From a virus: a DNA stretch of 64,000 nt. This document shows positions 1-64,000 of the stretch, one piece after another. Within the stretch, counting starts at the first letter, position 1. Each line of letters begins with the position of its first letter. The notes beneath the pieces are model-generated. The model saw only the letters and a program-made list of their open reading frames with translations. It was not told the DNA's origin and made no database searches. A program made the translations under genes and the position numbers. Location of the stretch: positions 1-64,000 of the IMG/VR virus record IMGVR_UViG_3300032315_000470; one strand, given 5' to 3'.

Positions 1-2
1 AA

Positions 3-974
3 GCCAATACAATGTTCTCTGGTGTTGGTTCTGCTAACAACCCATACGGTTTCCGTGGTACAACTGCAACCGACACAGGTACAAATCCTATAGTATCAGC
101 AACTTTAGCTGCTAACAGCTATACAACTGGTATTGGCATGCCAACAGCTACTGCTGAGTTCCTTGGTTCGGACAACAATGCAGCATTCCAACAGATGGCC
201 TTCTCTATCGAGAAAGTAACTGTAACTGCTCAAAGCCGTGCATTGAAAGCTGAGTACTCTTTAGAACTTGCACAAGACTTGAAAGCAATTCATGGTCTTG
301 ATGCTGAAACAGAATTGTCTAACATTCTGTCTACAGAAGTTCTCGCTGAAATTAACCGTGAAGTTATCCGTACAATCTACACCGTTGCCGTTCCAGGTGC
401 TCAGTTTGGTACAACAACAGCAGGTTTCTTTGACTTAGATACAGACTCTAACGGCCGTTGGTCAGTTGAGCGTTTCAAAGGTCTAATTTTCCAAATCGAG
501 CGTGATGCTAACGTAATTGCTAAGCAGACTCGCCGTGGAAAAGGTAATGTGTTAATCGTTTCTTCTGATGTTGCTTCTGCTATGGCAATGGCTGGTGTAT
601 TGCAATATACTCCTGCTCTCCAAGCTGACTTGCAAGTAGATGACACAGGCAACACATTTGCTGGTTTGTTACACGGTCGTATCAAGGTTTATATTGACCC
701 ATACTTCGGTGGATACACAAGCAATCAAGAACTTGTAACTGTCGGTTACAAAGGTTCTAGCCCATACGATGCTGGTTTGTTCTATTGCCCATACGTTCCA
801 TTACAGATGGTTCGTGCTATTGACCAGCAAACATTCCAACCAAAGATTGGCTTCAAGACTCGTTACGGAATGGTTGCAAACCCATTCGCAGAAGGACTTG
901 GAGTTGGTTCGGGTGGATTGAATGCTCGTACAAACCGGTATTACAGAATTTTTGGTGTCAAAAATTTAATGTGA
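3..974 (+). CDS. 23: major capsid protein gp23, C-terminal part
   Basis: The frame is already open at the left edge, so this is the C-terminal ~324 residues of a gene that starts outside the window. The methionine at base 12 is internal, not a start. The end of the protein (GFKTRYGMVANPFAEG, then NRYYRIFGVKN before the stop) matches the C-terminal pattern of T4 gp23, the shell protein of the myovirus head that forms the hexameric capsomers. Gp23 normally needs a co-chaperonin for folding, and a GroES-like gene lies at 20281. Two intrinsic terminators follow, as expected for a highly expressed late gene. The identification is firm; the N-terminal processing site cannot be seen. Confidence 0.93.
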   Translation, partial: ANTMFSGVGSANNPYGFRGTTATDTGTNPIVSATLAANSYTTGIGMPTATAEFLGSDNNAAFQQMAFSIEKVTVTAQSRALKAEYSLELAQDLKAIHGLDAETELSNILSTEVLAEINREVIRTIYTVAVPGAQFGTTTAGFFDLDTDSNGRWSVERFKGLIFQIERDANVIAKQTRRGKGNVLIVSSDVASAMAMAGVLQYTPALQADLQVDDTGNTFAGLLHGRIKVYIDPYFGGYTSNQELVTVGYKGSSPYDAGLFYCPYVPLQMVRAIDQQTFQPKIGFKTRYGMVANPFAEGLGVGSGGLNARTNRYYRIFGVKNLM

Positions 975-975
975 T

Positions 976-1003
976 AACCTATTGATTTTATTAGGTTTTT
1001 TAT
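976..1003 (+). terminator. intrinsic terminator after gp23
   Basis: AACCTA and TAGGTT form a stem directly after the gp23 stop codon, followed by a T-rich run (TTTTTATT). It is the first of two hairpins in tandem. Confidence 0.6.
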
Positions 1004-1030
1004 TAAACCAACAATAAGATTGGTAATTAA

Positions 1031-1057
1031 AACAGGAACTTCGGTTCCTGTTTTTTT
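1031..1057 (+). terminator. strong UUCG-loop terminator after gp23
   Basis: AACAGGAAC and GTTCCTGTT form a perfect 9-bp stem closed by a TTCG tetraloop and followed by seven T. This is the classic T4 terminator layout, and it isolates the capsid gene from the endonuclease gene downstream. Confidence 0.85.
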
Positions 1058-1060
1058 ATG

Positions 1061-1068
1061 CCTAAATA
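1061..1068 (+). promoter_or_regulatory. possible variant late promoter
   Basis: CCTAAATA, followed by CATATAAT, lies just past the terminator and about 28 bases before the endonuclease start. It differs from the T4-type late element TATAAATA at the first two bases. The same CCTAAATA sits at 1679-1686 before the tube-like gene, which suggests a tolerated variant. Confidence 0.3.
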
Positions 1069-1095
1069 CATATAATTCTTTACTATTTTAACATT

Positions 1096-1683
1096 ATGCA
1101 AACCACATATCTATACATCAAACAACATTCCGTTACTGGTCTAAAATACTTCGGTAAAACTACCAAAAACGATCCAGTGAAATATCTTGGTTCTGGCATA
1201 CATTGGAAACGACACATCAAGAAACATGGTATAGAACATGTAAAGACTTTATGGTATCAATCATTTGATAGTGAAGAATCTTTAGTGGAATATGCCACCA
1301 AATTCTCACAACAAAACAATATAGTTGAATCTAAAGAGTGGGCCAATCTTAAAGGTGAGAATGGATTAGATGGTGGTTTTGATAAGGGTTGGTGGTCTGA
1401 AAAACAAAAGGATCACATTAGTCAATTGCAAAAAGAACGGTGGGCTAATGGCGTATATGATCGAGAAAAACTTCGACTTTCTCGTATAGGTTTTAAACAA
1501 CCAGAATCACAGAAACAAAAGGTTGCAGACAAGTTATCCAAAGAATGGTCTGTCACCAGTCCAACAGGTGAACATATAGTTATTAAAAATCTTCAAAAAT
1601 TTTGTCGAGATAATGGATTGGACCAAGGTAACTTATCTCGTGGTTCATACAAAGGTTGGAAAGCTGTTAAAATTACAACCTAA
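1096..1683 (+). CDS. GIY-YIG-type homing endonuclease
   Basis: The 195-residue protein opens with a GIY-YIG-like module: YLYIKQHSVTGLKYFGKT has the paired short motifs (YLY and KYFGKT) about ten residues apart, followed by KYLGSG and H-x-x-KHG. The C-terminal ~45 residues (SPTGEHIVIKNL, then FCRDNGLDQGNLSRG) resemble the NUMOD/helix-turn-helix DNA-recognition units of phage homing enzymes. It stands free between gp23 and a tail gene, a usual insertion spot for seg-type genes. No clear Shine-Dalgarno sequence precedes the ATG. Its role is inferred to be cutting endonuclease-free relatives so that its own locus spreads. It is not needed for phage growth. Confidence 0.7.
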   Translation: MQTTYLYIKQHSVTGLKYFGKTTKNDPVKYLGSGIHWKRHIKKHGIEHVKTLWYQSFDSEESLVEYATKFSQQNNIVESKEWANLKGENGLDGGFDKGWWSEKQKDHISQLQKERWANGVYDREKLRLSRIGFKQPESQKQKVADKLSKEWSVTSPTGEHIVIKNLQKFCRDNGLDQGNLSRGSYKGWKAVKITT

Positions 1684-1712
1684 ATAGATGTATATCAAAA
1701 CAGAGAAATAAT

Positions 1713-2258
1713 ATGACCGTATTATCCAGAACACCTCAGAATATTAATCTATTACAACCAACCAAGTATCTGTTAACCTTCAACAGAGCAGGTTCAGTAC
1801 CATACTTCTGCCAGTCTGTAAACATACCAGGAGTAAGTATAGGACAGGCCCCATTGAACTTTCCAAGTCTAACTGTATACTCACCTGGTAACCAGTTAAC
1901 TTACAATAATTTGAATGTGGTGTTCTTAGTAGACGAAGCACTGGAATCATGGCAAGGTATATACAATTGGTTTCGCTCATTTGCATCACCAGATGGTACA
2001 GATGAAAGAAACTTAAAAACACAAATGCAAAACCAGTATGTAAGTCCATCAAACCAAAACAAATCAAAGTTGGTTTATGCAGATGCCACTTTAACCATTT
2101 TGAATAATTTGAATAACCCTGTGGTTCGTGTTGAATTTACCAATGTGTTTCCTGTTTCATTATCTGATATTGATTTTGATACCAAGTTATCCGCAGATGA
2201 TATTATTACGGCAGATGCCACTTTTGTTTATGACCAGTTTAAATTTGTACCAGTTTAA
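1713..2258 (+). CDS. tail-tube-like structural protein (gp19-type)
   Basis: A 181-residue protein with the pattern of T4-like tube proteins: an N-terminal strand (YLLTFNRAGSVPYFCQSVNIPG) equivalent to the F-x-C-x-x-x-x-LPG region of gp19, then LTYNNLNVVFLVDEALESW followed by IYNWFRS, equivalent to the DDWTVTVMNDE and FVDW region. A conserved C-terminal strand ends in DATFVYDQFKF. Proteins of this family polymerise into, or cap, the inner tail tube. The position next to gp23 fits a late structural gene. It could instead be a tube-initiator or baseplate paralogue with the same fold, because the sequence alone does not separate these. Confidence 0.6.
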   Translation: MTVLSRTPQNINLLQPTKYLLTFNRAGSVPYFCQSVNIPGVSIGQAPLNFPSLTVYSPGNQLTYNNLNVVFLVDEALESWQGIYNWFRSFASPDGTDERNLKTQMQNQYVSPSNQNKSKLVYADATLTILNNLNNPVVRVEFTNVFPVSLSDIDFDTKLSADDIITADATFVYDQFKFVPV

Positions 2259-2271
2259 TTAACATTAATTC

Positions 2272-2300
2272 TTGCCATGTAACATAAATTGTGTTATGAT
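2272..2300 (+). promoter_or_regulatory. sigma70-type promoter for uvsY
   Basis: TTGCCA and TATGAT are separated by exactly 17 bases in the intergenic space 32 bases before uvsY. It would serve as an early or middle promoter for the recombination genes. Confidence 0.6.
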
Positions 2301-2331
2301 GTAAAATTGGTGTTAGACTATTGAAAATATT

Positions 2332-2766
2332 ATGGAAAATCTAGAACAAGTATTAAAACATTGGGAAAAAGATGCGGCAATGGACCAGACAGAACCTGGT
2401 AAAGAACTCATTCGCATACCCACACTACACAACAAATACCTCTCTATTCTTACAAAACATAAGATTGCCTCTAAGAAGGCACACTTTGATTATCTACGCA
2501 TGAGAAAAATCAGGTTAGATTACTATGCTGGAAGGTTAAGCAAAGAAGAGCTGGAAGAATATGAATGGGAACCTTTTGAGTTTGTATTAAAATCGGACAT
2601 TAATGCCTATCTTGAAGCTGATGCACACTTAATTAAGTTACTTGAAAAGAAGGTGTACCATGAAGAAGTGGTTTCGGTTTTAGAATCCATCATGGGTGAG
2701 TTAAAGAATCGGCATTGGGAGTTAAAGTCATTTATTGATTGGGAGAGATTCATTGGCGGACAATGA
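2332..2766 (+). CDS. uvsY: UvsY recombination mediator
   Basis: The 144-residue protein has the length and core of T4 UvsY (137 residues): a charged helical N-terminus, then MRKIRLDYYAGRLSKEEL, which matches the KARLDYYSGR segment of UvsY, and a C-terminal helix ending in IDWERFIGG like DMRAFEAG. UvsY displaces the single-stranded DNA-binding protein and loads the UvsX recombinase (24544) onto single-stranded DNA. It heads a block leading into uvsW, although in this phage a zinc-finger gene has been inserted between the two. A sigma70-like promoter lies upstream. Confidence 0.85.
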   Translation: MENLEQVLKHWEKDAAMDQTEPGKELIRIPTLHNKYLSILTKHKIASKKAHFDYLRMRKIRLDYYAGRLSKEELEEYEWEPFEFVLKSDINAYLEADAHLIKLLEKKVYHEEVVSVLESIMGELKNRHWELKSFIDWERFIGGQ

Positions 2767-2784
2767 TGGTCAAATAAGATTCTT

Positions 2785-2807
2785 TATAAATACTCCAAAA
2801 AGGAGTA
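2785..2807 (+). promoter_or_regulatory. late promoter overlapping an RBS-sequestering hairpin
   Basis: TATAAATA (2785-2792) overlaps the left arm of a hairpin: TACTCC (2791-2796), loop AAAAA, GGAGTA (2802-2807). The right arm carries the GGAG ribosome-binding site for the gene at 2811. A read-through transcript would hide the site. A transcript started at the late promoter would begin within or just after the left arm and leave it free. This is the T4 gene e / soc / I-TevI type of control, inferred here from layout. Confidence 0.6.
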
Positions 2808-2810
2808 AAC

Positions 2811-3251
2811 ATGGAAGATATATTTGAAGGCCTTAAAGATGTTAAGTTTGATGAAATTCAAAATAAAGAATTTATGGCATATAAAGAGATGTGTGCAATT
2901 GGCGCACAAACAAGAAACGCCACGATAATTGAATGTCCTCATTGTAAGGTTGTTGGTAATGAACCAAACATGTTGCGGTGGCATTTTGATAACTGTGAAA
3001 CGGTTTTAAGGTGTTGTGAACAATGTGGAAATACAATACCACGACAAGGAATAAAACCATTTCTTTATGATGTTAAAAAGTACTGTGACAGAAAATGTTA
3101 TATGGAAAGCAAAAAAGGTAAACCTCCTATTGTTATGACCTGTGAGGTTAAAGAAAAAATATCCAAGACTGCTTTAGGTCAAAGCGAAGAAAGAAGTAAA
3201 CGAATTAAAATGAATAAACCATGGGAAGCAAGATGGAAGAAAAAGACCTAA
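2811..3251 (+). CDS. zinc-finger protein, probable homing-endonuclease relic
   Basis: A 146-residue protein with no GIY-YIG or HNH catalytic motif. It carries a C-P-H-C...RWHFDNC zinc-finger unit (about residues 44-64), the same unit that ends the GIY-YIG enzyme at 5965, followed by a second cluster C-C-x-x-C and Y-C-D-R-K-C. A basic NUMOD3-like tail (EKISKTALGQSEERSKR) follows. The usual reading is the DNA-binding half of a homing endonuclease that lost its nuclease domain, or a separate zinc-binding regulator. It is inserted between uvsY and uvsW and overlaps uvsW by 19 bases. It is driven by the late promoter/hairpin at 2785. Confidence 0.5.
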   Translation: MEDIFEGLKDVKFDEIQNKEFMAYKEMCAIGAQTRNATIIECPHCKVVGNEPNMLRWHFDNCETVLRCCEQCGNTIPRQGIKPFLYDVKKYCDRKCYMESKKGKPPIVMTCEVKEKISKTALGQSEERSKRIKMNKPWEARWKKKT

Positions 3252-4726
3252 TTATATCCAAATCTGATGAGGTCTATGCTAAAATACAATGTGAAAAATC
3301 CATTGCCAAAGAACTGCATGAATTTTTTTCTTTTATGGTTCCTGGTCATCAGTTTGTACCAGCTTATAGGAATAAAATATGGAATGGTAAAATTTATCTT
3401 TATCATCTAAACACCTCACAAATATATCGAGGATTATTGCCTTACATTGAACAGTTCTGTGAATCAAGAGAATATACATTTGAATATGAAGATGGTTTAG
3501 ATATACAAGATGAGTATTCAGTCTATCATGCCAAAAAGTTTATTGGTGAATTAAACATACATGCTCGTGGTGAACCCATTGAGGTAAGAGAACACCAGAT
3601 AGAGGCATACATTCATGCCATGCAAAAACGAAGAAGTTTGTTATTGTCTCCAACGGCTTCAGGCAAATCACTAATCATTTATTTAATATTTCAGCAGTTA
3701 TACAAATACCAAAATCTTAAAGGTTTGGTTATTGTTCCAACCACTTCATTGGTTGAACAGTTATACTCAGACTTTGCAGATTATAATAACGAAAATATGG
3801 AGCCAGTTCTTCATAGAATCTATCAGGGTAAAGAAAAAGACACAGACAAACCGTTGACAATATCCACTTGGCAGTCATTGTATAAACTTCCAAAAGAATA
3901 TTTTGAACAGTTTGATTATATTATAGGTGACGAAGCACATCTATTCAAAGCTCAATCTCTTACCACCATACTTACATCCTGTGTTAATGCTAAATATAGG
4001 ATAGGTCTTACAGGCACTCTAGATGGTACCAAAACACATAAACTGGTACTAGAAGGTTTGTTTGGTCCAGTTAAAAAAGTAATAACCACAAGAGAGTTAA
4101 TCGACAAACAACAGGTATCCGATTTCGAAATTAAATGCCTAATACTTAAACACGATGACGATGTGTGTTTAAGAATGAAAGATTCGACTTACCAAGAAGA
4201 AATACAGTATCTCATTTCAAACGAAAATCGAAACAAATTCATTAAAAATCTTGCGGTTAGCTTAGGTAATAATACCTTAATATTGTATCAAATGGTTGAC
4301 AAACATGGTCAAATCCTGTATGATATGATTAGAAACACCAAAAACATTGGTGATAGAAAAGTATTCTTTATTCACGGTGGTACTGATGTTACAGATAGAG
4401 AAGAAGTTAGACGGATTATGGAGATTGAAAACAATGCGATTGTTGTGGCTTCTTTTGGCACCTTTAGTACTGGTATTAACATTAGAAACTTGCACAACAT
4501 TATATTCGCAAGTCCATCAAAGTCTAGGGTACGGAACTTACAATCAATCGGTAGAGGATTACGACAGAGTGAAGGAAAAGAAAAAGCCACGCTCTACGAC
4601 ATTGCGGATGATTTGAGATACAAGAAACATATGAATTTTACACTTCGTCATTTTATTGAACGCACCAAAATTTACAATGAAGAGCAGTTTGTTTATAAAA
4701 CTTATAAAATAGGACTCAAGAAATGA
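3233..4726 (+). CDS. uvsW: UvsW recombination and repair helicase
   Basis: Superfamily 2 helicase of about 497 residues, close to T4 UvsW (502). Visible parts are an N-terminal FFSFMVPGHQF and NKIWNGKIYLY region that matches the UvsW N-domain, motif I PTASGKS (residues 140-146), motif II DEAH in IIGDEAHLFKA, motif III GLTGTLDG, and motif VI QSIGRGLRQ. UvsW unwinds branched DNA and R-loops, which shuts off origin-type replication late and drives recombination-dependent replication. An ATG 12 bases upstream (3221) is possible. The start at 3233 is preferred because GGGAAG lies four bases before it. The gene overlaps the preceding zinc-finger gene by 19 bases and the next gene by 4 bases. Confidence 0.9.
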   Translation: MEEKDLIISKSDEVYAKIQCEKSIAKELHEFFSFMVPGHQFVPAYRNKIWNGKIYLYHLNTSQIYRGLLPYIEQFCESREYTFEYEDGLDIQDEYSVYHAKKFIGELNIHARGEPIEVREHQIEAYIHAMQKRRSLLLSPTASGKSLIIYLIFQQLYKYQNLKGLVIVPTTSLVEQLYSDFADYNNENMEPVLHRIYQGKEKDTDKPLTISTWQSLYKLPKEYFEQFDYIIGDEAHLFKAQSLTTILTSCVNAKYRIGLTGTLDGTKTHKLVLEGLFGPVKKVITTRELIDKQQVSDFEIKCLILKHDDDVCLRMKDSTYQEEIQYLISNENRNKFIKNLAVSLGNNTLILYQMVDKHGQILYDMIRNTKNIGDRKVFFIHGGTDVTDREEVRRIMEIENNAIVVASFGTFSTGINIRNLHNIIFASPSKSRVRNLQSIGRGLRQSEGKEKATLYDIADDLRYKKHMNFTLRHFIERTKIYNEEQFVYKTYKIGLKK

Positions 4727-5100
4727 ACGGCATAGTAAAGATAGTTCGGCTAAAAACCGGAGAAGATGTAATTGGTTGTTTTTCGAAAACTCCAATCGAT
4801 GAGATTGTGATTGAAGAACCAATGTCAGTATACATTAATAACAGAGGATCTCAAGCTGGATTAGTAATGAATCATTGGTTGCCAGTACAATTGATTAAGA
4901 AGAATGAGATCACAATCAAATCTTGTGATGTGCTTACAATGTTTGAACCTAATCCAGAATTTGAAGAATACTATTTAAATACTGTGGAAAAGATTAAGTC
5001 TTTGATGAAGGCAAAAGAATTCTCTGATGAGATGACCGATGAAGAAATTGAAGATATTATGGATGCATTAGAAGATTCAGAAGGACAGGTATTACATTGA
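4723..5100 (+). CDS. Sm-like (LSm/Hfq-fold) phage protein
   Basis: The 125-residue protein starts with VKIVRLKTGEDVIG, a strand-turn-strand pattern like the Sm1 motif, followed by a second half (VIEEPMSVYINN then WLPVQLIKKNEITIKSCDVLTMFEP) and an acidic helical tail. A second protein of the same type is encoded at 20816 (ALKLITGEDVLGEI). LSm-fold proteins generally bind RNA as rings, but no activity is established for this phage family, so RNA binding is an inference. The ATGA junction couples it to uvsW. A minus-strand promoter at 5132-5160 points back into its 3' end. Confidence 0.5.
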   Translation: MNGIVKIVRLKTGEDVIGCFSKTPIDEIVIEEPMSVYINNRGSQAGLVMNHWLPVQLIKKNEITIKSCDVLTMFEPNPEFEEYYLNTVEKIKSLMKAKEFSDEMTDEEIEDIMDALEDSEGQVLH

Positions 5101-5131
5101 TTAATATTAACATCAAAGGGGGACACCGAGA

Positions 5132-5160
5132 ACTATACACGATGGCAAGCCCTTTGTCAA
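5132..5160 (-). promoter_or_regulatory. minus-strand sigma70 promoter, possible antisense RNA
   Basis: Read on the minus strand, TTGACA (5160-5155) and TATAGT (5137-5132) are separated by exactly 17 bases. Transcription would begin near 5125 and run antisense into the 3' end of the Sm-like gene. It is the only well-formed minus-strand promoter I noticed in a window whose genes all read rightward. An inverted repeat, CAAAGGG (5114-5120) and CCCTTTG (5150-5156), overlaps it. Confidence 0.4.
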
Positions 5161-5181
5161 CAACTTTTTATGGTATACTTT

Positions 5182-5724
5182 ATGGCTAAGCAAAAACATT
5201 ACATTAATAACGAAGCTTTCTTAAAATCCTTGATAGATTACAAAGAGGCTTGTAAACTGGCAAAGAAACAAAATAAATCTCCTCCAGCCATTCCAAACTA
5301 TATTGGTGAATGTTTTATGAAGATTGCAGAAGGTCTTTCACATAAGCCAAACTTCATTAACTACACTTATCGTGATGAAATGATGTCAGATGGTATTGAA
5401 AACTGTCTAATGTACTTTGACAACTTTGATCCAACCAAGTCCAAGAATCCGTTTGCTTACTTTACACAAATTATCTATTTTGCCTTTCTACGAAGAATAT
5501 CAAAAGAAAAGAAACAAACCTATGTGAAGTACAAAGCTACAGAACAAATGGGTATTCTTGATGAAATGGAAATGATGGAGCTAGAAGATGGTACCACAAA
5601 ACAGTTTGAACTATACGATAACATTGCAGAATTTATTGGCAACTATGAAGAAGCCAAACAGGCAAAGAAGGATATCGCAACGGCAAAGAAGTCAAAAGGT
5701 ATTGAAAAATTCTTAGGAGAATGA
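5182..5724 (+). CDS. 55: late-transcription sigma factor gp55
   Basis: About 180 residues. Matches T4 gp55 along its length: the N-terminal KHYINNEAFLKSLIDYK (T4: YNYVNNKELLQAIIDWK), then MIADGIE-like MMSDGIENCLMYFDNFDPTKSKNPFAYFTQ and AFLRRISKEKK. Gp55 is a minimal sigma-family protein that directs host RNA polymerase to TATAAATA late promoters with help from the sliding clamp (gp45 at 12959). Several such promoters are visible in this window. An ATG at 5170 is in frame, but MAKQKHY at 5182 is the likelier start. The order 55, then 47 and 46, is as in T4-like phages. Confidence 0.88.
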   Translation: MAKQKHYINNEAFLKSLIDYKEACKLAKKQNKSPPAIPNYIGECFMKIAEGLSHKPNFINYTYRDEMMSDGIENCLMYFDNFDPTKSKNPFAYFTQIIYFAFLRRISKEKKQTYVKYKATEQMGILDEMEMMELEDGTTKQFELYDNIAEFIGNYEEAKQAKKDIATAKKSKGIEKFLGE

Positions 5725-5728
5725 TATA

Positions 5729-5902
5729 ATGTATAAAGTAACTTATTATTCAACAGAAAATAAAGATGTTGTTTTTTTCAAATGGTTTAAAACTTTTAAA
5801 GAATCAACTGAATTTGTTTTGAAATTAAAATTGCCAGAACTATTGATTGAAATTAAATATTATGATGAAAATGATCCAAACAATCCAAGGCCTCAATTAT
5901 AG
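5729..5902 (+). CDS. small conserved phage protein
   Basis: A 57-residue protein (starts MYKVTYYSTENK, ends NDPNNPRPQL) with a beta-alpha-beta look: VTYYST, then FKWFKTFKESTEFVLKL, then LIEIKYYDEND. It follows gp55 after four bases, with AGGA upstream as ribosome-binding site. Short proteins of this type (K-V-T-Y-Y-S...F-x-x-x-x-E-A-x-E-F) recur in T4-like cyanophages. No function is known to me. Confidence 0.6.
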   Translation: MYKVTYYSTENKDVVFFKWFKTFKESTEFVLKLKLPELLIEIKYYDENDPNNPRPQL

Positions 5903-5927
5903 TTTCAGTCTTGCCAGGTAAGTAAAA

Positions 5928-5960
5928 TGTCCTTTTTATATAAATAAAATAAAAAGGACA
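5928..5960 (+). promoter_or_regulatory. late promoter inside a perfect RBS-sequestering hairpin
   Basis: TGTCCTTTTTAT (5928-5939) and ATAAAAAGGACA (5949-5960) are perfect 12-base complements around a 9-base loop. The T4-type late promoter TATAAATA (5939-5946) begins at the last base of the left arm and runs into the loop. The right arm contains the AAGGA ribosome-binding site for the endonuclease at 5965. Transcripts from upstream would fold and block translation. Transcripts begun at the late promoter (expected start near 5952) lack the left arm and leave the site open. Confidence 0.72.
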
Positions 5961-5964
5961 AAAA

Positions 5965-6519
5965 ATGAAAATCTATTGCATCGAAAATAAGTTGGATGGT
6001 AAAAAATATGTTGGTCTAACCAAAGGCACAATTCAAAGAAGGTTCAAGCGACACAAAGAATTGGCCAAAAGTAATAGAGAAAAACAACACCTACACAATG
6101 CATTGTTGTTATATGGTTTTGATAATTTTATTGTTTATGAATTAGATTCAGCAATTTCTTTTGAGGAGTTGTGTGAAAAAGAAAAACTTTGGATAAAAAA
6201 ATTAAATACTAAAAATAATGGTTATAATGAAACTGATGGTGGTGAAGGAAGTTCTGGTCGAAATTTAAGTGAATATACTAAGAAAAAGATAGGTGATGGT
6301 AATCGAGGAAGAATTCAAACGATTGAAGAAAAAAAACAAAGAAGTGAATCTAATAAAGCAATTCACTGTGGTGAAAAAAATCCATTCTATAAAAAAACAC
6401 ACACTAAAGAATCAATAGAAAAATATTTGAAACACAAAAGTAAATGTATTCATTGTGGTAAAGAAGCAACAAATGCTAATATAAAAAGATGGCATAATGA
6501 AAATTGTAAATTGAAATAA
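5965..6519 (+). CDS. GIY-YIG homing endonuclease with zinc finger
   Basis: A 184-residue protein. The N-terminal nuclease module is KIYCIENKLDGKKYVGLTKG with R-R-F-x-R-H-K (residues 2-31), the expected spacing of GIY and YIG elements and the catalytic Arg. The region GEGSSGRNLSEYTKKKIGDG, and repeats of that type, are NUMOD3 DNA-binding units. The C-terminus is a C-x-x-C...RWHNENC zinc finger. It lies free between gp55 and gp47, as seg and mob genes do in T4. Expression is probably confined to late infection by the hairpin at 5928-5960. The finger closely resembles that in the nuclease-less protein at 2811, which suggests shared ancestry. Confidence 0.82.
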   Translation: MKIYCIENKLDGKKYVGLTKGTIQRRFKRHKELAKSNREKQHLHNALLLYGFDNFIVYELDSAISFEELCEKEKLWIKKLNTKNNGYNETDGGEGSSGRNLSEYTKKKIGDGNRGRIQTIEEKKQRSESNKAIHCGEKNPFYKKTHTKESIEKYLKHKSKCIHCGKEATNANIKRWHNENCKLK

Positions 6520-6527
6520 GGTATATT

Positions 6528-7616
6528 ATGAAAGTTTGTATTTTGGGTGATACGCATTTTGGAATGAGAAACGATTCAATTTCTTTTCTAGATTATGGTG
6601 AAAAGTTTTATAAAGAAACTTTTTTCCCCTATTTGATTAAAAATAACATTAAAACTATTATTCAAGTCGGTGATTTTTTTGACCGAAGAAAGTATGTTAA
6701 TTTTTATACATTGAAAAGAACAAAAGAGATGTTCTTAAATAAATTGGTTGAATATAATATTAATATGATTGTGTTGGCAGGAAACCACGATACATACTTT
6801 AAAAATACCAATGAAGTAAATTCATTAGATTTATTATTACAAGAATATAATAATATTACAGTAATTGATTCTCCAAAAACAATAAGCTTATATGATTTGC
6901 CTAATCATATTAAATATGATGTTTGTGTAATTCCATGGATTTGTTCAGAAAATTATGATGATTGTTTAAATGTAATAAAACAAACTGAAACAAATGTTTG
7001 TGTAGGACATTTTGAGATTGCTGGATTTGCTATGCACCGAGGTATGCCTAATTATGAGGGGCTAGACAGAAAAATATTTAACAAGTTTGATATTGTGTTT
7101 TCTGGACATTATCACCATAGGTCTAGACAAGACAATATTGTTTATGTTGGAACACCAATGGAAATTACTTGGCAGGATTATAATGATCCGAGGGGTTTTC
7201 ATCTGTTTGATCTTGACACTCTTGATTTGGAATTTATCGAAAATCCCAATGTAATGTTTCATCGCATCATTTATGATGACAAAGAAAATACCATTACTGA
7301 GGTTATGAATAAAGAGTTAAACAAGTATACCAATACCTATGTTAAGGTTGTGGTACTCAACAAAACTAATCCCTATCTGTTTGACAAGTTTATGGACAAC
7401 TTATACAAAATTAATCCAATCGATATTACCATTGCGGAAGACTTTACAGACTTGACAGAAGGCGTGGAAGATGATATGCTGGATCAAGCTGAAGATACCA
7501 TGTCAATTATTGGCAAGTATGTAGACAGTATTAAAGAAGAACATATTGATAATGAAAGGCTGAAAACTATAATGAAAGAATTATATGTTGAGGCATTGAA
7601 CCAAGAACAGGCATGA
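6528..7616 (+). CDS. 47: recombination nuclease subunit gp47 (Mre11/SbcD-like)
   Basis: A 362-residue metallophosphoesterase. The signature motifs are in order: GDTHFG (Asp8, His10), GDFFDRR (Asp49, Asp52), AGNHD (Asn86, His87), GHFEIAG (His161) and SGHYHHR (His194, His196). Gp47 with gp46 trims double-strand ends to produce 3' single strands for UvsX, the main route into recombination-dependent replication, and helps degrade host DNA. It overlaps gp46 by 4 bases. The first half of the gene is noticeably more AT-rich in codon choice than the second, but the motifs are intact. Confidence 0.92.
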   Translation: MKVCILGDTHFGMRNDSISFLDYGEKFYKETFFPYLIKNNIKTIIQVGDFFDRRKYVNFYTLKRTKEMFLNKLVEYNINMIVLAGNHDTYFKNTNEVNSLDLLLQEYNNITVIDSPKTISLYDLPNHIKYDVCVIPWICSENYDDCLNVIKQTETNVCVGHFEIAGFAMHRGMPNYEGLDRKIFNKFDIVFSGHYHHRSRQDNIVYVGTPMEITWQDYNDPRGFHLFDLDTLDLEFIENPNVMFHRIIYDDKENTITEVMNKELNKYTNTYVKVVVLNKTNPYLFDKFMDNLYKINPIDITIAEDFTDLTEGVEDDMLDQAEDTMSIIGKYVDSIKEEHIDNERLKTIMKELYVEALNQEQA

Positions 7617-9328
7617 TTATATTCAAATCCGTCAGATGGCGTAATTTTTTAAGTACTGGTACCAGTTTTACTGAAATTAATTTTCAAAGATCACCCAACA
7701 CATTAATTATTGGCAACAATGGTGCAGGTAAATCCACCATTCTTGATGCATTGTGTTTTGGTCTTTTTGGTAAACCATTTCGTAAGATAACCAAACCACA
7801 ATTATTAAACTCCATCAACCAATCCGATTGTGTTGTGGAGATTGAATTTTCTATTGGTAAAAAACAATACAAAGTAATTCGTGGTATCAAACCAAATGTG
7901 TTTGAGGTTTATCTTAATGATAAATTGCTTGACCAAGATGCTAAGGCAAAAGATTATCAGGAGTTCTTGGAAAAGTTTATTCTCAAGATTAACTATAAAT
8001 CATTTACACAAGTAGTTATTCTTGGTTCGGCATCATTTGTTCCGTTCATGCAATTATCTCCGGCTGACCGCAGATTGATTATTGAAGATTTATTGGACAT
8101 TGGTATTTTTTCCTCTATGAACGGAATTGTTAAAGAGAAGATGTCATCAATTAAAGATATCTCAACCAAAAACAAATATGAGATGGATCTATCTTCAGAA
8201 AGAATCAACTTCCAAAAACAAAGTATTGAAGATCATAAAAGTCGTTCTGATGAAGAAATTACCAAGAAGCGTAAAGAGATTGCCGATTCGGTTGATCAAA
8301 TCTTTACTTTAGAAAGAGATGTTGAACTAATTCAAAAACATATTGCCGTGTTGCAAAGTAAGATTGCCGACCAAATGGCAGTTCAAAAGAAAAGTGCCAA
8401 GTTGATTCAACTAGAATCCAAGCTTGAATCTCGTATTAAGAAGATTGATAAAGAGGTAACCTTCTATGAAGAACACTCCGATTGTCCAACTTGCAAACAA
8501 GGAATTGCGGAGTCTTTCCGAACCGAACAAGTTTCTGTTCTGAGTAACACTAAGTCGGAAGTGTCTACTGCACTATCGGACATCTCCACTCAAATTACAG
8601 CAACGAATAAACGAATCGAAGAAATACAACACGGCCTTAAACACATTACGGCACATAACAATGAAGTGGTCAAACACAACTCAACAATATCTGCCATCAA
8701 TAAATTTGTTACAAAATTACAAAAAGAAGTAGAAGAACTCACCAATCACAAAGATAGTCTTGAAGAAGAAAATGCCAAGTTAAAAGAACTCAAAGAAGAA
8801 CTTGGTGCATTAGTCAAAAAACAGGAAGAATTAGCAACAGAGAAACAGTATTATGAATTTGCCGGTTTACTATTAAAAGATACTGGCATTAAAACTAGAA
8901 TCATTCGTCAGTATTTACCTATTATGAATAAATTGATTAATAAGTATTTGACTGCCATGGACTTCTTTGTAAACTTCAACATCAATGAAAACTTTGAAGA
9001 AACTATTAAGTCTAGGCACCGTGATGAGTTTTCATATGCCAACTTTTCTGAAGGTGAAAAGATGCGTATAGATTTGGCTCTATTGTTTACATGGCGACAA
9101 ATTGCTAAGTTGAAGAACTCTACAAATACCAATTTATTAATTCTTGATGAGGTGTTTGATTCTTCTCTTGATGGAGTAGGCACAGAAGAATTTTTAAAGT
9201 TGATTCATGAGATGGGAACAGATACCAATGTGTTTGTTATCTCACACAAAGGTGACCAGTTGTTTGATAAATTCCGGTCGATTATTAAATTTGAGAAGCA
9301 TAACAATTTCAGTAGGATTGCAAAATGA
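7613..9328 (+). CDS. 46: recombination ATPase subunit gp46 (Rad50/SbcC-like)
   Basis: A 571-residue SMC-family ATPase, close to T4 gp46 (560). Walker A GNNGAGKST is at residues 34-42. Long coiled coils flank a zinc hook CPTC near residue 291. The C-terminal ABC signature NFSEGEKMRIDLA precedes Walker B NLLILDEVFD near residue 510. It forms the DNA-end-processing complex with gp47, and the ATGA overlap couples their translation. Confidence 0.92.
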   Translation: MIIFKSVRWRNFLSTGTSFTEINFQRSPNTLIIGNNGAGKSTILDALCFGLFGKPFRKITKPQLLNSINQSDCVVEIEFSIGKKQYKVIRGIKPNVFEVYLNDKLLDQDAKAKDYQEFLEKFILKINYKSFTQVVILGSASFVPFMQLSPADRRLIIEDLLDIGIFSSMNGIVKEKMSSIKDISTKNKYEMDLSSERINFQKQSIEDHKSRSDEEITKKRKEIADSVDQIFTLERDVELIQKHIAVLQSKIADQMAVQKKSAKLIQLESKLESRIKKIDKEVTFYEEHSDCPTCKQGIAESFRTEQVSVLSNTKSEVSTALSDISTQITATNKRIEEIQHGLKHITAHNNEVVKHNSTISAINKFVTKLQKEVEELTNHKDSLEEENAKLKELKEELGALVKKQEELATEKQYYEFAGLLLKDTGIKTRIIRQYLPIMNKLINKYLTAMDFFVNFNINENFEETIKSRHRDEFSYANFSEGEKMRIDLALLFTWRQIAKLKNSTNTNLLILDEVFDSSLDGVGTEEFLKLIHEMGTDTNVFVISHKGDQLFDKFRSIIKFEKHNNFSRIAK

Positions 9329-9930
9329 GTGAAACAATTGTTTTTAATACAGAAGAAACATTAAAGGATAAAAATTATGTAACAACACATAATATTCCTT
9401 TATTTGATTTAGTACCAGATACCGATCCAATTCTCCGTCAGGTCTTACCTGAATTTGATTTTACAAATGCACCAGTTAATCCAATGGAGTTTGCCTCTTC
9501 ATTGGTGGAAACTTGTAAGAAACATAATGGTTATGGATTATCTGCCAATCAATGTGGTTTTCCTTATCGTGTTTTTGTAATGGGTTCTGGTGATAATTAT
9601 GTGGCATTTTTTAATCCCAGCATTGTATTGAAATCCCACAAAGAAGTTCATATGGCCGAAGGTTGTTTATCTTTTCCTTTATTGGCATTGAGTATCACAC
9701 GACCAGAAGAAGTAGCGGTAACATACCAAGACTTTAATGGAGAGTGGAAACAGGCAACCTTTAATGGTATATCTGCTCGTTGTTTTCAACATGAGCTTGA
9801 CCATTTAAATGGAATAGTGTATACTAGTAAAGTAAAACCATTAGCACTACAAAGTGGATTAAAAAAACGAGATAAGATATTGAAGATGGTTAACAAGGTA
9901 AATAACAACTTGGCAAAGATTAAAAAATAA
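9325..9930 (+). CDS. def: peptide deformylase
   Basis: A 201-residue protein with all three deformylase motifs: GLSANQCG (from residue ~70; consensus GxGLAAxQ), EGCLSFP (~112; the Cys is a metal ligand) and HELDHLNG (~156; the two His are metal ligands and Glu is catalytic). The enzyme removes the formyl group from new proteins. Deformylases are known auxiliary genes of T4-like cyanophages and other marine phages. It overlaps gp46 by 4 bases and abuts the next gene (TAATGG), so it is co-expressed with recombination genes. The N-terminal ~45 residues before the catalytic fold are longer than in minimal phage forms. Confidence 0.9.
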   Translation: MSETIVFNTEETLKDKNYVTTHNIPLFDLVPDTDPILRQVLPEFDFTNAPVNPMEFASSLVETCKKHNGYGLSANQCGFPYRVFVMGSGDNYVAFFNPSIVLKSHKEVHMAEGCLSFPLLALSITRPEEVAVTYQDFNGEWKQATFNGISARCFQHELDHLNGIVYTSKVKPLALQSGLKKRDKILKMVNKVNNNLAKIKK

Positions 9931-11195
9931 TGGCAACACCAATTGAATATGTAGAAAAACAATGGAATGATTGGCAAGAGAAAAATCCTGCCGATTCATT
10001 TCAACACATTGATGAAGCAAACATGAAAGAAGTCCTAATTAAAGACTTAACATACGCTTCTCAAATGGATGTTCGTGAATATACTCTATATCAAAAATGG
10101 TGTGAGGTGAAAGAACGGTATCCTGTCTTTGAAGCCAGTACTATATTTGGTACAGAGTTACAGATGGTTGATCCTGAGCAAGATAAACTCATTAAAGAAG
10201 TTAGAAAAAACTTTTGGGTGCCAGAATCTCCTGATGATTATGAAAAACTAAAACCGGTTATGGTATTATCTAATGGTGAAGATGCTGCTCGTTGGAATGC
10301 CATTCGTACATTCTCATCAACCATGAAGAACAACAGCAACATTGGTCGTAATCTATTTTATGTTTTAACAGATGAAGTTACTGGTAAATATCTTGGTGTT
10401 ATCTGCATCTCCTCAGACTTTCTGGACTTGACTCCGAGAGATAACGCCATCGGATGGTCGAGAGATGTTAAGACACAGCAACACATGATTAATCACACCG
10501 CAATTGGATCCACCATCGTTCCGTTACAACCACTAGGTTTTAATTACATGGGTGGTAAGTTATTGGCCTTGATGTGTTTATCTGATACGGTTCAGGCCGA
10601 TTGGAAAAGACAATATGGAGACACTCTTGTTGGCGTTACTACAACGTCACTCTATGGAAAAACAAAGGCTGGAGGCCTCTCGCAGTATGATGGTCTTGAA
10701 CATTGGAATCCTATGGGTTTTTCTTCTGGTTCTGTGGCTTTCGAACCATCGAGGTCAACCAAAAAAATAGTGTTTGATTGGATCAAAGAGAATCATACTC
10801 GTAAATACTTTGAATGGTGGGAGGCCAAGAATACACAAGGACTTCCACTCAAGCGTGACCATAAGAATCGTTCTTTAAACTTTGCATATTCTAAACTACA
10901 AATACCTAAAGAACTGATTCGCACCGAACATCAACGTGGTATCTATTTTAGTCCTCTCTATAATAATACCTTTGAATTTCTCCGTAAGGAGATTACTGAT
11001 TCTGATCTGGTAAAGTCGTTTGATACCAGTGAAGAAGCCCTTGCCAATATTTGGAAAACCAAGTATGCTAAGGGACGAATTAGGCAATTACAGAAGAAGA
11101 ATACCGTTTCTTACGAATCTTTATTCTATAATGACCTAATTTACTTGTCTTGGGAAGAAACCAAGGCAAAATATTTGCCACAAGTTGGCAGATAA
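9930..11195 (+). CDS. DUF4338 / DruA-family-like protein (copy 1)
   Basis: A 421-residue protein. Residues ~125-260 follow the DUF4338 pattern: ARWNAIRTF, then GRNLFYVLTDEVTGKYLGV, the block LTPRDNAIGWS, a hydrophobic stretch ending in FNYMGGKLLALM, then WKRQYGDTLVGVTTTSLYG and LSQYDG. DUF4338 is the family that includes DruA of the Druantia anti-phage system. No DruB-E partner is present here, so a defence role should not be assumed. The basic C-terminal ~120 residues (KYAKGRIRQLQKK) are consistent with nucleic-acid binding. A paralogue lies at 27285 after gp41. It is translationally coupled to the deformylase. The family call is from remembered motif layout. Confidence 0.5.
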   Translation: MATPIEYVEKQWNDWQEKNPADSFQHIDEANMKEVLIKDLTYASQMDVREYTLYQKWCEVKERYPVFEASTIFGTELQMVDPEQDKLIKEVRKNFWVPESPDDYEKLKPVMVLSNGEDAARWNAIRTFSSTMKNNSNIGRNLFYVLTDEVTGKYLGVICISSDFLDLTPRDNAIGWSRDVKTQQHMINHTAIGSTIVPLQPLGFNYMGGKLLALMCLSDTVQADWKRQYGDTLVGVTTTSLYGKTKAGGLSQYDGLEHWNPMGFSSGSVAFEPSRSTKKIVFDWIKENHTRKYFEWWEAKNTQGLPLKRDHKNRSLNFAYSKLQIPKELIRTEHQRGIYFSPLYNNTFEFLRKEITDSDLVKSFDTSEEALANIWKTKYAKGRIRQLQKKNTVSYESLFYNDLIYLSWEETKAKYLPQVGR

Positions 11196-11221
11196 ACAAA
11201 ACAAGTATACCATCAATATGC

Positions 11222-11251
11222 TTGACACACACATATATATAATGATATGAT
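11222..11251 (+). promoter_or_regulatory. sigma70-type promoter
   Basis: TTGACA (11222-11227) and TATGAT (11246-11251) with an 18-base spacer, ahead of the small helix-turn-helix gene. A further TATAAT-like AT run lies inside the spacer. Confidence 0.65.
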
Positions 11252-11303
11252 GTGAGAACTTGCTTAAGGCAAGGATTTATTAACTTTACTATGGAGTATT
11301 ACA

Positions 11304-11570
11304 ATGAGCAAATTATCTGCTAAAGAAAAGATGTTGAATGCCTTACAACAACCTTCTGGTTACAACACTTTTACTGTCAAACAAGCCCAACGCCGTTTCG
11401 GCATCACCAATGTTACCGCCCGCATTGACGAACTACGTCAAGATGGTCATGTAATCTACACAAACAAAAAAGTTGTAGATGGTAAGAAAGTTGCCTTCTA
11501 TCGTATGGGTAAACCAACCAAAGCTATGGTTCGTGCCGCATACAAAGGTGGTTTTAGCTTTACTGCCTAA
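11304..11570 (+). CDS. winged-helix/HTH DNA-binding protein
   Basis: An 88-residue basic protein. The segment TFTVKQAQRRFGITNVTARIDELRQDGHVIYTNKKVVDGKKVAFYRMG is a typical winged helix: recognition helix ITNVTARIDELR followed by a wing. The tail is PTKAMVRAAYKGG. Similar short HTH proteins are common in T4-like and other phages and are thought to act as transcription regulators, but the target is unknown. It stands alone as its own unit between a promoter (11222) and a terminator (11582), with GGAG upstream of the ATG, so it is probably made strongly and early. Confidence 0.65.
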   Translation: MSKLSAKEKMLNALQQPSGYNTFTVKQAQRRFGITNVTARIDELRQDGHVIYTNKKVVDGKKVAFYRMGKPTKAMVRAAYKGGFSFTA

Positions 11571-11581
11571 TAATCTTTAGT

Positions 11582-11612
11582 GGGGAGGTCCTCAAAAAGG
11601 ACTCCCTTTTTT
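11582..11612 (+). terminator. intrinsic terminator
   Basis: GGGAGGTCCT and AGGACTCCC pair with one bulged G around a CAAAA loop, followed by six T. It closes the single-gene unit of the HTH protein. Confidence 0.75.
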
Positions 11613-11628
11613 ATTTCTCGGAGAACAA

Positions 11629-12447
11629 ATGGAAATTTCAATTAAAAAAGAAGAATTACAAAAAAAGAGTCTGTTTGTCGCTACACCAATGTATGGCGGC
11701 ATGAATCACGGACTATACATGAAAGCCTGTCTGGATCTACAAGGTCTGTGTTTGCAATACGGCGTACAGATTAAATTTTCATTTCTTTTCAACGAATCAC
11801 TAATTACTCGTGCAAGAAACTATCTTGTAGATGAGTTTATTCATCGTTCAGAATGTACGCACATGTTGTTCTTGGATTCGGACATTTCTTTCAATCCACA
11901 AGATGTAATCGCTTTACTTGCACTCGATAAAGACGTTGCTGGAGGTCCTTATCCTAAGAAGGCCATCAAATGGAAATCAGTTAAGAAAGCTGTAGAAAAG
12001 AAACCAGATATTGATCCACAGACACTTGAAAAAGTTACTGGTGATTATGTGTTCAATCCAGTTAAGGGTACAGCACAATTCTCGGTTACAGAACCACTTG
12101 AAGTATTAGAAATTGGCACAGGATTCATGATGATCCGCCGTGAAGTGTTTGAGAAGATGGAAAAACAATATCCAGAAATTCGTTATAAACCAGACCATGT
12201 AGGTCAGGCTAACTTTGATGGATCACGATACATTCATGCGTTCTTTGATACGGTCATTGATACAAAAAATTCAATCACTGGTGGCGGCTCGGATCGTTAC
12301 CTGAGTGAAGATTATATGTTCTGTCAGATGTGGCGTAAGATGGGTGGTTCAATCTGGTTATGCCCTTGGATGAAAACATCACACATTGGTACTTATCACT
12401 TTCATGGAGATATGCCAGCTGTTGCTAATTTTGTCGGAGAAATGTAA
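11629..12447 (+). CDS. GT-A fold glycosyltransferase
   Basis: A 272-residue protein. LFVATPMYGGMNHGLYMKA opens a Rossmann-like strand. THMLFLDSDISFNP (DSD at residues ~83-85) is the DxD metal and nucleotide-sugar site, and IGTGFMMIRREVFE with LSEDYMFCQMWRK is the acceptor-side pattern of phage GT-A enzymes. The substrate is unknown. It could modify phage DNA bases or virion or host surface sugars. It forms a two-gene unit with the pyrophosphohydrolase (TAATGG junction), away from the main sugar cassette at 30-35 kb, which makes a nucleotide-related role worth considering. Confidence 0.72.
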   Translation: MEISIKKEELQKKSLFVATPMYGGMNHGLYMKACLDLQGLCLQYGVQIKFSFLFNESLITRARNYLVDEFIHRSECTHMLFLDSDISFNPQDVIALLALDKDVAGGPYPKKAIKWKSVKKAVEKKPDIDPQTLEKVTGDYVFNPVKGTAQFSVTEPLEVLEIGTGFMMIRREVFEKMEKQYPEIRYKPDHVGQANFDGSRYIHAFFDTVIDTKNSITGGGSDRYLSEDYMFCQMWRKMGGSIWLCPWMKTSHIGTYHFHGDMPAVANFVGEM

Positions 12448-12899
12448 TGGTTAAAATTTATGAAAGTCCGGATAAAGGTAAAACCATATACGAAAGAAAC
12501 TTTGGTGAAGCGGATCGACAGACATATTATGTGAAAGATGGTGGTAGAATTGTTGCAGAAGCTCCTTATCAACCTGGATATGAAGATGCTGTACCACAAC
12601 CAACACAAGAGATTGGTCGTAAGTTTGATGGTGGTAAATTGATGTATGGACTTCTTCCACCTCTGGCCTTGGAAGAAACAGTTAAAGTATTAACCTTTGG
12701 TGCTCAAAAATATGAACCCGATAATTGGCAGTTTGTACCTGATTCTAAGCGTAGGTATTTCGATGCCTTACAACGACACCTTTGGGCTTGGAAGCAAGGT
12801 GAGCAAATCGACCAAGAATCTCGATTGCCGCATCTGGCACATGCGATGTGTTGCCTAATGTTTTTATATGAACACGATGTTAAGTATTCCAAAGAATAA
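12447..12899 (+). CDS. dATP/dGTP pyrophosphohydrolase-like protein (DUF5664)
   Basis: A 150-residue protein. From about residue 58 it matches the DUF5664 / MazZ-type pattern: KFDGGKLMYGLLPPLALEE, VKVLTFGAQKYEPDNW, RRYFDALQRHLWAWKQGE, LPHLAHAMCCLMFLYEHD. The family belongs to the MazG-like all-alpha superfamily. Characterised members hydrolyse dATP/dGTP to monophosphates, and in Z-genome phages feed 2-aminoadenine synthesis. No PurZ, DatZ or matching polymerase is present here, so pool control is the cautious reading. The N-terminal ~55 residues are an extra, less conserved extension. Confidence 0.75.
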   Translation: MVKIYESPDKGKTIYERNFGEADRQTYYVKDGGRIVAEAPYQPGYEDAVPQPTQEIGRKFDGGKLMYGLLPPLALEETVKVLTFGAQKYEPDNWQFVPDSKRRYFDALQRHLWAWKQGEQIDQESRLPHLAHAMCCLMFLYEHDVKYSKE

Positions 12900-12900
12900 C

Positions 12901-12929
12901 TTGACTTTTATTTTAGAATGTAGTAGGAT
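12901..12929 (+). promoter_or_regulatory. sigma70-type promoter for gene 45
   Basis: TTGACT (12901-12906), a 17-base spacer, then TAGGAT (12924-12929). Located directly before the sliding-clamp gene. Confidence 0.5.
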
Positions 12930-12958
12930 AGTAATAACTTTACATAATGGAGAAACAA

Positions 12959-13636
12959 ATGAAGTTAACCAAAGATACACTTGATGTATTAAAAAACTTT
13001 TCAACAATTAATTCTGGTATTGAATTTAAAAAAGGCAACACAATCAAAACGATGTCCTCTGGTAAGACAGTTCTTGCCAAAGCCAATCTAAAAGATGAGT
13101 TTCCACAAGATTTCTGTATCTACGATTTGAATCAGTTCCTATCGGTTCATGGTCTATTTGATAATACTGAAATTGAATTTGAAGGCGACAAGAACGTTAT
13201 TTTCAAAAGTGGTCCTAAGAAAGCGACCAAGTATCGCATGACGGCCAAAGAAATGATTGTTACGCCTCCAGAAAAAGAACTAAGTCTTCCTTCTGTGGAT
13301 GTTTCGTTCACTTTGACCAAAGAAGATTTTAGTGACCTTCTAAAGAGTGCGGCAGTTCTTCAATCACCACATATTGCTGTTGAATCTAAAGACGAAAAAA
13401 TCTGTTTGACTACATTCAATGCCAAAGACGATGCTGCACACACAAACTCAATTGAAGTTGCTGAAGGTAATGGTAAAGTATTCAAGATGGTGTTCTTAAC
13501 GGACAACCTTAAAATGATTCCGGGATCATACAATGTTGAAATCTCATCCAAAGGTCTGGCATCATTCAAAAATCAAAATGTTGATATTCAATATTGGGTA
13601 GCAACAGAATCTAAAGAATCTAAATTTGAGGGATAA
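12959..13636 (+). CDS. 45: sliding clamp gp45
   Basis: A 225-residue protein, close to T4 gp45 (228), with the two-domain beta-alpha layout: MKLTKDTLDVLKNFSTINSG at the N-terminus (T4: MKLSKDTTALLKNFATINSG), IYDLNQFLSVHGLF and, in domain two, FTLTKEDFSDLLKSAAVLQ. The trimeric ring tethers DNA polymerase gp43 to DNA and, with gp55, activates late promoters. An ATG at 12947 is in frame, but 12959 has GGAG at ideal spacing and gives the family's N-terminus. The order 45, 44, 62, regA is that of T4, with two small genes between 45 and 44. Confidence 0.92.
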   Translation: MKLTKDTLDVLKNFSTINSGIEFKKGNTIKTMSSGKTVLAKANLKDEFPQDFCIYDLNQFLSVHGLFDNTEIEFEGDKNVIFKSGPKKATKYRMTAKEMIVTPPEKELSLPSVDVSFTLTKEDFSDLLKSAAVLQSPHIAVESKDEKICLTTFNAKDDAAHTNSIEVAEGNGKVFKMVFLTDNLKMIPGSYNVEISSKGLASFKNQNVDIQYWVATESKESKFEG

Positions 13637-13638
13637 TT

Positions 13639-13827
13639 ATGTTAGTATATTTTACAGATGCAACCAACCAACAAAAAGTTGCAATTAATCCAAAATATGT
13701 GGTTGTGGTTTTTGTTTTACCTGATGGTGAAATGAAAGGTAAAACCGTGGTTGGTTTAACGAATGGTAATATCGTTGTAGAAGAATCACAAATTGATGTT
13801 GTTGGTATCTTACAAGGACAAATGTAA
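13639..13827 (+). CDS. small conserved protein between 45 and 44
   Basis: A 62-residue all-beta protein (LVYFTDATNQQKVAINPKYVV, TVVGLTNGNIVVEESQIDVVG). The layout, a short strand, an NPxxV turn, then L-T-N-G and V-x-E-S, recalls the small FlbD-like beta proteins, but this is only a resemblance. It begins two bases after the gp45 stop and overlaps the next gene by one base (AATGC), so it is part of the clamp operon. Function unknown. Confidence 0.55.
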   Translation: MLVYFTDATNQQKVAINPKYVVVVFVLPDGEMKGKTVVGLTNGNIVVEESQIDVVGILQGQM

Positions 13828-14102
13828 TGCCGACAATCACAACTCAGTTTGGAACTTTTGATGAGGTTCAGTTAAAAGCACTCAAAGGTGTGATTGAAGA
13901 AATTAACCATGCCACTCGGCAAATTGAAGCACACAATAGTCAAATCAAAGACATTGTGGATGCGGCTCATGATACCTTTAAGATTCCTAAGAAGATTATT
14001 AAACGTATCGCCAAAGTACAACACAACCAATCGTTACAAGAAGAAGTGGCAGAGTTTAAAGAATTTGAGGCATTATTTGAAGGTATTACAGAAGTTAAGT
14101 AA
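13827..14102 (+). CDS. dsbA: DsbA-like double-stranded DNA-binding protein
   Basis: A 91-residue helical protein. NSQIKDIVDAAHDTFKIPKK, then IIKRIAKVQHNQS, then EEVAEFKEFEALFEGI align by pattern and length with T4 DsbA (89 residues; NELIKDIRIRAKDELGVDGK... NRLLALYHKDN... ETEEVVELYDTVF). T4 DsbA binds late promoter regions and modestly aids late transcription. Location in the clamp operon, next to a late-transcription co-factor (gp45), fits. The similarity is modest, so the symbol is tentative. Confidence 0.6.
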   Translation: MPTITTQFGTFDEVQLKALKGVIEEINHATRQIEAHNSQIKDIVDAAHDTFKIPKKIIKRIAKVQHNQSLQEEVAEFKEFEALFEGITEVK

Positions 14103-14137
14103 TACCACTATGAAGTACTATATTATGGGAGTTTTGA

Positions 14138-15070
14138 ATGGAACATTTATTATGGGTCGAAAAGTATCGACCATCTAAGGTGGAAGATTGCGTCTTGCCG
14201 GATGCAATCAAATCCACATTTCAAGAATATGTAAACAAAAAAGAAATACCCAATCTATTATTATCTGGCAGTGCAGGTGTTGGTAAGACAACAATCGCCA
14301 AAGCTTTGTGTGAAGAAGTGGGTTGTGATTATATCATCATCAACGGTTCAGACGAATCAGGCATTGATGTTCTCCGCACCAAAATCAAAAACTATGCATC
14401 ATCAGTCTCCTTAATGGGTGGTCGTAAGGTCATCATCATTGACGAAGCAGACTATCTAAATCCTAATTCAACTCAACCTGCATTGCGTGGTGCGATTGAG
14501 GAGTTTGCCTCAAACTGTTCATTCATCTTTACTTGTAATTATAAGAATCGTATTATTGATCCGATTCATTCTCGTTGTACCGTTATTGACTTCCGAATCA
14601 ATGGCCAAAAGGCTAAGATGGCTTCTCAATTCTTCAAGAGAGTGGAGTGGATTCTAGAGCAAGAAGGTATTACATACGACAAAGAAGTGGTGGCTGCTGT
14701 TATCACAAAACACTTTCCAGATAATCGTAGAATTCTAAATGAACTACAACGATACGCCGTTTCTGGTACAATTGATAAAGGCATTCTTTCTTCTGTTAGT
14801 GATATACAACTTAGTGAATTAATCAAAGCACTCAAAGAGAAAGATTTTGCATCGGCTCGTAAATGGGTTACCAACAATCTAGATAATGATCCAGCCAGAA
14901 TCTTCCGTAAATTGTATGATGGTTTATATGAATCATTAAAACCACAATCTGTGCCACAATTGGTTCTTATCCTTGCACGATATCAATATCAAGCCGCCTT
15001 TGTGGCTGATGCTGAGATTAATCTGATTGCCTGTTTGACAGAGATTATGGTGGATTGTGAGTTCAAATAA
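14138..15070 (+). CDS. 44: clamp-loader large subunit gp44
   Basis: A 310-residue AAA+ ATPase (T4 gp44: 319). It opens with LLWVEKYRPSKVEDCVLP (family signature W-x-E-K-Y-R-P). Walker A GSAGVGKT is at residues 44-51, Walker B DEAD at 102-105, and the arginine-finger motif SRC at 145-147. Four copies with one gp62 open the gp45 clamp and load it at primer ends. It overlaps gp62 by one base (TAATGC). Confidence 0.93.
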   Translation: MEHLLWVEKYRPSKVEDCVLPDAIKSTFQEYVNKKEIPNLLLSGSAGVGKTTIAKALCEEVGCDYIIINGSDESGIDVLRTKIKNYASSVSLMGGRKVIIIDEADYLNPNSTQPALRGAIEEFASNCSFIFTCNYKNRIIDPIHSRCTVIDFRINGQKAKMASQFFKRVEWILEQEGITYDKEVVAAVITKHFPDNRRILNELQRYAVSGTIDKGILSSVSDIQLSELIKALKEKDFASARKWVTNNLDNDPARIFRKLYDGLYESLKPQSVPQLVLILARYQYQAAFVADAEINLIACLTEIMVDCEFK

Positions 15071-15459
15071 TGCCAGATTTATTCAAGGAGATTATACCCT
15101 CAATACTCCAAACTAAAAAGTCTGTAATCCACGATGATATAGATGCTAAAGACTATACACCCTTTGTGGTTAATAGAGCCTTGTCTTACCACATGGATTG
15201 TGTTCTATATGCGAATGAGATGAATTTGTATCCTGAGGTTGATAAAGACCTTCAATACCAATACCTGTTAGGTTCTATTCGTCCAATGAAACGTAAATTT
15301 CAACCGTGGCAGAAATCGGAGACCGATAAAAATATAGAATGTGTCAAGACATACTTTGGTTACTCCAATCAGAAAGCCAAAGAGGCTCTTCGTATTCTGA
15401 ATAATGAACAAATCGATGAAATAAAAAGAAAAACAGATAAGGGCGGAGTTAAAAGTTGA
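15070..15459 (+). CDS. 62: clamp-loader small subunit gp62
   Basis: A 129-residue protein placed, as in T4, directly after gp44. The segments DYTPFVVNRALSYHMDCVLYANEMN and YQYLLGSIRPMKRKFQPW, followed by KTYFGYSNQKAKEAL, are those of gp62. It is shorter than T4 gp62 (187 residues), as it is in many cyanophage relatives, and consists mainly of the N-terminal collar-type region. The product completes the 4:1 clamp-loader complex. Confidence 0.85.
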   Translation: MPDLFKEIIPSILQTKKSVIHDDIDAKDYTPFVVNRALSYHMDCVLYANEMNLYPEVDKDLQYQYLLGSIRPMKRKFQPWQKSETDKNIECVKTYFGYSNQKAKEALRILNNEQIDEIKRKTDKGGVKS

Positions 15460-15464
15460 ATTGT

Positions 15465-15472
15465 TATAAATA
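15465..15472 (+). promoter_or_regulatory. late promoter
   Basis: TATAAATA directly after gp62, ahead of the HNH endonuclease gene. A weak dyad GTTAT...ATAAC surrounds it. Confidence 0.6.
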
Positions 15473-15502
15473 TACAATAACACTTTTATTAAATATAAAA
15501 AT

Positions 15503-16069
15503 ATGATTTATCCAACCACACTTAAAGAAGCCAAAGTCTTGCAGACAAAATATTACCAAACTGGTAAATTATGTCCACAAGGACATAACTCCAAAAGATA
15601 CACCAAATGTTCTCGTTGTGTTGAATGTGTTTCTGAAAAACAAAAAATTTCAGGCAACAAATATGCAAAAAAATGGAGAGAAACACATAAAGAATCAAAT
15701 AAAGTAAAAAGCAAAGAAGAATATAGGAAACAAGGAAAAAATTATATTTACTTGATGTGGTCGAGAGCCAAAAAAAGAGCTCTAGAAAAAAACATACCCT
15801 TCGATATTAATTTGAGTGATATAATTATTCCTACTGTTTGTCCTGTATTGAATGTTCCTTTTGCAATAAATGCTTCCGGCCGTGGTCCTGGAGATTATTC
15901 TCCGTCATTGGATAGAATCATTCCAGAATTGGGGTATGTTAAAAATAATATTAAAGTTATATCATTCAAAGCAAATAGAATAAAATCTGATGCGGATGTT
16001 GTTGATTTAAAAAAAGTTTTGGAATATGTGGAACACAACAATTCTAAATATAACAATAACATTCTATAA
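15503..16069 (+). CDS. HNH-type homing endonuclease
   Basis: A 188-residue basic protein. The N-terminal half has a zinc-finger-like pair (CPQGH...C-S-R-C-V-E-C). The second half carries the variant HNH core seen in many phage enzymes: TVCPVLNVPF, SLDRIIPELGYVKNNIKVISFKANRIKSDAD. Free-standing between gp62 and regA, a known invasion site in T4-like genomes. Its own late promoter (15465) and the lack of a visible Shine-Dalgarno sequence suggest low late expression. Confidence 0.75.
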   Translation: MIYPTTLKEAKVLQTKYYQTGKLCPQGHNSKRYTKCSRCVECVSEKQKISGNKYAKKWRETHKESNKVKSKEEYRKQGKNYIYLMWSRAKKRALEKNIPFDINLSDIIIPTVCPVLNVPFAINASGRGPGDYSPSLDRIIPELGYVKNNIKVISFKANRIKSDADVVDLKKVLEYVEHNNSKYNNNIL

Positions 16070-16093
16070 TAAAAAATAATAGGCGAATGAATA

Positions 16094-16501
16094 ATGATTA
16101 ATATTACAGATTTAGTTGAAGTGACTTTAGGTGAAAAGGATGATTTTCTAAAAGTCAGAGAAACACTAACCCGCATTGGAGTGGCGTCTAAAAAAGACCA
16201 GATACTATTCCAATCGTGCCATATACTACACAAAAGAGGACAATACTATATCGTTCACTTTAAAGAACTATTTGCCTTAGATGGTAAACCTACTGATATT
16301 TCCGAAAATGATTTATCTCGTAGAAATGCAATTATAAAATTATTGGAAGATTGGGGACTGGTAAAGATTGTTCGTAAATCTCAAATTGAAACCCCACCTC
16401 CGATATTCTTATCCCAAATTAAAATTCTTTCCCATAAAGAAAAAGACGATTGGGAATTAGTACCAAAATACAGTATTGGTAAAAAACCTGAATCTTATTG
16501 A
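16094..16501 (+). CDS. regA: RegA translational repressor
   Basis: A 135-residue protein. DDFLKVRETLTRIGVASKKD, FQSCHILHKRGQYYIVHFKELFALDG and NAIIKLLEDWGLVKIV match T4 RegA (122 residues) almost block for block, including the C-terminal W-x-LVPKYSIG. RegA binds the start regions of early mRNAs such as those of 44, 45 and its own, and lowers their translation. Position at the end of the 45-44-62 cluster is the T4 arrangement. The stop codon overlaps the -35 of the next promoter. Confidence 0.93.
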   Translation: MINITDLVEVTLGEKDDFLKVRETLTRIGVASKKDQILFQSCHILHKRGQYYIVHFKELFALDGKPTDISENDLSRRNAIIKLLEDWGLVKIVRKSQIETPPPIFLSQIKILSHKEKDDWELVPKYSIGKKPESY

Positions 16502-16526
16502 CTTTCAGTATAAATACTGATACACT
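16498..16526 (+). promoter_or_regulatory. nested early and late promoters for hsp20
   Basis: TTGACT (16498-16503), a 17-base spacer and TACACT (16521-16526) make a sigma70-like promoter. The T4-type late element TATAAATA (16509-16516) sits inside the spacer, within the palindrome CAGTATAAATACTG. Both would feed the structured leader of the Hsp20 gene, allowing expression in both phases. Confidence 0.5.
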
Positions 16527-16669
16527 GGCTTCACCTTAGGACCGCTAAGTTACAGAAGCGTATAAAGCTGGCACAACGATAGGGTGTCGCTGGAACCAGT
16601 AACCAGCAAACCAGATATGCCTTCGGGGTATCTAAATTTGAAACTCGCTTAATACAAGGAGAAATAAGC
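16527..16669 (+). ncRNA. structured leader RNA upstream of hsp20 (candidate)
   Basis: A 143-base gene-free leader with several predicted hairpins: GCTTC...GAAGC enclosing CTTAG/CTAAG, GGCAC...GTGTC, GCTGG...CCAGC, and a strong AGATAT-CC / GG-GTATCT stem closed by TTCG (16613-16633). A 26-base segment (16596-16621) resembles one in the leader at 19655-19680 (20 of 27 aligned positions, one gap). No known riboswitch family was recognised. AAGGAG lies before the ATG. Confidence 0.4.
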
Positions 16670-17143
16670 ATGAACACAACTTTAAACGCATTATTCCCAC
16701 AATTGGAAACCATCAGTAAGTCTTTGGATCCATTTACTGTAGGCTACGACAAATTCTTTGTTGACCTCGGTGATATCACTAAAGATATGGCTAAAAAAGT
16801 GCAAACTTACCCGCCATACAATATCAAACAAATTAACAAGAACAAATACGTCATTGAATTGGCTGTTGCTGGTTTTGCAAAACAAGATATTGAAGTTACT
16901 TTGGATGGTAACAAATTGATCGTTAAAGGAAACGCAAAAGAAGATAACCTTAAAGAAGATGAAATATACTTCTTCAAAGGTATTGCTAACCGTGGTTTCG
17001 AGCGTTCATTTACATTGGCTGACAAGATTGAAATCAAAGACGCCGATATGGTAAATGGTATGTTACGAATCTGGCTGGAATCTTTAGTGCAAACCCAAGA
17101 CGCCATCAAAAAGATTACCATCAAGGAAAAGAAAGATGAATAA
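16670..17143 (+). CDS. hsp20: Hsp20-family small heat-shock protein
   Basis: A 157-residue protein with an alpha-crystallin domain over about residues 45-150: YPPYNIKQINKNKYVIELAVAGF, the A-G-F-x-K-x-D-I-E-V block, LIVKGNAKE, and a divergent form of the G-I-A-x-R-x-F-E-R-x-F motif (GIANRGFERSF). Hsp20 genes are a hallmark of T4-like cyanophages, where they are thought to protect proteins or assist scaffold assembly. The usual C-terminal I-x-I tail motif is approximated by KKITIKEKK. Preceded by a long structured leader and nested early/late promoters. Confidence 0.9.
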   Translation: MNTTLNALFPQLETISKSLDPFTVGYDKFFVDLGDITKDMAKKVQTYPPYNIKQINKNKYVIELAVAGFAKQDIEVTLDGNKLIVKGNAKEDNLKEDEIYFFKGIANRGFERSFTLADKIEIKDADMVNGMLRIWLESLVQTQDAIKKITIKEKKDE

Positions 17144-17195
17144 CTGGTGGCCTGTATCCGATGAAGAATGGGAAGAGTTGAATTATCCGAAATAA
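17136..17195 (+). CDS. possible 19-residue microprotein
   Basis: MNNWWPVSDEEWEELNYPK, overlapping the last codons of hsp20 by 8 bases, with AAGG upstream (CAAGGAAAAGAAAG). Acidic with four aromatic residues. It may be real and translationally coupled to hsp20, but it is too short to support on sequence alone. Confidence 0.25.
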   Translation: MNNWWPVSDEEWEELNYPK

Positions 17196-17206
17196 GTGGT
17201 AATAAT

Positions 17207-17247
17207 ATGAGGGGTTGGTTGCCAGTCCCTCATCTCTATGTTATAAT
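17207..17247 (+). promoter_or_regulatory. strong promoter with overlapping dyad
   Basis: TTGCCA (17219-17224), a 17-base spacer and a perfect TATAAT (17242-17247). A perfect 7-bp dyad, ATGAGGG (17207-17213) and CCCTCAT (17227-17233), straddles the -35. It could be an operator or a terminator for hsp20. Transcription would begin only about 3 bases before the next ATG. Confidence 0.6.
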
Positions 17248-17256
17248 GTATATATT

Positions 17257-17454
17257 ATGAAAAATGTGAAAATTAAACCTATTCTAAAAAAGGTTCGTTC
17301 AAAAACGAACTCTGACACCTATTACACCTTCTCTAATTGGGATCCCAAGGAGATTGAAGGTATCACTTTTATTCCCGTAGTTAAAGAAGTTCCTAGTGAA
17401 AAGTTGCAACACACTTTTTGGTTGCGTAAAGATAATGTGGAGTATGTGAAATGA
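17257..17454 (+). CDS. small conserved phage protein
   Basis: A 65-residue basic protein starting MKNVKIKPILKKVRSKTNSDTY and containing NWDPKEIEGITFIPV. No family recognised. The ATG at 17257 lies about 10 bases after the -10 box, so the mRNA would be nearly leaderless and has no Shine-Dalgarno sequence. An upstream non-ATG start would overlap the promoter and is rejected. First of four overlapping genes ending with dCMP deaminase. Confidence 0.55.
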   Translation: MKNVKIKPILKKVRSKTNSDTYYTFSNWDPKEIEGITFIPVVKEVPSEKLQHTFWLRKDNVEYVK

Positions 17455-17657
17455 ATAAAATTCAAAACTTTAAAAATCATCAACGACATGAGTTTGATGC
17501 CAGTAGTAAAGATGATTTAAAATTAGTTAAAAAATATCTTCACAACCATTCTTGGGGAAATGATGGATGTCCATTCTTTCTAGAATGGCCTTATCTAGAT
17601 GTTCCTTCTATGGTAAAAGATAAAATCACAGGATACACACTCAAAGGATTGAAATGA
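17451..17657 (+). CDS. hypothetical protein
   Basis: A 68-residue protein with an aromatic central block (HNHSWGNDGCPFFLEWPYLDVPSM). It overlaps both neighbours by four bases (ATGA), so it is clearly part of the operon. No family recognised. Confidence 0.55.
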   Translation: MNKIQNFKNHQRHEFDASSKDDLKLVKKYLHNHSWGNDGCPFFLEWPYLDVPSMVKDKITGYTLKGLK

Positions 17658-17836
17658 AAACTTTGATTAACTGGTTAAAATATTCTGGTTGTAATATTAC
17701 ATTCAAATTAAATCCATTTCATTGGAGATTGTCTTGTGAATATTTTAAAACCAATGAAGCGTGGGAACAAGATGCTTTTATATTAGAACTACTACCAATT
17801 ACAATTCGTGTTTGGTTTGATGACGGAAGTTGGTAA
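17654..17836 (+). CDS. hypothetical protein
   Basis: A 60-residue tryptophan-rich protein (LNPFHWRLSCEYF, ELLPITIRVWFDDGSW). The pattern N-P-F-x-W...L-P-L-x-I-R-V...I/D-x-G-x-W is one I associate with a small family in T4-like phages of unknown function. Its stop overlaps the deaminase start by one base. Confidence 0.55.
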   Translation: MKTLINWLKYSGCNITFKLNPFHWRLSCEYFKTNEAWEQDAFILELLPITIRVWFDDGSW

Positions 17837-18330
17837 TGGGACAATTGCACGAATATGAAAGAATGTATCGTTTGGATAATGAAGAAATAAATCTTGGAAT
17901 GAAACAGAAGTTTATTGATGCCTACATGGATGTGGCTGAAAGGTTTGCAAAACTATCTTCTGCCAAACGATTACAGGTTGGCGCCATTGTAGTCAAAGAT
18001 GACCGAATCATCAGTATTGGTTACAATGGAATGCCAGCTGGCTGGGATAATACTTGTGAAGATGTGGTAGAAATTCATGAGGATGGCGGCACAGTTACTA
18101 AAACCAAACCTGAGGTGATTCACGCAGAGGCCAATGCCATAGCTAAGTTGGCCAAGAGTTCCGACTCTGGAGATGGTTCCACGATGTTCCTGACCCATGC
18201 TCCTTGTATTGACTGTGCTAAACAAATATATACCGCTGGTGTAAAAAAAGTATATTACCGTGATTCCTACAAGGATTCACAGGGGCTTGACTTTTTATCC
18301 AAATGTGATATAATGGTAGATAAAGTATAA
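17836..18330 (+). CDS. dCMP deaminase
   Basis: A 164-residue zinc deaminase: VGAIVVKDDRIISIGYNGMPAGWDN, HAEANAI (His96 and catalytic Glu98) and APCIDC (Cys124 and Cys127). It converts dCMP to dUMP, feeding thymidylate made by the phage ThyX (46192). The ATG at 17836 is chosen over a TTG six bases upstream because it gives the coupled TAATGG junction. T4 gene cd has the same role. Confidence 0.9.
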   Translation: MGQLHEYERMYRLDNEEINLGMKQKFIDAYMDVAERFAKLSSAKRLQVGAIVVKDDRIISIGYNGMPAGWDNTCEDVVEIHEDGGTVTKTKPEVIHAEANAIAKLAKSSDSGDGSTMFLTHAPCIDCAKQIYTAGVKKVYYRDSYKDSQGLDFLSKCDIMVDKV

Positions 18331-18360
18331 AAAATTTCATATGGTGAAATGAGTATTGTA

Positions 18361-18368
18361 GATAAATA
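18361..18368 (+). promoter_or_regulatory. late-type promoter GATAAATA
   Basis: GATAAATA, a one-base variant of TATAAATA also found before 28416 and 41117. It lies 63 bases before the preferred start of the metallopeptidase gene. Confidence 0.4.
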
Positions 18369-18431
18369 AATAGTGTGAGTAGTAACGGATTAATGCAATT
18401 ATTGGGTCAACTTATTAAGGAGAGACCTAAA

Positions 18432-18938
18432 ATGCAGTTAAGTATAGTTGGTTGTCCCGATAAAAAACAATTCCGTCCGTATGTTAAGAGAGCGGCGCTG
18501 TTCTACGCTCAAGAACTCATGAAACCAAAGATGTTGGAAAACATCTATCTACGAATCAAATTCAACAGTAAAATTAATGTTTACGGATATGCTGAAATTT
18601 TAGAATATAATGAAAGTCGTAAAGCAAGAGAGTTTGAAATAGAGTTAAATCCAAATATTGGTGCAGCCGAAATATTAAAATGTCTTGCACATGAAATGAC
18701 ACACATTAAGCAATATGCTTATAATGAAACCAACGAAACATTAACTCGTTGGAAAGGTAGAAAAGTTGATTCTGATGTTGTTGATTATTGGGTTCAACCA
18801 TGGGAAATAGAAGCCTTTGGTACAGAAGTAGGATTATTTTCAAAGTTTGCCATTAAAGAAAAACTTTGGAATGTGTTTTACGGGATACAAGATCCGGATA
18901 GTCCAATAGAAAAAGAACCGCTCGGCTGGAAAAAATAA
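18432..18938 (+). CDS. SprT-like zinc metallopeptidase
   Basis: About 168 residues. ILKCLAHEMTHIKQYAYNE contains the HExxH zinc site (His87, Glu88, His91), and WVQPWEIEAFGTEVGLFSKF supplies a likely third ligand, a Glu in WEIEA. This matches SprT-like domains of phage proteins. The ATG at 18432 follows AAGGAGAG. A GTG start at 18375 would place the ribosome-binding site inside the gene and is less likely. The substrate is unknown. It could act in protein or DNA-protein-crosslink turnover. A terminator follows. Confidence 0.7.
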   Translation: MQLSIVGCPDKKQFRPYVKRAALFYAQELMKPKMLENIYLRIKFNSKINVYGYAEILEYNESRKAREFEIELNPNIGAAEILKCLAHEMTHIKQYAYNETNETLTRWKGRKVDSDVVDYWVQPWEIEAFGTEVGLFSKFAIKEKLWNVFYGIQDPDSPIEKEPLGWKK

Positions 18939-18958
18939 GTATTAATATTAAATACACG

Positions 18959-18990
18959 AACCCAAGACTAAACATCTTGGGTTTTTTATT
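18959..18990 (+). terminator. intrinsic terminator
   Basis: AACCCAAGA and TCTTGGGTT form a perfect 9-bp stem with a 7-base loop and a T-run. It separates the protease gene from the tRNA cluster. Confidence 0.88.
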
Positions 18991-19002
18991 AATAAAAAAC
19001 GC

Positions 19003-19030
19003 TTGACATATTGTGTGGTTCGTGTATAAT
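19003..19030 (+). promoter_or_regulatory. consensus promoter for the tRNA cluster
   Basis: TTGACA, a 16-base spacer and TATAAT, 14 bases before the first tRNA. Both hexamers are perfect consensus. Confidence 0.82.
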
Positions 19031-19043
19031 GATTTACTTAGAT

Positions 19044-19118
19044 GCACCTATCGTCTATCGGTTAGGACACCGCCCTTTCACGGCGGGAAGAGGAGTTCGA
19101 TTCTCCTTAGGTGTACCA
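19044..19118 (+). tRNA. tRNA-Glu (anticodon TTC)
   Basis: Acceptor GCACCTA/TAGGTGT (G-U at the first pair), anticodon stem CCGCC/GGCGG with loop CTTTCAC, T-arm AGGAG-TTCGATT-CTCCT, encoded CCA (19116-19118). The D-arm and anticodon region closely follow bacterial tRNA-Glu. Confidence 0.92.
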
Positions 19119-19133
19119 ATTTTTAGTTTCAAT

Positions 19134-19209
19134 TCCGGTCAAGCAAACACGGTGTAGGCGGAGGACTGTTAATCCTTGAAGCGTGGTTCGATTCCACGGA
19201 CCGGAGCCA
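19134..19209 (+). tRNA. tRNA-Asn (anticodon GTT)
   Basis: Acceptor TCCGGTC/GACCGGA, anticodon loop CTGTTAA on stem GAGGA/TCCTT, T-arm CGTGG-TTCGATT-CCACG, encoded GCCA end. The D-arm is weak and atypical (only about two clear pairs). Confidence 0.85.
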
Positions 19210-19229
19210 CTTTTTTAAAGGAGAGTATT

Positions 19230-19424
19230 ATGAAAAAGAAAACACCTCCTCAACCACGAAACTATCTTGTCAAATTGGCATTGTTTCGTAAAGCAGGGAG
19301 TCATCGTAAAAGTAACAAAGCTTTAAGGCGTAACGACAAGGTAAAGATTAAGGATAAAATGTATCCTATTATTGACATTATAGTTAATAGTGTGTATAAT
19401 AGGATACATTCTGTCCATAGTTAA
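19230..19424 (+). CDS. small basic protein between tRNA genes
   Basis: A 64-residue Lys/Arg-rich protein (MKKKTPPQPRN, SHRKSNKALRRNDKVKIKD). Good ribosome-binding site AAGGAG. The first ~45 residues resemble a short basic protein common in T4-like cyanophages. The remaining C-terminus runs through the promoter of the next tRNA and ends 14 bases inside tRNA-Arg, which suggests loss of the original stop codon. Confidence 0.5.
   Translation: MKKKTPPQPRNYLVKLALFRKAGSHRKSNKALRRNDKVKIKDKMYPIIDIIVNSVYNRIHSVHS
19372..19400 (+). promoter_or_regulatory. consensus promoter for tRNA-Arg
   Basis: TTGACA, 17 bases, TATAAT. Both hexamers are perfect. It lies inside the 3' end of the small basic gene, 10 bases before tRNA-Arg. 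Confidence 0.78.
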
Positions 19425-19485
19425 ATGGATATAACACAGACCTTCTAAGTCTGATTTCCAGGTTCGATTCCTGGTGGACGGACCA
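19411..19485 (+). tRNA. tRNA-Arg (anticodon TCT)
   Basis: Acceptor CTGTCCA/TGGACGG, D-stem GTTA/TAAC, anticodon stem CAGAC/GTCTG with loop CTTCTAA, T-arm CCAGG-TTCGATT-CCTGG, encoded ACCA end. It reads AGA, a codon common in this AT-rich phage. Confidence 0.92.
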
Positions 19486-19487
19486 AG

Positions 19488-19562
19488 GGGCCAATAGCTT
19501 AATGGTAAAGCGTCCGACTCATAATCGGTTGAGTAATAGTTCAATTCTATTTTGGCCCACCA
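19488..19562 (+). tRNA. tRNA with CAT anticodon (Ile2 or Met)
   Basis: Perfect acceptor GGGCCAA/TTGGCCC, D-stem GCTT/AAGC, anticodon loop CTCATAA, T-arm AATAG-TTCAATT-CTATT, encoded ACCA. The core CGACTCATAATCG matches the E. coli AUA-reading tRNA-Ile2, whose CAT anticodon is modified to lysidine. An AUA decoder would suit an AT-rich phage. Elongator Met cannot be excluded. Confidence 0.85.
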
Positions 19563-19580
19563 AGTATACCACAATATCTA

Positions 19581-19609
19581 TTGACAATCATCATAGATAA
19601 GTATATAAT
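19581..19609 (+). promoter_or_regulatory. consensus promoter
   Basis: TTGACA (19581-19586), 17 bases, TATAAT (19604-19609). It drives the leader and small basic gene at 19771, and probably the downstream tRNAs. Confidence 0.82.
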
Positions 19610-19614
19610 TAGAT

Positions 19615-19770
19615 TTACTGTTGTGAAACAGCAAAACTTCCGTCATTAAGTGACCCTGTAACCGGTAAGCAGGATATGCGGTGTGTAATAGTACGATTTG
19701 AGATACCCTCTTGAATTATCTGAGCATAGCAGACCACCGCTCCAAATTTTAGTTTAAAGGATAAAATATC
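19615..19770 (+). ncRNA. structured leader or small RNA (candidate)
   Basis: A 156-base gene-free transcript start region. CTGTT-GTGA-AACAG forms a GNRA-type hairpin. CCTG...CAGG encloses TAACCGGTAAG, and GCGGTG pairs at long range with CACCGC. The block at 19655-19680 resembles that in the hsp20 leader (16596-16621). No known riboswitch recognised. Confidence 0.4.
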
Positions 19771-19959
19771 ATGGCAGCCAAAGGTTCAAACCAAAAAACT
19801 CGTAAAGCAAATCCTATGTTGACCAAAACTGGTAAACCAAGATTAGGTCCTTTAAATGTTGAGCAACTAACAAAATTGTTAGATGGTGCTCGCAAAAAAC
19901 ACAAAGCAAAAATTCAACGAGCAATTACAAGACGAACCCAACCACCAGTCGCAGTTTAA
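19771..19959 (+). CDS. small basic conserved phage protein
   Basis: A 62-residue protein with 18 Lys/Arg (MAAKGSNQKTRKANPMLTK, then RLGPLNVEQLTKLLDGARKKHKAKI). The central helix and basic ends suggest nucleic-acid binding. Similar short proteins recur in T4-like marine phages without assigned function. It is preceded by a strong promoter and a long leader, so it is probably abundant. tRNA-Thr begins six bases after its stop. Confidence 0.6.
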   Translation: MAAKGSNQKTRKANPMLTKTGKPRLGPLNVEQLTKLLDGARKKHKAKIQRAITRRTQPPVAV

Positions 19960-19964
19960 TATTG

Positions 19965-20038
19965 GCCCCTATAGTTAAACGGTATAACAGTTGATTTGTA
20001 ATCATCAATTCGCAGTTCGATTCTGTGTGGGGGCACCA
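19965..20038 (+). tRNA. tRNA-Thr (anticodon TGT)
   Basis: Acceptor GCCCCTA/TGGGGGC, D-stem GTTA/TAAC, anticodon loop TTTGTAA on a stem with one T-T mismatch, T-arm CGCAG-TTCGATT-CTGTG, encoded ACCA. The final A of CCA is the first base of the next gene's ATG. Confidence 0.88.
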
Positions 20039-20172
20039 TGAAAAAAGTTGAAGTTGTTCCTGAAGCAAACACACCAACATCTAGCTGGGGTAGAACATTA
20101 ACAAAACAAGAATTATTAGATTTACTGAATAGATTAGAAGCAAAGAAAAAAGCAAGAAAAGATAAAGATTAA
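20038..20172 (+). CDS. small protein starting on the tRNA CCA end
   Basis: A 44-residue protein (starts MKKVEVVPEANTPTSSWGR, ends EAKKKARKDKD). The ATG shares its A with the CCA tail of tRNA-Thr, and GGGGG in the tRNA acceptor arm is the only possible ribosome-binding sequence. Cleavage of the tRNA would remove it from the message, so translation requires unprocessed RNA or a leaderless start. tRNA-Gly follows its stop by one base. Function unknown. Confidence 0.5.
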   Translation: MKKVEVVPEANTPTSSWGRTLTKQELLDLLNRLEAKKKARKDKD

Positions 20173-20173
20173 T

Positions 20174-20247
20174 GCGGGATTAGTTTAATGGTAAAACTAA
20201 AGGTTTCCAACCTTTCGTTGTCAGTTCGATTCTGTCATCCCGCTCCA
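20174..20247 (+). tRNA. tRNA-Gly (anticodon TCC)
   Basis: Acceptor GCGGGAT/ATCCCGC, D-stem GTTT/AAAC, anticodon stem AAAGG/CCTTT with loop TTTCCAA, T-arm GTCAG-TTCGATT-CTGTC with one mismatch, encoded TCCA. Confidence 0.9.
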
Positions 20248-20280
20248 CAACGACTACATACAATTTTATGAAAGTGAACT

Positions 20281-20538
20281 ATGAATATTAAACCATTAAA
20301 AGATAAGATTCTTGTTTCTAGAATTGCTGGAGAAAAACAAACTGAATTCGGCATCATTCTTAAATCATCAGAAGGTCCAGATAAAGCTTTAGTTGAATCT
20401 ATTGGTCCCAAAGTAGATGAAGTTTCTGTTGGTGATGAAGTTCTAATTAATTGGAACGGCGCAGTGAAAGTTTCTGGTAAAGAAATCGAAAAAGAATTAT
20501 ACGTTGTTTCTATTGAACATGTAATTTTAGTTTACTAA
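20281..20538 (+). CDS. GroES-like co-chaperonin (gp31 analogue)
   Basis: An 85-residue Cpn10-fold protein: N-terminal IKPLKDKILVSRI, GIIL, then ALVESIGPKVDEVSVGDEVLINWNGAVKV, and C-terminal YVVSIEHVILV. The mobile loop (AGEKQTEFGIILKSS) is present. It would cap the host GroEL, most likely to fold the capsid protein gp23, as T4 gp31 does. Its sequence is closer to bacterial GroES than to T4 gp31. Embedded in the tRNA cluster. Confidence 0.82.
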   Translation: MNIKPLKDKILVSRIAGEKQTEFGIILKSSEGPDKALVESIGPKVDEVSVGDEVLINWNGAVKVSGKEIEKELYVVSIEHVILVY

Positions 20539-20561
20539 TATTCAGGAAATACTTTTACAAT

Positions 20562-20636
20562 CGCAGAGTAGCTCAGAGGTAGAGCATTGGACTCATAATC
20601 CAGGGGCCGGTGGTTCGATTCCATCCTCTGCAACCA
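20562..20636 (+). tRNA. tRNA-Met (CAT), initiator-like acceptor
   Basis: Acceptor CGCAGAG/CTCTGCA leaves a C1-A72 mismatch, the hallmark of bacterial initiator tRNA-fMet. The D-stem GCTC/GAGC and anticodon stem TTGGA/TCCAG are not the initiator type (no three G-C pairs). Anticodon loop CTCATAA, T-arm GGTGG-TTCGATT-CCATC, encoded ACCA. Confidence 0.88.
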
Positions 20637-20650
20637 ATAAGGAGATATTA

Positions 20651-20812
20651 ATGACTGATTTGGAAAAGTATCGTCAGATGGCTTTAGATTTATGGTTTTC
20701 TGACGGAGGTTCTTGTACAGGTGCAAAGTCTCCACCAGAACCAAAAGATATTGATGATGCTATTGCTGAAGATGAAGAATTTAAACGAATTGAAAATCAA
20801 CAAAAGAGGTAG
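20651..20812 (+). CDS. small acidic hypothetical protein
   Basis: A 53-residue protein (starts MTDLEKYRQMALDLWFSDGG, ends RIENQQKR), acidic in its C-terminal half. AAGGAG precedes the ATG by seven bases. It follows the last tRNA and leads into the Sm-like gene. No family recognised. Confidence 0.5.
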   Translation: MTDLEKYRQMALDLWFSDGGSCTGAKSPPEPKDIDDAIAEDEEFKRIENQQKR

Positions 20813-20815
20813 AAT

Positions 20816-21127
20816 ATGAAAATTTTGGCACTAAAACTGATAACAGGAGAAGATGTACTCGGAGAAATTGAATCTGAATCCGAAACCGAATTTGTGTTAG
20901 TCAATCCCGTAGGTATTGCCGTGGTTCGTGGCAAAGATGGCCAACCATCTGTTGGATTTGCACCGTTTCCCATTCATGCCGAACAAAAATCAAATGCACT
21001 GGTTGCCTTGTCTAAGAAGAATGTAGTATACTCTTATGTTCCTGCAGAAGATTTTATCACGAACTATAATCAAATTTTTGGTTCTGGTATTATTGTTCCT
21101 CCAACAAAACAATTAATTACAGGTTAA
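20816..21127 (+). CDS. Sm-like phage protein (second copy)
   Basis: A 103-residue protein whose opening ILALKLITGEDVLGEIESES closely parallels VKIVRLKTGEDVIGCF of the protein at 4723. The body is VLVNPVGIAVV then FAPFPIHAEQKSNALVALSKKNVVYSYVP. An LSm-like beta-barrel that may bind RNA. Function in phages is not established. It sits immediately before the DNA polymerase gene, separated by one base. Confidence 0.5.
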   Translation: MKILALKLITGEDVLGEIESESETEFVLVNPVGIAVVRGKDGQPSVGFAPFPIHAEQKSNALVALSKKNVVYSYVPAEDFITNYNQIFGSGIIVPPTKQLITG

Positions 21128-21128
21128 A

Positions 21129-23666
21129 TTGAGTTCATCATTCTATACCAATGTTCAATGCTTTGGTAGCAACATACTCTATCGAGGAATTCAAGATGGC
21201 AAAAGAGTAAAACAGAGAATTGAATATTCTCCTTCCCTTTTTCTACCCTCCAAACGAGTTACTAATTTCACCACACTTACTGGTGATTACCTAGACCAAA
21301 AAGTATTTGGTACAACTAAAGAGGCAAGAGATTACATCAAGCAATTCGATGGTGTGTCTGGTGCCTCTAAAGTCTATGGTCAAACACGATTTGAATATGC
21401 CTTTATTGCCGATCAACACCAAGGCATGGTTGACTATGACCAGGATAAAGTCTTAATTGCTGTAATCGATATCGAGGTCGGCTCAGAAAATGGCTTTCCT
21501 GATCCATATGAAGCAAACGAACCTATCACAGCAATTGCAGTAAAATATCTTAATGGTAAAACTTATGTGTTTGGCTGTGGTGATTATGTTACGCAAGGCG
21601 AAGAGGTCTATGTAAAGTGCAAAGATGAATATTCCTTATGTAAACAATTCATGGCACTATGGACAAAAGTGTGTCCCGATATTCTTACTGGTTGGAACAC
21701 CAAGTTCTTTGATGTGCCGTACATCATCAATCGTTTTCGCAAAATTCTAGGTGAAGATGAAACTAAAACCTTGTCTCCTTGGAAATATCTTACCGAAAGA
21801 AAAACTCGAATCAATGGTCGTGAGTTAATTGCTTATGACATTGTTGGTGTTGCAGCACTTGATTATATTGAACTGTACAAATGGTATGCGCCAGGTGGTA
21901 AGTCACAAGAATCATATCGTTTAGATAACATTGCACAGGTTGAATTGGGTGAAGGTAAAATTGCATATGACGAATATGATAATCTACATGCTCTGTATCG
22001 TTTAAATTATCAAAAGTTTATTGAGTATAACATCAAAGACGTTGAGTTGATTGTTCGACTTGAAGAAAAATTGAAACTGTTGGAACTAGGTGTAACTCTG
22101 GCCTACGATACAAAATCCAACTACGAAGATATTTTTGCTCAAACTCGTATGTGGGATGCAATGACTTATTCCTACTTGCGTGAGAAAAACATTATTGTTC
22201 CACCAAGAGAAGTAAAAGAAAAAGACGGAATGTTTGAAGGTGCATATGTTAAAACACCAAAAACAGGATTACATGATTGGGTTGCCAGTTTCGATTTGAA
22301 CTCACTCTATCCACATTTGATGATGCAATATAATATTTCTCCAGAAACTCTAATTGAACCTGAAGATTATACACAAGAGATGAGAAGTGTTTTGTCACAA
22401 GGCGTTTCTGTTGAGAAACTTCTGACTAAATCGGTCGACACTTCTAAATTAGAGAATGTCACACTCACTCCAAACGGACAATTTTTCCGTACAGACATTC
22501 AAGGTTTCTTACCTAAAATGATGGAAGAAATGTATCAAGATAGAAGTAAGTTTAAGAAGATGATGTTGGCTGCAAAACAAGAATATGAAAATGAAACAGA
22601 TGAATCAAAAAAATACGAAATCGAAAAACGAATCGCTAAGTATAACAATATTCAGCTCGCCAAAAAAGTTTCTCTTAACTCTGCTTACGGTGCTCTTGGT
22701 TCTCAATATTTTAGATTTTATGACCTAAGAATGGCTCTTGGCGTCACGACTGCTGGACAATTAAGTATTCGTTGGATCGAAAATAAGATTAACCAATACA
22801 TGAACAACTTATTAAAAACGGAAGAAGATTATGTTATCGCCTCTGACACAGATTCGATTTATCTCCACCTTGGTGAACTTGTTAAGAAGGTGTATCCAAA
22901 CCAGACTGATGTTAAACAAGTTATCGCCTTCATGGACAAGGTCTGTGAAGATAAGCTACAACCTTTTATTGACAAGAGTTATCAAGAGCTCGCTACGTAT
23001 GTTCATGCTTATGACCAAAAAATGCAGATGAAACGAGAAGGCCTTTCCAATAAAGGTATCTGGACGGCCAAGAAACGTTACATTCTAAATGTATATAACA
23101 ATGAAGGTGTGCAATACAACGAGCCACAGATGAAGGTGATGGGTCTGGAGATGATTAAATCGTCCACACCTTCTGCTATCCGTGAGAAGATGAAAGAAGC
23201 AATTCAATTAATGGTAAATGGATCACAAGAAGATATTCATAAGTTTATTGCAGACTTCAGAGCTGAATTCAAAACTTTGCCTGTAGAAGAAATATCTTTT
23301 CCTCGGGGATTAAATGGGCTAAATACTTATTCTGATACGGTACATCTTTATAAGAAAGGTACACCAATTCATGTTAAGGGTGCGATTATATACAATAACA
23401 ATCTAAAACGATTGAATCTCACCAAAAAGTATCCACTCATACAAGAAGGCGAAAAGGTTAAATTTACTTATCTGAAAATGCCAAACCCGTTTAAAGATAC
23501 TGTTATTTCTTATCCTTCTCGTTTACCTAAAGAATTTGAAATGCAACAATACATCGATTATGATATGCAATTTGATAAAGCATTTCTCGAACCCATCAAA
23601 GTCATTTTAGATTGTATGAAGTGGTCAACAGAAAAAACTAGTTCAATAGAAGATTTCTTCTCATGA
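21129..23666 (+). CDS. 43: DNA polymerase gp43 (family B)
   Basis: An 845-residue single-chain replicative polymerase. The 3'-5' exonuclease motif has VIDIEVG (from ~112) with WNTKFFDVPYI. Polymerase motifs are SFDLNSLYPHLMMQYN (~385), KVSLNSAYGALG and SDTDSIY (~570). It starts at a TTG: MSSSFYTNVQCFGSNILYRG has the family's N-terminal strand, no ATG lies nearby in frame, and AGG sits five bases upstream. Not split or intron-bearing, unlike some relatives. It overlaps the next gene by four bases. Confidence 0.95.
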   Translation: MSSSFYTNVQCFGSNILYRGIQDGKRVKQRIEYSPSLFLPSKRVTNFTTLTGDYLDQKVFGTTKEARDYIKQFDGVSGASKVYGQTRFEYAFIADQHQGMVDYDQDKVLIAVIDIEVGSENGFPDPYEANEPITAIAVKYLNGKTYVFGCGDYVTQGEEVYVKCKDEYSLCKQFMALWTKVCPDILTGWNTKFFDVPYIINRFRKILGEDETKTLSPWKYLTERKTRINGRELIAYDIVGVAALDYIELYKWYAPGGKSQESYRLDNIAQVELGEGKIAYDEYDNLHALYRLNYQKFIEYNIKDVELIVRLEEKLKLLELGVTLAYDTKSNYEDIFAQTRMWDAMTYSYLREKNIIVPPREVKEKDGMFEGAYVKTPKTGLHDWVASFDLNSLYPHLMMQYNISPETLIEPEDYTQEMRSVLSQGVSVEKLLTKSVDTSKLENVTLTPNGQFFRTDIQGFLPKMMEEMYQDRSKFKKMMLAAKQEYENETDESKKYEIEKRIAKYNNIQLAKKVSLNSAYGALGSQYFRFYDLRMALGVTTAGQLSIRWIENKINQYMNNLLKTEEDYVIASDTDSIYLHLGELVKKVYPNQTDVKQVIAFMDKVCEDKLQPFIDKSYQELATYVHAYDQKMQMKREGLSNKGIWTAKKRYILNVYNNEGVQYNEPQMKVMGLEMIKSSTPSAIREKMKEAIQLMVNGSQEDIHKFIADFRAEFKTLPVEEISFPRGLNGLNTYSDTVHLYKKGTPIHVKGAIIYNNNLKRLNLTKKYPLIQEGEKVKFTYLKMPNPFKDTVISYPSRLPKEFEMQQYIDYDMQFDKAFLEPIKVILDCMKWSTEKTSSIEDFFS

Positions 23667-24547
23667 TATACCTAACACTACTTTCAGCCTTATTACTTTC
23701 TGGTATTGCAGCCTATTATTCTATTATAGGATTGGCAGCAATCTTCACTGGTGCTTTTTGGCCAATCGTTTTCATGGGTTCTGTTTTGGAAATGAGTAAG
23801 TTGGTTACTGCATCATGGTTATATCGTAATTGGAAAACCTGCCCACTTTTATTGAAATCATACTTGACATCTGCCGTAGTAGTATTAATGGTGATTACAA
23901 GTATGGGTATTTTTGGTTTTCTATCCCAAGCACACATTGATTCCACATTAGAAGCTGGTGCCAACTCAGTAGAAATAAAAACACTCAAACAGCAAGAAAA
24001 GATTGCCAATGAGCGATTAGAATATTTACTGAAACGTGCAGGTAATCCTGAAACGGCATCAGCCAATGTTGATAGACAAATTCAACAAACACAGAGGGAA
24101 TTGGCTGATATCAATAAACGAAAATTACCATTATTAAAAGAAGAAAATAAACTTGTGGCAGAAGTTGGTCCTATCAAATATATTGGTGATATGATATATG
24201 GTACAGATGATACCAATGCCATTGATAAAGCAGTTCGTTTGGTAATTATGTTAATAATGGTTGTATTTGACCCGCTAGCTGTGTTATTATTGATAGCAGC
24301 AAATATGTCAATGAAGAAACCGGAAGAAACCCAACCGGTTAAAAAAACATGGAATGAATTCTTTAAAAAAGAACCTGTGCCTGATGATATGGTTGAAGTT
24401 GAAAAAGAAAACATTGCCACAGTCGAGGAGAATGTGGAACTAGACTCACAGAAAAAGAAACGTGGTTTTCCGAATAGGAAGAATAAACTAGAAACCAAGT
24501 ATGACTATGATGCTGAATTAGCATTTCGTGAAAAGGAAAGTAAATGA
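23663..24547 (+). CDS. membrane protein with coiled coil
   Basis: A 294-residue protein with about three N-terminal membrane segments (LTLLSALLLSGIAAYYSI, AAIFTGAFWPIVFMGSVL, SAVVVLMVITSMGIFGFL), a coiled-coil (residues ~105-170, LKQQEKIANERLEYLLKRAG), then a further segment VRLVIMLIMVVFDPLAVLLLI and a charged C-terminal tail. Proteins of this layout sit between gp43 and uvsX in T4-like cyanophages. The role is unknown, although anchoring the replication or recombination apparatus to the membrane is conceivable. It overlaps uvsX by four bases. Confidence 0.65.
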   Translation: MIYLTLLSALLLSGIAAYYSIIGLAAIFTGAFWPIVFMGSVLEMSKLVTASWLYRNWKTCPLLLKSYLTSAVVVLMVITSMGIFGFLSQAHIDSTLEAGANSVEIKTLKQQEKIANERLEYLLKRAGNPETASANVDRQIQQTQRELADINKRKLPLLKEENKLVAEVGPIKYIGDMIYGTDDTNAIDKAVRLVIMLIMVVFDPLAVLLLIAANMSMKKPEETQPVKKTWNEFFKKEPVPDDMVEVEKENIATVEENVELDSQKKKRGFPNRKNKLETKYDYDAELAFREKESK

Positions 24548-25617
24548 GTATATTAGATAAAATCAAAAAGAATAGTAGTATCAAAGAATCTGCTATCCTG
24601 TCAAAATCAAAGTTCTTTACACAGAAGGATATGATTCCAACATCGGTGCCAATTATTAATGTGGCATTAAGCGGCAAACTAGATGGTGGTTTGACACCAG
24701 GCCTTACAATGTGGGCAGGTCCATCCAAACATTTTAAAACTGCATTTTCGTTATTGATGGCTAAATCTTATCTTGACAAATATCCTGAATCTGCACTACT
24801 ATTTTATGATTCTGAATTTGGCACACCACAATCCTACTTTGATTCTTTTGGTATTGATACTGATAGAGTATTACATACACCACTCACCGATATTGAACAA
24901 TTGAAGTTTGATGTAATGCAACAGTTGACCACATTAGAACGTACCGATAAATTAATTATTATTATTGATTCGATTGGTAACTTGGCATCCAAAAAAGAAG
25001 TTGATGATGCACTTGAGGGTAAGTCGGTTGCGGATATGTCTAGAGCAAAACAGGTTAAGTCTTTATTTCGCATGGTAACACCACATCTGACCATGAAAGA
25101 TATTCCAATGATTGTAGTTAATCATACCTACAAAGAAATTGGTATGTTTCCTAAAGATATCGTTGGTGGTGGTACTGGTTCTTATTATTCGGCTGATAAC
25201 ATCTTCATCCTTGGTCGACAACAAGAAAAAGAAGGCACAGAAGTTGTTGGTTATAATTTCATAATCAATGTGGAGAAATCCAGGTATGTCAAAGAAAAAT
25301 CAAAAATTCCCGTTTCTGTATCTTTTGATGGTGGTATTAGTCGTTGGAGTGGGTTACTTGATATTGCATTGGATGGTGGATTTGTTATTAAACCTTCTAA
25401 TGGTTGGTACTCAAAAGTAGATGAAGATGGTGTAATTGAAGATAAGAAATATCGTATCAAAGAAACCGACACATCAGACTTTTGGTTACCAATATTGAAA
25501 AGTAAAAAGTTTCAAAAATTTGTTGCTGACAAATATCAGATTGCCTCGGGAGAAATCATGCAAGGTGGTAGTGAAAATTTGTTTGATGAAATTGAAACGA
25601 TGAATGGATCCGAATAA
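24544..25617 (+). CDS. uvsX: UvsX recombinase (RecA-like)
   Basis: A 357-residue protein. Walker A is GPSKHFKT (~residues 59-66), a variant kept by the UvsX family. Walker B is the hydrophobic strand LIIIIDSIG. IPMIVVNHTYKEIGMFPKDIVGGGTGSYYSAD carries the L2-type loop. It forms filaments on single-stranded DNA and carries out strand exchange with UvsY, UvsW and gp46/47. Coupled to both neighbours by overlapping stop and start codons. Confidence 0.93.
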   Translation: MSILDKIKKNSSIKESAILSKSKFFTQKDMIPTSVPIINVALSGKLDGGLTPGLTMWAGPSKHFKTAFSLLMAKSYLDKYPESALLFYDSEFGTPQSYFDSFGIDTDRVLHTPLTDIEQLKFDVMQQLTTLERTDKLIIIIDSIGNLASKKEVDDALEGKSVADMSRAKQVKSLFRMVTPHLTMKDIPMIVVNHTYKEIGMFPKDIVGGGTGSYYSADNIFILGRQQEKEGTEVVGYNFIINVEKSRYVKEKSKIPVSVSFDGGISRWSGLLDIALDGGFVIKPSNGWYSKVDEDGVIEDKKYRIKETDTSDFWLPILKSKKFQKFVADKYQIASGEIMQGGSENLFDEIETMNGSE

Positions 25618-25937
25618 TGACAGAAGGTATTGATTATTGTTTCATCTATCCTAAAGATGATAATACTGCGGTAAACATTAGGTTGTTGCAAGGACCATAC
25701 AAAGACACATTATTCAAATACGGTAAGGTAAAGTTCAAAGAAGAAAATGAACAAATCTATTTACTTTTCGCCTACGATGTGTTAGAATCCACCGTAGATA
25801 CTCCTAAGAAACTGGAGAAAGATGGCAAGTTCAAAGATTACCTAGGTGATTTACTTGTCGAATTAATGTCAAATAATATTGAGCAGGAAATAGTGGATGA
25901 AACTGGAACAGACGATATTAAAAACCCTGATTTATAA
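25617..25937 (+). CDS. conserved protein between uvsX and gp41
   Basis: A 106-residue protein (IDYCFIYPKDDNTAVNIRLLQGPYKDTLFKYGKVKFKEENEQIYLLFAYDVLES). Mostly beta at the N-terminus with an acidic tail. Homologues in this position are typical of T4-like cyanophages, but I know no function. It overlaps gp41 by 41 bases, so gp41 translation probably depends on it. Confidence 0.6.
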   Translation: MTEGIDYCFIYPKDDNTAVNIRLLQGPYKDTLFKYGKVKFKEENEQIYLLFAYDVLESTVDTPKKLEKDGKFKDYLGDLLVELMSNNIEQEIVDETGTDDIKNPDL

Positions 25938-27288
25938 TGAAGAATTTCTGCGGAAAGTTTTACCATTTTTAAAGACGGAATATTTTAGTGATAGTGTAGA
26001 GAGAACTTTATTTAATGAGATTACATCGTTCACGGAAACTTATAATGCTGCGCCATCGGTTGAAGCAATTGATATTGCCGTCAAAGAAAGGCGTAATCTC
26101 ACGGATGACGAAGTTAAGAGATGTGAATCTTATCTTAAAGAAATCGAAGCTAATAGCCAAACAGAAACCAAGATTCAATGGCTTGTTGATAAAACAGAAT
26201 CGTTTTGCCAAGAGAAGGCCATATACAATGCAGTATTGGGGTCTATTTCAATTCTCGATGGCAAAGACAAAACGAATGATAAAGGTGCGATTCCCAAGAT
26301 ATTATCGGATGCTTTGGCCATTTCTTTCGACAACTCCGTAGGGCATGATTACCTAGAAAACTCAGATGAACGATATGAATTTTACCATAGAAAAGAAGAA
26401 CGAATACCCTTTGATTTGGAATATTTTAACAAAATTACAAAGGGAGGACTACCTACCAAAACCCTTAATATTGCTCTTGCTGGTACTGGCGTTGGTAAAT
26501 CTTTGTTTATGTGTCATGTTGCTGCCGGTGCTATGGTTCAAGGAAAAAATGTGTTATATATTACACTTGAAATGGCTGAAGAAAAGATTGCTGAAAGAAT
26601 AGATGCAAACTTATTGAATGTTTCACTTGATGATTTGATGGAACTACCTAAAGATTTATATGACAAGAAGGTTGCTCGTGTTCGTGAGAAATGTACCGGC
26701 AAACTTATCATTAAAGAATACCCAACCGCTTCAGCATCCGTAACACACTTCAGAACATTATTAAATGAACTCAACCTCAAAAGGTCTTTCGTACCTGACA
26801 TTATCTTTATTGATTATCTTAATATCTGTTGTTCTTCTCGTATTAAGGCTGGTGCGAATATTAACTCTTACACTTACGTTAAGTCAATCGCAGAAGAACT
26901 TAGGGGCCTTGCGGTTGAACATAATGTTCCTATTGTATCTGCTACACAGACTACAAGGAGTGGATTTACATCGAGCGATCCTGGTTTGGAAGATACGAGT
27001 GAGTCATTCGGGTTACCTGCAACCGCCGACTTAATGTTTGCTTTGATTTCTTCAGAAGAACTGGAAGAACTTGGCCAAATTATGATCAAACAATTGAAGA
27101 ATAGATATAATGATCCAACATTTCACAAACGATTCACTCTCGGGGTTGATAGAGCTAAAATGAAACTATATGATGTCGAACAATCCGCACAGACGGGTAT
27201 TGCAGATGCTGGCCATGATAAACCATTAAACACGTTTGGTACAAGAGAAGAAAAACAAAAGAAATCATTTAATGGATTTAAAGTATGA
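25897..27288 (+). CDS. 41: replicative helicase gp41 (DnaB-like)
   Basis: A 463-residue protein (T4 gp41: 475). The N-terminal domain LIYNEEFLRKVLPFLKTEYFSD is of gp41 type. Walker A is GTGVGKS (~195-201), Walker B DIIFIDYLN, then SATQTTRSG and a C-terminal arginine-finger region ending in DRAKMKLYDVEQ. It unwinds the fork 5'-3' and recruits primase gp61 (45174). The start lies deep in the preceding gene, but the N-terminal match supports it. Confidence 0.93.
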   Translation: MKLEQTILKTLIYNEEFLRKVLPFLKTEYFSDSVERTLFNEITSFTETYNAAPSVEAIDIAVKERRNLTDDEVKRCESYLKEIEANSQTETKIQWLVDKTESFCQEKAIYNAVLGSISILDGKDKTNDKGAIPKILSDALAISFDNSVGHDYLENSDERYEFYHRKEERIPFDLEYFNKITKGGLPTKTLNIALAGTGVGKSLFMCHVAAGAMVQGKNVLYITLEMAEEKIAERIDANLLNVSLDDLMELPKDLYDKKVARVREKCTGKLIIKEYPTASASVTHFRTLLNELNLKRSFVPDIIFIDYLNICCSSRIKAGANINSYTYVKSIAEELRGLAVEHNVPIVSATQTTRSGFTSSDPGLEDTSESFGLPATADLMFALISSEELEELGQIMIKQLKNRYNDPTFHKRFTLGVDRAKMKLYDVEQSAQTGIADAGHDKPLNTFGTREEKQKKSFNGFKV

Positions 27289-28394
27289 TAATCTCCAGAG
27301 ATAATGGTTTGTATTGTGCTAAAGCCTTTCATGATTACTTTAGTAATATTGGAAGTACCGAAGAATACATGCGAGATGAGAAGCTAAAGAATGTGGCTGA
27401 TATGCCATCTTCCTTATTTCCAATTGAAGATGATTTGTTTTCTGATTTCTCGATGCATCCAAAAGATATGGATATTGAAGTGTGTGAAATACCAAATGAT
27501 GTTTGGGAACCATTACTGGCCATTACCAGTTCACATATTAATAAAGCACCAGTTGGTAAGAATATACAATTGGCAGTCAAGGAAAAGAACTCAGGAAAGA
27601 TTCTAGGATTCATTCGTTTAGGTTCACCTGTCATCTATATGAAACCCCGTAATGACTACCTAGGACAAGTTTGGATTCAAAATGAAGATACTGCCAAGAG
27701 GTTTAATACGGCTTGTGTTATGGGTTTCGTAATTGTATCATCTCAACCATTCGGTTTCAATTACTTGGGTGGTAAACTATTATCTGCCATTTGTACCAGT
27801 CACACCGTTAGAGAGATATGTAATAAAAAATATGGCATGAATATATGTTTATTTGAAACTACCAGTTTATACGGAAGTACCAAGTCGGTTTCACAGTATG
27901 ATGGTATGAAACCTTATATTCGTTTTAAAGGTCTAACAGAATCGGATATTGTGCCAATGATGCACGGACAAAGATACCACGATTTAAAGAACTATGTAGA
28001 GAATATTACTGGAGATTTGTTGGGTGGTGATACATCAACAACTAGTAGAAAACTTAGAACATTCACTAAGATTATTGCTCTCACCAAAGCTGCTTTAAAA
28101 GGAACACCTGAAGGAGAGGATTTCAACCTAACGATTGAGAATGCTAAAAAGTTGACAGAAAAGAAACGATATTATATCTCTGATTATGGATTTAAGAATA
28201 CTGTTGACTATATGAATTGTAAAACAGATAAACTTTTACCTGGTGAAAATTATGAGAAACATAATTTAGAAAACATTATTGCTTGGTGGAAACAGAAAGC
28301 AACCAATCGTTATGAATCTCTGAAGGTTGATGGCCGATTAAGAACTGAACTTGAAATCTGGACATCAGGCAAAGAGATCCAGATTATCAGATAA
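27285..28394 (+). CDS. DUF4338 / DruA-family-like protein (copy 2)
   Basis: A 369-residue paralogue of the protein at 9930. Shared blocks are a Leu-Gly-x-hydrophobic strand followed by MKPRNDYLG (copy 1: LTPRDNAIG), SSQPFGFNYLGGKLLSAI (copy 1: LQPLGFNYMGGKLLALM), then CNKKYGMNICLFETTSLYGSTKSVSQYDGMK (copy 1: WKRQYG...TTSLYGKTK...SQYDGLE). The N- and C-terminal thirds differ, with ENIIAWWKQKATNRYESLKVDGR at the end. Coupled to gp41 by a four-base overlap, it sits in a core replication operon. The function is unknown. DruA kinship is a motif-level inference. Confidence 0.5.
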   Translation: MIISRDNGLYCAKAFHDYFSNIGSTEEYMRDEKLKNVADMPSSLFPIEDDLFSDFSMHPKDMDIEVCEIPNDVWEPLLAITSSHINKAPVGKNIQLAVKEKNSGKILGFIRLGSPVIYMKPRNDYLGQVWIQNEDTAKRFNTACVMGFVIVSSQPFGFNYLGGKLLSAICTSHTVREICNKKYGMNICLFETTSLYGSTKSVSQYDGMKPYIRFKGLTESDIVPMMHGQRYHDLKNYVENITGDLLGGDTSTTSRKLRTFTKIIALTKAALKGTPEGEDFNLTIENAKKLTEKKRYYISDYGFKNTVDYMNCKTDKLLPGENYEKHNLENIIAWWKQKATNRYESLKVDGRLRTELEIWTSGKEIQIIR

Positions 28395-28397
28395 ATA
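28390..28397 (+). promoter_or_regulatory. late-type promoter GATAAATA
   Basis: GATAAATACT overlaps the stop codon of the DUF4338 gene and precedes the gene at 28416 by 19 bases. One-base variant of the T4 late element. Confidence 0.45.
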
Positions 28398-28415
28398 CTT
28401 TCATTTAAAATATAA

Positions 28416-29657
28416 ATGGCCGATACCACCACACTAAACGAAACTGCTCAAGCACTATTTTGTTCTTTAGCTGACTATGCCGGTTTGCAATTAACCGAAA
28501 AGATTTTTGTTATAGAAAAATATCCAACATATCCGTTATTTCGTAGTTTTTGGAACAGCAAGGAAAATCCTGTTAAAGGCCTAACAATTGAACAAGCCTA
28601 TAATAAAAGGGTTGATGCTCCTAACGTAACATTCCAGATGTTAGAAACACACTTAACGAATAATAAAGATTGGTTTACATCGTCACTTCTTGTTGCCAAA
28701 AAATTAATGGAAGATATTCAAACGGTTAGTGCGCAATTTAGTACGATCAAACAACCAAAATGGTCCGATATTTTTTATGTTCGTGGTGATAAACCTGTCA
28801 TGAAAACGATTGAGGATCTTTTCAATATTGCTAATGAAACACAAAAAGAATTGAATAAAATACACGATTCTGACCGAGCAGTTGTTTTTGGTGATATCAA
28901 TAAGTGGTCACCTGCCGACATTTATTTTACGACAGAAGGTATGCGTAAGAAATTGGATGAATCTTTATATACAGCAAATAAAAATTCCAAAACATTTACC
29001 TTCATTCAACTCAATAAACTTATAAGTGATGGTATCAACAAAGGTGAGTTGTTACCTTTATCACTAAAAAAACAAACAAAACAGGTCGTATTACAAAAAG
29101 TAAACTTTAATCGAGCTTCCGAAATTAAAAAAATTGGTTCTTATGGTTACTTTGGTGTTAGTGATTGGAAATTATATACAGTAAAATCTCCTCAAACTAG
29201 AGATTTAAAAATATTTTTTGAAAAAACAAAAAAAGATCATATCAAAGTTAGACATGACGCATCTACTGCCGGTTTAAAATCCGAATATATTGGCGCAGAC
29301 GCTGAAGCACGTGGGGGATCAATAGGTTCTATAAACATTTTTACAGATTTGATATCCCTATTGGATCCTAAGTTTGGTAGAGAATTATTATCAATCTATA
29401 ATGATGGTAATAAGAAGTTTAAAGAACAAGTTAAGAATCTTGGGCCAAAACCAACAGATCCAAAAGTCAAAAAAATATTTGATGCCAAAAGAGGAGAATT
29501 GAGTGCATTGTATGTAACAAATGCTATAATTCCACCATTGTTGAAATGGTTAAAAAGTGGTGAAAATAATGGACGTTCTGATGAATTTGTACGATTGATT
29601 TACCAATATATGACCTCCAGAACAGTCATGTCAAGTAAATTTGTAATAGCAAAATAA
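28416..29657 (+). CDS. conserved late protein of unknown function
   Basis: A 413-residue soluble protein. Notable blocks are ADYAGLQLTEKIFVIEKYPTYP, NKWSPADIYFT, and RHDASTAGLKSEYIGADAEARGGSIGS. The last, with its Gly/Ala-rich turn and conserved charges, looks like an active or binding site. I have seen the WSPADIY and GAEARGGS-type pattern in proteins of T4-like marine phages but cannot name a function. Driven by a late-type promoter, it may be virion-associated. Confidence 0.5.
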   Translation: MADTTTLNETAQALFCSLADYAGLQLTEKIFVIEKYPTYPLFRSFWNSKENPVKGLTIEQAYNKRVDAPNVTFQMLETHLTNNKDWFTSSLLVAKKLMEDIQTVSAQFSTIKQPKWSDIFYVRGDKPVMKTIEDLFNIANETQKELNKIHDSDRAVVFGDINKWSPADIYFTTEGMRKKLDESLYTANKNSKTFTFIQLNKLISDGINKGELLPLSLKKQTKQVVLQKVNFNRASEIKKIGSYGYFGVSDWKLYTVKSPQTRDLKIFFEKTKKDHIKVRHDASTAGLKSEYIGADAEARGGSIGSINIFTDLISLLDPKFGRELLSIYNDGNKKFKEQVKNLGPKPTDPKVKKIFDAKRGELSALYVTNAIIPPLLKWLKSGENNGRSDEFVRLIYQYMTSRTVMSSKFVIAK

Positions 29658-29666
29658 GGATAAATT

Positions 29667-29945
29667 ATGGCACTTATTGATTTTGATAAACTAGCACAAG
29701 AGTTTGATGCTACTGATGACTTTGGATTCTCTGCTGTTTCTGAAGAAGAATACAATGCTGTGGTCAACAAAACAGCTGAAACAGCTGATGATTATAAAAC
29801 TCGTCTTACTGAAGTGGAAAAAATAATTATACCCTTTCTTCAAAAGTTACATTCGACTGGAGAAAAAGAATACATATATTGGCCTAATCGTAAACCGATT
29901 ATTGAAAAACAAATTGAAAGAATATTGAAATTAACTAGAGATTAA
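29667..29945 (+). CDS. small conserved phage protein
   Basis: A 92-residue acidic helical protein (MALIDFDKLAQEFDATDDFGFSAVSEEEY, then EKEYIYWPNRKPIIEKQIERI). The D-F-G-F-S/T-A-V and KEYI-x-WPNR patterns are those of a small family regularly present in T4-like cyanophages. No function known. Precedes the sugar-enzyme cassette. Confidence 0.6.
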   Translation: MALIDFDKLAQEFDATDDFGFSAVSEEEYNAVVNKTAETADDYKTRLTEVEKIIIPFLQKLHSTGEKEYIYWPNRKPIIEKQIERILKLTRD

Positions 29946-29948
29946 ATT

Positions 29949-30665
29949 ATGTCTGCTACCGTGATTATACCAACTACTGGATCACCAGAAGTTAAACTTG
30001 CTGTCGAATCTGTTCTGAATCAAAGTCATCCTACCACATGTTACGTTGTAATTGATGGTGATGAGAATGTAGAAAAAACATTAGAAGTATTAGATTCAAC
30101 CCTAAATGATGAACGAGTACAAATTTGTTCACTACCAATCAATGTTGGTGCCAAAGGTTTCTATGGTCACCGTGTCTATGCTGCATTTACCCACCTAGTT
30201 GATACTGAATATGTTTCTTATCTGGATCAAGATAATTGGTTATATCGATCACACGTTAAAGAGTGTATTGACACAATTCAAAAATCAAACCTAGACTGGT
30301 GTTATTCGTTACGACAGATATACAACAAACAAGGAAAACTGGTCACCTTTGATGACTGTGAATCTTTAGGTATTTGGCCAACATATCATGGCCATCATCA
30401 CATAGATACTAATTGTTATTTTATAAAAACAGATGTGGCAACAAAAATTGCAAGTGTTTGGCACGGTGGTTGGGGACAAGATAGAGTTTTTCTACAGGCA
30501 ATCACTAAACATTTTCCCAAGTTCTATTGCACTGGTGAATACACAACTTGTTATAGAGTGGACGGTGGTCAAGGTTCTGTTACAGCAGAATTCTTTCAGA
30601 ATGGTAATAAGATAATGAATGAAAAATATAATGGAGTTTTCCCGTGGCGAGCAAAAAAGATTTAA
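29949..30665 (+). CDS. family 2-type glycosyltransferase
   Basis: A 238-residue GT-A enzyme: SATVIIPTTGSPEVKLAVESVLNQ at the N-terminus, VIDGDEN, and VSYLDQDNW with Asp-Gln-Asp as the metal and nucleotide-sugar site. HGGWGQDRVFLQAI is the acceptor side. First of a seven-gene cassette (29949-35017) of overlapping sugar-handling genes. The likely target is a surface glycan or virion glycosylation, but the substrate cannot be read. Confidence 0.78.
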   Translation: MSATVIIPTTGSPEVKLAVESVLNQSHPTTCYVVIDGDENVEKTLEVLDSTLNDERVQICSLPINVGAKGFYGHRVYAAFTHLVDTEYVSYLDQDNWLYRSHVKECIDTIQKSNLDWCYSLRQIYNKQGKLVTFDDCESLGIWPTYHGHHHIDTNCYFIKTDVATKIASVWHGGWGQDRVFLQAITKHFPKFYCTGEYTTCYRVDGGQGSVTAEFFQNGNKIMNEKYNGVFPWRAKKI

Positions 30666-31501
30666 TCATTGGTGCATTTACAAATTACAATTACAATCAA
30701 CTAAAGCCTTGGGTTGAATCGATTGATGAACTGTATGGTTCAGACAACATCGAAAAGGTAATGGTTGTTGGTAATGCTTCACAAGAAACTAAAGATGAAC
30801 TAATAAAGAGAAATTTCACTTTAGTTGATATGCCACAAGCAAATATTCCTGTGCATGTTCTTCGTTTTCTTTCCATATACGAATATCTAAGAACAAACTA
30901 TAACAAATATCGATATGTGGTTACCACAGATGTTAAAGATGTATATTTTCAAAAGAATCCATTTCAATGGTTAGAAAACAATTTGGGTTCTTGTAAATTG
31001 GTTGCCGGTTCAGAAGGTATGAGATACAAAGATGAGCCTTGGGGTAATGAGAACTTAATGCAAGCCTATGGTCCGTATGTACACAGTCTATTCAAAGACA
31101 ATACAATTTACAATGTAGGAACGATTGGTGGTGAATCGGAGTATGTTAAAGACCTAGTGTTCAACATCTTCACTAATGCCACCAACCGTCCAATTCCTAT
31201 CGTTGACCAAGCGGTATACAATGTACTAATCAATACTGTACCATATAGTGACATTACTTATTTCGCATATCAATTAGATGGATGGGCAGTTCAGGCCGGC
31301 ACAACAGTAGATCCATCCAAAATAGAACAGTTTAGGCCACATCTACTAGAAGCTGAGCCTAAATTTGAAGATGGTGTTGTTAAAACATCTTTGGGACAAC
31401 CTTTCTGTATTGTGCATCAATATGACCGAGTACCTGAATGGAAAAAGTTTGTTGAAAAAAAATATGGACAAGAAGATTTAATTACTTTTAGGACAATATA
31501 A
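30644..31501 (+). CDS. glycosyltransferase-like protein
   Basis: A 285-residue protein starting at GTG inside the end of the previous gene (22-base overlap; GGAG upstream). DLIIGAFTNYNYNQLKPWVESI, then YRYVVTTDVKDVYFQKNPFQWLE (DVKDVYF as the DxD-like site), and LVAGSEGMRYKDEPWGNENLM are features of nucleotide-diphospho-sugar transferases of phage and surface-polysaccharide loci. Confidence 0.6.
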   Translation: MASKKDLIIGAFTNYNYNQLKPWVESIDELYGSDNIEKVMVVGNASQETKDELIKRNFTLVDMPQANIPVHVLRFLSIYEYLRTNYNKYRYVVTTDVKDVYFQKNPFQWLENNLGSCKLVAGSEGMRYKDEPWGNENLMQAYGPYVHSLFKDNTIYNVGTIGGESEYVKDLVFNIFTNATNRPIPIVDQAVYNVLINTVPYSDITYFAYQLDGWAVQAGTTVDPSKIEQFRPHLLEAEPKFEDGVVKTSLGQPFCIVHQYDRVPEWKKFVEKKYGQEDLITFRTI

Positions 31502-32028
31502 TGGACTTTGAAAAAGAATATCAAGATGCGTGTGTGAGGGTTACGGATATACATGAACACTTACCAGTTTTATCTGATTTAACCTCACAATGTAATTATG
31601 TAACCGAACTTGGTGTTGGTTGGGCTCAAAGCACAAGAGCATTTCTCCGTCACGATGTTACGTTACATAGTTATGAATATCTTCCGCAACCAGGAATTGT
31701 AGATTTCTTTATTCAAGCCAGAAATGCTGGTCGTAATGTTGCTTTGCATATTGCTGATACTAGAAAAGTTGAGATTGAGCCTACAGACTTATTATTTGTT
31801 GATAGTTTACACATCTACGAACAAGTGAAAACCGAATTAGAATTACACGCAGATAAAGCAAAAAAATATATTGTATTTCACGACACAACATCTTATGCCG
31901 ATAATGGTGAGTTCGGCGGCAAAGGCATTTGGCCTGCCATTCAAGAATTCATTGATTCACATTCGGAATGGCAATTGGTTGAAAGAAGAACAAATAATAA
32001 CGGACTAACAATATTAAAACGAGCATGA
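31501..32028 (+). CDS. SAM-dependent methyltransferase-like protein
   Basis: A 175-residue Rossmann protein: YVTELGVGWAQSTRAFLRH (motif I, E-L-G-V-G), LHSYEYLPQPG, LLFVDSLHIYEQVKTELELHADKAKKYIVFHDT. This is the Methyltransf_24-type layout (D-S-x-H-x-Y...H-D). It probably methylates a sugar or small acceptor within the cassette. Starts on the last base of the preceding stop. Confidence 0.68.
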   Translation: MDFEKEYQDACVRVTDIHEHLPVLSDLTSQCNYVTELGVGWAQSTRAFLRHDVTLHSYEYLPQPGIVDFFIQARNAGRNVALHIADTRKVEIEPTDLLFVDSLHIYEQVKTELELHADKAKKYIVFHDTTSYADNGEFGGKGIWPAIQEFIDSHSEWQLVERRTNNNGLTILKRA

Positions 32029-32792
32029 GTATATCTTTTTTTCATATAGCTGCATATACTAAGTCTGCTGAAGTTATTGTTGAATCGGCGAGAAAACATC
32101 ATCCAAAAGATTTTTATTTTCTTGGTGTTGATGGAGAACACGACATTGCTGAATTTGCAAAAAATAATGATTGCCATTATAAAAAGTTTACACCAATAGG
32201 ACCACCAATATATCCACAAGGTTGGAACTTAGATAGGTCATTAGAATTTTTGGACCGTTTTTACACCACCTGTCAACTATCAAAGGCATCCCACATAATT
32301 ATGATGGAAGATGATGTATTGATATTGAAACCTATTACCGTGAATCCTGAATGGGAACATGCTTGTGCTGACACAAAAGTTGGTAATATAATACCCGAAC
32401 CGGTTCACGATTTAATTGAACAACATTGTGGTAAACGGCCAACATTTAAACAATATGGTGCCGGTGGAGGTTCAATATTTAAAGTTAAAACATTTATGGA
32501 TCACTATGATACAAATATTGAATGGTTTAAAAAACATTTTGATGAAATACAATCTTATTATCCAACCATAGGTTATTTGGATTGTTTTATGAATGTCTAT
32601 TATTTTTTAGCTGGCAAAGATTATTGTGTAAATTATCGTAGAGCTGACACACATAATCATAAAGCAGGATTTGATTATGAAAAATTTATAGACAATTTAC
32701 CAAGCGATGTTGAGATTTTAAATAATTATAAAAAATATTATTTTAAAACCAATGATGAGGTTATAACATTTAACACAGAGCAACTAGTATGA
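32025..32792 (+). CDS. glycosyltransferase-like protein
   Basis: A 255-residue protein. SISFFHIAAYTKSAEVIVESARKHHP, then ASHIIMMEDDVLILKP (EDD near residue 91) as the DxD-type metal site, then GAGGGSIFKVKTFMDHY and YLDCFMNVYYF. The EDDV pattern is common in LPS-type glycosyltransferases. The gene is clearly more AT-rich in codon choice than its neighbours. Overlaps both neighbours by four bases. Confidence 0.6.
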   Translation: MSISFFHIAAYTKSAEVIVESARKHHPKDFYFLGVDGEHDIAEFAKNNDCHYKKFTPIGPPIYPQGWNLDRSLEFLDRFYTTCQLSKASHIIMMEDDVLILKPITVNPEWEHACADTKVGNIIPEPVHDLIEQHCGKRPTFKQYGAGGGSIFKVKTFMDHYDTNIEWFKKHFDEIQSYYPTIGYLDCFMNVYYFLAGKDYCVNYRRADTHNHKAGFDYEKFIDNLPSDVEILNNYKKYYFKTNDEVITFNTEQLV

Positions 32793-33586
32793 ACGACATT
32801 ACAATAGTTACTGCTTTTTTTGATATTGGTAGAGGTGATTGGACTCCAGAAAAAGGATTACCACACTATCTACAACGAACAAGTAAGACCTATTTGGAAA
32901 GATTTGGCCACTTAGCCAAGTTGGAAAATCCAATGGTTGTATATACATCTAAAGAATTTTCTGATGATATACGATTTTTAAGGCAAGATAGGCCAACCGA
33001 AATACTGATTATTGATTTCAATAATTCTTTTGAAAAACTCAAAGAAGAAGTTTCTAATGTACAAAAGAATCCAGAATATCAATCGAAAATAAATCCCATG
33101 CAAGTACGCAATCCAGAATATTGGAACGCTGATTATGTGGTAGTAAATGCTTTAAAGTCGTCCTTTGTTACAAGAGCTTTACAGAGCCAACTTATAAAAA
33201 CGGATTTGGTTGCTTGGTTAGATTTTGGTTACTGTCGTGATGCATCAACACTCAATGGTGTAAAAAAATGGAAATACAATTTTAACAAAGAGAAGATTCA
33301 TTTTTTCAATGTTAAAGATTATGTCGATGGTACATATATTCAAGATATTATTGCAAATAATGATGTACATATTACAGGCCCATGTATTGTTGCTAGTAAG
33401 GATATGTGGCCTACACTCGAAGCATTAGTTTACCATAGTATTACTGAACTAATTAAAAATGACTTGATTGATGACGACCAAACTTTGTTGTTGATGTCAT
33501 ACTTACAAAAACCTGAAATATTCGAATTACATAGAGTTTCTGGTGATGATTGGTTTGTAGCTTTTAAGGAATATAATGAAGATTAA
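32789..33586 (+). CDS. HtrL/YibB-like protein
   Basis: A 265-residue protein. It begins DITIVTAFFDIGRGDWTPEKG and has YLERFGHLAKLENPMVVYTS and LVAWLDFGYCRDA, the layout of the HtrL_YibB family (WlaTC-like), encoded in bacterial surface-polysaccharide loci and some phages. A GT-A-like fold is probable (WLDFG as a degenerate DxD). Exact activity unknown. Confidence 0.68.
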   Translation: MNDITIVTAFFDIGRGDWTPEKGLPHYLQRTSKTYLERFGHLAKLENPMVVYTSKEFSDDIRFLRQDRPTEILIIDFNNSFEKLKEEVSNVQKNPEYQSKINPMQVRNPEYWNADYVVVNALKSSFVTRALQSQLIKTDLVAWLDFGYCRDASTLNGVKKWKYNFNKEKIHFFNVKDYVDGTYIQDIIANNDVHITGPCIVASKDMWPTLEALVYHSITELIKNDLIDDDQTLLLMSYLQKPEIFELHRVSGDDWFVAFKEYNED

Positions 33587-34307
33587 AATTGATTGCACAG
33601 CCAACCTTGGCGATTTCTGTAATGCATTACCTGTAATATCTGGTATCTCAAAATATAAAAATGAAAAAATTCATCTTATCATTAGACCAGAAATGCGTAA
33701 GTTTAATGGCATCAAAGAGTTTTTAAAATATCAACCAATGATTGAAGATGTGGATTTCTCAGATGATTTACTTGTCTTTGGTGATGTCATGACAATTAGT
33801 TCATGGACTCGTATGGACCAAGAAGATTCAAATCGTCCTATTGAGACCTGTCGTTATGAAAATTGGGTAAACGATAATTACGGAATGTTATTTGAAGTTG
33901 ATGATAATTTTGAGATTCAAGTTTTCCCAATGTTTATTGATAATTTAAATGACAAAACTATTGTTGGTGATAGATGGTCTGCAAAACAAGATCCTAATGT
34001 TGATGCGAGGCGTTCTACCAATGTTATTGAGAATGGTGCAAATCTCGACCATGACAAGGTTGTATACATGGATTACTCAAAGCCACTAATGTATAATTGC
34101 AATCTTATTAAACAGAATCCCAATCCATTTATTACTACATTTACAGGTATTGGTATTATTGCTGACCTAATGAACAAAGAAACAATTGTTGGTTGGGATG
34201 AAGATATGAGGACTTGGGATGGCCATCCTGTTGAGTTTGATTTTAAACGACACTACTATGGTAATCGCAAATCAAAATTAGTTTATGTAAAAGATATTAC
34301 ACTATGA
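33576..34307 (+). CDS. GT-B-like protein, N-terminal-half type
   Basis: A 243-residue protein. KIDCTANLGDFCNALPVISGISKYKNEKIHLII is the G-D/N-x-x-x-x-L-P-x-I opening of GT9-type (heptosyltransferase-like) enzymes. The rest lacks the usual GT9 donor-binding C-terminal half. The next gene looks like the missing half. It overlaps both neighbours. Could act with the next product as a split enzyme. Confidence 0.45.
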   Translation: MKIKIDCTANLGDFCNALPVISGISKYKNEKIHLIIRPEMRKFNGIKEFLKYQPMIEDVDFSDDLLVFGDVMTISSWTRMDQEDSNRPIETCRYENWVNDNYGMLFEVDDNFEIQVFPMFIDNLNDKTIVGDRWSAKQDPNVDARRSTNVIENGANLDHDKVVYMDYSKPLMYNCNLIKQNPNPFITTFTGIGIIADLMNKETIVGWDEDMRTWDGHPVEFDFKRHYYGNRKSKLVYVKDITL

Positions 34308-35017
34308 TCATTAACATTGAACCAGGCACTTTTGGTACAATTCGTAATGGTGATATGATTGCTGTTGCGAATGTACTAGAACACATTAGAAAAACAAATA
34401 ACGATCCTACAATACAGTTTCATTTGAAACCAGGAAATGTTAGCTCAGACACACATTGTCAAACATTTTATGAGATAATGTTGAAGATGACTAACTATTT
34501 CTCCAAAGAAGAAGGTACAGAGTCTTTACCTTGGAGAAAGGTCAATGTTTGGGACTTTAGAGATATCTCTGGTGACCTGGTAAAAATACACAATGATGTC
34601 GAAATGCAGAAGAAGATTGTTATTTTTCCATTGTTTGATGCACCATACAACACATACCGAAATTGGCCAAAAGAATTATTACCACACTTGATTGAAAAGT
34701 ATAGTACCGAAGAATATAAAGATTATGAGAAAATAATCTGTAAGAAAGGTGAACCGACAGAAGGTTGCCCATTTGAAGGTTGGAGGTATTCTACCAACTT
34801 TGTTCAAAATTATTACCACATTACCACATCAGAAATCTTTATTGGTGGCGATACTGGTTCTAGCCATTTTGCTTGGGCTCTTGACAAAGGACCTAAAGAC
34901 CTGATATACTATAACTCCAGTAGGGGACTGATACATACTCTACCATTTTACCTATTGCAGGGAAAAGGTAGAATGACAAACTATTGGTTGGATTTTGAAA
35001 ATACAAAATGGAATTAA
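34304..35017 (+). CDS. GT-B-like protein, C-terminal-half type
   Basis: A 237-residue protein. The C-terminal part EIFIGGDTGSSHFAWALDKGPKDLIYYNSS matches the GT9 donor-site pattern (G-x-D-T/S-G-x-x-H-x-A-x-A). The N-terminal part (IINIEPGTFGTIRNGDMIAVANVLEH) looks like a Rossmann half. Last gene of the sugar cassette. A gene-free stretch of 124 bases with late promoters follows. Confidence 0.5.
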   Translation: MIINIEPGTFGTIRNGDMIAVANVLEHIRKTNNDPTIQFHLKPGNVSSDTHCQTFYEIMLKMTNYFSKEEGTESLPWRKVNVWDFRDISGDLVKIHNDVEMQKKIVIFPLFDAPYNTYRNWPKELLPHLIEKYSTEEYKDYEKIICKKGEPTEGCPFEGWRYSTNFVQNYYHITTSEIFIGGDTGSSHFAWALDKGPKDLIYYNSSRGLIHTLPFYLLQGKGRMTNYWLDFENTKWN

Positions 35018-35071
35018 AAGACAACATTTGATGCACTATGTATCGAACCCAATCTTTCTACGATTTAGCTG

Positions 35072-35096
35072 TATAAATCCAAAAGTTGTATAAATA
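35072..35096 (+). promoter_or_regulatory. tandem late promoters
   Basis: TATAAATC (35072-35079) and a perfect TATAAATA (35089-35096) in the 124-base intergenic space before the internal-head-protein cluster. The second is 46 bases before the ATG. Confidence 0.7.
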
Positions 35097-35141
35097 AGCG
35101 AACGGCAACCAAAGTGTGTTGCAAATCTAGTAAGGAAATCA

Positions 35142-36332
35142 ATGTTATCATTTAAGTCATTCTTAAAAGAAGAATCTGAGACCGGTTCTGAACTTAAACA
35201 CATTCATCATGCCGAAGATAGACCTTTAATGCATGGTCATTCTGGTTTTGAACACGCTCATGCAGCTTTGATGAAAGCTCATGCACACATGACCGGTGGA
35301 CATAAAAGTACCAATTTGACAATGAAATATGATGGTTCACCATCCATTGTTTTTGGCCATCATCCTAAGAATAATAAATTCTTTGTTGCAACCAAATCGG
35401 CTTTCAATAAGAATCCAAAGATTAATCACACAGAAGCCGATATTGATAGAAATCATGGCCATGCACCAGGATTAGCAAAAACACTCAAACACGCTCTCAA
35501 ACATCTACCAAAAGTAACACCCAAACAAGGAGTGTTTCAAGGCGACTTGATGCACCATGCAGATACCAAAACACTACACGAAGGTTATCTAGCAGAAGCT
35601 AAAGGTGATGTTTCTTTCACACCAAATACCATCACATATACCGCTAAAGGTAAAGAAGCTGACAAGATTAAAAAGTCTAAAGTTGGGGTTGTGGTTCACA
35701 CCCAATATAGTCACGACTTGAAACACAATACACCCCATGTAGATACCAGTAAATTTAAAGAGCATCCAGATGTACACATTCATGGTGCTGAACATGACAC
35801 AAGTAAAGTTAAACACTCGGCAGAGAACGAGAAACACTTCCAGAAACATATGGCGGCCGCCAAAGAAATTCATGACACACATGGTCACAAAATGTATGAT
35901 TCTATACACAAAAATCATAGTGGAGAAGCTGGCCACCTATCGACATACATAAACAAGACAGTAAGACACGATGAAGTGCCTAGTGTAAAAGGTTTTAAAG
36001 AACACTTACATGATGTTCATTCTAAAATGGCTGCAAAAGTTAAAACTGATAAATCGAAATCAGAAAAAACAAAACAGGGAGAGTCTGAAATCTCTCATGT
36101 TGAAAAACACAAAGCACATTATGGAAACTTATTGTCAATGCATCACCATTTACACCAAGCCAAAAACGCTTTGGTTAAATCATTAGAAACACATGAGGGA
36201 CATTACCAACACCATATTGAAGGTAAAAAGTCTAAACCTGAAGGTTTCGTAGTTCATCACGACAGTCAACCAACCAAATTGGTTAACCGTGCTGAATTTG
36301 CTAAACAAAATTTATTAAAAGTTAGAAAATGA
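35142..36332 (+). CDS. ligase-like nucleotidyltransferase, putative internal head protein (DUF6267-like)
   Basis: A 396-residue His/Lys-rich protein. The N-terminal peptide MLSFKSFLKE (L8-K9-E10) matches the capsid-targeting peptide of T4 internal proteins. Motifs in the order of covalent nucleotidyltransferases are MKYDGSPS (motif I, Lys62-x-Asp-Gly), VFQGDLM (Gly134-Asp-Leu), EGFVV (motif IV, Glu367) and KLV (motif V, Lys379). I associate this type with the DUF6267 phage family. The inference is a nucleic-acid or RNA-ligase-type enzyme carried in the head. Lys62 would be the adenylated residue. Driven by late promoters at 35072-35096. It overlaps the next gene by four bases. Confidence 0.55.
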   Translation: MLSFKSFLKEESETGSELKHIHHAEDRPLMHGHSGFEHAHAALMKAHAHMTGGHKSTNLTMKYDGSPSIVFGHHPKNNKFFVATKSAFNKNPKINHTEADIDRNHGHAPGLAKTLKHALKHLPKVTPKQGVFQGDLMHHADTKTLHEGYLAEAKGDVSFTPNTITYTAKGKEADKIKKSKVGVVVHTQYSHDLKHNTPHVDTSKFKEHPDVHIHGAEHDTSKVKHSAENEKHFQKHMAAAKEIHDTHGHKMYDSIHKNHSGEAGHLSTYINKTVRHDEVPSVKGFKEHLHDVHSKMAAKVKTDKSKSEKTKQGESEISHVEKHKAHYGNLLSMHHHLHQAKNALVKSLETHEGHYQHHIEGKKSKPEGFVVHHDSQPTKLVNRAEFAKQNLLKVRK

Positions 36333-38314
36333 AATCTTTTTTAGAGTTAGTCGAAGAAACAAAACAAGGCGAAAAACACCATGTAATGACCTTTGGTCGG
36401 ATGAATCCACCAACCACAGGTCATTTAAAGTTAATCGACAAAGTAAAAGAAGTCGCCGATAAAAATAAAGCCAGTCATTCTGTTGTGGTTTCTCACTCAC
36501 AAGATTCTAAGAAGAATCCACTATCTGGTGAAACCAAAGTCAAACATCTTAAAAGATATTCTCCAGGTACTCATATTGAATCATCCTCAAAAGAACATCC
36601 AACATTCTTACACCACGCAGAAAAGTTACACAAAGCTGGCGTCACCCATTTACACATGGTAGTTGGTTCTGACCGTGTTAAAGAAATGAAAGAAAAACTT
36701 AACCAGTATAATGGCACACATAAAGGTGCATTATACAACTTTAAGAAAATTACTGTACACTCAGCAGGTCATCGTGATCCTGATGCAGAAGGTTCTGAAG
36801 GTATGTCAGGCACCAAAATGCGTAGTCATGCGGCTTCAGGTAATTATAAAGAGTTTAAAAAAGGCGTTCCTGGTCATGTTGCCGACCACCATGCAAAAGA
36901 ACTCTATCATGATACACGCAAAGGTATGGGAATACACGAAAATATCAATCGTGGACTATTCAAGGCTATCTTTGTTACTGGTGGTCCAGGTTCGGGTAAA
37001 GATGTTATCATTCGTGAAGCCATTGCAGAATCAAGAGCAGTAGAATTGAATGCTACGCAAGCCTTTGATTACCTTGCGGATAAACAAAAACTTGCAGAAA
37101 AAACAAGTGATTTCCGTAGAGAATCTATCAGAAACCGTGGTCCTCTAATTATCAATGGACCAGCAGATAACATTGATAAGATTAACCATATTAAAGAAGA
37201 ACTGGAAGAATTAGGTTATTCCACAATGATGGTGTTTGTCAATACAACAAACGAAATTAGTCAAGAAAGAAACACCAAACTGTCTAGGATGATGGTCGAA
37301 TCGATTAGATATGACAAGTGGTCACAATCTCAGAAAAACAAAAGACTTTTTTCAGAATCTTTTGGTGATTTTATACAAATTGACAATACTGGTTCATTGG
37401 AATCAATTGAACAAGATATCACAAATACCTACATAAATATAAATGCATTTATAGAAAATAAATCCTATAATGAAGTATCATTATCATGGCTCGAAAACCA
37501 CGGTAAGTTAAATATAGGTGATAAACTCGATATTATTAAGGAAGAAAGAAATGTTCAAAGCGCTAATAAATTTATTCAGATCAAAACCAATCGTGGACTC
37601 AAAGCCGCCGGTCTCGGCAGTATCCCAGCCGACAATCGTGCAGGAGACCCCAACGCAGACGACATCAAGTGGGACGCACCAAAAAGAACAAAAACCTACA
37701 CGTTCCGAACCTACAGCGAAGAAAGCAAGCCCACGCTCACGATCAACCCAGTCCCAAAAGAAGCCAACTTCTCCAAAGACAAAGAAAAAGTAAAGAATAA
37801 AAAACGATATTCGGATGCCCCAACAGTAAGTCAAAGACTACGAAACACCACGGGTGTGGGGCCAGAATTCGATACACGCCAGCAGGGAACAGTATATCCC
37901 ATGTCCGGTCTTGGCGATGTAACATACAGAGAACAAAAAGAATTTAATAGTTTTAGAAAAACAATTAAAGAATACAAAGGATTTCAGAATGATACTTCCA
38001 TATCGGATATGGGAGTAGGTGGTGTTCTGAACGGTGCGACAAATTTTGAGCCCATGCAGTCTTATAAAGATGCAGAACGAAATATTGGTGTGGCTATTAC
38101 CAAAAAGAAAAAACCTGTAAAAGAAGATGCGGTGAGTAAGTTAGAAACTGGTTTAACTAAGTTACAGAAAACCGATTATGACACTATTGATAAGTTGATG
38201 ACAAGAATCTCTAAAGATGAGAAAACAACAGGTAAAGATTTACATGACGATTTTGTAAAAAAACACGGTAAGGTACCGGACAATTGGATAAAAGACAAAA
38301 AACAGGAGAAATAA
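36329..38314 (+). CDS. nucleotidyltransferase-kinase fusion, putative internal head protein
   Basis: A 661-residue protein with three parts. After an N-terminal MKSFLELVEE targeting-like peptide, residues ~18-170 form an HIGH-type nucleotidyltransferase: MTFGRMNPPTTGHLKLI and, later, MSGTKMRSHA (the S-x-T-K-x-R motif). Residues ~213-370 are a P-loop kinase-like domain (VTGGPGSGKDVIIREAI). The C-terminal ~290 residues are low-complexity with conserved blocks such as DAPTVSQRLRNTTGVGPEF. It resembles NMN adenylyltransferase fused to a nucleoside or ribosylnicotinamide-type kinase. A polynucleotide kinase role beside the ligase-like protein is an alternative. A second gene is nested at 37551. 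Confidence 0.62.
   Translation: MKSFLELVEETKQGEKHHVMTFGRMNPPTTGHLKLIDKVKEVADKNKASHSVVVSHSQDSKKNPLSGETKVKHLKRYSPGTHIESSSKEHPTFLHHAEKLHKAGVTHLHMVVGSDRVKEMKEKLNQYNGTHKGALYNFKKITVHSAGHRDPDAEGSEGMSGTKMRSHAASGNYKEFKKGVPGHVADHHAKELYHDTRKGMGIHENINRGLFKAIFVTGGPGSGKDVIIREAIAESRAVELNATQAFDYLADKQKLAEKTSDFRRESIRNRGPLIINGPADNIDKINHIKEELEELGYSTMMVFVNTTNEISQERNTKLSRMMVESIRYDKWSQSQKNKRLFSESFGDFIQIDNTGSLESIEQDITNTYININAFIENKSYNEVSLSWLENHGKLNIGDKLDIIKEERNVQSANKFIQIKTNRGLKAAGLGSIPADNRAGDPNADDIKWDAPKRTKTYTFRTYSEESKPTLTINPVPKEANFSKDKEKVKNKKRYSDAPTVSQRLRNTTGVGPEFDTRQQGTVYPMSGLGDVTYREQKEFNSFRKTIKEYKGFQNDTSISDMGVGGVLNGATNFEPMQSYKDAERNIGVAITKKKKPVKEDAVSKLETGLTKLQKTDYDTIDKLMTRISKDEKTTGKDLHDDFVKKHGKVPDNWIKDKKQEK
37551..37793 (+). 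CDS. overlapping-frame small protein (candidate)
   Basis: An 80-residue protein in the +1 frame inside the previous gene: amphipathic start MFKALINLFRSKP, then a Pro/Thr/Ser stretch (TPTQTTSSGT), then a Lys/Ser tail (RSTQSQKKPTSPKTKKK). AAGGA lies eight bases before its ATG. Over the same bases (about 37590-37760) the GC content is visibly higher than around it, as expected where two frames are constrained. Lacks a signal peptide or lipobox, so it is not a spanin. Confidence 0.4.
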   Translation: MFKALINLFRSKPIVDSKPPVSAVSQPTIVQETPTQTTSSGTHQKEQKPTRSEPTAKKASPRSRSTQSQKKPTSPKTKKK

Positions 38315-38315
38315 A

Positions 38316-39680
38316 ATGTTTGTCAATAAGTTAAAGATGGATAAAATTGCTGAAGCAGTTAAAAAGTGTATGGACGAAGCCGACTTGGAAGAAACGGGTC
38401 TACGCAAAGCCGCCTATGCTGCTCACACCAAAGGCGAAAAAATGTTTTCGTTTAAAGGCAAAACATATCCTGTTAAAGTTCAAGGCGAAGAAGTTTCATA
38501 TGGTAAAGAGATAAAAGAAGCTTCTTGTGAAGATGAAGTAAAAAAACATGAAAAAAGATTACATGGCAAAGATGGCGAAGTCAGTAAGCATGTAGATAAG
38601 ATGCACAAAGAAGAATTATCGCCAAAACAAAAGAAGATTGCTAAACTCAATCATCCAAAAGATGAAATTGATGCTGGTGATTTGGCCAAATTACGTGGTG
38701 AAGAAACTGAATTAGACGAAGCTGAAAAAGTGGCGACTGCTACAGGTATGAAAGTTTATGGTTCTTCTTATGGTGATTCAGCGAGAGCTCGCCGTGATCA
38801 AGTTAAGAAAGAAATTGATACAATCAAAGGTCCTACAACTAAACAACTAGTTGGTGTTGAAAAAGAAAAAGTTAAGAAAGAAGAATTCTTCAAAGATAAA
38901 TTAATCTCTAATTACATTGAAGAAGAATCTTTATTCGAAGATGAACTACAAGAAGTTCTTTCTAAAGATGCAACTGCTGGTGATTGGATTAGTGATTTTG
39001 TTCATTCAGATAATCCTAAGTTTGAAGGTAAATCTAAAAAGATGCGTCAAAAGATGGCACTTGCAGCCTACTATGCAAAAAAGAATGAATCGGTAGATGA
39101 TAGTTATCCTGTAACAACAGACACCGTTGCTGGCCGTATGCCAGGTGGAGTGTCAAATACCTTCAAACAATTCAAAGTGAAAGTTTCAGCTAAAGATAAA
39201 GAAGCGGCTGAAACAAAAAATACAATTCCAAACTCCGATCCAATGAACTTGACTGCTCGTGACCCACATGTTGGCCATGGTGGTTTGGTATCGATTCCTC
39301 CAGCAGGTGTTGTTCGTAAAGAAGAAGTTGAATTGGATGAAGCAACTCCACCAAAGAATACAGATGTTGCAGATAAATCTTACTTGAAAGATATGGGTAA
39401 AAAACCTACTGTTAAATCTGATCTGAAAAACTTCAAAAACTTTTTAACTGGTAAAAAAGAAACAAACGAAGGTAAACAACCAGAAACAGATAATGTTCCT
39501 TTTGTAACAAATGCAGACCAACCTCCTTTTGATGGTCCATACAAAAAAATTGATAAAACAACAACCGATAAATCTGGTGCGAAACACACACCAATGAGCC
39601 GTGCAAAAGATTTGGCTCAATCAGCAATGAAACGTGTTAAAACAGAAATGCTGGGTAAGGCTCCTGGTAATAACGGTTAA
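38316..39680 (+). CDS. putative processed internal head / scaffold-associated protein
   Basis: A 454-residue lysine- and glutamate-rich protein. The N-terminal MDKIAEAVKKCMDEADLEE is followed by AYAAHTKGEKMFSFKGKTYPVK, a short conserved unit. Repeated acidic linkers (EETELDEAEK, KEEVELDEAT) fit the [L/I]-x-E cleavage rule of the T4 prohead protease gp21 at LDE. Another unit, DWISDFVHSDNPKFEGKSKKMRQKMALAAYYAKK, resembles a short helical domain found in such phage proteins. AGGAG precedes the ATG. No enzymatic motif seen. Confidence 0.5.
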   Translation: MFVNKLKMDKIAEAVKKCMDEADLEETGLRKAAYAAHTKGEKMFSFKGKTYPVKVQGEEVSYGKEIKEASCEDEVKKHEKRLHGKDGEVSKHVDKMHKEELSPKQKKIAKLNHPKDEIDAGDLAKLRGEETELDEAEKVATATGMKVYGSSYGDSARARRDQVKKEIDTIKGPTTKQLVGVEKEKVKKEEFFKDKLISNYIEEESLFEDELQEVLSKDATAGDWISDFVHSDNPKFEGKSKKMRQKMALAAYYAKKNESVDDSYPVTTDTVAGRMPGGVSNTFKQFKVKVSAKDKEAAETKNTIPNSDPMNLTARDPHVGHGGLVSIPPAGVVRKEEVELDEATPPKNTDVADKSYLKDMGKKPTVKSDLKNFKNFLTGKKETNEGKQPETDNVPFVTNADQPPFDGPYKKIDKTTTDKSGAKHTPMSRAKDLAQSAMKRVKTEMLGKAPGNNG

Positions 39681-39688
39681 GGTACAAG

Positions 39689-41086
39689 ATGAGTTTATCT
39701 AAAAAACTGAAGATGATTATTAAAGGTGAACCAAAGCCCACCTTTGGCACCGATCCTAACGAACCATGGTCAGTTCGTGCAGGTATCACGGAAGGTGAGG
39801 CTGGATTTTTATCTTCTTATTTAAAGTCGAGGGGAATTAATCCTGAATTTGTAAGTAGAGATACAAAAATTTCACATGCCAAATCGGCTGAATTTTTCAA
39901 GTGGAAAAGAGACCATAGATTTGATGATCCAGCAGATACCGTATCTTCTGTTACAAGGGATAAAATGAAAGCCCAAAGAGAAGAAGTGCAGGTCGATGAA
40001 GCCAAAACTATTCAAGGCACGGCTTTAGATAAGTTTCGTCAGGCTGCAGCAGAAAGAGCAAGAAAACACGATGACATCGAAAGAGAAATGAAAGCTCGTC
40101 ATGCTGCTGGTAAAGAAGATATGAAAGGTTCTATCGACCGTTTAGAAAAACAATTGAACAAAGAAGAATCTGGCATCAGCAAAGCAAAAGAAACCTCATT
40201 TCATAAAAAATTGGATACTTTAGTTCATAACACCTTTGGTAAAAGAAAAGATGAATTGAAAATGAAAGAAGAAGTTGAATTGAAGGAAGTTAAAAATTAT
40301 CCATTTAGTTATCGTGCAACATATCATGATCCTGATACGAATAAAATTACTCATATGATGGATTTTAAACATAAAAGCTTAGATGCAGCTAAAAAACATG
40401 CAGAAGGTTCTAGACTGCAACGTAGAGATGGTAAAGAAGATATCCTTCATTCGGTCGTTCAAGTTAAAGAAGAAGTTGAACAGGTTGATGAAATTTCGAA
40501 ATCAACATTAGATTCATATAAAGATAAATCTTCAGCCAGCCTTAAAAATGCTAAGATAAACCGGGATGCAGCAGAACCAGGTAAAAATATGTCTAAAGCA
40601 TTCGCTGATTTGCATGCCAAGTCCAATGCAATTGCCAAGAAGCGTGTAAAAGGTCTGATGGGTTATCTTCAACGCAAACAAGGTGTAAAACCTATGGGTG
40701 AAGATGTCTATCAAGATCCACAAGCAGCAACTCAGACAGCCTTTGATATGGGAACTCAAGCTGATGACAGAGAACCCACCTATTCTCGTAAAAAAGAAAT
40801 GTCCAAGTCTGCTCGGATGATTAAATCTTTGTATAAGAAACACAAGATGGTGAAAGAAGAACTTTACGATCACGAAAAAGAAGATAAGTCCGTATCAACC
40901 TATGGTAAGAAACCAAAGGTCGAAAAGGTACAAGATGATGGTGACGAAAATAACCAAGCATCTATGGTGTTAAAAGGTGGCAAGACACTAACGGGTCAAA
41001 CTAGAGATACCCTCGAAATTGATCCTGTAATGAGAAAACCATCAAGTCCTGATAACAAAAACAGCAGTACGAAAACAGATAAATAA
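39689..41086 (+). CDS. putative processed internal head / scaffold-associated protein
   Basis: A 465-residue charged helical protein with the same linker family: REEVQVDEAK, KEEVELKEVK, KEEVEQVDEIS. Between them lie small units, including SFHKKLDTLVHNTFGKRKDE, YRATYHDPDTNKITHMMDFKHKSLDAAKKHAEGS and KSTLDSYKDKSSASLKNAKINRDA. The modular layout of short units joined by acidic cleavable linkers suggests that it is cut into peptides during head maturation. No N-terminal targeting peptide like its neighbours (MSLSKKLKMIIKGE). Confidence 0.45.
   Translation: MSLSKKLKMIIKGEPKPTFGTDPNEPWSVRAGITEGEAGFLSSYLKSRGINPEFVSRDTKISHAKSAEFFKWKRDHRFDDPADTVSSVTRDKMKAQREEVQVDEAKTIQGTALDKFRQAAAERARKHDDIEREMKARHAAGKEDMKGSIDRLEKQLNKEESGISKAKETSFHKKLDTLVHNTFGKRKDELKMKEEVELKEVKNYPFSYRATYHDPDTNKITHMMDFKHKSLDAAKKHAEGSRLQRRDGKEDILHSVVQVKEEVEQVDEISKSTLDSYKDKSSASLKNAKINRDAAEPGKNMSKAFADLHAKSNAIAKKRVKGLMGYLQRKQGVKPMGEDVYQDPQAATQTAFDMGTQADDREPTYSRKKEMSKSARMIKSLYKKHKMVKEELYDHEKEDKSVSTYGKKPKVEKVQDDGDENNQASMVLKGGKTLTGQTRDTLEIDPVMRKPSSPDNKNSSTKTDK
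41078..41085 (+). promoter_or_regulatory. late-type promoter GATAAATA
   Basis: GATAAATA overlaps the stop codon of the preceding gene, 32 bases before the structural gene at 41117. Confidence 0.45.
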
Positions 41087-41116
41087 ACACAACCAAAGGT
41101 TAACAAGGAGAAAAAG

Positions 41117-41740
41117 ATGTCATTATTTTGGGGCAATACAGACCGTGCTAATAGCGAACCGCTACTTCCAGAGAATAGAGAAGTTCGTGAGGTAGCCGTA
41201 TTAATAACCGCCAATGCAACTGCACTTGGCACCAATGAAATTATATTTACAACCAGTCCAGCTGCAGCAGGTGTTGCAAATGGAATGTATGTTTATGCAA
41301 CCGCAAATAACGGATTATCAAGATTCTTTGATGGATCTATTATTGATGAAGATGATATTGCTTTCAAACGCAGTAACAATAGTGTTGCAGTATTAAGAAC
41401 AGGTACAGCAAATGTTCGTGTTCAGTTTGCAAACAATACGATTGCACCAATTGGTGCTGGCCAAACCATTTATTTTGCTACAGCTGTTAATCATGGCACA
41501 AATGCAGCTTCACGGTTTGCCAACGATACAATCTTGGTAACAAGCACTCGTTTAGCAAATGCTTTAATTGCTGGTGCAAACTCTGGTATTCATCAAGGAT
41601 GGAATCGTTTTACATATAAAATGAATAATGATGGTACAAAACGTCAACTAAGAGAAACATTAATTGTTCTTGCTAATCCAACTGCATTGAACGTAAGTTC
41701 TGGCAATACAAGCACAAACTCTGTGTTCCGAGGCGTTTAA
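41117..41740 (+). CDS. phage structural protein, beta-rich
   Basis: A 207-residue protein rich in Ala, Asn, Thr and beta strands. Begins MSLFWGNTDRANSEPLLPENREV. The C-terminal HQGWNRFTYKMNNDGTKRQLRETLIVLANP is a pattern (H-x-G-W...G-R...E-T-L-V-x-x) of a family of virion proteins in T4-like cyanophages. Probably a decoration, neck or fibre-associated protein. AAGGAG before the ATG and a strong terminator after it mark a single-gene late unit. Confidence 0.6.
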   Translation: MSLFWGNTDRANSEPLLPENREVREVAVLITANATALGTNEIIFTTSPAAAGVANGMYVYATANNGLSRFFDGSIIDEDDIAFKRSNNSVAVLRTGTANVRVQFANNTIAPIGAGQTIYFATAVNHGTNAASRFANDTILVTSTRLANALIAGANSGIHQGWNRFTYKMNNDGTKRQLRETLIVLANPTALNVSSGNTSTNSVFRGV

Positions 41741-41752
41741 TTTTTTAATATA

Positions 41753-41795
41753 AGAAAATGGGTATTCTATCCCCAGAATATCCTTTTCTTTTTTT
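41753..41795 (+). terminator. intrinsic terminator
   Basis: GGTATTCT pairs with AGAATA-CC (one bulge) around ATCCCC, extended by AGAAAA/TTTTCT, followed by a long T-run. Confidence 0.82.
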
Positions 41796-41806
41796 ATGTG
41801 TAAAAA

Positions 41807-42193
41807 ATGATTGATGATTTGAATGACGACAATTTTATGATATATGCAGTTAAGTGCTATAATGCACCACATTGTATTATGTCCGAATTCGAAAGTGATA
41901 TCAAACGAACAAAGTATTTAAAGAGGTTGTTTCGTAGGTATAAAATTACAAAATCTCTTAAAGAGAGATTGATATTGAATCATATTATTTTATTGAATAA
42001 TGTTTTTGGTCCAGAACACACGGCAAGAATATTGTTCTATAAAATAGACGAAAGAGATTATGATATTTTGAAAACTTTTTTGTCTTATCTGAATATAGTT
42101 CCCGAAATGGTTTATGGAGTTAGAGGTAAAAACATTCCGGTTGCAGAAATTCCAATAGATAATAATATCGCAGAGATACTTAAACGAATATGA
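41807..42193 (+). CDS. conserved T4-like phage protein
   Basis: A 128-residue helical protein. NDDNFMIYAVKCYNAPHCIMSEFESDIKRTKYLKRLFRRY, then SLKERLILNHIILLNNVFG and FLSYLNIVPE, make up a family I recognise from T4-like cyanophage late regions (DUF7207-type). Function unknown. A four-base overlap couples it to the next gene. Confidence 0.6.
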   Translation: MIDDLNDDNFMIYAVKCYNAPHCIMSEFESDIKRTKYLKRLFRRYKITKSLKERLILNHIILLNNVFGPEHTARILFYKIDERDYDILKTFLSYLNIVPEMVYGVRGKNIPVAEIPIDNNIAEILKRI

Positions 42194-42510
42194 AAACATT
42201 TAAACAGTTCCTAGAAGAAGATTACTTGGATGAAAAATCTCCAGCATGGCAGCGATCTGCCGGCAAAAATCCAGAAGGCGGTTTAAATCGTAAAGGTATC
42301 GCATCTTACCGCAGAGAAAATCCTGGTTCTAAATTGTCTATGGCTGTTACAACAAAACCATCCAAATTAAAACCTGGTTCTAAATCAGCAAATCGTAGAA
42401 AATCATTTTGTGCTCGTATGGGTGGCATGAAGAAAAGATTAACTTCAGCTAAAACAGCGAATGATCCGGATAGCCGTATCAATAAAGCATTAAGAAAGTG
42501 GAATTGCTGA
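42190..42510 (+). CDS. DUF6321-like basic protein with head-targeting peptide
   Basis: A 106-residue strongly basic protein. MKTFKQFLEE matches, residue for residue in layout, the T4 internal-protein targeting peptide MKTYQEFIAE. A second possible cut, YLDE, follows at residue 15. The body SPAWQRSAGKNPEGGLNRKG, then KPSKLKPGSKSANRRKSFCARMGGMKKRL and DPDSRINKALRKWNC, is the DUF6321 pattern. Probably a DNA-associated internal head protein. Confidence 0.68.
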   Translation: MKTFKQFLEEDYLDEKSPAWQRSAGKNPEGGLNRKGIASYRRENPGSKLSMAVTTKPSKLKPGSKSANRRKSFCARMGGMKKRLTSAKTANDPDSRINKALRKWNC

Positions 42511-43184
42511 TGAAATCATTTAAACAATATCTTGGTGAAGATTTAAGACAATGGTTTAAACAAAAGTGGGTTCGCATGGACACCAAAGGTAATATTAAAG
42601 GCGACTGTGCAAGAGAACCAGGTGAAGGTAAACCAAAGTGTTTACCCCAAGCAAAAGCTCATGCAATTGGTAAAGAAGCTCGTGCTTCTGCTGCTCAAAG
42701 AAAGCGTAGAGAGGATCCTAATCCAGAACGCCGTGGTGCGCCAATCAATGTAAAGACAGAAGAAGTCGATGAAGCCTGTTGGGATGGATATACAGCCAAA
42801 GGTTTAAAGAAAAAAGGCAATCGCATGGTGCCTAATTGTGTACCAGAGGAAGTTGAATCTATTGATGAAAAGAATGTACCAACAAGTCCAGAAAAGTGGG
42901 CTCGTGCTAAGGCGGCCGCCAAATCCAAATTTGCAGTATATCCATCCGCATATGCAAATGGATGGGCATCGAAAAAATATAAAGCTATGGGTGGTGGATG
43001 GAGAACCGAAGAAACAGTTAGTGAAGATGGCGCAATGGGTGGTTCTGCTGGTCCAACTAATGTGGTCGGCACTGGTGCAATTGCCGGAACAGGCGGTAAA
43101 GGCGGTGAACCAGGAGTTTATCTGCCAAGAAGAAAAAAGAGTGCCGTATTGATGAATATGATTAAAAGAAAGGCAACACAGTAA
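42510..43184 (+). CDS. DUF5872-like basic protein with head-targeting peptide
   Basis: About 224 residues. Begins MKSFKQYLGED (L-G-E at 8-10). RQWFKQKWVRMDTKGNIKGDCARE with KPKCLPQAKAHAIGKEARASAAQRKRREDPNP is the DUF5872 pattern. Acidic linkers (TEEVDEACWDG, PEEVESIDEKN) separate it from KKKGNRMVPNCV and PEKWARAKAAAKSKF...YPSAYANGWASKKYK, units widespread in phage internal proteins. The ATG at 42510 shares its A with the preceding stop. Leads directly into the lysis genes. Confidence 0.65.
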   Translation: MKSFKQYLGEDLRQWFKQKWVRMDTKGNIKGDCAREPGEGKPKCLPQAKAHAIGKEARASAAQRKRREDPNPERRGAPINVKTEEVDEACWDGYTAKGLKKKGNRMVPNCVPEEVESIDEKNVPTSPEKWARAKAAAKSKFAVYPSAYANGWASKKYKAMGGGWRTEETVSEDGAMGGSAGPTNVVGTGAIAGTGGKGGEPGVYLPRRKKSAVLMNMIKRKATQ

Positions 43185-43768
43185 TGTGGTTGTTGAATTG
43201 GGTACCTAATTTTGTAATTCACCTGATGGTCATAGCAGGTGTGTTGGGTATTATTGTCAGCTGGTTCTTCAGTTTCATGCCTTTTGTTAGTCAATATAAA
43301 TTACCCATACAAATCATTTCGACACTTGTGCTTGTGTTAGGCATTTGGATTGAAGGTGCCAACAGTAACAACAATGCGTGGTTACTAAAAATAAAAGATA
43401 TGGAAGTCAAAGTCGCACAAGCTGAAACACAATCAGCCAATGTAAACACTATTTTGGTTGAAACAATCGTTGAAAAAGAAAATATCATTAAGGATAAACA
43501 AAATGAAATTAAGAGTGCAATCAATAAGCATGTTACTGATAACTGTCGTTTGTCTAACGCTTCTGTCAGCTTGTTCAACAGTTCCAGTCAAGCAGAACTT
43601 CCCGACAGCGCCATCCACACTATTACGGGAACCTCAGAAATTACAATCTCTGAACTCCTCAACACAGTCAACAACAACAACGCAACCTACTACAAACTCG
43701 TTGAACAAGTAAAAGGTTGGCAAGACTGGTATTACAAGAATAAACAAATATATGAGAGTATCAAATGA
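43184..43768 (+). CDS. i-spanin-like inner-membrane protein (Rz type)
   Basis: A 194-residue protein with two N-terminal membrane segments (FVIHLMVIAGVLGIIVSWFF and LPIQIISTLVLVLGIWI), then a coiled-coil periplasmic stem (IKDMEVKVAQAETQSANVN). A lipoprotein gene is nested in another frame at 43503, the arrangement of Rz/Rz1. Together they would fuse inner and outer membranes at the end of lysis. The two membrane segments are unusual, as Rz usually has one. Confidence 0.7.
   Translation: MWLLNWVPNFVIHLMVIAGVLGIIVSWFFSFMPFVSQYKLPIQIISTLVLVLGIWIEGANSNNNAWLLKIKDMEVKVAQAETQSANVNTILVETIVEKENIIKDKQNEIKSAINKHVTDNCRLSNASVSLFNSSSQAELPDSAIHTITGTSEITISELLNTVNNNNATYYKLVEQVKGWQDWYYKNKQIYESIK
43503..43712 (+). 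CDS. o-spanin lipoprotein nested in the i-spanin gene (Rz1 type)
   Basis: A 69-residue protein entirely inside the previous gene, in another frame. Signal peptide MKLRVQSISMLLITVVCLTLLSAC with lipobox L-S-A-C (Cys24). The mature part has the Rz1-like PVKQNFPTAPSTLLREP and a Ser/Thr-rich tail. AAGGA lies nine bases before the ATG. Implies a host with an outer membrane. Confidence 0.75.
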   Translation: MKLRVQSISMLLITVVCLTLLSACSTVPVKQNFPTAPSTLLREPQKLQSLNSSTQSTTTTQPTTNSLNK

Positions 43769-44115
43769 TGAGCTCTTGGTTCGATGAAATAGTTACACCA
43801 GATGAAATACTTTATGTTATTCTAGCATTATTATTTTTTACTTGCATATATGCACTCTGGAGACTCAATCAAGATAAAAAGAATACAATCTCTATTATAG
43901 ACTTAGTTGCTATTAATGGTAAATTAAATGAACGCAAATTTAGTAGATTTGGTGCATGGATTGTTAGTACTTGGGGATTCATATATTTGATTGCAAATGA
44001 TAAACTATCTGAATGGTATTTTGTTGGATATATGGGTGCTTGGGTAGCTAATGCTTTAATTGGTAAAGCCATTAAAGATCCAAATGGTGAAGAAACACCA
44101 ACACCGAAAGAATGA
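43765..44115 (+). CDS. membrane protein, possible holin
   Basis: A 116-residue protein with about three hydrophobic segments: ILYVILALLFFTCIYAL, FGAWIVSTWGFIYLIA and WYFVGYMGAWVANALIG. The tail is hydrophilic (DPNGEETPTPKE). Position between spanins and endolysin, with four-base overlaps on both sides, supports a holin or holin-accessory role. No holin family recognised. Confidence 0.5.
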   Translation: MMSSWFDEIVTPDEILYVILALLFFTCIYALWRLNQDKKNTISIIDLVAINGKLNERKFSRFGAWIVSTWGFIYLIANDKLSEWYFVGYMGAWVANALIGKAIKDPNGEETPTPKE

Positions 44116-44717
44116 TAGTGATTACCTCAGAACAATTACAAAAATTAGGAATTTCAGCTGATTGGTGTGATGTACTGAATGTTCTTTTGCCTATATATGG
44201 TATAGACTCTCCACAGAGGATTGCGTCATTTATAGCTCAATGTTCGCATGAATCGGGACATTTTGAGAAACTAATAGAGAATTTAAATTATGGTGCCAAA
44301 GGTTTAGTGATGACTTGGCCAAAAAGATTTACATCACCAGAACTAGCGAATAAGTATGCTAGACAACCTGAAATGATTGCAAATTATGTGTACGCAAATC
44401 GTTTGGGTAATGGTGATGAGTTGAGTGGAGATGGATGGAAATACAGAGGTAGAGGTCTGATTCAATTAACAGGTAAATATAACTATCAAAAGTTTGCCGA
44501 TACTGTTGGAATGGACTTAGAACAAGTAACTAGGTATCTAGAAACCAAACAAGGTGCAGCTGAGGCAGCTTGTTTATTCTGGAAGAACAATAAACTCAAC
44601 TCATATGCAGATGTCGGTGATATTAGAGGTATGACTAAAGTGATTAATGGCGGATACATTGGTTTGCCTGAGAGGGAAGAGAATTATAGAAAAGCGCTGA
44701 ATATTTTAGGAACATAA
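44112..44717 (+). CDS. GH19-family endolysin
   Basis: A 201-residue protein of the chitinase-19/lysozyme type. The catalytic Glu lies in AQCSHESGHFEKL (Glu47). YANRLGNGDELSGDGWKYRGRGLIQLTGKYNYQKF contains the second catalytic region, and VINGGYIGLPEREENYRKAL is the usual end. Cleaves the peptidoglycan glycan chain. There is no signal peptide, so it needs a holin. Different from the T4 lysozyme gene e. Confidence 0.88.
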   Translation: MIVITSEQLQKLGISADWCDVLNVLLPIYGIDSPQRIASFIAQCSHESGHFEKLIENLNYGAKGLVMTWPKRFTSPELANKYARQPEMIANYVYANRLGNGDELSGDGWKYRGRGLIQLTGKYNYQKFADTVGMDLEQVTRYLETKQGAAEAACLFWKNNKLNSYADVGDIRGMTKVINGGYIGLPEREENYRKALNILGT

Positions 44718-44719
44718 AG

Positions 44720-45145
44720 ATGGAAAACGGCAAAGGAATGGTAGACGTTCAAATTGATGTTGGTGTTTTGAAAACTCAAGTATTGACTTTATCCGCTTTA
44801 TGTAATAAAATGGATCAAGTTATAGAGAAACTCGTGGATCAGCACGACAGACATATAGCGAAAGTGTATGCCGACATGGACCAGCGTAGAATAGAAACAG
44901 AAAAAGACATCAAAGAGATCCATGAACGGATTGATACCGTATTGGATAAGATGCAAGATTCGAATGAAAAAATTATGGAAGAATTTAAATCTTTAAGAAA
45001 AGATATGGCAGAACATAATAAAAAAGAAAAAGAAGCTTTGGATACAATTTTGAAGTGGAAATGGATGATTGCCGGCGGTATACTTGTTTTTTCCTACTTG
45101 ATTTCTCATATAAATTTTGATACACTATTACACCTAAGTAAATAA
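44720..45145 (+). CDS. coiled-coil protein with C-terminal membrane anchor
   Basis: A 141-residue protein: a long charged coiled coil (residues ~10-110) followed by one membrane segment (WMIAGGILVFSYLISHI). The layout is like XhlA/hemolysin-type proteins of phage lysis modules, and its place after the endolysin agrees. It could be a holin partner or lysis regulator. Confidence 0.5.
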   Translation: MENGKGMVDVQIDVGVLKTQVLTLSALCNKMDQVIEKLVDQHDRHIAKVYADMDQRRIETEKDIKEIHERIDTVLDKMQDSNEKIMEEFKSLRKDMAEHNKKEKEALDTILKWKWMIAGGILVFSYLISHINFDTLLHLSK

Positions 45146-45173
45146 TTTTTACCATTTTTGAAGTGAATATATC

Positions 45174-46187
45174 ATGAGTGTCTTTATAGACAGAACTTTC
45201 CTACTCCGCATTTCACCAAAACTACAAAGGTTTTCTCAAAAGAAAGACGACCTTTATAATTTTCGGTGCCCCTTGTGTGGAGATTCTCAAAAGAATAAAA
45301 CAAAATGTCGTGGTTACATTTTTCGAAAGAAGAATGACTACTTCTACATGTGCCATAACTGTGGCGCATCCTGTTCTTTTTATAACTTTTTAGATAGAGT
45401 TGATCCTACACTCATTAAAGAATATTCACTTGAAAGATATAAAAATGGAGACAATAACAAATCCAACCATAGTGAGCCAAATTTCGAGGAGTATAAGTCG
45501 CCAGCGCCCATCTTCAAAAAGGCCTTGGAACTTCCTACAATTGACTCATTACCAGAGGCGCATTTTGCTAAGAACTATGTTCAGCAAAGACGGATTTCGA
45601 AAACCTTTTACTCGCAACTATACTTTGCGGAAGATTTCGCAGCCTTCATACAAGGTCTTGGGATTGAAAAAGAGGGACTTCACAAAAATGACCAACGCCT
45701 CGTTATTCCGTTCTACGATAAAGAAAAGAATCTTGTTGCAATACAGGGGAGAGCGTTAGGAGAATCTAAATTAAGATATATCACTATCAAGTTACATGAT
45801 GATAACCATAAAGTCTTTGGTGCTGATAGGATAGACGAGGACAAGACGATATATGTGGTGGAAGGTCCTATTGACAGCCTGTTCTTAGACAATGCTGTTG
45901 CTACGGCAGACAGTAACTTGGAATCAATCACATCTATATACGACAAGAGTAAAGTAGTATTGGTATTTGATAATGAACCTCGCAATAAAGAAATCATTAA
46001 AAAAATTGATGATGCGATAGAAAAACATTATCATGTAGTGATTTGGCCAGAAATGATTGAAACTAAAGACATTAACGATATGATACTGGATGGATTCTCA
46101 CCAGATGAAATCCAAGACATTATAAGTAAATGCACATTCGTTAATTTGAGAGCAAAAGCAGAACTTGTGAATTGGAAAAAAGTATAA
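45174..46187 (+). CDS. 61: DNA primase gp61 (DnaG type)
   Basis: A 337-residue protein. Zinc finger CPLC (32-35) and CHNC (60-63), then a TOPRIM core: LVIPFYDKEKNLVAIQGRAL, ADRIDEDKTIYVVEGPIDSLFLDNA (catalytic Glu), KVVLVFDNEPRNKE (D-x-D equivalent). Makes RNA primers for the lagging strand with helicase gp41. In this phage it lies far from gp41, after the lysis genes. Confidence 0.9.
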   Translation: MSVFIDRTFLLRISPKLQRFSQKKDDLYNFRCPLCGDSQKNKTKCRGYIFRKKNDYFYMCHNCGASCSFYNFLDRVDPTLIKEYSLERYKNGDNNKSNHSEPNFEEYKSPAPIFKKALELPTIDSLPEAHFAKNYVQQRRISKTFYSQLYFAEDFAAFIQGLGIEKEGLHKNDQRLVIPFYDKEKNLVAIQGRALGESKLRYITIKLHDDNHKVFGADRIDEDKTIYVVEGPIDSLFLDNAVATADSNLESITSIYDKSKVVLVFDNEPRNKEIIKKIDDAIEKHYHVVIWPEMIETKDINDMILDGFSPDEIQDIISKCTFVNLRAKAELVNWKKV

Positions 46188-46191
46188 AATT

Positions 46192-46839
46192 ATGAAGGTG
46201 GAATTATTATCATACACACAGCCGGCCCAACACTTTGCTGAAAACTTAACTGAACTTATTGCCTTCTGTGCAAGAGTTTCAAATCCAAGTAATCAAGCAA
46301 ACCATGAAACCAGTGAGAAGTTAATTCGTTATCTTATTAAACACCAACATTGGTCTCCACTTGAAATGGTGAGTATATGTTTGGAGATTGAAACAACTCG
46401 TGACATTGCAAGACAAATATTGCGGCACCGTTCTTTTTCATTCCAAGAGTTCTCTCAGAGATATGCTGTGGCTGATTTGGGTTTTGAATTTAAAGAAGCT
46501 CGGTTACAAGATGAAAAGAACCGACAAAATAGTATTGAAACAACAGATGTTGGTTTACAATTGAATTGGGAAACACAACAAGACTATGTGGTTGCTGCAT
46601 CAGAAAAAGCATATCGTTGGGCAATAGAACACGGTATTGCAAAAGAACAAGCTCGTGCGGTTTTACCTGAAGGCATTACAGTATCAAGGTTGTATATGAA
46701 TGGAACTCTACGGTCGTGGGTTCACTATATACAGCTTCGTAGTGGAGTAGAAACACAAAAGGAACATCGAGAAATTGCTTTGGCTTGCGTAGATGCAATC
46801 GAACCAATTTTTCCAATGATTAAAGAATTCGTCAAATAA
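46192..46839 (+). CDS. thyX: flavin-dependent thymidylate synthase ThyX
   Basis: A 215-residue protein with the ThyX signature RHRxxSxQxxSxR exactly present (RHRSFSFQEFSQR, residues 78-90). SPLEMVSICLEIETTRDIARQ before it and ARAVLPEGITVSRLYMNGTLRSWVHYIQLR after it complete the fold. Makes dTMP from dUMP with FAD and methylene-THF. It works with dCMP deaminase (17836) and the reductase genes that follow. T4 itself uses the unrelated td enzyme. Confidence 0.95.
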   Translation: MKVELLSYTQPAQHFAENLTELIAFCARVSNPSNQANHETSEKLIRYLIKHQHWSPLEMVSICLEIETTRDIARQILRHRSFSFQEFSQRYAVADLGFEFKEARLQDEKNRQNSIETTDVGLQLNWETQQDYVVAASEKAYRWAIEHGIAKEQARAVLPEGITVSRLYMNGTLRSWVHYIQLRSGVETQKEHREIALACVDAIEPIFPMIKEFVK

Positions 46840-46863
46840 AAATAACAACAAGGCAAAAAATAT

Positions 46864-48654
46864 ATGGAATACCTAGGCATTAACGTAGATTTAGAACGAG
46901 ATAAACTTTTTGATGAATTAGGAATTAAGCGATTACAAGAATCGTACATGAAAGAAGATGAAACATCACCACAACATAGATTTGCATTTGTATCAAAATC
47001 ATTCGGAACAAACCAAGAACATGCGCAAAGATTATATGAATACAGCAGTAAGCATTGGCTCTCTTATTCTACTCCCATTCTTTCTTTTGGTCGTAGTAAG
47101 CGTGGCATGCCTATATCATGTTTTCTTAATTATATTGAAGATACTGCTGAAGGATTAGTTGATAATCTATCAGAAACTAATTGGCTTTCTATGCTCGGGG
47201 GTGGTGTTGGTATTGGCTTTGGTATTCGTTCAGCAGACGATAAATCTACTGGCGTCATGCCTCACCTCAAAATCTATGATGCCGGTTCTTTGGCATACCG
47301 GCAAGGTCGGACTCGCAGGGGTAGTTATGCTGCTTACCTCAACATTTCTCATCCGGACATTATTGGGTTTTTAGAAATGCGTAAGCCGACTGGTGATCCA
47401 AACCAGCGTTGTTTAAATTTACATCATGGTATTAATATCACAGATGACTTCATGCATATCATTGAGCAAGCCATGTTGGATCCAGAATTTGATGATTCTT
47501 GGAATTTAATCGATCCAGCATCTAAAGAAGTTCGTGAAACTGTATCTGCAAAGATGTTATGGCAAATGATTCTAGAATTACGTATGCATACTGGTGAACC
47601 ATACATTCATTACATCGATACAAGTAACAAACATTTACCTGAATGGTTGAAAGCTAAAGGTTTGAAAGTTCACCAATCAAACCTGTGTTCTGAAATCATT
47701 CTGCCTACGAATGAAGAAAGAACGGCAGTATGTTGTTTATCTTCTTTAAATTTGGAAACTTATGATGAATGGAAAAATAATGAACTATTTCTTAAAGACG
47801 TTGCTGAAATGCTCGATAACGTGCTCAATTACTTTATTGATAACGCTCCTGATGCTATCTCTCGTGCCAAATACTCCGCTCAACGAGAGCGTTCTATTGG
47901 CATCGGTGCTCTCGGGTTTCATGCTTATCTACAGCGTAACGGAATCGCTTTTGAAGGGGTTATGGCGAAAGTGGCCAATAACAGAATCTTCAAATCAATT
48001 CGAGAGGGACTAGATGCCGCTAACATTCAACTGGGAAAAGAGAGAGGTGAAGCACCCGATGCGGAAGGCACTGGTCGTAGGTTCAGTCATCTTATGGCTA
48101 TTGCTCCCAATGCTTCTTCTTCTATCATCATGGGAAACACTTCTCCCTCTATTGAGCCCTACCGTGCAAATGCATATAGACAAGATACTTTATCCGGTTC
48201 TTTCTTAAATAAGAATAGATGGTTGAATGAATTAATTATTAAACTATCACATGATAAACCAGCCGAATGGTATGATGATGTTTGGTCATCTATTATTGCT
48301 AACGATGGTTCGGTTCAACATTTAGAATGGATGTCCCAACACGATAAAGATGTATTCAAAACATCCATGGAGATTGACCAAAGGTGGGTGATTGAATTGG
48401 CTGGTGATAGGCAACAATATATCGACCAAGCACAATCATTGAACTTATTCTTTAGACCAGATGCACATATCAAATATATTCATGCTATTCATTTTATGGC
48501 ATGGAAAAAAGGACTGAAAACTCTTTATTATTGCCGTTCTGAAAAGATCGGTAAAGCAGATAAAGTTTCTAAGAGAATTGAACGTAATGTTATCAAAGAG
48601 CTTGATATGACACAGATTGCTCAAGGTAACGATTGTATTGCTTGTGAAGGATGA
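46864..48654 (+). CDS. nrdA: ribonucleotide reductase large subunit
   Basis: A 596-residue class I alpha subunit. Shorter than E. coli NrdA (~760), because the N-terminal ATP-cone regulatory domain is missing. Visible parts are STPILSFGRSKRGMPISCFLNY (first redox Cys), LGGGVGIGFG, HQSNLCSEIILPT (radical Cys), CCLSSLNL, and the C-terminal CIAC pair for re-reduction. Loss of the cone suggests relaxed dATP control. Pairs with nrdB at 49715. Confidence 0.93.
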   Translation: MEYLGINVDLERDKLFDELGIKRLQESYMKEDETSPQHRFAFVSKSFGTNQEHAQRLYEYSSKHWLSYSTPILSFGRSKRGMPISCFLNYIEDTAEGLVDNLSETNWLSMLGGGVGIGFGIRSADDKSTGVMPHLKIYDAGSLAYRQGRTRRGSYAAYLNISHPDIIGFLEMRKPTGDPNQRCLNLHHGINITDDFMHIIEQAMLDPEFDDSWNLIDPASKEVRETVSAKMLWQMILELRMHTGEPYIHYIDTSNKHLPEWLKAKGLKVHQSNLCSEIILPTNEERTAVCCLSSLNLETYDEWKNNELFLKDVAEMLDNVLNYFIDNAPDAISRAKYSAQRERSIGIGALGFHAYLQRNGIAFEGVMAKVANNRIFKSIREGLDAANIQLGKERGEAPDAEGTGRRFSHLMAIAPNASSSIIMGNTSPSIEPYRANAYRQDTLSGSFLNKNRWLNELIIKLSHDKPAEWYDDVWSSIIANDGSVQHLEWMSQHDKDVFKTSMEIDQRWVIELAGDRQQYIDQAQSLNLFFRPDAHIKYIHAIHFMAWKKGLKTLYYCRSEKIGKADKVSKRIERNVIKELDMTQIAQGNDCIACEG

Positions 48655-48713
48655 AATGTTAGAAACAATAACAAGATTGTATTAACCTCAGGTAAACTTT
48701 CAGGAGAATTAAA

Positions 48714-49070
48714 ATGACTAAGTTATTTCATGCAATGGTAGTGATGTTTGCTTTTGCCGTAGTAATTCATTTCACAACTGACGCTAGAGCAGCAGTAATT
48801 GCTTCAGCAGATAATAACGATGGCGGAAAAATGGTTTTAACTGATGAACCGTGCGTTATAGGGGGTAAAACATTTTCTGATGCTTGGCAAGCTTATAGTT
48901 TTAATTCTTCAGGATTGGTTCTTCCAGGTTGTTTTAATATATCACTTGATGGTTCGTCAGTAAAAGTTATATGGGCTGACGGCGATGAAATTGTATATTC
49001 AACGAAAAGTTTTACACCAACAAGAAAATCAAAACCTAAAGAAAAACTTAGGACTAATTGGTGGCGGTAA
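48714..49070 (+). CDS. small secreted protein
   Basis: A 118-residue protein with an N-terminal signal peptide (KLFHAMVVMFAFAVVIHFTTDARA, cleavage likely after ARA). The mature part has two Cys (EPCVIGG and LPGCFN), a Trp-rich strand set and a basic tail ending NWWR. AGGAG before the ATG. Its periplasmic location is inferred. Function unknown. Sits oddly between nrdA and nrdB. Confidence 0.55.
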   Translation: MTKLFHAMVVMFAFAVVIHFTTDARAAVIASADNNDGGKMVLTDEPCVIGGKTFSDAWQAYSFNSSGLVLPGCFNISLDGSSVKVIWADGDEIVYSTKSFTPTRKSKPKEKLRTNWWR

Positions 49071-49079
49071 AATAATATA

Positions 49080-49718
49080 ATGAGTTTTATAATAGCAAAT
49101 TTGCCAGCAGTAAAATGTTTTGTTCGCAAAGAGTTTCTCTATGACTTTGAGAAAGGTCATGGAGAACTTGAACCTTGCTGGTGGGTGAGTATTAAATCAT
49201 TGAGAGGTCAAGCATTTCGTATCGAATCATATTTAAATCACTATGGTGCATTATACGATAAACTTCCTCTACATGCTTATTGTTGGAAACCAATTGAAGG
49301 TGAGCCTTTACCATTAGATTATCTGCAACTTTGGGATTGTCTTTCTTATGATATTACAGTAATAAAAAAAGCACAATTGCAGTCAATGAAGTGCAAAATT
49401 AAATTAAAAAGTGGTGGTTGGGCTTATGGTGAATACATGTTTACTGTGGACTCAGCTCATCCTGACTTTAACACTTTAGATACTGGTTTTTCTGAAGATG
49501 TGGAAGATCACAAGTCTTATAACTTTATTAAGTTGGATAACGGGCAATTTGCAGCACAGCCCAACAATCGAATGATAGTGTTGGAACCTAGCAGTAACCC
49601 AAAAGAATTAAAAATGCCAGACTTCAAAGTAGCAACTAAGCGTTGGTCGGTTGAAACCGATCCTAAGTGGGCTCTTGGAGATACAAACACAGTAATGTAC
49701 GAAAGAAAAGAAAAATGA
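49080..49718 (+). CDS. conserved protein between nrdA and nrdB
   Basis: A 212-residue protein (VKCFVRKEFLYDFEKGHGELEPCWWVSIKSLRGQAFRIESYLNHYGALYDKLPLHAYCW, DYLQLWDCLSYDITVI). The first half is rich in aromatic residues and looks like a compact alpha/beta fold. Proteins like it accompany nrd genes in T4-like cyanophages. No function known to me. Overlaps nrdB by four bases. Confidence 0.55.
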   Translation: MSFIIANLPAVKCFVRKEFLYDFEKGHGELEPCWWVSIKSLRGQAFRIESYLNHYGALYDKLPLHAYCWKPIEGEPLPLDYLQLWDCLSYDITVIKKAQLQSMKCKIKLKSGGWAYGEYMFTVDSAHPDFNTLDTGFSEDVEDHKSYNFIKLDNGQFAAQPNNRMIVLEPSSNPKELKMPDFKVATKRWSVETDPKWALGDTNTVMYERKEK

Positions 49719-50701
49719 TTAAAAAAATAGAATCGAGGCTAACCGATGAACGGACATATTTTAAACCTTTTAATTATGCTTGGGCTTATGATGCATGGCT
49801 TAAGCATGAGCAATCTCACTGGTTGCATACTGAAGTTCCAATGTTGGAAGATGTCAAAGATTGGAAAAAGAAGCTCACCAAAGAAGAAAAACAATTCCTT
49901 ACACACATCTTTCGATTCTTTACCCAAGGAGACATTGACGTTGCTGGTGGTTATGTTAATAATTATCTTCCTTATTTCCCACAACCAGAAATTAGGATGA
50001 TGTTGTTGGGGTTTGCTGCAAGAGAAGCACTACACATAGCTGCATATTCACACTTAATCGAAACCTTGGGTCTTCCAGACACGACCTATAATGAGTTTAT
50101 GGCCTACGCAGAGATGAAAGAGAAACATGATTATATCATGGACATCTCAGGCAAAAATACCACAAAAGAAAATACAGCAACACATATTGCTGTATTCTCA
50201 GCGTTCACCGAAGGTATGCAATTATTCTCGTCATTCATTATGTTGTTGAACTTTCCACGGCACGGTAAAATGAAAGGTATGGGCCAAATCGTAACTTGGT
50301 CGATTGTTGATGAAACACAACATACTGAGAATATGATTAAGTTGTTCAGAGCATACATTCAAGAAAATAATGAGATATGGAATGATGAATTAAAAGGTCG
50401 TCTATATACAATAGCTGAGCGTATGGTAGAATTAGAAGATAAATTTATTGACTTAGCTTTTGCTATGGGTGCAATGGAAGATTTATCTTCAGAAGATGTT
50501 AAAAAGTATATTCGTTATATTGCAGACCGCCGATTGATTTCTTTAGGACTCAAAGGTGTGTTTAAAGTGAAAAGAAATCCTTTACCATGGGTTGAGGAAA
50601 TGATTAATGCACCAACACACACCAACTTCTTTGAGAACAGAGCAACCGATTATGCAAAAGGTGCTTTGTCTGGAGATTGGGGTGATGTGTGGGCCAAATA
50701 A
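49715..50701 (+). CDS. nrdB: ribonucleotide reductase small subunit
   Basis: A 328-residue class I beta subunit. Metal ligands are visible in order: Glu40 (HWLHTEVP; usual Asp/Glu), Glu104 and His107 (REALHIAAY), Glu166 (FTEGM), Glu200 and His203 (DETQH). Tyr111, four residues after His107, is in the radical-tyrosine position (E-x-x-H-x-x-x-Y). The ATG at 49715 is used. A frame opening at 49667 lies within the previous gene. Confidence 0.93.
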   Translation: MIKKIESRLTDERTYFKPFNYAWAYDAWLKHEQSHWLHTEVPMLEDVKDWKKKLTKEEKQFLTHIFRFFTQGDIDVAGGYVNNYLPYFPQPEIRMMLLGFAAREALHIAAYSHLIETLGLPDTTYNEFMAYAEMKEKHDYIMDISGKNTTKENTATHIAVFSAFTEGMQLFSSFIMLLNFPRHGKMKGMGQIVTWSIVDETQHTENMIKLFRAYIQENNEIWNDELKGRLYTIAERMVELEDKFIDLAFAMGAMEDLSSEDVKKYIRYIADRRLISLGLKGVFKVKRNPLPWVEEMINAPTHTNFFENRATDYAKGALSGDWGDVWAK

Positions 50702-50710
50702 GGAATCTAT

Positions 50711-50899
50711 ATGACAAACAAAGTACTTTCAGGCGATTGCCTCAACTGTGAATCACAATATAGCGTAGAATTTATGGAAGAAGAAGTATCTCAAGATTTA
50801 CCTGAACATTGTCCGTTCTGTGGAGAACGAATCGAAGAATTATCCGAAGAATATATAGAGGATGATCAAGATGAAATGGACAATGGAGAATGGGACTAA
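50711..50899 (+). CDS. small zinc-ribbon protein
   Basis: A 62-residue acidic protein with C-x-x-C (CLNC) and CPFC, a four-Cys zinc ribbon, and a very acidic tail. Small zinc-ribbon proteins next to nrdB are common in T4-like cyanophages. Role unknown. Confidence 0.6.
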   Translation: MTNKVLSGDCLNCESQYSVEFMEEEVSQDLPEHCPFCGERIEELSEEYIEDDQDEMDNGEWD

Positions 50900-51336
50900 A
50901 CTGGCAATATAATGGTAAAGAATTTACGGAAGACTTAATTGGTAATAATTACGGGTTCGTGTATCAGATAACTAATCTGACGAATGGTAGAAAATACATA
51001 GGCAAGAAATTCTTTTATTCTGCCAAAACCAAGCAGGTCAAAGGTAAAAAGAAAAAGATTAAAGTACCAAGTGATTGGCAAACTTACTATGGAAGTAGTG
51101 ACATTCTTAAGCAAGATGTGTTACAATTAGGTCACGACAAATTCAATCGTGAAATATTACATCTTTGCCAATCTAAAGGTGAATGTGGTTATCTTGAAGC
51201 TAAAGAACAGTTCGTCCGTGGTGTTATGGAAACGGAAGATTACTACAACACTTGGATTATGGTAAGGGTGAGAAAATCACATATCAAGGACTATAATGCT
51301 AGACTTCTTAAAACCAATGAAACAAGAGAGCTTTGA
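50890..51336 (+). CDS. GIY-YIG nuclease-like protein
   Basis: A 148-residue protein with YGFVYQITNLTNGRKYIGKKF, the GIY element (GFVY, residues 22-25) and YIG element (36-38) at proper spacing, and a Lys-rich insert before W-Q-T-Y-Y-G-S-S. GYLEAKEQF supplies a Glu near the end, as in active enzymes. Lacks NUMOD repeats, so it may be a resident structure-specific nuclease rather than a homing enzyme. Overlaps the zinc-ribbon gene by 10 bases. Confidence 0.65.
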   Translation: MGLNWQYNGKEFTEDLIGNNYGFVYQITNLTNGRKYIGKKFFYSAKTKQVKGKKKKIKVPSDWQTYYGSSDILKQDVLQLGHDKFNREILHLCQSKGECGYLEAKEQFVRGVMETEDYYNTWIMVRVRKSHIKDYNARLLKTNETREL

Positions 51337-51646
51337 CTTTTTAACTTTCTTAGCTGGTGATACCGATAATGAAATTGCAATTGTAGGACAAGAGTATGCC
51401 AATAAAGGCGAACCGATTGGTGGAAACGAACTAGGTTTGACTTATCACATTGTTCTGTTCAGAGATAGTAAGACTGATAAGGACGCCTACGGTGACTTGG
51501 ATTCATTTGAGGCAATACTTGCCGATCCACTAGAATATATTTCTGGATTAATACCAGGTGGATTCTATGGTATAATTGCAAAGAAAACTACCACATCACA
51601 AAAAATCATCGACAAACTACTTGACACAATGAAGAAAACAATGTAG
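51296..51646 (+). CDS. hypothetical protein
   Basis: A 116-residue acidic protein (MLDFLKPMKQESFDFLTFLAGDTDNEIAIVGQEY, LTYHIVLFRDSKTDKDAYG, LIPGGFYGIIAKK). No family recognised. The 41-base overlap with the preceding gene indicates coupling. Confidence 0.45.
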   Translation: MLDFLKPMKQESFDFLTFLAGDTDNEIAIVGQEYANKGEPIGGNELGLTYHIVLFRDSKTDKDAYGDLDSFEAILADPLEYISGLIPGGFYGIIAKKTTTSQKIIDKLLDTMKKTM

Positions 51647-51679
51647 GATGTAACTTTTAGAAACTATTGAAAGTTTGTT

Positions 51680-52528
51680 ATGATTCTCGTTGATTTAAAT
51701 CAAGTACTACTATCTGGCCTAATGGCACAGATTTCAAACCAAAAGGGGTTGAAACTGGATGAAAGTCTAGTTCGGCACCTGATTCTTAATATTCTCCGTA
51801 TGCACATCAGAAACTTCCGTAAGGATTATGGTGATGTTGTTTTATGTTGTGATAATCGCAAGTATTGGCGTAAAGAATATTTTCCATTTTACAAAGCAGG
51901 TCGTAAGAAAACCAGAGAAAAGTCCGATTTAGATTGGCATATGATTTTTGATATGTTAGCCAAATTCAAATCAGAACTCCGTGAAAACTTTCCTTACAAA
52001 GTAATCGATGTTGAAGGAGCTGAAGCTGATGATATTATTGGTACACTGGTGCCGATATATGCTAAACATGAAAAAGTTTTGATTCTATCGAGTGATGGTG
52101 ACTTTCTACAATTACAGTATTATGGTGACAATGTTAAGCAGTATAATCCTGCACAAAAGAAGTTTGTCAAATCGGTTGATCCTCGTATCGAACTAAAAGA
52201 GAAGATTATTCGTGGTGACAAAGGTGATGGTATTCCTAATATATTCTCTCCTTCTGATTGTTTTGTTCGAGATTTGCGACAGAAACCAATCACCAAAGGA
52301 GTTTTGGATAAGTATCTAAAAGAAGATGTAAGTAATTATAATGAAACAGACAAGGCAAATTATTCTAGAAATGCCACACTAATTGACCTTACACATATAC
52401 CACCAGAGATCAAAGAAAAAATTATAAATACATATGATGAAACAAAACCGGCATCTCGCCAAAAGTTGTTGAACTATTTTATAGAACACAAACTAAAAAA
52501 CCTAATGGATGTAATTGAGGAATTTTGA
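51680..52528 (+). CDS. rnh: RNase H / 5'-3' flap exonuclease (T4 Rnh type)
   Basis: A 282-residue FEN-family nuclease (T4 RNase H: 305). Acidic clusters are in place: MILVDLNQVLLSG, VVLCCDNRKYWRKEYFPFYKAGRK, EGAEADDIIGTL, LSSDGDFLQLQYY, and the helix-two-turn-helix IIRGDKGDGIPNIF. Removes RNA primers and flaps on the lagging strand. Overlaps the next gene by four bases. Confidence 0.92.
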   Translation: MILVDLNQVLLSGLMAQISNQKGLKLDESLVRHLILNILRMHIRNFRKDYGDVVLCCDNRKYWRKEYFPFYKAGRKKTREKSDLDWHMIFDMLAKFKSELRENFPYKVIDVEGAEADDIIGTLVPIYAKHEKVLILSSDGDFLQLQYYGDNVKQYNPAQKKFVKSVDPRIELKEKIIRGDKGDGIPNIFSPSDCFVRDLRQKPITKGVLDKYLKEDVSNYNETDKANYSRNATLIDLTHIPPEIKEKIINTYDETKPASRQKLLNYFIEHKLKNLMDVIEEF

Positions 52529-52950
52529 TGAAAAATATTTACGAAGTATTTGATGAGTTTGAAGAAGCTAAAAACAAAAAAGAAAGAATGGAAGTAATTG
52601 AAAGGAATCTATCAAAAACTTTGGTAGATGTTTTGCAGTTCACTTTTCATCCAGATTGTAAATGGAAAATTAAAGAAATGCCAGACAACTACAAGATTCC
52701 TGATACTAAACCAGGAATTTCAACATGTCAACTTTCAACTGAAATTAGAAAGTTATATTTGTTTCAAGAAGGTCATCCAGAAGCAGAAAAGTTATCTCCT
52801 AGGAGACAGAATGAACTATTGATTCTTTTACTCGAATCACTAGAACCCCGTGAAGCTGAAGTTATTATTGGGATCTTTAGAAAAGATCAAGGTGTGAGAG
52901 GTTTGGATTATAAGTTTGTCAAAGAGGCATTTCCAACACTAATACCTTAA
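52525..52950 (+). CDS. DUF6433-like conserved phage protein
   Basis: A 141-residue protein. IYEVFDEFEEAKNKKERMEVIERN, VLQFTFHPDCKW, RRQNELLILLLESLEPREAEVIIGIFRKDQGVRGLDYKFVKEAFP is the pattern of a conserved cyanophage family (DUF6433). It follows rnh in many of these phages, where T4 carries dsbA and the helicase loader. A replication-accessory role is inferred only from position. Confidence 0.65.
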   Translation: MMKNIYEVFDEFEEAKNKKERMEVIERNLSKTLVDVLQFTFHPDCKWKIKEMPDNYKIPDTKPGISTCQLSTEIRKLYLFQEGHPEAEKLSPRRQNELLILLLESLEPREAEVIIGIFRKDQGVRGLDYKFVKEAFPTLIP

Positions 52951-52954
52951 TTCA

Positions 52955-53326
52955 ATGCATGAAAAAGAAAAAATAATAATCGTCACTGGTGAATTTGATC
53001 CTCTGGATATAGAAGGTCTAAAGTTTTTAAAGAAATGTAAACGTAAAGGCGATTGGTTAATTGTTGGTTTACATTCTGATTGGTGGATGGTGTATTCGGT
53101 TGGAGGGTTTGTACAAAATTATGATACTCGCCGTGAAATACTTTCCAATATTAAGTGTGTGGATGAAATTTTCACATTTAATGATACTGATGGTACCGTT
53201 TGCCAATTATTAAAAATTGTGAAGATTTGTTATCCACATTCTGATATAACTTATGTGTCAAATATGGATATGCATAATATGCCAGAAACAAAAATTAAAG
53301 GCATTACTTTTGAAACGGTAAGATAG
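52955..53326 (+). CDS. cytidylyltransferase-like protein with degenerate active site
   Basis: A 123-residue Rossmann protein of the glycerol-3-phosphate cytidylyltransferase / HldE type: IIIVTGEFDPLDIEGLKFLKKCKRKGDWLIVGLHSDWW, DTRREILSNIKCVDEIFTFND. In active members the first loop reads G-x-F-D-x-x-H-x-G-H. Here it is GEFDPLDIEGL, so both catalytic His are replaced. May bind nucleotides or have another activity. Confidence 0.65.
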   Translation: MHEKEKIIIVTGEFDPLDIEGLKFLKKCKRKGDWLIVGLHSDWWMVYSVGGFVQNYDTRREILSNIKCVDEIFTFNDTDGTVCQLLKIVKICYPHSDITYVSNMDMHNMPETKIKGITFETVR

Positions 53327-53335
53327 GAGACGCAG

Positions 53336-53512
53336 GTGACCAAGTTTGTAGGTAAATTTCGTAAGAATCAGGATTACAATGAGGATTATGAATACACAAA
53401 AAATGTTTTACATAACAAGAAACGCAATAACGAACATCCTGAAGTAAAGAAGCTGAAAGTTCAGGAAAGAAAAAATTTTGATTTATTCGATGAGTATTCG
53501 GAAAACGATTAA
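53336..53512 (+). CDS. small conserved phage protein, GTG start
   Basis: A 58-residue charged protein (MTKFVGKFRKNQDYNEDYEY, LHNKKRNNEHPEVKKLK) that starts at GTG with AGGAG eight bases upstream. I recognise the V-G-K-F-R-x-N-x-D-Y-N-D/E-D-Y opening from T4-like cyanophages. Function unknown. Confidence 0.62.
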   Translation: MTKFVGKFRKNQDYNEDYEYTKNVLHNKKRNNEHPEVKKLKVQERKNFDLFDEYSEND

Positions 53513-53645
53513 TTTCACCTTATAAAAAAAGTCATGTTTACCACTACAATATGATTTTTCTCATATAAGTATCGGTGTCCTGTTTTAAAATGATTGCTTT
53601 AGGACCTTATGGTACCAAAAGTGTGTCATAAAAACAACATATAGC

Positions 53646-53674
53646 TTGACATCACACCAAAACTAGTGTATTAT
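53646..53674 (+). promoter_or_regulatory. sigma70-type promoter
   Basis: TTGACA, 17 bases, TATTAT. Lies at the end of a 189-base gene-free stretch (53513-53701) that otherwise holds only a GTCCT/AGGAC dyad. Drives the run of small early genes. Confidence 0.65.
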
Positions 53675-53701
53675 TGTAGATTCCAGTCAGGATTCTATAT
53701 T

Positions 53702-54046
53702 ATGATTATACACAGTTACATTCCAAAACAGAAAAAACGCAAAGTTCCAAAATCCGTGAAGATTCAACACGAAGATTGGTTAAAATCAATTTCCAAAATA
53801 CCACGGATTTGTAATAAAACAAATTCCAGAGTGGTAACTAAATCGGTGCCTATTCTTAAAGTTCCGGCTGGCAGAGAAACTCCCCTATGCGTTTCCATTG
53901 ATACAGGTTTTATACCGTGTACCAAAAAATCCCAAAATTCATATACAGGCGAAAAGATGAAAGGTGTAGCAACCATGCACAAGTCTAATGCTGTTCCTGT
54001 ATTCACAGATAAAGAAGCACAAGAAATTTCAAGTATGAGGAGGTAA
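53702..54046 (+). CDS. conserved phage protein
   Basis: A 114-residue basic protein. Ends GVATMHKSNAVPVFTDKEAQEISSMRR, a C-terminal signature (M-H-K-S-N...P-V-F...E-I-S-x-M-R-R) shared by a family in T4-like cyanophages. The middle has VPILKVPAGRETPLCVS. The ATG at 53702 is preferred. A GTG at 53666 overlaps the promoter. Function unknown. Confidence 0.6.
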   Translation: MIIHSYIPKQKKRKVPKSVKIQHEDWLKSISKIPRICNKTNSRVVTKSVPILKVPAGRETPLCVSIDTGFIPCTKKSQNSYTGEKMKGVATMHKSNAVPVFTDKEAQEISSMRR

Positions 54047-54049
54047 TAA

Positions 54050-54205
54050 ATGATTACAAATGAAGAATGGGAAGATTATAAAGATTACCTTTTAGATTTA
54101 ACGAAGGAAGAGCTTGAAGTTGAGTTAAAATGGTTAGAATCTGTAGGCCAAGCGAAAAAAAGAGGCAGCGTAGTCAGCTGTATTGAAAATTATACTATAC
54201 AATGA
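54050..54205 (+). CDS. small acidic hypothetical protein
   Basis: A 51-residue protein (MITNEEWEDYKDYLLDLTK, ends VVSCIENYTIQ), preceded by a full AGGAGG. Helical and acidic. Unknown function. Confidence 0.5.
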   Translation: MITNEEWEDYKDYLLDLTKEELEVELKWLESVGQAKKRGSVVSCIENYTIQ

Positions 54206-54206
54206 G

Positions 54207-54401
54207 ATGAAAATGTTACAACAATGGGAAGAATCACAAATTTATCGTGGCGTAGATGAAATTATATTCAATTTACGACACATTCCGGCTCAAGATGTCG
54301 CTTATTTTCTTGTAAAGTTCAATCCGAATCTTGCGGAAGAGCTGGCATCAGCATTAGAGCAACAAATTTTTGATAAAAACGAAGGAAGTAAGCATGAATG
54401 A
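54207..54401 (+). CDS. small hypothetical protein
   Basis: A 64-residue protein (MKMLQQWEESQIYRGVDEI, NLRHIPAQDVAYFLVKFNPNLAEELASALEQQ). The PAQDVAYFLVKFNPNLAEEL segment looks like a small helical domain. The ATG two bases after the previous stop is chosen. Overlaps the next gene by eight bases. Confidence 0.5.
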   Translation: MKMLQQWEESQIYRGVDEIIFNLRHIPAQDVAYFLVKFNPNLAEELASALEQQIFDKNEGSKHE

Positions 54402-54555
54402 GCAAAATCAACCTCTAATTTTCTCGGAACGAGCGGATGATGAAGAAATTCCAGCGTGGAAACGCTTGGATATCGTTACTAGAAAATGGGCAGCGTTAAC
54501 CGGCATGGAAAAAGACCTTTCCGACTACCAAAAAATGAAAGAAATGTATCAATAA
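54394..54555 (+). CDS. small hypothetical protein
   Basis: A 53-residue protein (MNEQNQPLIFSERADDEEIP, WKRLDIVTRKWAALTGMEKD). GGAAG lies eight bases before the ATG. Last gene before a terminator. No family recognised. Confidence 0.5.
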   Translation: MNEQNQPLIFSERADDEEIPAWKRLDIVTRKWAALTGMEKDLSDYQKMKEMYQ

Positions 54556-54589
54556 GCGTCCTGTTGCTAAAAAACAACGCTTTTTTTCG
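54553..54589 (+). terminator. intrinsic terminator
   Basis: AAGCG plus TTG pair with CAACGCTT (with a 5-base bulge), followed by TTTTT. Separates the small genes from the CobT-like gene. Confidence 0.6.
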
Positions 54590-54596
54590 AAATATC

Positions 54597-54624
54597 TTGA
54601 CGGAACCTTGGATTCCTGTATAAT
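54597..54624 (+). promoter_or_regulatory. sigma70-type promoter
   Basis: TTGACG, 16 bases, TATAAT, 24 bases before the CobT-like gene. Confidence 0.72.
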
Positions 54625-54647
54625 AATGGAATTAACTAGGAGATTTC

Positions 54648-56771
54648 ATGCAATTACAAGACACCAAATCATTACTTGCCAAACTAATGGCAACAGAAAA
54701 CCTTGTGGTAGAACACCGTAAGGTATCAACAGCTATGTTTGATGTAAAAAATCGTGTTTTGGTAATTCCAGTTTTAGACAATAACATCAATGCCTACACT
54801 TATGACCTTTTTGTTGGTCATGAGGTTGGCCATGCACTTTACACCCCCATAGATGGTATGTTCAAGGCTCGAGATGAAAAAGTAAACCCATCTATTCTTA
54901 ATGTTGTAGAAGATTCTCGCATCGAGCGAAAAATCAAATACAAATATCCTGGCCTGTGTAATTCATTCGTTAAAGCGTACAAAGAACTTTATGCCAAAGA
55001 TTTTTTTGGTACTAATGGTATTGATTTGAATGAAATGAATTTTATTGACCGCATCAACCTACATTGCAAGCTTGGTGTAGGACTTGGTATTAAATTTAAT
55101 GCCGAAGAAAAATCCTTACTCAAGGAAGTAGAAACCACCCAAAATTACGATCAGGTTATTGATGTAACCAAACGCATTGTAGAATATATGAAACTACAAG
55201 AAGAAGAGCGTAAGTCTAAAATGTCTCCTGATGATGAACAGTACGAAGAAGATGAAGATGGCAATGATGGATTTAATTCTTGGGACGATTTAGATGATTA
55301 TGAAGATGGCGAAGAAACCGAAAACGAAGAAGGTAATGTGCCATCCGATTCTAATGAAGGTGAAGAAAAATCCGAAGATGATGATGAGTTAATCAATGGT
55401 GATGATCGGTTTGACCACAAAAAAGTGGAAGAAGATAATGTTCGGTCATTTACTGATGAAGCTTACAAACAAAACGAAAAGAAACTTTTTGCTGAAAATG
55501 CAAAAAACTTACTCTATGGTAACATTCCCAAATTTGATATGAATAAAGGAATCGTATCATACAAAACTCTTTACAAGAGGTATAGAGAAACAATGGCCGG
55601 TTACAAAAGAGATGTTGATGACCACACTGATTATTTGAAAATGCGCCGTGAAACCAATAAGGTTGTTTCTTATTTGGTAAAAGAATTTGAACTAAGAAAA
55701 AATGCTGACCAGTTGAAACGTGCATCTACTGCCAAAACTGGTGATCTTGATATGAAGAAGATTTTTTCGTATCAGTTTAATGATGACATCTTTAAGAAGA
55801 TTTCGGTTGTGCCTAATGGTAAATCTCATGGCTTAGTCATGTTCCTTGACTGGTCTGGTTCGATGTCAAACCACATTGAGAACACAGTAAAACAATTACT
55901 TTCACTGGTGATGTTTTGTAAGAAGGTAAATATTCCTTATGATGTGTATGCCTTTGCAACACCAGAATCGCATGATGCGCATGATTATACGATTACACCA
56001 AAAGAAGGTGATTTGGTTTCTAAAAACTTTTACTTGATGAATTTATTATCCAGTAAAATGACAGCTGGTGAATTTACCTTTGCGGCATCGTCATTGGTTA
56101 AAATGTCTTTGAACCCTCGATTTCTGCCGTATTGGATGATGATGGGTGGAACGCCATTGAACGAAGCAACAATTGCTGCTATGGAGATTGTACCACATTT
56201 TCAAAAACAATATAAATTACAAATCGTAAATACTGTGTTTCTAACTGATGGTGAAGGACACACAATTCGTAATGTTTATAGTAAAACGGATGATGGCCGC
56301 CTTACTACAAGAGGAGACACTTACGGTTATTCTCGGGAACAGTTTGGTATGGTGATTCGTGATCCAGTTACAAAACAACAAGAAACGATTGAGAATATAT
56401 ATAATTGTGCATCACATACTGCCGCTTATGTTAAGTTGTTGAAAGTTAAAACTGGTTGCAATGTTCTTGGTTTTTATGTAATTACTGGTCGTGAATTTGG
56501 TCGTAAGATGCATGATTTTTATCCTCGTACTGCAAATTATGATGTGATTAAATCAAACTTCCGTAAGAATAAGTATGCGGTTGTTAAGACTGCCGGATTT
56601 GATGAATATTATGTCTTGCGGTCCGAGGCATTAGATACAGAAGAAAATTCTAGTTTTGAAGTTAAAGAAAATGCCACCACTCGTGGCCTCGTTTCGGCTT
56701 TCAGTAAGTACACTGGTGGCCGTGTTGCTAACCGTGTAGTATTAAACAGATTCATAGGATTAATATCATGA
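54648..56771 (+). CDS. CobT-like protein: metalloprotease plus VWA domain
   Basis: A 707-residue protein. The N-terminal region carries a zinc-protease site HEVGH (His58, Glu59, His62) in FVGHEVGHALYTP, followed by VEDSRIERKIKYKYPG. Residues ~195-260 are very acidic. The C-terminal part is a von Willebrand A domain with MIDAS D-W-S-G-S-M-S (Asp401) and a later FLTDGEG. This is the layout of the CobT/CoxE-like proteins of T4-like cyanophages, normally partnered with a CobS-type AAA+ ATPase. No CobS is in this window. A role in cobalt chelation is uncertain. A MoxR/VWA-type remodelling role is the alternative. Confidence 0.8.
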   Translation: MQLQDTKSLLAKLMATENLVVEHRKVSTAMFDVKNRVLVIPVLDNNINAYTYDLFVGHEVGHALYTPIDGMFKARDEKVNPSILNVVEDSRIERKIKYKYPGLCNSFVKAYKELYAKDFFGTNGIDLNEMNFIDRINLHCKLGVGLGIKFNAEEKSLLKEVETTQNYDQVIDVTKRIVEYMKLQEEERKSKMSPDDEQYEEDEDGNDGFNSWDDLDDYEDGEETENEEGNVPSDSNEGEEKSEDDDELINGDDRFDHKKVEEDNVRSFTDEAYKQNEKKLFAENAKNLLYGNIPKFDMNKGIVSYKTLYKRYRETMAGYKRDVDDHTDYLKMRRETNKVVSYLVKEFELRKNADQLKRASTAKTGDLDMKKIFSYQFNDDIFKKISVVPNGKSHGLVMFLDWSGSMSNHIENTVKQLLSLVMFCKKVNIPYDVYAFATPESHDAHDYTITPKEGDLVSKNFYLMNLLSSKMTAGEFTFAASSLVKMSLNPRFLPYWMMMGGTPLNEATIAAMEIVPHFQKQYKLQIVNTVFLTDGEGHTIRNVYSKTDDGRLTTRGDTYGYSREQFGMVIRDPVTKQQETIENIYNCASHTAAYVKLLKVKTGCNVLGFYVITGREFGRKMHDFYPRTANYDVIKSNFRKNKYAVVKTAGFDEYYVLRSEALDTEENSSFEVKENATTRGLVSAFSKYTGGRVANRVVLNRFIGLIS

Positions 56772-56983
56772 TTGATCAGATAGTAACTTTTTTTGGTGCC
56801 AGCGGACAGCGTATGGCCGAAATAGGATTCTTGGCGAGTTGTGTGGTTACACCTTTTTACATTGTGGACTTTATTGATAATACAACAGGATCACAATTAA
56901 CTAAATTCTTTAATAGTGAAGAAGAAGCCGAAGAAGCTGCTAAGAAGTTTGCGTTTGAAGGAATAATAGAGGATATAAAATGA
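56768..56983 (+). CDS. small hypothetical protein
   Basis: A 71-residue protein (MIDQIVTFFGASGQRMAEIG, YIVDFIDNTTGSQLTKFFNSEEEAEEAAKKFAFEGI). The latter part is a generic beta-helix unit. ATGA overlaps with both neighbours. Unknown function. Confidence 0.5.
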   Translation: MIDQIVTFFGASGQRMAEIGFLASCVVTPFYIVDFIDNTTGSQLTKFFNSEEEAEEAAKKFAFEGIIEDIK

Positions 56984-57246
56984 CCGGCCTTGCGGAGCCT
57001 GAAGATTTCAGTCCAAAAAAAATTGCTGATGAATTGTTTGAAAGGTGTAAACAAGCAAAAGAATGGTTCGTATATTGTTACATCGAAGAATCGTGGATAC
57101 CAAATGGTGCACCTTTACCATTCGATATGAGAATTGTTGATGGTATTGTTGGTTGCAGAGTTGTTTGTACCTCCTATTCGGAAGCACAAACAATCGTGGC
57201 CAATATTTTACCTGTGATTAAATTTATTAAAGATGATACATTATGA
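56980..57246 (+). CDS. hypothetical protein
   Basis: An 88-residue protein (DELFERCKQAKEWFVYCYIEESWIPNG, VDGIVGCRVVCTSYSEAQTIVANILP). Four Cys without an evident zinc pattern. Coupled by ATGA overlaps. Not recognised. Confidence 0.5.
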   Translation: MTGLAEPEDFSPKKIADELFERCKQAKEWFVYCYIEESWIPNGAPLPFDMRIVDGIVGCRVVCTSYSEAQTIVANILPVIKFIKDDTL

Positions 57247-57752
57247 TTCAAATGTATGAAAATGTTGTACCAGAAAATTTTTGTAATCACCTGATTCAGA
57301 AGTTTGAAAATGAAACCAACTTAGATAAAAAATTTGATGTCTTTGATCAATTAGAAATACAACATTGGAAAGAAGAAACGAGTATTTTGGTTGACGCTTG
57401 TAAAGAATTGTATGGACATTATAGTCAAGTTTTTGATCCTTTAGGCATGATGCCTAAGACTAGGAAAATTGAATCGGTTCGGTTGAAGCGGTACACACCA
57501 AACAAACATAGATTTCCCTTACACGTTGATGTTGGATACTCAGGCAATTGTAGTAGATATCTTGCCTTTTTAATATATCTAAATGACAACGAAGCAGGTA
57601 CAAAGTTTTACTCCCTAAATGAAGAACATATGTTTGAAGCTAAAAGAGGCAATATACTTGTATTTCCTCCTACATGGTTTTTTCCACATGAAGGTCTAAT
57701 GCCTACAAAAACAACCAAGTATATTGCTAGCACATATTTTCACTATATTTAA
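57243..57752 (+). CDS. 2-oxoglutarate/Fe(II) oxygenase
   Basis: A 169-residue double-stranded beta-helix protein of the prolyl-4-hydroxylase type. Iron ligands are His94 and Asp96 (PLHVDVG) and His149 (FPHEG), and Lys159 (TTKYIAST) is the 2OG-binding base. Starts YENVVPENFCNHLIQKFE, the usual N-terminal helix. Such genes are widespread in T4-like cyanophages. The substrate is unknown. MazG-like follows. Confidence 0.85.
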   Translation: MIQMYENVVPENFCNHLIQKFENETNLDKKFDVFDQLEIQHWKEETSILVDACKELYGHYSQVFDPLGMMPKTRKIESVRLKRYTPNKHRFPLHVDVGYSGNCSRYLAFLIYLNDNEAGTKFYSLNEEHMFEAKRGNILVFPPTWFFPHEGLMPTKTTKYIASTYFHYI

Positions 57753-57753
57753 A

Positions 57754-58035
57754 ATGATTATGAACGATAAACAAAAAGAAGCACTATTAATTCTACAAGA
57801 AGAATGTGCCGAAGTAATTCAAGCTGCATCCAAAGTATTTCGTTTTGGTACAGAATCTAGATGGCCAACCGAAGAATCGGGAACCACATTAGAAGAACTG
57901 CAAATGGAAGTTGGCCAAGTATTGGCGATGATTGATATTCTGACAGAACAATGCGTATTATCGGATACTGCAATCAACGCAGCAAGGCATTATAAAAAAG
58001 AAAAATTGAAAATTTGGTCGAGTATTTACAGCTGA
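57754..58035 (+). CDS. mazG: MazG-like nucleotide pyrophosphohydrolase
   Basis: About 93 residues. LLILQEECAEVIQAASKVFRFG has the E-E-x-x-E metal motif (Glu16, Glu17, Glu20). TLEELQMEVGQVLAMID supplies the second pair, though the usual E-x-x-D reads E-V-G-Q at the first site. Hydrolyses NTPs, or possibly ppGpp-related nucleotides, and is common in marine phages. Start uncertain between 57754 and 57760. Confidence 0.75.
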   Translation: MIMNDKQKEALLILQEECAEVIQAASKVFRFGTESRWPTEESGTTLEELQMEVGQVLAMIDILTEQCVLSDTAINAARHYKKEKLKIWSSIYS

Positions 58036-58157
58036 TGGACATTAGAGAACTATTACAACATTTAAAAAAAATTAGGTGTTGGACATTTACCAATACCATG
58101 GCTAGGAATTTATTAGATGAATTAATTGCCAGACTGGAGAACCAGTTACCAAAATAG
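58035..58157 (+). CDS. small hypothetical protein
   Basis: A 40-residue helical protein (MDIRELLQHLKKIRCWTFTN, then MARNLLDELIARLENQLPK). The ATG shares its A with the MazG-like stop (TGATGG). Coupled expression makes it plausible. Confidence 0.45.
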   Translation: MDIRELLQHLKKIRCWTFTNTMARNLLDELIARLENQLPK

Positions 58158-58181
58158 TGTTGTACCAAAACAACACACCGG

Positions 58182-58209
58182 TTGACAACCTCCTTGGTTG
58201 TGTTACAAT
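58182..58209 (+). promoter_or_regulatory. sigma70-type promoter with dyad in the spacer
   Basis: TTGACA, 16 bases, TACAAT. The spacer contains the inverted repeat CAACC-TCCTT-GGTTG, a possible operator. Confidence 0.65.
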
Positions 58210-58237
58210 GGTACCCTAATTGAGAAGGAGTTTTATT

Positions 58238-58390
58238 ATGAGCAAATTGAAAAGTTTAATTATTGATGTTATTGATGATTACTCCCGTGGTGACAGCGAA
58301 TTTAAATTGGCTGAAAAATATGACCTATCGGTAGATGACATTATCAACATCATTGAACAATACTATAATATTTTGGATGAGGTAGTGTAA
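58238..58390 (+). CDS. small acidic HTH-like protein
   Basis: A 50-residue protein (LIIDVIDDYSRGDSEFKLAEKYDLSVDDIINIIEQYY). The sequence A-E-K-Y-D-L-S-V-D-D-I reads like a short helix-turn-helix. AAGGAG before the ATG. The next gene starts on the last base of its stop. Confidence 0.55.
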   Translation: MSKLKSLIIDVIDDYSRGDSEFKLAEKYDLSVDDIINIIEQYYNILDEVV

Positions 58391-58722
58391 TGACTAAATC
58401 TGGCGAAAAGCTTTTATCGATACTTCCTTTCGTTGAAGATTATCAAAGGCATATAGAAAGTAACTACGCTCAAAATGCCAGAAATTGTGAGTATTCTCGT
58501 GATCTAGGTTTCACCACAGGATTTGAGGCTGGCACAAAGTACATAAAGATTTTTCATTGGTATGATAATGGCAGTTCCTTGAAACAAAGAAGTTGCCACT
58601 CATTCGTTGATTATGAAGGTAACATATGGAAAGCGGCAAGTTGGAAAGCACCAGCCAAAAACTTTCCCCGTGGTAATGTCAAGACGAAAGATTACGGCAC
58701 AATTAGGTGGACTGGTTGTTAA
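58390..58722 (+). CDS. conserved phage protein
   Basis: A 110-residue protein. YIKIFHWYDNGSSLKQRSCHSFVDYEGNIWKAASWKAPAKNFPRG is a pattern (R-S-x-H-x-F-V-D...G-x-x-x-K-x-A-S-W-K-A-P-A-K) seen in many phages of diverse hosts. No function is established to my knowledge. Confidence 0.62.
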   Translation: MTKSGEKLLSILPFVEDYQRHIESNYAQNARNCEYSRDLGFTTGFEAGTKYIKIFHWYDNGSSLKQRSCHSFVDYEGNIWKAASWKAPAKNFPRGNVKTKDYGTIRWTGC

Positions 58723-58758
58723 TTGTATTATATTTTAATATTTAAAAAAGGATAGATA

Positions 58759-58947
58759 ATGAATTTCAGTGAATTTAACTTACTCGGCATATCATTACAA
58801 GAATTAAACTTATTTTCGTTTATGCTTGGAATGACCTTTGCTTTCTTCAATCAAGGAGTATTCGGTAAGCATATTGGCAAATATGTTATATCATACTTTA
58901 TGATACTCGCTCTGTGGTACGCTTTAAAGTATCATTTCGCACTTTAA
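58759..58947 (+). CDS. small membrane protein
   Basis: A 62-residue protein with two hydrophobic segments (LNLFSFMLGMTFAFFNQGVF and YVISYFMILALWYALKYHF). AAGGA 12 bases before the ATG. Unknown function. Confidence 0.5.
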   Translation: MNFSEFNLLGISLQELNLFSFMLGMTFAFFNQGVFGKHIGKYVISYFMILALWYALKYHFAL

Positions 58948-58958
58948 TAGAACACAAT

Positions 58959-59039
58959 ATGGATACAAAATCAGCAGTAATTATTCTTATGTGCTTAATC
59001 GCAATTGCGTCATACATTCAACATACGCACATCCTATGA
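58959..59039 (+). CDS. 26-residue membrane microprotein
   Basis: MDTKSAVIILMCLIAIASYI plus QHTHIL: one membrane segment. The next gene's ATG overlaps its stop (ATGA), typical of coupled genes here. No Shine-Dalgarno sequence. Confidence 0.35.
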   Translation: MDTKSAVIILMCLIAIASYIQHTHIL

Positions 59040-59614
59040 CACCAGAACAAATTAAACACCTAGAAGAACTGGTCAACAAAACGACCAAACGAGCACCGTC
59101 TTTTGCCATGATGCTAAATCATGTAATACAGATCGATAATCCACTTATTGTTGAAACTGGCTGTGCCAGACAAGAAAACAATTTCGAAGGTGATGGTATG
59201 TCGACCACCATCTTTGATACCTTTGTTGATTATCATGGTGGCGAGTTATACTCGGTAGATATTAATCCAGACAATGTTCGGTTTGCCGCGGCTACGGCAA
59301 AGAAAGCAAACATCATCTGTTCCGATTCGGTAAAGTTTCTACACCAACAATCCAAGGTATGGGTATCACAGAACCGAAAGATTGATTTACTGTATCTTGA
59401 TTCGTTTGATTTTGATATGGCCAATCCACATCCATCCTCATTACACCACATCTTTGAACTGGTTGCGATTATGCCATGCCTTCAAGAAGGTACGATGATC
59501 TGTGTTGATGATAACTTTGACACCTTGGGTAAAGGTGGTTACGTGAAAGAGTTTATGGACTTAATCGGCCACGAAAGATTATATAACGGTTATCAATGGG
59601 TCTGGAAACTATGA
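59036..59614 (+). CDS. class I SAM-dependent methyltransferase-like protein
   Basis: A 192-residue Rossmann protein: PLIVETGCARQENNFEGDGMST (motif I, E-T-G-C), GGELYSVDINPDNVRFAA (motif II acidic end, Asp), KIDLLYLDSFDFDM (motif IV-like) and GTMICVDDNFDTLGKGGYVKEFM. The acceptor is unknown. It differs from the small methyltransferase at 31501. The ATG at 59036 is used rather than an upstream frame overlapping the microprotein. Confidence 0.68.
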   Translation: MTPEQIKHLEELVNKTTKRAPSFAMMLNHVIQIDNPLIVETGCARQENNFEGDGMSTTIFDTFVDYHGGELYSVDINPDNVRFAAATAKKANIICSDSVKFLHQQSKVWVSQNRKIDLLYLDSFDFDMANPHPSSLHHIFELVAIMPCLQEGTMICVDDNFDTLGKGGYVKEFMDLIGHERLYNGYQWVWKL

Positions 59615-59952
59615 GTTTCTTCTATACTGAACCGGTATATAAAGATCCAAATCAACTTGAATTAGAATTAAAACAATTCTGGCCACTTACTGAACAGATT
59701 ACTTTAAAACTATCTTATGAAGGTTGCGATACCCAACCCAAGATCATTCAAAATGTTCCACTAGGAGATGGATTTGCATATAGTTGGGGTTCAGTAACGA
59801 CCTCCACCATTACTCCACATCTCACCATCACTCCGATACATTCTGTTGGTGAACTCTCTATCGGAGGCATCCGTGTTGGCCTGGAAAAGAAACCAACATG
59901 GTTACAAACACAATTACACAAACTCTTAGGATTTAACTGGAAAGACAAATGA
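59611..59952 (+). CDS. hypothetical beta-rich protein
   Basis: A 113-residue protein (MSFFYTEPVYKDPNQLELELKQFWPL, SWGSVTTSTITPHLTITPIHSVGELSIGGIRVGLEKKP). Thr/Ser-rich strands. Overlaps both neighbours by four bases. Not recognised. Confidence 0.5.
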   Translation: MSFFYTEPVYKDPNQLELELKQFWPLTEQITLKLSYEGCDTQPKIIQNVPLGDGFAYSWGSVTTSTITPHLTITPIHSVGELSIGGIRVGLEKKPTWLQTQLHKLLGFNWKDK

Positions 59953-60056
59953 CATTTACAACCGACTCCTCAGGCAAATGGGTACCAATCGAGGATGTGC
60001 TCAGATTAATGGAACGCATCAGAGAACTAGAACAACAGATATACGGATCGAAATAA
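59949..60056 (+). CDS. 35-residue hypothetical protein
   Basis: Starts MTFTTDSSGKWVPIEDVLRL, then MERIRELEQQIYGSK: a short strand and one amphipathic helix. ATGA overlap with the previous gene supports it. Confidence 0.4.
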   Translation: MTFTTDSSGKWVPIEDVLRLMERIRELEQQIYGSK

Positions 60057-60099
60057 CGAAACGCAACACTAGACATACTAACTTGCTTTGGATAATACA

Positions 60100-60186
60100 A
60101 TGACCTTTATTCTTTCCGGCGCTTCCGGGCTTTCCCTCCAATATCTACCATTTATCGCCACCTTTATTATCGTAATCTCTCTTTGA
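60100..60186 (+). CDS. 28-residue hydrophobic microprotein
   Basis: MTFILSGASGLSLQYLPF then IATFIIVISL: a single hydrophobic segment. No ribosome-binding site. Codon choice (TCC, GGC, ATC, CTC) is more GC-rich than neighbours. Weakly supported. Confidence 0.25.
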   Translation: MTFILSGASGLSLQYLPFIATFIIVISL

Positions 60187-60218
60187 GCGTTTCAATACAT
60201 TATTAAACAGACACACAC

Positions 60219-60941
60219 ATGACGAAAGAAACTATAGAAGAATTCTTAGCTCGTGGTGGAAACATCTCCACTAAGAAAGTAAAACCTAAACCTTCTTTCG
60301 AATTAAACGAACCTATAGATTATCCTGCGATTGGACGAAACAGGCCCACAATAGAAGAATACTATAATTCTCTATCACCCAAAAGAGATTTCTCCAATAA
60401 AGAGTTCGAAAATCAACTCCACGAATTTTATCAGTCTAAAGAATGGAAATCTATTCGAGAGACCGTTCGAACACAACTTACTCAAATGTGTCCGGTATGT
60501 GGATCAGAACATAATCTAGTTGTAGACCATATCAAACCAATCAGATACTTTTGGGAATTACGATTGGTTCTAAAGAACCTTCAATTATTATGTGGTGAAT
60601 GTAATTTAGAAAAAGGATCTATTCCTAACTGGAACCTTTCATGGCACATTAGAAACAAAGAACATTTAAGTGAAGCTCGATTACTTATAGAGAGTAGTGT
60701 AAAAGAAAAAGAACGAAGGAAACTAGACAAAGGCGCTCACTCCAATCTAGAACATTGGGAGATAAAGGAATTTAAAAGGTGTTACACCAGTTACTCTCAA
60801 CTTGCAAGAAATAAAAAACTCACACTCTTACCCAAACCGGAGTTTAGGAAGACTGTAGAGAATAACTTTCCATTCAACACTTGGAGTAACACCACCAAGA
60901 TTAAACGATGGATCAAGGAAACCTTTAATGATACTGAATAA
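60219..60941 (+). CDS. HNH endonuclease
   Basis: A 240-residue protein. A classical HNH/zinc core: LTQMCPVCGSEHNLVVDHIKPIRYF, then LKNLQLLCGECNLEKG, with two C-x-x-C pairs and the D-H-I catalytic site. The N-terminal ~75 residues (TKETIEEFLARGGNI, then KKVKPKPSFEL) contain a common T4-like phage motif. The C-terminal part is basic and helical. It may be a homing or a DNA-processing enzyme. Overlaps a small gene at its end. Confidence 0.8.
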   Translation: MTKETIEEFLARGGNISTKKVKPKPSFELNEPIDYPAIGRNRPTIEEYYNSLSPKRDFSNKEFENQLHEFYQSKEWKSIRETVRTQLTQMCPVCGSEHNLVVDHIKPIRYFWELRLVLKNLQLLCGECNLEKGSIPNWNLSWHIRNKEHLSEARLLIESSVKEKERRKLDKGAHSNLEHWEIKEFKRCYTSYSQLARNKKLTLLPKPEFRKTVENNFPFNTWSNTTKIKRWIKETFNDTE

Positions 60942-61101
60942 GAGAAACGCACAGACGGCTCGATGGGACCACGATAATAATAAGTGGTTAGTCGGTACTA
61001 GAGAATACCAATGGTACCACGAAAAGACCAAGGAGGAATCTCCGTGGATGAATTTAGATGATGCTTTAATATGGATAAAGGAACACGATGAAGGACGATA
61101 G
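60928..61101 (+). CDS. small hypothetical protein
   Basis: A 57-residue protein (MILNKRNAQTARWDHDNNKW, YQWYHEKTKEESPWMNLDDALIWIKEHDE). Trp-rich, with a WDHDNNKW turn. Overlaps the HNH gene by 14 bases. Confidence 0.45.
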   Translation: MILNKRNAQTARWDHDNNKWLVGTREYQWYHEKTKEESPWMNLDDALIWIKEHDEGR

Positions 61102-61104
61102 AAC

Positions 61105-61236
61105 ATGAAAGTAAAGAAACTGATTAAGAAGATGTATGGTGCTATTCTGGCACACAATCTCAAAAGAGAAAAGAAACTGTATAAGAAACTTTTGAAGAAA
61201 TCTCTCAAAGGCAAAAACACTACGGCCGTTCGGTAG
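61105..61236 (+). CDS. small lysine-rich protein
   Basis: A 43-residue protein, about 40% Lys/Arg (MKVKKLIKKMYGAIL, LKREKKLYKKLLKKSLKGK). The end SLKGKNTT resembles short basic proteins of T4-like cyanophages. Likely nucleic-acid binding. Last gene before a 449-base gene-free region. Confidence 0.45.
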   Translation: MKVKKLIKKMYGAILAHNLKREKKLYKKLLKKSLKGKNTTAVR

Positions 61237-61344
61237 CCACCAGAAAAAAATCTGGAATTTCGAAATCCTGAGGAAAGCTCCAGAAAATAAAAATTCGAGA
61301 AAAAGAGTTTGACCTGGAAACACGTTTTTTATTATTTGCTTAAT

Positions 61345-61635
61345 ATCTCGCACAGCATCGCCGCCTTTACACCATATAAGTCAATCCACATAAGTCGCCA
61401 CCACACACATCCGAGCCGTACCACTCATAGTCTCCAAGAGTACTCCACACCACTCCCACCAAGACCACCAGTACAGTCCCACCCAGTCACGCCCAATCCC
61501 CACAAGGCTCCCACGCCCATTTTATACCATTCCCAGCCGTATCCCCTCTAAGGCCTCTCTGCGCCCACCGCTACTCCCAATAATAGTCCATCCATCCGGT
61601 CAAGTATTATCCATAACCGGATCAATCACTTACAA
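61345..61635. other. C-rich, G-poor gene-free segment
   Basis: About 290 bases with a base composition unlike the rest of the window. In 61441-61500, C makes up 31 of 60 bases and G only 5; over 61381-61620, G is 29 of 240. Short CCAC, CCCA and CTCC units recur without a fixed period. One plus-strand frame (61309-61551) is open, but its product is a His/Pro/Ser/Thr run with no family look. It lies inside a 449-base gene-free stretch (61237-61685). The plus-strand RNA would be nearly unstructured. Confidence 0.6.
61594..61622. repeat. inverted repeat
   Basis: ATCCGGT (61594-61600) and ACCGGAT (61616-61622), a perfect 7-bp dyad with a 15-base loop, 30 bases before the promoter at 61652. Possible operator. 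Confidence 0.5.
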
Positions 61636-61651
61636 GCGCCAAATAAAGTGG

Positions 61652-61679
61652 TTGACATTTTTTGTGGTTCCTGTATACT
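61652..61679 (+). promoter_or_regulatory. sigma70-type promoter
   Basis: TTGACA, 16 bases, TATACT. Marks the start of a new unit after the C-rich segment. Confidence 0.68.
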
Positions 61680-61685
61680 AAGAGA

Positions 61686-62045
61686 ATGAAAAATCGCTCA
61701 GAAAAAGACAATTTTATGAATTTAGATAATTTATCTATTATTGAATTAAAGCAGTTATTATCTAGAGTTAATCAAGATATTACTGCTATTAAGCGCAAAG
61801 AAAATGCTGCCAAAAAAGCTGCTAATAATACAGTATCAGAATTAGCAGAATGTAATATTATCGCTAAACGATTTACTGGCAAGATTATCCCTGCACCTAT
61901 TCAAAATGCTAAGTTAATCGCTGACATTCAAATCCAAAAAGATATTCTAGAATTTCTGAATAATGGTGGCCGTATTATTACTGCTAAGCGTAGAAAATCA
62001 ACCAAAGCATTTACTGTATCATTAACCAACCAAGTATCACTTTAA
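61686..62045 (+). CDS. hypothetical helical basic protein
   Basis: About 119 residues (LSIIELKQLLSRVNQDITAIKRKENAAKKA, LNNGGRIITAKRRKSTKAFTVS). Basic, with an N-terminal coiled coil. The start is uncertain. The ATG at 61686 lies at the expected transcription start, which would make the message leaderless. The ATG at 61716 (MNLDNLS) gives a short leader. No family recognised. Confidence 0.5.
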   Translation: MKNRSEKDNFMNLDNLSIIELKQLLSRVNQDITAIKRKENAAKKAANNTVSELAECNIIAKRFTGKIIPAPIQNAKLIADIQIQKDILEFLNNGGRIITAKRRKSTKAFTVSLTNQVSL

Positions 62046-62067
62046 TCTAAACTAAAAAGGAAATTAT

Positions 62068-62283
62068 ATGTTATTAATCGACAAAATCCAAGCATTATCA
62101 TTAAAAGACAAGCGTGCATTAGTAAAAACAATCCGCTCCATTATCTCTGAGGAAGTAAAAGAGCAGAAGGTTTTAAAAGTATTTTCTAAAGTGGCAAAAG
62201 AAAATGCTAAGAAGGAAAAAGTATTAGCGCAGATTAAAGCTGCTGAAGAAAAGCTCGCTAAACTAAATGCTAAATTAGCTTAA
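62068..62283 (+). CDS. small lysine-rich coiled-coil protein
   Basis: A 71-residue protein (MLLIDKIQALSLKDKRALVK, KVLAQIKAAEEKLAKLNAKLA). One long Lys/Ala/Leu helix. AAGGA ten bases before the ATG. Unknown function. Confidence 0.5.
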   Translation: MLLIDKIQALSLKDKRALVKTIRSIISEEVKEQKVLKVFSKVAKENAKKEKVLAQIKAAEEKLAKLNAKLA

Positions 62284-62332
62284 ACTGTTTATAGTAACCA
62301 TTAGATAATAGTGGTTATTATTAAGTAGTTTA
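62281..62332 (+). other. nested stem-loop after the small gene
   Basis: TAAACT (62281-62286) pairs with AGTTTA (62327-62332), enclosing TAACCA (62295-62300) paired with TGGTTA (62312-62317). No T-run, so it could be mRNA-stabilising or a processing site rather than a terminator. Confidence 0.35.
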
Positions 62333-62380
62333 GTTTAAACCGCTTTATTTTGATTGAAATTTTTATTATAAAGGCATACT

Positions 62381-63148
62381 ATGAAATTATTAAGCACAGG
62401 TAATCCCAAGACCTTAAAGGGAATGCAGCAGGGTTATAATACCTATATTCTACATTTAGCACCAGCAACATTATCTGGACATAATACTTGCCCAAAAGCA
62501 ACCAAGGGCTGTATTAATGCTTGCTTGAATACTGCTGGTCGTGGTGGTATGTTTAAAAAGGGTGAGAATACCAATAATATTCAGAAAGCCCGTATCCGTA
62601 AAACTAAGTTATTCTATAATGACCGTGATACCTTTATGCACCTATTATATAAAGATATTACATTGGCGATTAAACAGTCAGCTAAACTAGGATTAACTCC
62701 AGTATTTCGTTTAAATGGTACCTCTGATATTAGCTGGGAAAAGTATCCAGTTACCATGGGTAATGTCACTTATTCTAATATATTTGCCGCTTTCGGTCAT
62801 ATTCAATTCTATGATTATACCAAGGTATTAGGTCGTAAAGTGAATAATATCCCCAATTATCACCTTACATTCTCTGCTGCCGATGGTAATGATAATGATG
62901 TAGATAATGCTATTCAGCAAGGTTATAATATTGCTGTAGTATTCAACCTAAAGAAAACATTACCAATGCCAGAGTATCATAGGTTCAATAATCAAGTAAG
63001 ACCAGTATTCAATGGTGATGAAAGTGATTTACGCTTTCTTGATCCAGATAATCATATAGTAGGATTATATGCTAAAGGTAAGGCCAAGAAGGATATAAGT
63101 GGTTTCGTAAAGAATCCAAACTTTATTCCTATTCGATTGGCAGCATAA
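62381..63148 (+). CDS. DUF7227 / Gp88-like cysteine-containing phage protein
   Basis: A 255-residue protein. LSTGNPKTLKGMQQGYNTYILHLAPATLSGHNTCPKATKGCINACLNTAGRG, then RIRKTKLFYNDRDTFMHLLYKDI and PVFRLNGTSDISWEKYP. The C-P...G-C...C cluster and R-L-N-G-T-S-D-I-x-W block are hallmarks of a family found in phages of many hosts (DUF7227, related to mycobacteriophage Gp88). The Cys cluster probably binds metal or an Fe-S centre. Function unknown. Confidence 0.7.
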   Translation: MKLLSTGNPKTLKGMQQGYNTYILHLAPATLSGHNTCPKATKGCINACLNTAGRGGMFKKGENTNNIQKARIRKTKLFYNDRDTFMHLLYKDITLAIKQSAKLGLTPVFRLNGTSDISWEKYPVTMGNVTYSNIFAAFGHIQFYDYTKVLGRKVNNIPNYHLTFSAADGNDNDVDNAIQQGYNIAVVFNLKKTLPMPEYHRFNNQVRPVFNGDESDLRFLDPDNHIVGLYAKGKAKKDISGFVKNPNFIPIRLAA

Positions 63149-63167
63149 CCTACTGATATTGTTTATT

Positions 63168-63194
63168 ATAACCTTAGAGATGCTCTGAGGTTAT
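63168..63194 (+). other. strong 12-bp stem-loop
   Basis: ATAACCTTAGAG and CTCTGAGGTTAT pair over 12 bp (one T-G) around an ATG loop, 20 bases after the Gp88-like gene. No T-run. It may be a terminator of unusual form or a replication or packaging structure, since repeats follow. Confidence 0.5.
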
Positions 63195-63210
63195 GAGTAA
63201 GTGATAATAG

Positions 63211-63270
63211 TAAGTAATAGTAAGTAATGGTAAGTAATGGTAAGTAATGGTAAGTAATGGTAAGTAATGG
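63211..63270. repeat. 10-bp tandem repeat, six units
   Basis: TAAGTAATAG once, then TAAGTAATGG five times in perfect register, flanked by degenerate copies (TAAGTGATAATAG at 63198-63210 and TAAGGACGCT after). The period equals about one helical turn. It lies in a 273-base gene-free region (63149-63421) in which I see no gene. Confidence 0.9.
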
Positions 63271-63387
63271 TAAGGACGCTCAGGAAACCGTGCGGATTGT
63301 TATTGGATGATACGGAGGATGGCAATGTCAGACTAAGCTTCGTTTGGTATTCATATCCAGCGACTGGTTCCACGACTGTCCCACTTT

Positions 63388-63414
63388 TTGACACTTTTTC
63401 ACACATTTTATAGG
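63388..63414 (+). promoter_or_regulatory. weak promoter-like sequence
   Basis: TTGACA, 15 bases, TATAGG, ahead of the gene at 63422. The short spacer and the -10 make it doubtful. Confidence 0.25.
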
Positions 63415-63421
63415 AATTATT

Positions 63422-63619
63422 ATGCAATTAAGTAAACAAGATTATCTGGATATTATCCAAAAGGCACAGGATTGTCTTTGTGACGTATACTCTGTTTATC
63501 CAGATAAGAATGATTTGGACGATATGGATTCACCAGTATCTTATATTCTCAATGCGATTGGTGATATTCAGAAGGCAGTTAATCTAATATCAGATGAAAT
63601 TGAAAAGGAATCAGTATGA
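63422..63619 (+). CDS. small acidic hypothetical protein
   Basis: A 65-residue helical protein (MQLSKQDYLDIIQKAQDCLC, DSPVSYILNAIGDIQKAVNLISDEIEKE). AGGA before the ATG. Overlaps the next gene by four bases. No family recognised. Confidence 0.5.
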   Translation: MQLSKQDYLDIIQKAQDCLCDVYSVYPDKNDLDDMDSPVSYILNAIGDIQKAVNLISDEIEKESV

Positions 63620-63792
63620 ATAATGAAAGGGGTTTGATTTTAATTCGATTAGAATTGATAGCCGATGATTATGATTTACACGATTATATCCGTTCTAGTA
63701 TTGAAAAGACAGGCCATAAATTTGTTAAAGATTTATCTCCCGTTGAATTACTGAATTTATATGATTCCGTTTTATGTAAAATTTACCAATAA
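63616..63792 (+). CDS. small hypothetical protein
   Basis: A 58-residue protein (MNNERGLILIRLELIADDYDL, SSIEKTGHKFVKDLSPVELLNLYDSVL). Part of the run of coupled small genes at the right edge. The ending L-S-P-x-E-L-L-N-L-Y-D is typical of small phage helical proteins. Unknown function. Confidence 0.5.
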   Translation: MNNERGLILIRLELIADDYDLHDYIRSSIEKTGHKFVKDLSPVELLNLYDSVLCKIYQ

Positions 63793-63801
63793 AGGAGTAT
63801 T

Positions 63802-63975
63802 ATGTCTAGTATAAAGCGTTATATGGAAGATTTTAACTATTATTTCGATAATAACCATGGTGATGTGGTAATTGGTAATTATACATTCTCGGCTGCTGAT
63901 GTATTAAGGGAGTTTGATCCTATTGCATATAATCAGGAGTTTAATGAGTGGTTGAATATACAGGAGGCAGTATGA
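63802..63975 (+). CDS. small acidic hypothetical protein
   Basis: A 57-residue protein (MSSIKRYMEDFNYYFDNNHG, FSAADVLREFDPIAYNQEFNEWLN). AAGGAG eight bases before the ATG. Overlaps the next start (ATGA). The A-x-D-V-L-x-x-F-D-P-x-A-Y-x-x-E/G-F block recurs in small phage proteins. Function unknown. Confidence 0.5.
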   Translation: MSSIKRYMEDFNYYFDNNHGDVVIGNYTFSAADVLREFDPIAYNQEFNEWLNIQEAV

Positions 63976-64000
63976 AACCAGTATTTACTTGTGGTGGTGA
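63972..64000 (+). CDS. start of a gene cut by the window edge
   Basis: Nine codons (MKPVFTCGG) of a frame that continues past the right edge. The ATGA overlap and AGGAGG 5-10 bases upstream make it a genuine start. Too short to identify. Confidence 0.4.

Follow-up and report, generated by a model that had tools for sequence, protein, structure and literature searches.

The cluster of genes between positions 35142 and 43184 of the window (the whole stretch of 64,000 nucleotides analysed here) raises the question of why proteins with differing bodies begin with similar ten-residue peptides. An earlier note had read these peptides as capsid-targeting sequences of the T4 type, and had proposed that the phage packages and injects the proteins behind them. 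Head targeting of the cluster's proteins is well supported, and the cluster is very likely a module of internal head proteins from an aquatic T4-like phage, whose tagged cargo would be docked, cut by the prohead protease gp21, packaged and injected. The module is flanked by the genes of the gp41 DnaB-like helicase on the left (25897..27288; phrog_19, E 5e-132) and the gp61 primase on the right (45174..46187; phrog_47, E 1e-78), and the left end of the contig holds the remainder of gene 23, the major capsid protein (12..974; phrog_138, E 4e-118). All features described here lie on the plus strand. A near-identity DNA search among phages gave no match.

The open reading frames of the window start with MLSFKSFLKE (35142), MKSFLELVEE (36329), MKTFKQFLEE (42190) and MKSFKQYLGE (42510). 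For the last of these, a mechanical ORF caller picks a GTG at 42498, but at 42510 there is an ATG that overlaps the stop codon of the preceding gene. The likeness to the T4 internal proteins is borne out by the T4 sequences, in which ipII and ipIII begin with MKTYQEFIAE/A (here and below a slash follows the E of the site) and ipI with MKTFKEF. The T4 rule, with aromatic residues at 4 and 7 and L/I-x-E at 8–10, is satisfied by three of the four tagged genes, while hydrophobic or aromatic residues occupy positions 4 and 7 in all of them. The L8-x-E10 spacing is exact in three, as had been claimed; the fourth, 36329, has L7-x-E9 and V8-x-E10, so that calling the four starts near-identical was a little generous. 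The strict motif M..[FY]..[FYL][LI].E is found at 3 of the 91 window gene starts, all inside the cluster, against 0.02 expected from the frequency of the motif elsewhere within the same 91 proteins. A relaxed form is present at five of these gene starts, against 0.15 expected.

The comparison of N-termini across relatives, proposed as a check of the targeting reading, supports it. In 86 distinct relatives of the DUF6267 protein encoded at 35142 (39–100% identity; a set selected for E10), only residues 1, 4, 7, 8 and 10 are conserved, with an entropy of 0–0.6 bit against 1.7–2.5 bits at residues 2, 3, 5, 6 and 9, and residues 11–18 are variable as well. F stands at position 4 in 82 of these sequences, F or Y at 7 in 85, L or I at 8 in 85 and E at 10 in all 86; the looser pattern [LIVFM]xE falls within residues 6–14 in 116 of 118 distinct DUF6267 N-termini. 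Mutational mapping of T4 IPIII assigned residues 4 and 7 to targeting and residues 8 and 10 to processing (PMC9026906), and the positions kept in DUF6267 are the same four. The targeting peptide of DUF6267 is accordingly placed at 35142..35171, with a predicted cut after E10. It is very improbable that the similarity has another cause, such as shared leader ancestry, a constraint on translation initiation, or a membrane or assembly helix with no connection to the head. The first codons of 36329, 42190 and 42510 are slightly constrained because these genes overlap upstream stop codons; however, codons change synonymously at the conserved DUF6267 residues while residues 4, 7, 8 and 10 stay and 2, 3, 5, 6 and 9 vary freely, and the same residue pattern is found again in the NMNAT-type enzymes of cyanophage virions.

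The tag peptide stands apart from the folded body behind it and is portable. It is of low confidence or disordered in the models of both enzymes of the cluster (residues 8–18 in the DUF6267 model, pLDDT 87 overall; residues 1–13, pLDDT <50, in that of the 36329 product), and it precedes differing bodies, namely DLRQWF, CWTGY, NVPTSPEKW, DUF6321, DUF6267 and NMNAT, as well as a HAD-type protein in one relative (L144). The variant carried by the 36329 product (36329..36358) keeps M1-F4 invariant, with [LIV]7, [VLI]8 and E10 in 44 of 46 aligned sequences. The tag is absent in 13 of 74 NMNAT relatives and in that of P-HM2, and the DUF6267 proteins of P-HM2, S-SZBM1 and S-SM1 lack it; the Melnitz DUF6267 has a tag-like start, MLTLINFSKYITE. 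A scan of the whole 235.8 kb contig of another relative by the strict rule finds only DUF6267, and its NMNAT starts with MKSFLELSEE.

Late expression and a processing protease would belong to the same picture. A T4-type late promoter, TATAAATA (35089..35096), lies 45 nucleotides upstream of the DUF6267 start codon; this box is the late promoter of T4 and cyanophages (PMC2984593). It occurs within 120 nucleotides upstream of the gene at 70 of 117 DUF6267 loci, mostly 44–46 nucleotides before the ATG, compared with 112 of 1300 ORF starts. Across the window it is not enriched, with six copies on the plus strand (at or below an estimate from base composition) and none on the minus strand, and therefore only its conserved position is counted as evidence. 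The 5′ untranslated region also contains a hairpin, GCAAC-N8-GTTGC (35105..35122), conserved across loci: the stem is GCAAC/GTTGC in 52, GCAAT/ATTGC in 11, GTAGC/GCTAC in two and GTAAC/GTTAC in one. The search for the prohead protease had a divided outcome. No gp21 gene was found on the phage's own 71.7 kb contig, because this fragment starts inside gene 23; gp21 is present on 8 of the 12 relatives' contigs tried, and L/I-x-E sites also occur in the relatives' gp21 and gp23 (e.g., YLAE/D and VLNE/T).

Published mass spectrometry of virions provides the link to the particle. Four of four checked NMNAT-type enzymes reported in cyanophage virions bear the tag: MKKFSAFLNE/A in S-SM1 (PMC3037559), MKSFLQFLKE/A in S-SCSM1 (PMC9602691), MRFRQFIIE/A in S-SZBM1 (PMC9146016) and MKNFSSFLTE/A in S-CREM2 (PMC10665884). 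Such NMNAT/cytidylyltransferases have been reported in cyanophage virions since 2010, without the tag being noted (PMC3037559, PMC9602691, PMC9146016, PMC10665884), and the authors of the S-SCSM1 and S-CREM2 studies considered that the enzyme may be lysate carry-over (PMC9602691, PMC10665884). In S-SCSM1, only the NMNAT and one small ORF undetected in the virion match the strict motif among annotated genes; ORF30, which has a tag-like start, was undetected. The S-SCSM1 ORF29, which ends in DUF6321, and the module ORFs 89–93, 95 and 97 are labelled virion proteins (PMC9602691). The untagged DUF6267 of S-SZBM1, which adjoins the NMNAT, is missing from the list of detected virion proteins, and in the published mass spectrometry located for this analysis DUF6267 appears in no virion. 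The same literature reports no mapped neo-N-terminus or cut site for the tagged proteins, and for this reason cleavage is put forward as a prediction.

The tag might instead dock its carriers to the prohead core or scaffold as accessory proteins of the core that act in assembly only, comparable to T4 gp67 and gp68, to be expelled rather than injected. Similar L/I-x-E sites are found in the core proteins of T4, and the basic mosaic proteins of the cluster, with a net charge of about +4 per 100 residues, resemble core or DNA-condensing proteins. This reading is nevertheless improbable, as the enzyme homologues remain in purified virions (PMC3037559) and two of the four tagged proteins have conserved catalytic motifs. 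Head targeting with processing by gp21, as the earlier note had it, is supported by the residue pattern, its conservation and portability, the protease in relatives, the late promoter and the virion mass spectrometry of tagged homologues. Because tagged relatives of one enzyme were found in phage particles by mass spectrometry, this phage very probably delivers a small kit of enzymes together with its DNA; the steps of docking, cleavage and injection in this phage, and the packaging of DUF6267, are inferences.

The first enzyme of this kit is the 661-residue product of 36329 (36329..38314), whose label as a nucleotidyltransferase-kinase holds: an NMNAT-like, HxGH-type nucleotidyltransferase (PF01467) is followed by a P-loop kinase and a long C-terminal tail. 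Invariant in 33 sequences are P27, P28, T29, G31 and H32 of the motif PPTxGH (HxGH-type), and S160, K163, M164 and R165 (SxTxxR-like); the P-loop GGPGSGK at 218–224 is at least 90% conserved in them. Foldseek matches NadR (6gyf, E 1e-7) across both domains, and this putative bifunctional enzyme resembles NadR most. It shares with NadR, an NMN adenylyltransferase and ribosylnicotinamide kinase, the domain order and both folds, and differs in its identity of only 12–14%, its phage tag, its long tail and the best Pfam match of its kinase domain, which is Zeta_toxin (25.2 bits).

The DUF6267 protein (35142..36332, 396 residues; PF19782, E 1e-95) is a candidate ligase-like nucleotidyltransferase. 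Its residues invariant in 47 sequences (K62, D64 and G65 of KxDG, K85, Q133 and D135 of QGD, E367, G368 and K379) may represent ligase motif I and downstream motifs, an assignment of our own. The term ligase-like is upheld by these motifs and not by any significant fold or profile match. Foldseek gave no PDB match at E 0.001, the highest probabilities outside DUF6267 relatives including RNA ligases (6n0v and 4xrp, both 0.20; viral T4 RNA ligase, 0.30). Profile searches against PDB sequences and Pfam found no ligase, and hhalign against T4 Rnl1, Rnl2 and DNA ligase, run with reversed and unrelated controls, gave probabilities <1%. As in T4 RNA ligases 1 and 2, KxDG would be present in DUF6267, with putative motifs I, Ia, III, IV and V following one another in the same order; it departs from them in a helical insertion some 120 residues long and in a QGD where they have a motif III of the GE type, and its similarity to them is not significant.

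The earlier note had assigned these enzymes to RNA or nucleotide repair. In such a scheme, the ligase-like DUF6267, the P-loop kinase and the HAD-type proteins of relatives would mend RNA or nucleic-acid ends cut by tRNA-cutting or nicking host nucleases. The invariant DUF6267 motifs, the RNA ligases among its Foldseek matches, weak local hhalign matches to Rnl1 and Rnl2 that sit on motifs I and IV, the tagged HAD-type protein and the Zeta_toxin/AAA_33 match of a kinase relative are in keeping with this. It is rather unlikely all the same: no ligase score was significant, the PNK control scored equal to Rnl1, the 661-residue protein matches NadR across both domains, and DUF6267 is fused to NMNAT in many relatives, which ties it to NMNAT chemistry. 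No test favoured repair over NAD salvage, and the proposed role was not sustained. Restoration of NAD or nucleotides at time zero is the most likely role, with a probability somewhat short of even.

Behind the enzymes lie a Lys/Glu-rich mosaic protein of small repeated modules without a tag (38316..39680), whose family has modules in common with virion proteins of S-SCSM1, ORF92 among them, a second mosaic protein (39689..41086), and a small protein (41117..41740) in the same slot and with a similar start (WGNxD) as S-SCSM1 ORF95, a virion protein. An untagged DUF7207 protein (41807..42193; PF23837, E 5e-36) is a conserved neighbour. The tagged DUF6321 protein (42190..42510; PF19846, E 5e-19) is small and Lys/Arg-rich, and the tagged mosaic protein after it (42510..43184), whose relatives have other bodies behind the same tag, is DUF5872-like. 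The labels DUF6267 and DUF6321 hold, and that of DUF5872 (PF19197) falls below the Pfam cut-off (23.8 against 27.5 bits). The small basic DUF6321/DUF5872 mosaic proteins probably bind DNA. It is possible but doubtful that the products of 38316, 39689 and 42510 are polyproteins, which gp21 would cut at internal L/I-x-E into many small basic peptides: [LIVMF]xE is enriched 1.77–1.88-fold at module boundaries against 1.05–1.24 for [AGSTNQ]xE, but the reversed motif is likewise enriched there (1.24 and 1.77), and taken together the linkers have an acidic composition.

The internal-head-protein reading can be set out as a pathway. Late expression from the promoter at 35089 would supply proteins whose tags dock on the prohead core via aromatic residues 4 and 7; gp21 would cleave after E10 at L/I-x-E, and the freed cargo would lie among the packaged DNA and be injected at infection. 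This cargo would comprise the NadR-like NMNAT and P-loop kinase, the DUF6267 enzyme with ligase-type motifs and the small basic DUF6321/DUF5872 mosaics. In a broader and tentative form, held to be possible rather than probable, aquatic T4-like phages would use the T4 tag to inject a kit made up of a NadR-like enzyme that restores NAD or nucleotides, DUF6267 as a new ligase-like branch of covalent nucleotidyltransferases, and a HAD-type protein in relatives. Cargo would be swapped behind a constant tag and would act before phage gene expression against defences that deplete NAD or cut nucleic acids. Should the enzymes act upon injection, restoration of NAD or nucleic acids would be a time-zero counter-defence. 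The tag rule explains a recurrent metabolic enzyme in cyanophage virion proteomes, which the authors of those studies could not separate from contamination, predicts cargo of uncultured phages from sequence alone, and takes the T4 internal-protein system beyond E. coli phages to aquatic phages, which are abundant and in which enzymes serve as cargo. The earlier view that no such set had been described needs qualification, since virion NMNATs were already known; in the open-access literature, no paper was found that connects capsid targeting to the internal enzymes of cyanophages or names DUF6267 or DUF6321. As far as searched there, three things are new: packaging by way of the tag, DUF6267 as a cargo, and a set of cargoes that can be swapped.

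Among known systems, T4 IPI, IPII and IPIII share with the cluster the ten N-terminal residues with aromatic positions 4 and 7 and L/I-x-E at 8–10, the late promoter and a gp21-type protease in the group. The resemblance is seen only in the tag; the cargo here consists of enzymes and mosaic basic proteins, and cleavage is predicted. T4 Alt, a head-packaged ADP-ribosyltransferase, offers the parallel of a gp21-trimmed enzyme of NAD chemistry, which the window enzyme would match; Alt consumes NAD, whereas the NadR-like protein would make it, and the enzyme families are unrelated. The ejection proteins of the giant phages phiKZ and SPN3US offer another parallel, in that a relative of gp21 cuts many head proteins there behind a Glu (PMC9026906), although the phiKZ motif is S/A-x-E. 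The cyanophage virion NMNAT/cytidylyltransferases (T4-GC190; S-SM1, S-SCSM1, S-SZBM1 and S-CREM2) have a homologous first domain and the same tag, and are found in particles; in three of these four phages the gene lies in the gp41–gp61 region, as in the window. The window protein differs from them in its additional P-loop kinase and in having a DUF6267 neighbour with a tag of its own.

Four genes of the window open with a ten-residue N-terminal peptide, and re-reading the sequence returned the ORFs and N-termini claimed in the earlier note: 35142 (DUF6267), 36329 (NMNAT plus P-loop kinase), 42190 (DUF6321) and 42510 (DUF5872-like). Under the strict T4 rule, positions 4 and 7 are aromatic (Leu is also allowed at 7), position 8 is L or I, and position 10 is E. 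Three starts obey it, while the fourth, MKSFLELVEE at 36329, fits only the relaxed form. The strict rule holds for 3 of the 91 gene starts in the window, every one inside the cluster, against 0.02 matches expected from the motif frequency elsewhere in the same proteins. In the T4 sequences fetched, the internal head proteins ipII and ipIII begin with MKTYQEFIAE/A and ipI with MKTFKEF (the slash marks the predicted gp21 cut), and the same kind of site is present in gp23 (FLTE/A), gp22 (LIAE/A), gp24 (LLRE/S) and Alt (LFDE/D).

The conservation of the tag was followed in DUF6267, sampled from 80 near and 80 diverse relatives. Of its complete distinct N-termini, 105 of 118 obey the strict rule and 11 of 118 the relaxed one. 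Among 86 less redundant sequences, chosen with E at position 10 and with identity down to 39%, the entropy is close to 0 at residues 1, 4, 7 and 8. It reaches 1.7–2.5 bits at residues 2, 3, 5, 6 and 9 and is high again from residue 12 on; the codons of the tag region vary synonymously. Mutagenesis of the T4 internal protein IPIII assigned residues 4 and 7 mainly to targeting and 8 and 10 to processing (PMC9026906), so the selection on the DUF6267 tag agrees with this map position by position. The MKSF-type NMNAT relatives retain L, I or V at 7, V, L or I at 8 and E at 10. The tag behaves like, and by every feature testable to an answer is, a T4 capsid-targeting sequence.

Published mass spectrometry places an NMNAT or cytidylyltransferase in the virions of the cyanophages S-SM1 (PMC3037559), S-SCSM1 (PMC9602691), S-SZBM1 (PMC9146016) and S-CREM2 (PMC10665884); the same is published for S-CBWM1. 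The N-terminus comparison covered the first four phages, whose virion NMNATs begin with MKKFSAFLNE/A, MKSFLQFLKE/A, MRFRQFIIE/A and MKNFSSFLTE/A, respectively. The parts of the four papers that were read do not mention a targeting peptide, and two author groups (S-SCSM1, S-CREM2) caution against possible lysate carry-over. These virion data come from distant relatives of a phage known from an uncultured fragment, and, among the matches listed, the NMNATs of cyanophages align with the 36329 product at about 39–44% across the shared domain. In the S-SCSM1 record, ORFs 89–93, 95 and 97 of the module are labelled virion proteins, as is ORF29, a mosaic with DUF6321 at its end; the strict motif occurs among the annotated genes only in the NMNAT and in one small ORF undetected in virions. 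The untagged DUF6267 protein S-SZBM1_141 is not on the S-SZBM1 virion list, on which its neighbours 139 and 140 stand, and no virion data were found for tagged DUF6267. A further virion-detected protein, S-CREM2 ORF156 (L252:5013-5726), contains GG..YSDIDLHLVV, by eye a Pol-beta-type nucleotidyltransferase motif.

The 36329 product combines an NMNAT-type domain, with an invariant PPTxGH, and a conserved P-loop, GGPGSGK. In Foldseek, NadR (6gyf, E 1e-7) matched across the two domains, and the second domain drew many nucleotide kinases as well. The global TM-score, 0.28, is low, and the model is of moderate confidence (pLDDT 79, pTM 0.56). The kinase domain alone matched Zeta_toxin above the cut-off (25.2 bits). 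NadR-like is thus the best label, any NadR-type substrate being putative. The DUF6267 model is confident (pLDDT 87, pTM 0.85), with K62xDG, K85, QGD, EG and K379 invariant. Structural search outside the family placed RNA/DNA ligases among the best by probability, none significant, and profile comparison with T4 ligases was not significant either; DUF6267 is a rather probable candidate member of the ligase-type nucleotidyltransferases. RNA repair, one of the roles the earlier note had proposed for the injected enzymes, is ranked lower, as a doubtful reading, than the restoration of NAD or nucleotides at time zero, which is favoured but itself tentative; the remaining share falls to a structural or other role. 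It was argued that myovirus heads often hold enzymes of NAD/ADP-ribose chemistry and that NadR is encoded by phages (PMC9503650), so that a NadR-like enzyme in the head would be plausible, short of proof.

The long products of 38316–39680 (Lys/Glu-rich and untagged) and 39689–41086, like their relatives (L003–L173), are mosaics of 20–60 aa modules, e.g., DWIHDFVHSDNPKF, ELKGNQHKIDANHNNKID and NVPTSPEKWARAKAAAKSKF, reshuffled among phages with acidic linkers between them; the S-SCSM1 versions are virion proteins. Distant relatives carry a Dps/ferritin-like protein in the same module (L156:10235-10660, PF00210, E 2e-23; L144:11766; L165:10138).

The same peptide precedes different proteins. In the DUF5872 slot of relatives it is followed directly by bodies starting with DLRQWFKQKW, ACWTGYTAKG, VKKPTGDLKK or KNVPTSPEKW, and at distant loci it stands on further module proteins, e.g., MKSFKDYLIEESKGSLHVFDVDDTLFHT in L144, putatively HAD-type from a DxDxT-type motif, for which a Pfam search gave no significant family. 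A second, divergent NMNAT-type paralogue starts with the tag-like MKDYKQLLKE/LPSKT or similar; this type was seen in many distant relatives (L103, L108, L110, L111, L113, L120 and others). DUF6267 and NMNAT are fused behind a single tag in several loci. DUF6267 lacks the tag in P-HM2, S-SZBM1 and S-SM1, which makes the tag an added element.

The cluster lies between the gp41 helicase (25897–27288) and the gp61 primase (45174–46187), a slot that holds related genes in P-HM2, HTVC008M, S-SZBM1, S-SCSM1, S-SM1 and Melnitz. Directly upstream, 29949–35017 contains genes resembling, by eye, sugar transfer or modification genes, with one weak Glyco_transf_9 match at 34304; this block is absent from the P-HM2 and HTVC008M slots. 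Elsewhere, a small protein at 52955–53326, starting MHEKEKIIIVTGEFDPLDIEG, appears by eye RfaE/HldE-type nucleotidyltransferase-like, and the products of 9930–11195 (E 3e-26) and 27285–28394 (E 6e-131), apparently paralogues, match phrog_19197, a family without known function. The 71.7 kb IMG/VR virus fragment, whose first 64 kb form the window, begins inside gene 23 for the major capsid protein (12–974, phrog_138). Since genes 21 and 22 adjoin gene 23 in relatives, they are expected just past the left end. The prohead protease, which the earlier note would have sought in the rest of the genome, was found as Peptidase_S77 (gp21) in 8 of the 12 relatives' contigs tried. The gp21 N-termini of relatives (YLAE/D, YITE/G, YLTE/) and their gp23 (VLNE/T) show the same L/I-x-E.

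The DUF6267 gene is preceded at 45 nt by a T4-type late promoter, TATAAATA, described for T4 and cyanophages (PMC2984593). Among 117 DUF6267 loci, 70 have this box within 120 nt upstream, in most cases at a distance of 44–46 nt, versus 112 of 1300 ORF starts; the whole window has six copies on the plus strand, in which the genes run, and 0 on the minus. Between promoter and start codon, a GCAAC-N8-GTTGC hairpin (35105–35122) shows compensatory changes in relatives (GCAAT/ATTGC 11, GTAGC/GCTAC 2, GTAAC/GTTAC 1), and translational control of the packaged enzymes is possible. In the most likely scheme, late transcription would produce the tagged proteins alongside the head, the peptide would bind the prohead core and be cut off by gp21, and the freed proteins would be enclosed with the DNA and then injected. 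Both the sequence and the homologues found in virions speak for head targeting; T4 is the model from which cleavage and injection are presumed. The virion NMNAT was already known. Within the open literature searched, the new points are its link to the tag, a DUF6267 protein that carries the tag, the exchange of bodies behind it and a predictive sequence rule for cargo.

Follow-up and report, generated by a model that had tools for sequence, protein, structure and literature searches.

DUF6267 proteins of T4-like phages are predicted to be divergent ligase-type nucleotidyltransferases, many of them with a capsid-targeting-like tag

The internal head proteins of bacteriophage T4 (IPI, IPII, IPIII and Alt) begin with a ten-residue tag that has aromatic residues at positions 4 and 7, Leu or Ile at position 8 and Glu at position 10. 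The ten N-terminal residues of IPIII suffice to carry a protein inside the head. Targeting involves positions 4 and 7, and cleavage positions 8 and 10, the protease gp21 cutting after L/I-x-E (PMC9026906). The cyanomyoviruses carry the T4 replisome without gp30, and according to a review of 2010 they either rely on the host ligase or encode a distant homologue that has escaped recognition (PMC2984593). In NadR, an HxGH adenylyltransferase domain is followed in the same chain by a P-loop kinase domain (PMC9503650). The RNA ligase of Naegleria gruberi (Rnl5 type; 6vt1, 5cot), T4 Rnl2 (PF09414) and the ATP-dependent DNA ligases (T4 gp30, human Lig1; PF01068) are the described enzymes to which the protein reported here is compared in fold.

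The window, by which we mean the whole stretch of 64,000 nucleotides of viral DNA that was analysed, contains a gene of the DUF6267 family. The gene and the segments of its product are placed as follows.

35133–35136, + strand: Shine-Dalgarno-like AGGA (direct reading)
35142–36332, + strand: DUF6267 (PF19782) gene, 396 aa, ATG start, predicted ligase-type nucleotidyltransferase (Pfam, alignment, fold model)
35325–35336, + strand: motif I, K62-Y-D64-G65, invariant in both alignments, Lys62 being the predicted nucleotidyl acceptor
35538–35546, + strand: motif III, Q133-G134-D135, Q and D invariant, in strand 131–139
35682–35708, + strand: motif IIIa-like strand, residues 181–189, VGVVVHTQY, His186 invariant (AlphaFold2 model)
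35799–36200, + strand: helical insertion between motifs III and IV, residues ~220–353 (~130 aa) in the AlphaFold2 model
36240–36251, + strand: motif IV, E367-G-F-V370, E, G and V invariant
36276–36290, + strand: motif V, K379-L-V-N-R383, K and R invariant

The earlier note on this DNA had called the product DUF6267-like, and a Pfam profile search agrees, with a match to PF19782 at 321 bits (1.4e-95); phrog_455 matches at 9e-89. Both entries are without function, and a literature search for DUF6267 returned no paper. Matches to the protein by tblastn are present in 465 of 50,697 phage records, almost all of which belong to T4-like phages of Synechococcus and Prochlorococcus, the other carriers being phages of Pelagibacter, Methylophilales, Stenotrophomonas and Pseudoalteromonas. 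Because of these profile and tblastn matches, the open reading frame is regarded as a real gene and not a chance frame. The gene also occurs in many freshwater relatives of the marine T4-like cyanophages, and its matches in collections of bacterial and archaeal genomes lie chiefly on MAG contigs of probable phage origin. The protein contains 13.6% His and 13.9% Lys and has a pI of 9.5. The richness in His and Lys in its middle, remarked on earlier as unusual, is therefore genuine but belongs to one clade and not to the whole family, many homologues with identical motifs having only 1–2% His.

The four motifs stand exactly where they had been placed before, namely KYDG at residues 62–65, QGDLM at 133–137, EGFVV at 367–371 and KLV at 379–381. 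Two alignments were used, one of 21 homologues, mostly from named phages, and one of 75 non-redundant viral-contig homologues with 28–89% identity to the window protein; Lys62 and the other catalytic positions named from the motifs are invariant in both. K62, D64, G65, Q133, D135, E367, G368, K379 and R383 are conserved in 75 of 75 viral-contig sequences, down to 28% identity, and the other invariant positions are H20, H23, E25, G35, P67, G72, P75, F81, V82 and K85 in the N-terminal part and N162, Y166, G182, H186, N271, K341, V370, F386 and N390 in the rest. The family consensus reads K-x-D-G-[AS]-P for motif I, F-V-[GA]-x-K for a following strand, Q-[GA]-D for motif III, G-[VI]-V-x-H for the IIIa-like strand, E-G-[FYI]-V for motif IV and K-[LIF]-V-x-R for motif V. 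The spacing is fixed, with 69–77 residues from motif I to motif III and 11–17 from motif IV to motif V. A generic ligase pattern (K.DG, G[DE], EG[FYILVM][VIM] and K.., in this order) is found in 156 of 176 DUF6267 open reading frames, in 2 of 200,000 shuffles of the window protein and in none of the 402 other neighbourhood open reading frames of at least 300 aa, figures that are optimistic because the pattern was drawn up with the motifs already known. The motif set is more than chance. The conserved H20-x-x-H23-x-E25 ahead of motif I has led us to consider NAD+ as a possible cofactor.

An AlphaFold2 model built from the 75-row alignment has a pLDDT of 88.8 and a pTM of 0.87, and falls below 50 pLDDT only at residues 1–17 and 144–152. 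K62 lies at the end of strand 55–62, D135 inside strand 131–139, and E367 and K379 at the C-terminal strand pair (368–373 and 376–380). The insertion between motifs III and IV is rich in His and Lys in the clade of the window and much shorter in some cyanophage homologues of ~300 aa. Foldseek against the PDB gave nothing with E below 0.001 and hence no significant ligase match, probably because the helical insertion dominates the comparison. VIA-align 2 was needed, since Foldseek alone would have missed the ligase fold; it rescored only Foldseek's 822 best chains, and the top 33 PDB chains of that set are all RNA or DNA ligases. The best is the Naegleria RNA ligase (Z 9.3, a moderate value, over 185 residues at 3.7 Å), and the others include a fungal tRNA ligase (Z 8.1), T4 Rnl2 (7.9), a trypanosome editing ligase (7.6), T4 Rnl1 (7.5) and human Lig1 (6.4). 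Counted back from the aligned ends, which gives a register short of a residue-level alignment, E367 and K379 stand no more than about one residue away from E312 and K326 of the Naegleria enzyme, residues that are named in the PDB titles. In these model-based comparisons the Z scores are moderate, yet the list is uniform and agrees with motifs that played no part in choosing it. Against viral models, Foldseek recovers the DUF6267 family and its fusions as well as a protein of Pseudomonas phage PA5oct (E 5e-4), and annotated viral ligases appear only at E above 1. The predicted structure holds the nucleotidyltransferase core expected from the motifs and Lys62 is conserved, so that neither outcome named in the earlier note as refuting its proposal came about, and a ligase-type nucleotidyltransferase fold is highly probable on the strength of the model.

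The kinship to known ligases lies at the level of fold and motifs, because profile methods find nothing. The DUF6267 family profile searched against PDB sequences with hmmsearch gave only chance matches to coiled coils; hhalign of DUF6267 against the T4 Rnl2-family profile gave a probability of 0.1%; and a Pfam scan of 75 members gave matches to 72 families, mostly by chance, among them a lone RNA_lig_T4_1 match at E 0.017 that is within chance. PF09414 and PF01653 gave no match in the scans of the window protein and the 75 members. Kinship by sequence profile was accordingly rejected. Since both Foldseek and the comparison with the Rnl2 profile came back blank, the word "divergent" in the earlier proposal of a divergent RNA/DNA ligase is right; a ligase fold is predicted as well, and ligase function is what we infer from it.

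The family also departs from known ligases in detail. Motif III has Asp where ligases carry Glu, and motif V reads K-L-V-x-R instead of K-x-K, so that the second Lys is absent and Arg383 stands two positions on. The protein ends 17 residues past K379, in one helix; because it stops there, it has neither a C-terminal OB domain nor motif VI. The Naegleria RNA ligase is similar in fold, motif order and K-x-D-G, with 14 residues from motif IV to motif V compared with 12 in DUF6267. However, DUF6267 lacks its N-terminal OB domain, has Asp in motif III, is only 10% identical and has a stretch from motif III to motif IV that is longer by ~150 residues, owing to the helical insertion. T4 Rnl2 shares the fold over 176 residues, and neither protein has an OB domain after motif V, but DUF6267 shows no profile similarity to it and has the helical insertion instead of an Rnl2-type C-terminal domain. 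ATP-dependent DNA ligases share the core fold (Z ~6.4), motifs I and IV and the first Lys of motif V, whereas DUF6267 lacks their OB domain, motif VI and Pfam match. DUF6267 appears, as far as the model allows, to be a new branch of the covalent nucleotidyltransferases. The window protein is likely to be an active enzyme of this kind, and the narrower prediction that it is a nucleic acid ligase stands at about an even chance.

The gene next to DUF6267 has the following parts.

36329–38314, + strand: partner gene, 661 aa, with HxGH adenylyltransferase, P-loop kinase and unassigned tail
36377–36937, + strand: HxGH adenylyltransferase domain, GRMNPPTTGH ... SGTKMR (PF01467; PPAT/NMNAT fold)
36938–37498, + strand: P-loop kinase domain with a GKD Walker A, probably degenerate

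The HxGH domain matches the PPAT/NMNAT fold with Z 14.5. Of 106 loci with sufficient flanking sequence, 100 have an HxGH gene beside DUF6267, and it is fused after DUF6267 in at least seven loci (L108, L111, L112, L127, L142, L161 and L162) and before it in at least three (L152, L163 and L170); this linkage is the most telling functional link of DUF6267. The domain order of the partner gene is that of NadR, but it scores only 16 bits with the NCBIfam nadR model, for which the cut-off is 341 bits, and its kinase active site is altered. Its Walker A reads GGPGSGKD, without Ser/Thr, in all two-domain homologues shown, and the acceptor-side Asp (NSD) is gone in the clade of the window and kept in the stand-alone kinases of L155, L160, L168 and HTVC008M. 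Neither Walker A GxxxxGK[ST] nor the acceptor-side Asp of polynucleotide kinases is present in the window's clade. To judge by these motifs, the kinase domain is probably degenerate there, with the HxGH domain still conserved. The neighbour common to these phages is thus the HxGH gene and not a kinase, and the reading of the two genes as a kinase and ligase that heal and seal ends, put forward in the earlier note, was abandoned as the main one because of the degenerate kinase motifs. In the DUF6267 protein of L152 (1066–3000), to which an HxGH domain is fused at the N-terminus, there is also a HAD-type phosphatase-like segment with YDFDDT, seen by eye and without a Pfam match, that is reminiscent of T4 Pnkp.

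Such a partner lends itself to the explanation that DUF6267 is a covalent nucleotidyltransferase other than a nucleic acid ligase: the acceptor of the AMP or GMP bound to Lys62 would be a small molecule, a protein or the 5' end of an RNA, and the HxGH enzyme would act in the same pathway. HxGH enzymes make NAD+, CoA or activated intermediates, and the fusions on either side, the deviating motifs III and V and the absent OB domain all fit this explanation. However, the nearest structures are all polynucleotide ligases, and to our knowledge no C-terminal OB domain is present in Rnl1, Rnl2 or the RNA-editing ligases either, so that this account is possible but rather improbable.

A still less likely alternative is that DUF6267 is an RNA (tRNA) repair ligase injected as infection begins, which would reverse the cuts of a host anticodon nuclease after the partner's kinase domain has healed the ends. 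The best structural matches are RNA ligases, the phage has seven tRNA genes, and the nearest single-domain structures to the kinase domain include the Clostridium thermocellum polynucleotide kinase (fold E 8e-6; E 0.015 by sequence against Pnkp). However, adenylate and thymidylate kinases tie with that enzyme as fold matches, Walker A Ser/Thr and acceptor Asp are both missing from the kinase domain of this clade, and neither a phosphatase nor a 2H partner was found adjoining DUF6267.

The N-terminus of the window protein and two further genes bear a capsid-targeting-like tag.

35089–35096, + strand: TATAAATA, T4 late-promoter -10 sequence whose first base lies 53 bp ahead of the ATG
35142–35171, + strand: capsid-targeting-like tag MLSFKSFLKE, residues 1–10, with F4, F7, L8 and E10 in the register of T4 IPIII
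42190–42510, + strand: DUF6321 protein, 106 aa, strict tag MKTFKQFLEE, pI 10.5
42510–43184, + strand: 224-aa protein, strict tag MKSFKQYLGE, pI 9.8

The arrangement of aromatic residues, Leu/Ile and Glu is the same as in the internal head proteins of T4, and the window protein has a basic character and a late-promoter sequence in common with them. The cargo would differ, being a predicted ligase-type enzyme and not the restriction inhibitor or ADP-ribosyltransferase of T4 heads. The tag region (residues 1–17) is disordered in the AlphaFold2 model. A strict form of the tag (M..[FY]..[FY][LI].E) is present in 43 of 75 DUF6267 homologues and in 3 of 25,900 shuffled N-termini (0.012%). Tagged isolates include Stenotrophomonas phage DLP6 and Methylophilales phage Melnitz. 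The idea that all family members bear the tag was rejected, as the DUF6267 proteins of marine cyanophages begin directly at the conserved core. The partner gene begins with a looser tag-like MKSFLELVEE, and the two short basic proteins listed above are candidate injected proteins by virtue of their tags. In the neighbourhoods L001–L080 and L097–L176, 44 of 968 other open reading frames, read from the first Met, begin with the strict tag, in at least 33 different sequences; the rate in shuffled sequences is about 390 times lower. Two lysine-rich open reading frames (454 and 465 aa) with no good family match follow the partner gene at 38316–41086, and may encode core or internal proteins.

The octamer TATAAATA, which we take to be the T4 late-promoter sequence, lies within 100 bp upstream of 24 of 52 tagged and 3 of 22 untagged non-redundant DUF6267 genes (p = 0.007); with N at its first base the counts are 32 of 52 and 4 of 22 (p = 0.0006), the tag being counted in a looser form and both p-values being generous because related sequences are not independent. 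It is contained in 1.6% of random 120-bp segments. Only its conserved place upstream of DUF6267 counts, because the octamer as such is at chance frequency in the window (6 found, 7.8 expected).

Mass spectrometry has found 52 of the 219 proteins of cyanophage S-CREM2 in its virion (PMC10665884). All three of its strictly tagged proteins, the SAM hydrolase gp6, the kinase gp14 and the cytidylyltransferase gp154, are among them (one-sided Fisher p = 0.013, in a small sample). The virion cytidylyltransferase of S-SZBM1 has a tag-like start, MRFRQFIIEA, and a T4-GC190 cytidylyltransferase has been detected in S-SM1 virions (PMC3037559). The untagged DUF6267 proteins of S-CREM2 (gp87) and S-SZBM1 (gp135) are absent from the virion lists, in which neighbouring or tagged products are detected. 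In S-CREM2 and S-SZBM1, both the presence and the absence of the tag thus match the packaging data. Another S-CREM2 virion protein, gp12 (7704–10313 of L211), is annotated as Cas9-like and has a tag-like RFASFMAE ~18 residues from its start; this protein, gp6, gp13 and gp14 may all be injected cargo. A gene for a gp21-type prohead protease is present in 5 of 8 long DUF6267-bearing records, and no Peptidase_S77 (gp21-type) was found in the window's own record, a fragment of 71.7 kb. In the clade of the window, packaging of DUF6267 in the virion is reasonably likely. That the protein is a pseudo-enzyme, with the ligase fold retained in a basic internal head protein that aids DNA packing, would suit its pI, its abundant His and Lys and its head tag, but is very unlikely, since the catalytic positions are invariant family-wide, including the untagged cyanophage members undetected in virions, and the His-rich stretch is limited to one clade.

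In the cyanophages as in the window, DUF6267 lies between the genes for the replicative helicase and the primase.

25897–27288, + strand: gp41-like replicative helicase, upstream context
45174–46187, + strand: gp61-like DNA primase, downstream context

The region 28416–35017, between the helicase gene and DUF6267, holds glycosyltransferase-like and unassigned genes. DUF6267 is near-universal in T4-like cyanophages, with matches in 369 Synechococcus and 61 Cyanophage records, compared with 376 and 61 for gp41 counted at a stricter cut-off. Eleven of 13 DUF6267-bearing records searched have none of PF01068, PF09414, PF09511 and PF01653, the first three of which were detected in T4 as the positive control. 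DLP6 and S-CRM01 have a recognised DNA ligase alongside DUF6267. Given the absence of ligase families, the near-universal spread and the position between gp41 and gp61, DUF6267 becomes a candidate for the ligase not recognised in these phages. A replication role is less easily reconciled with the tagged, late form, for which sealing of the incoming DNA or repair of RNA early in infection is a better fit. Both roles may be true in different clades.

We propose that lysyl-AMP forms by attack of Lys62 on the alpha phosphate of ATP (or NAD+), and that Asp135, Glu367 and Lys379 take the parts of the residues in motifs III, IV and V. The AMP would then be moved onto a 5' phosphate and the ends of the nicked or broken DNA or RNA joined. 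The tagged protein of this phage and of many relatives would be made late and drawn into the prohead core, a gp21-type protease would remove the tag after Glu10, and the protein would enter the host along with the genome, which would allow it to act before new protein synthesis. The untagged protein of marine cyanophages would be made intracellularly from a gene near the replication genes and may be the ligase thought absent. The best explanation overall is a divergent enzyme of the polynucleotide ligase superfamily, packaged and injected in its tagged form and serving as the cyanophage ligase in its untagged form, although this combination could equally well prove right or wrong. More tentatively, and with the balance somewhat against it, an injected, head-packed ligase would close nicks in incoming DNA or repair host RNA ahead of phage gene expression, coupled to an adenylyltransferase that may provide or regenerate its nucleotide cofactor, the untagged form being the missing cyanophage ligase.

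DUF6267, catalogued without a function, now has a testable enzymatic prediction, and it could explain why no ligase has been recognised beside the T4-like replisome of the cyanophages, as was pointed out in 2010 (PMC2984593). The tag gives a second, independent prediction, namely that a nucleic-acid-joining enzyme is delivered from the virion. Furthermore, the first ten residues suggest a simple way of listing likely injected proteins in uncultured T4-like phages.
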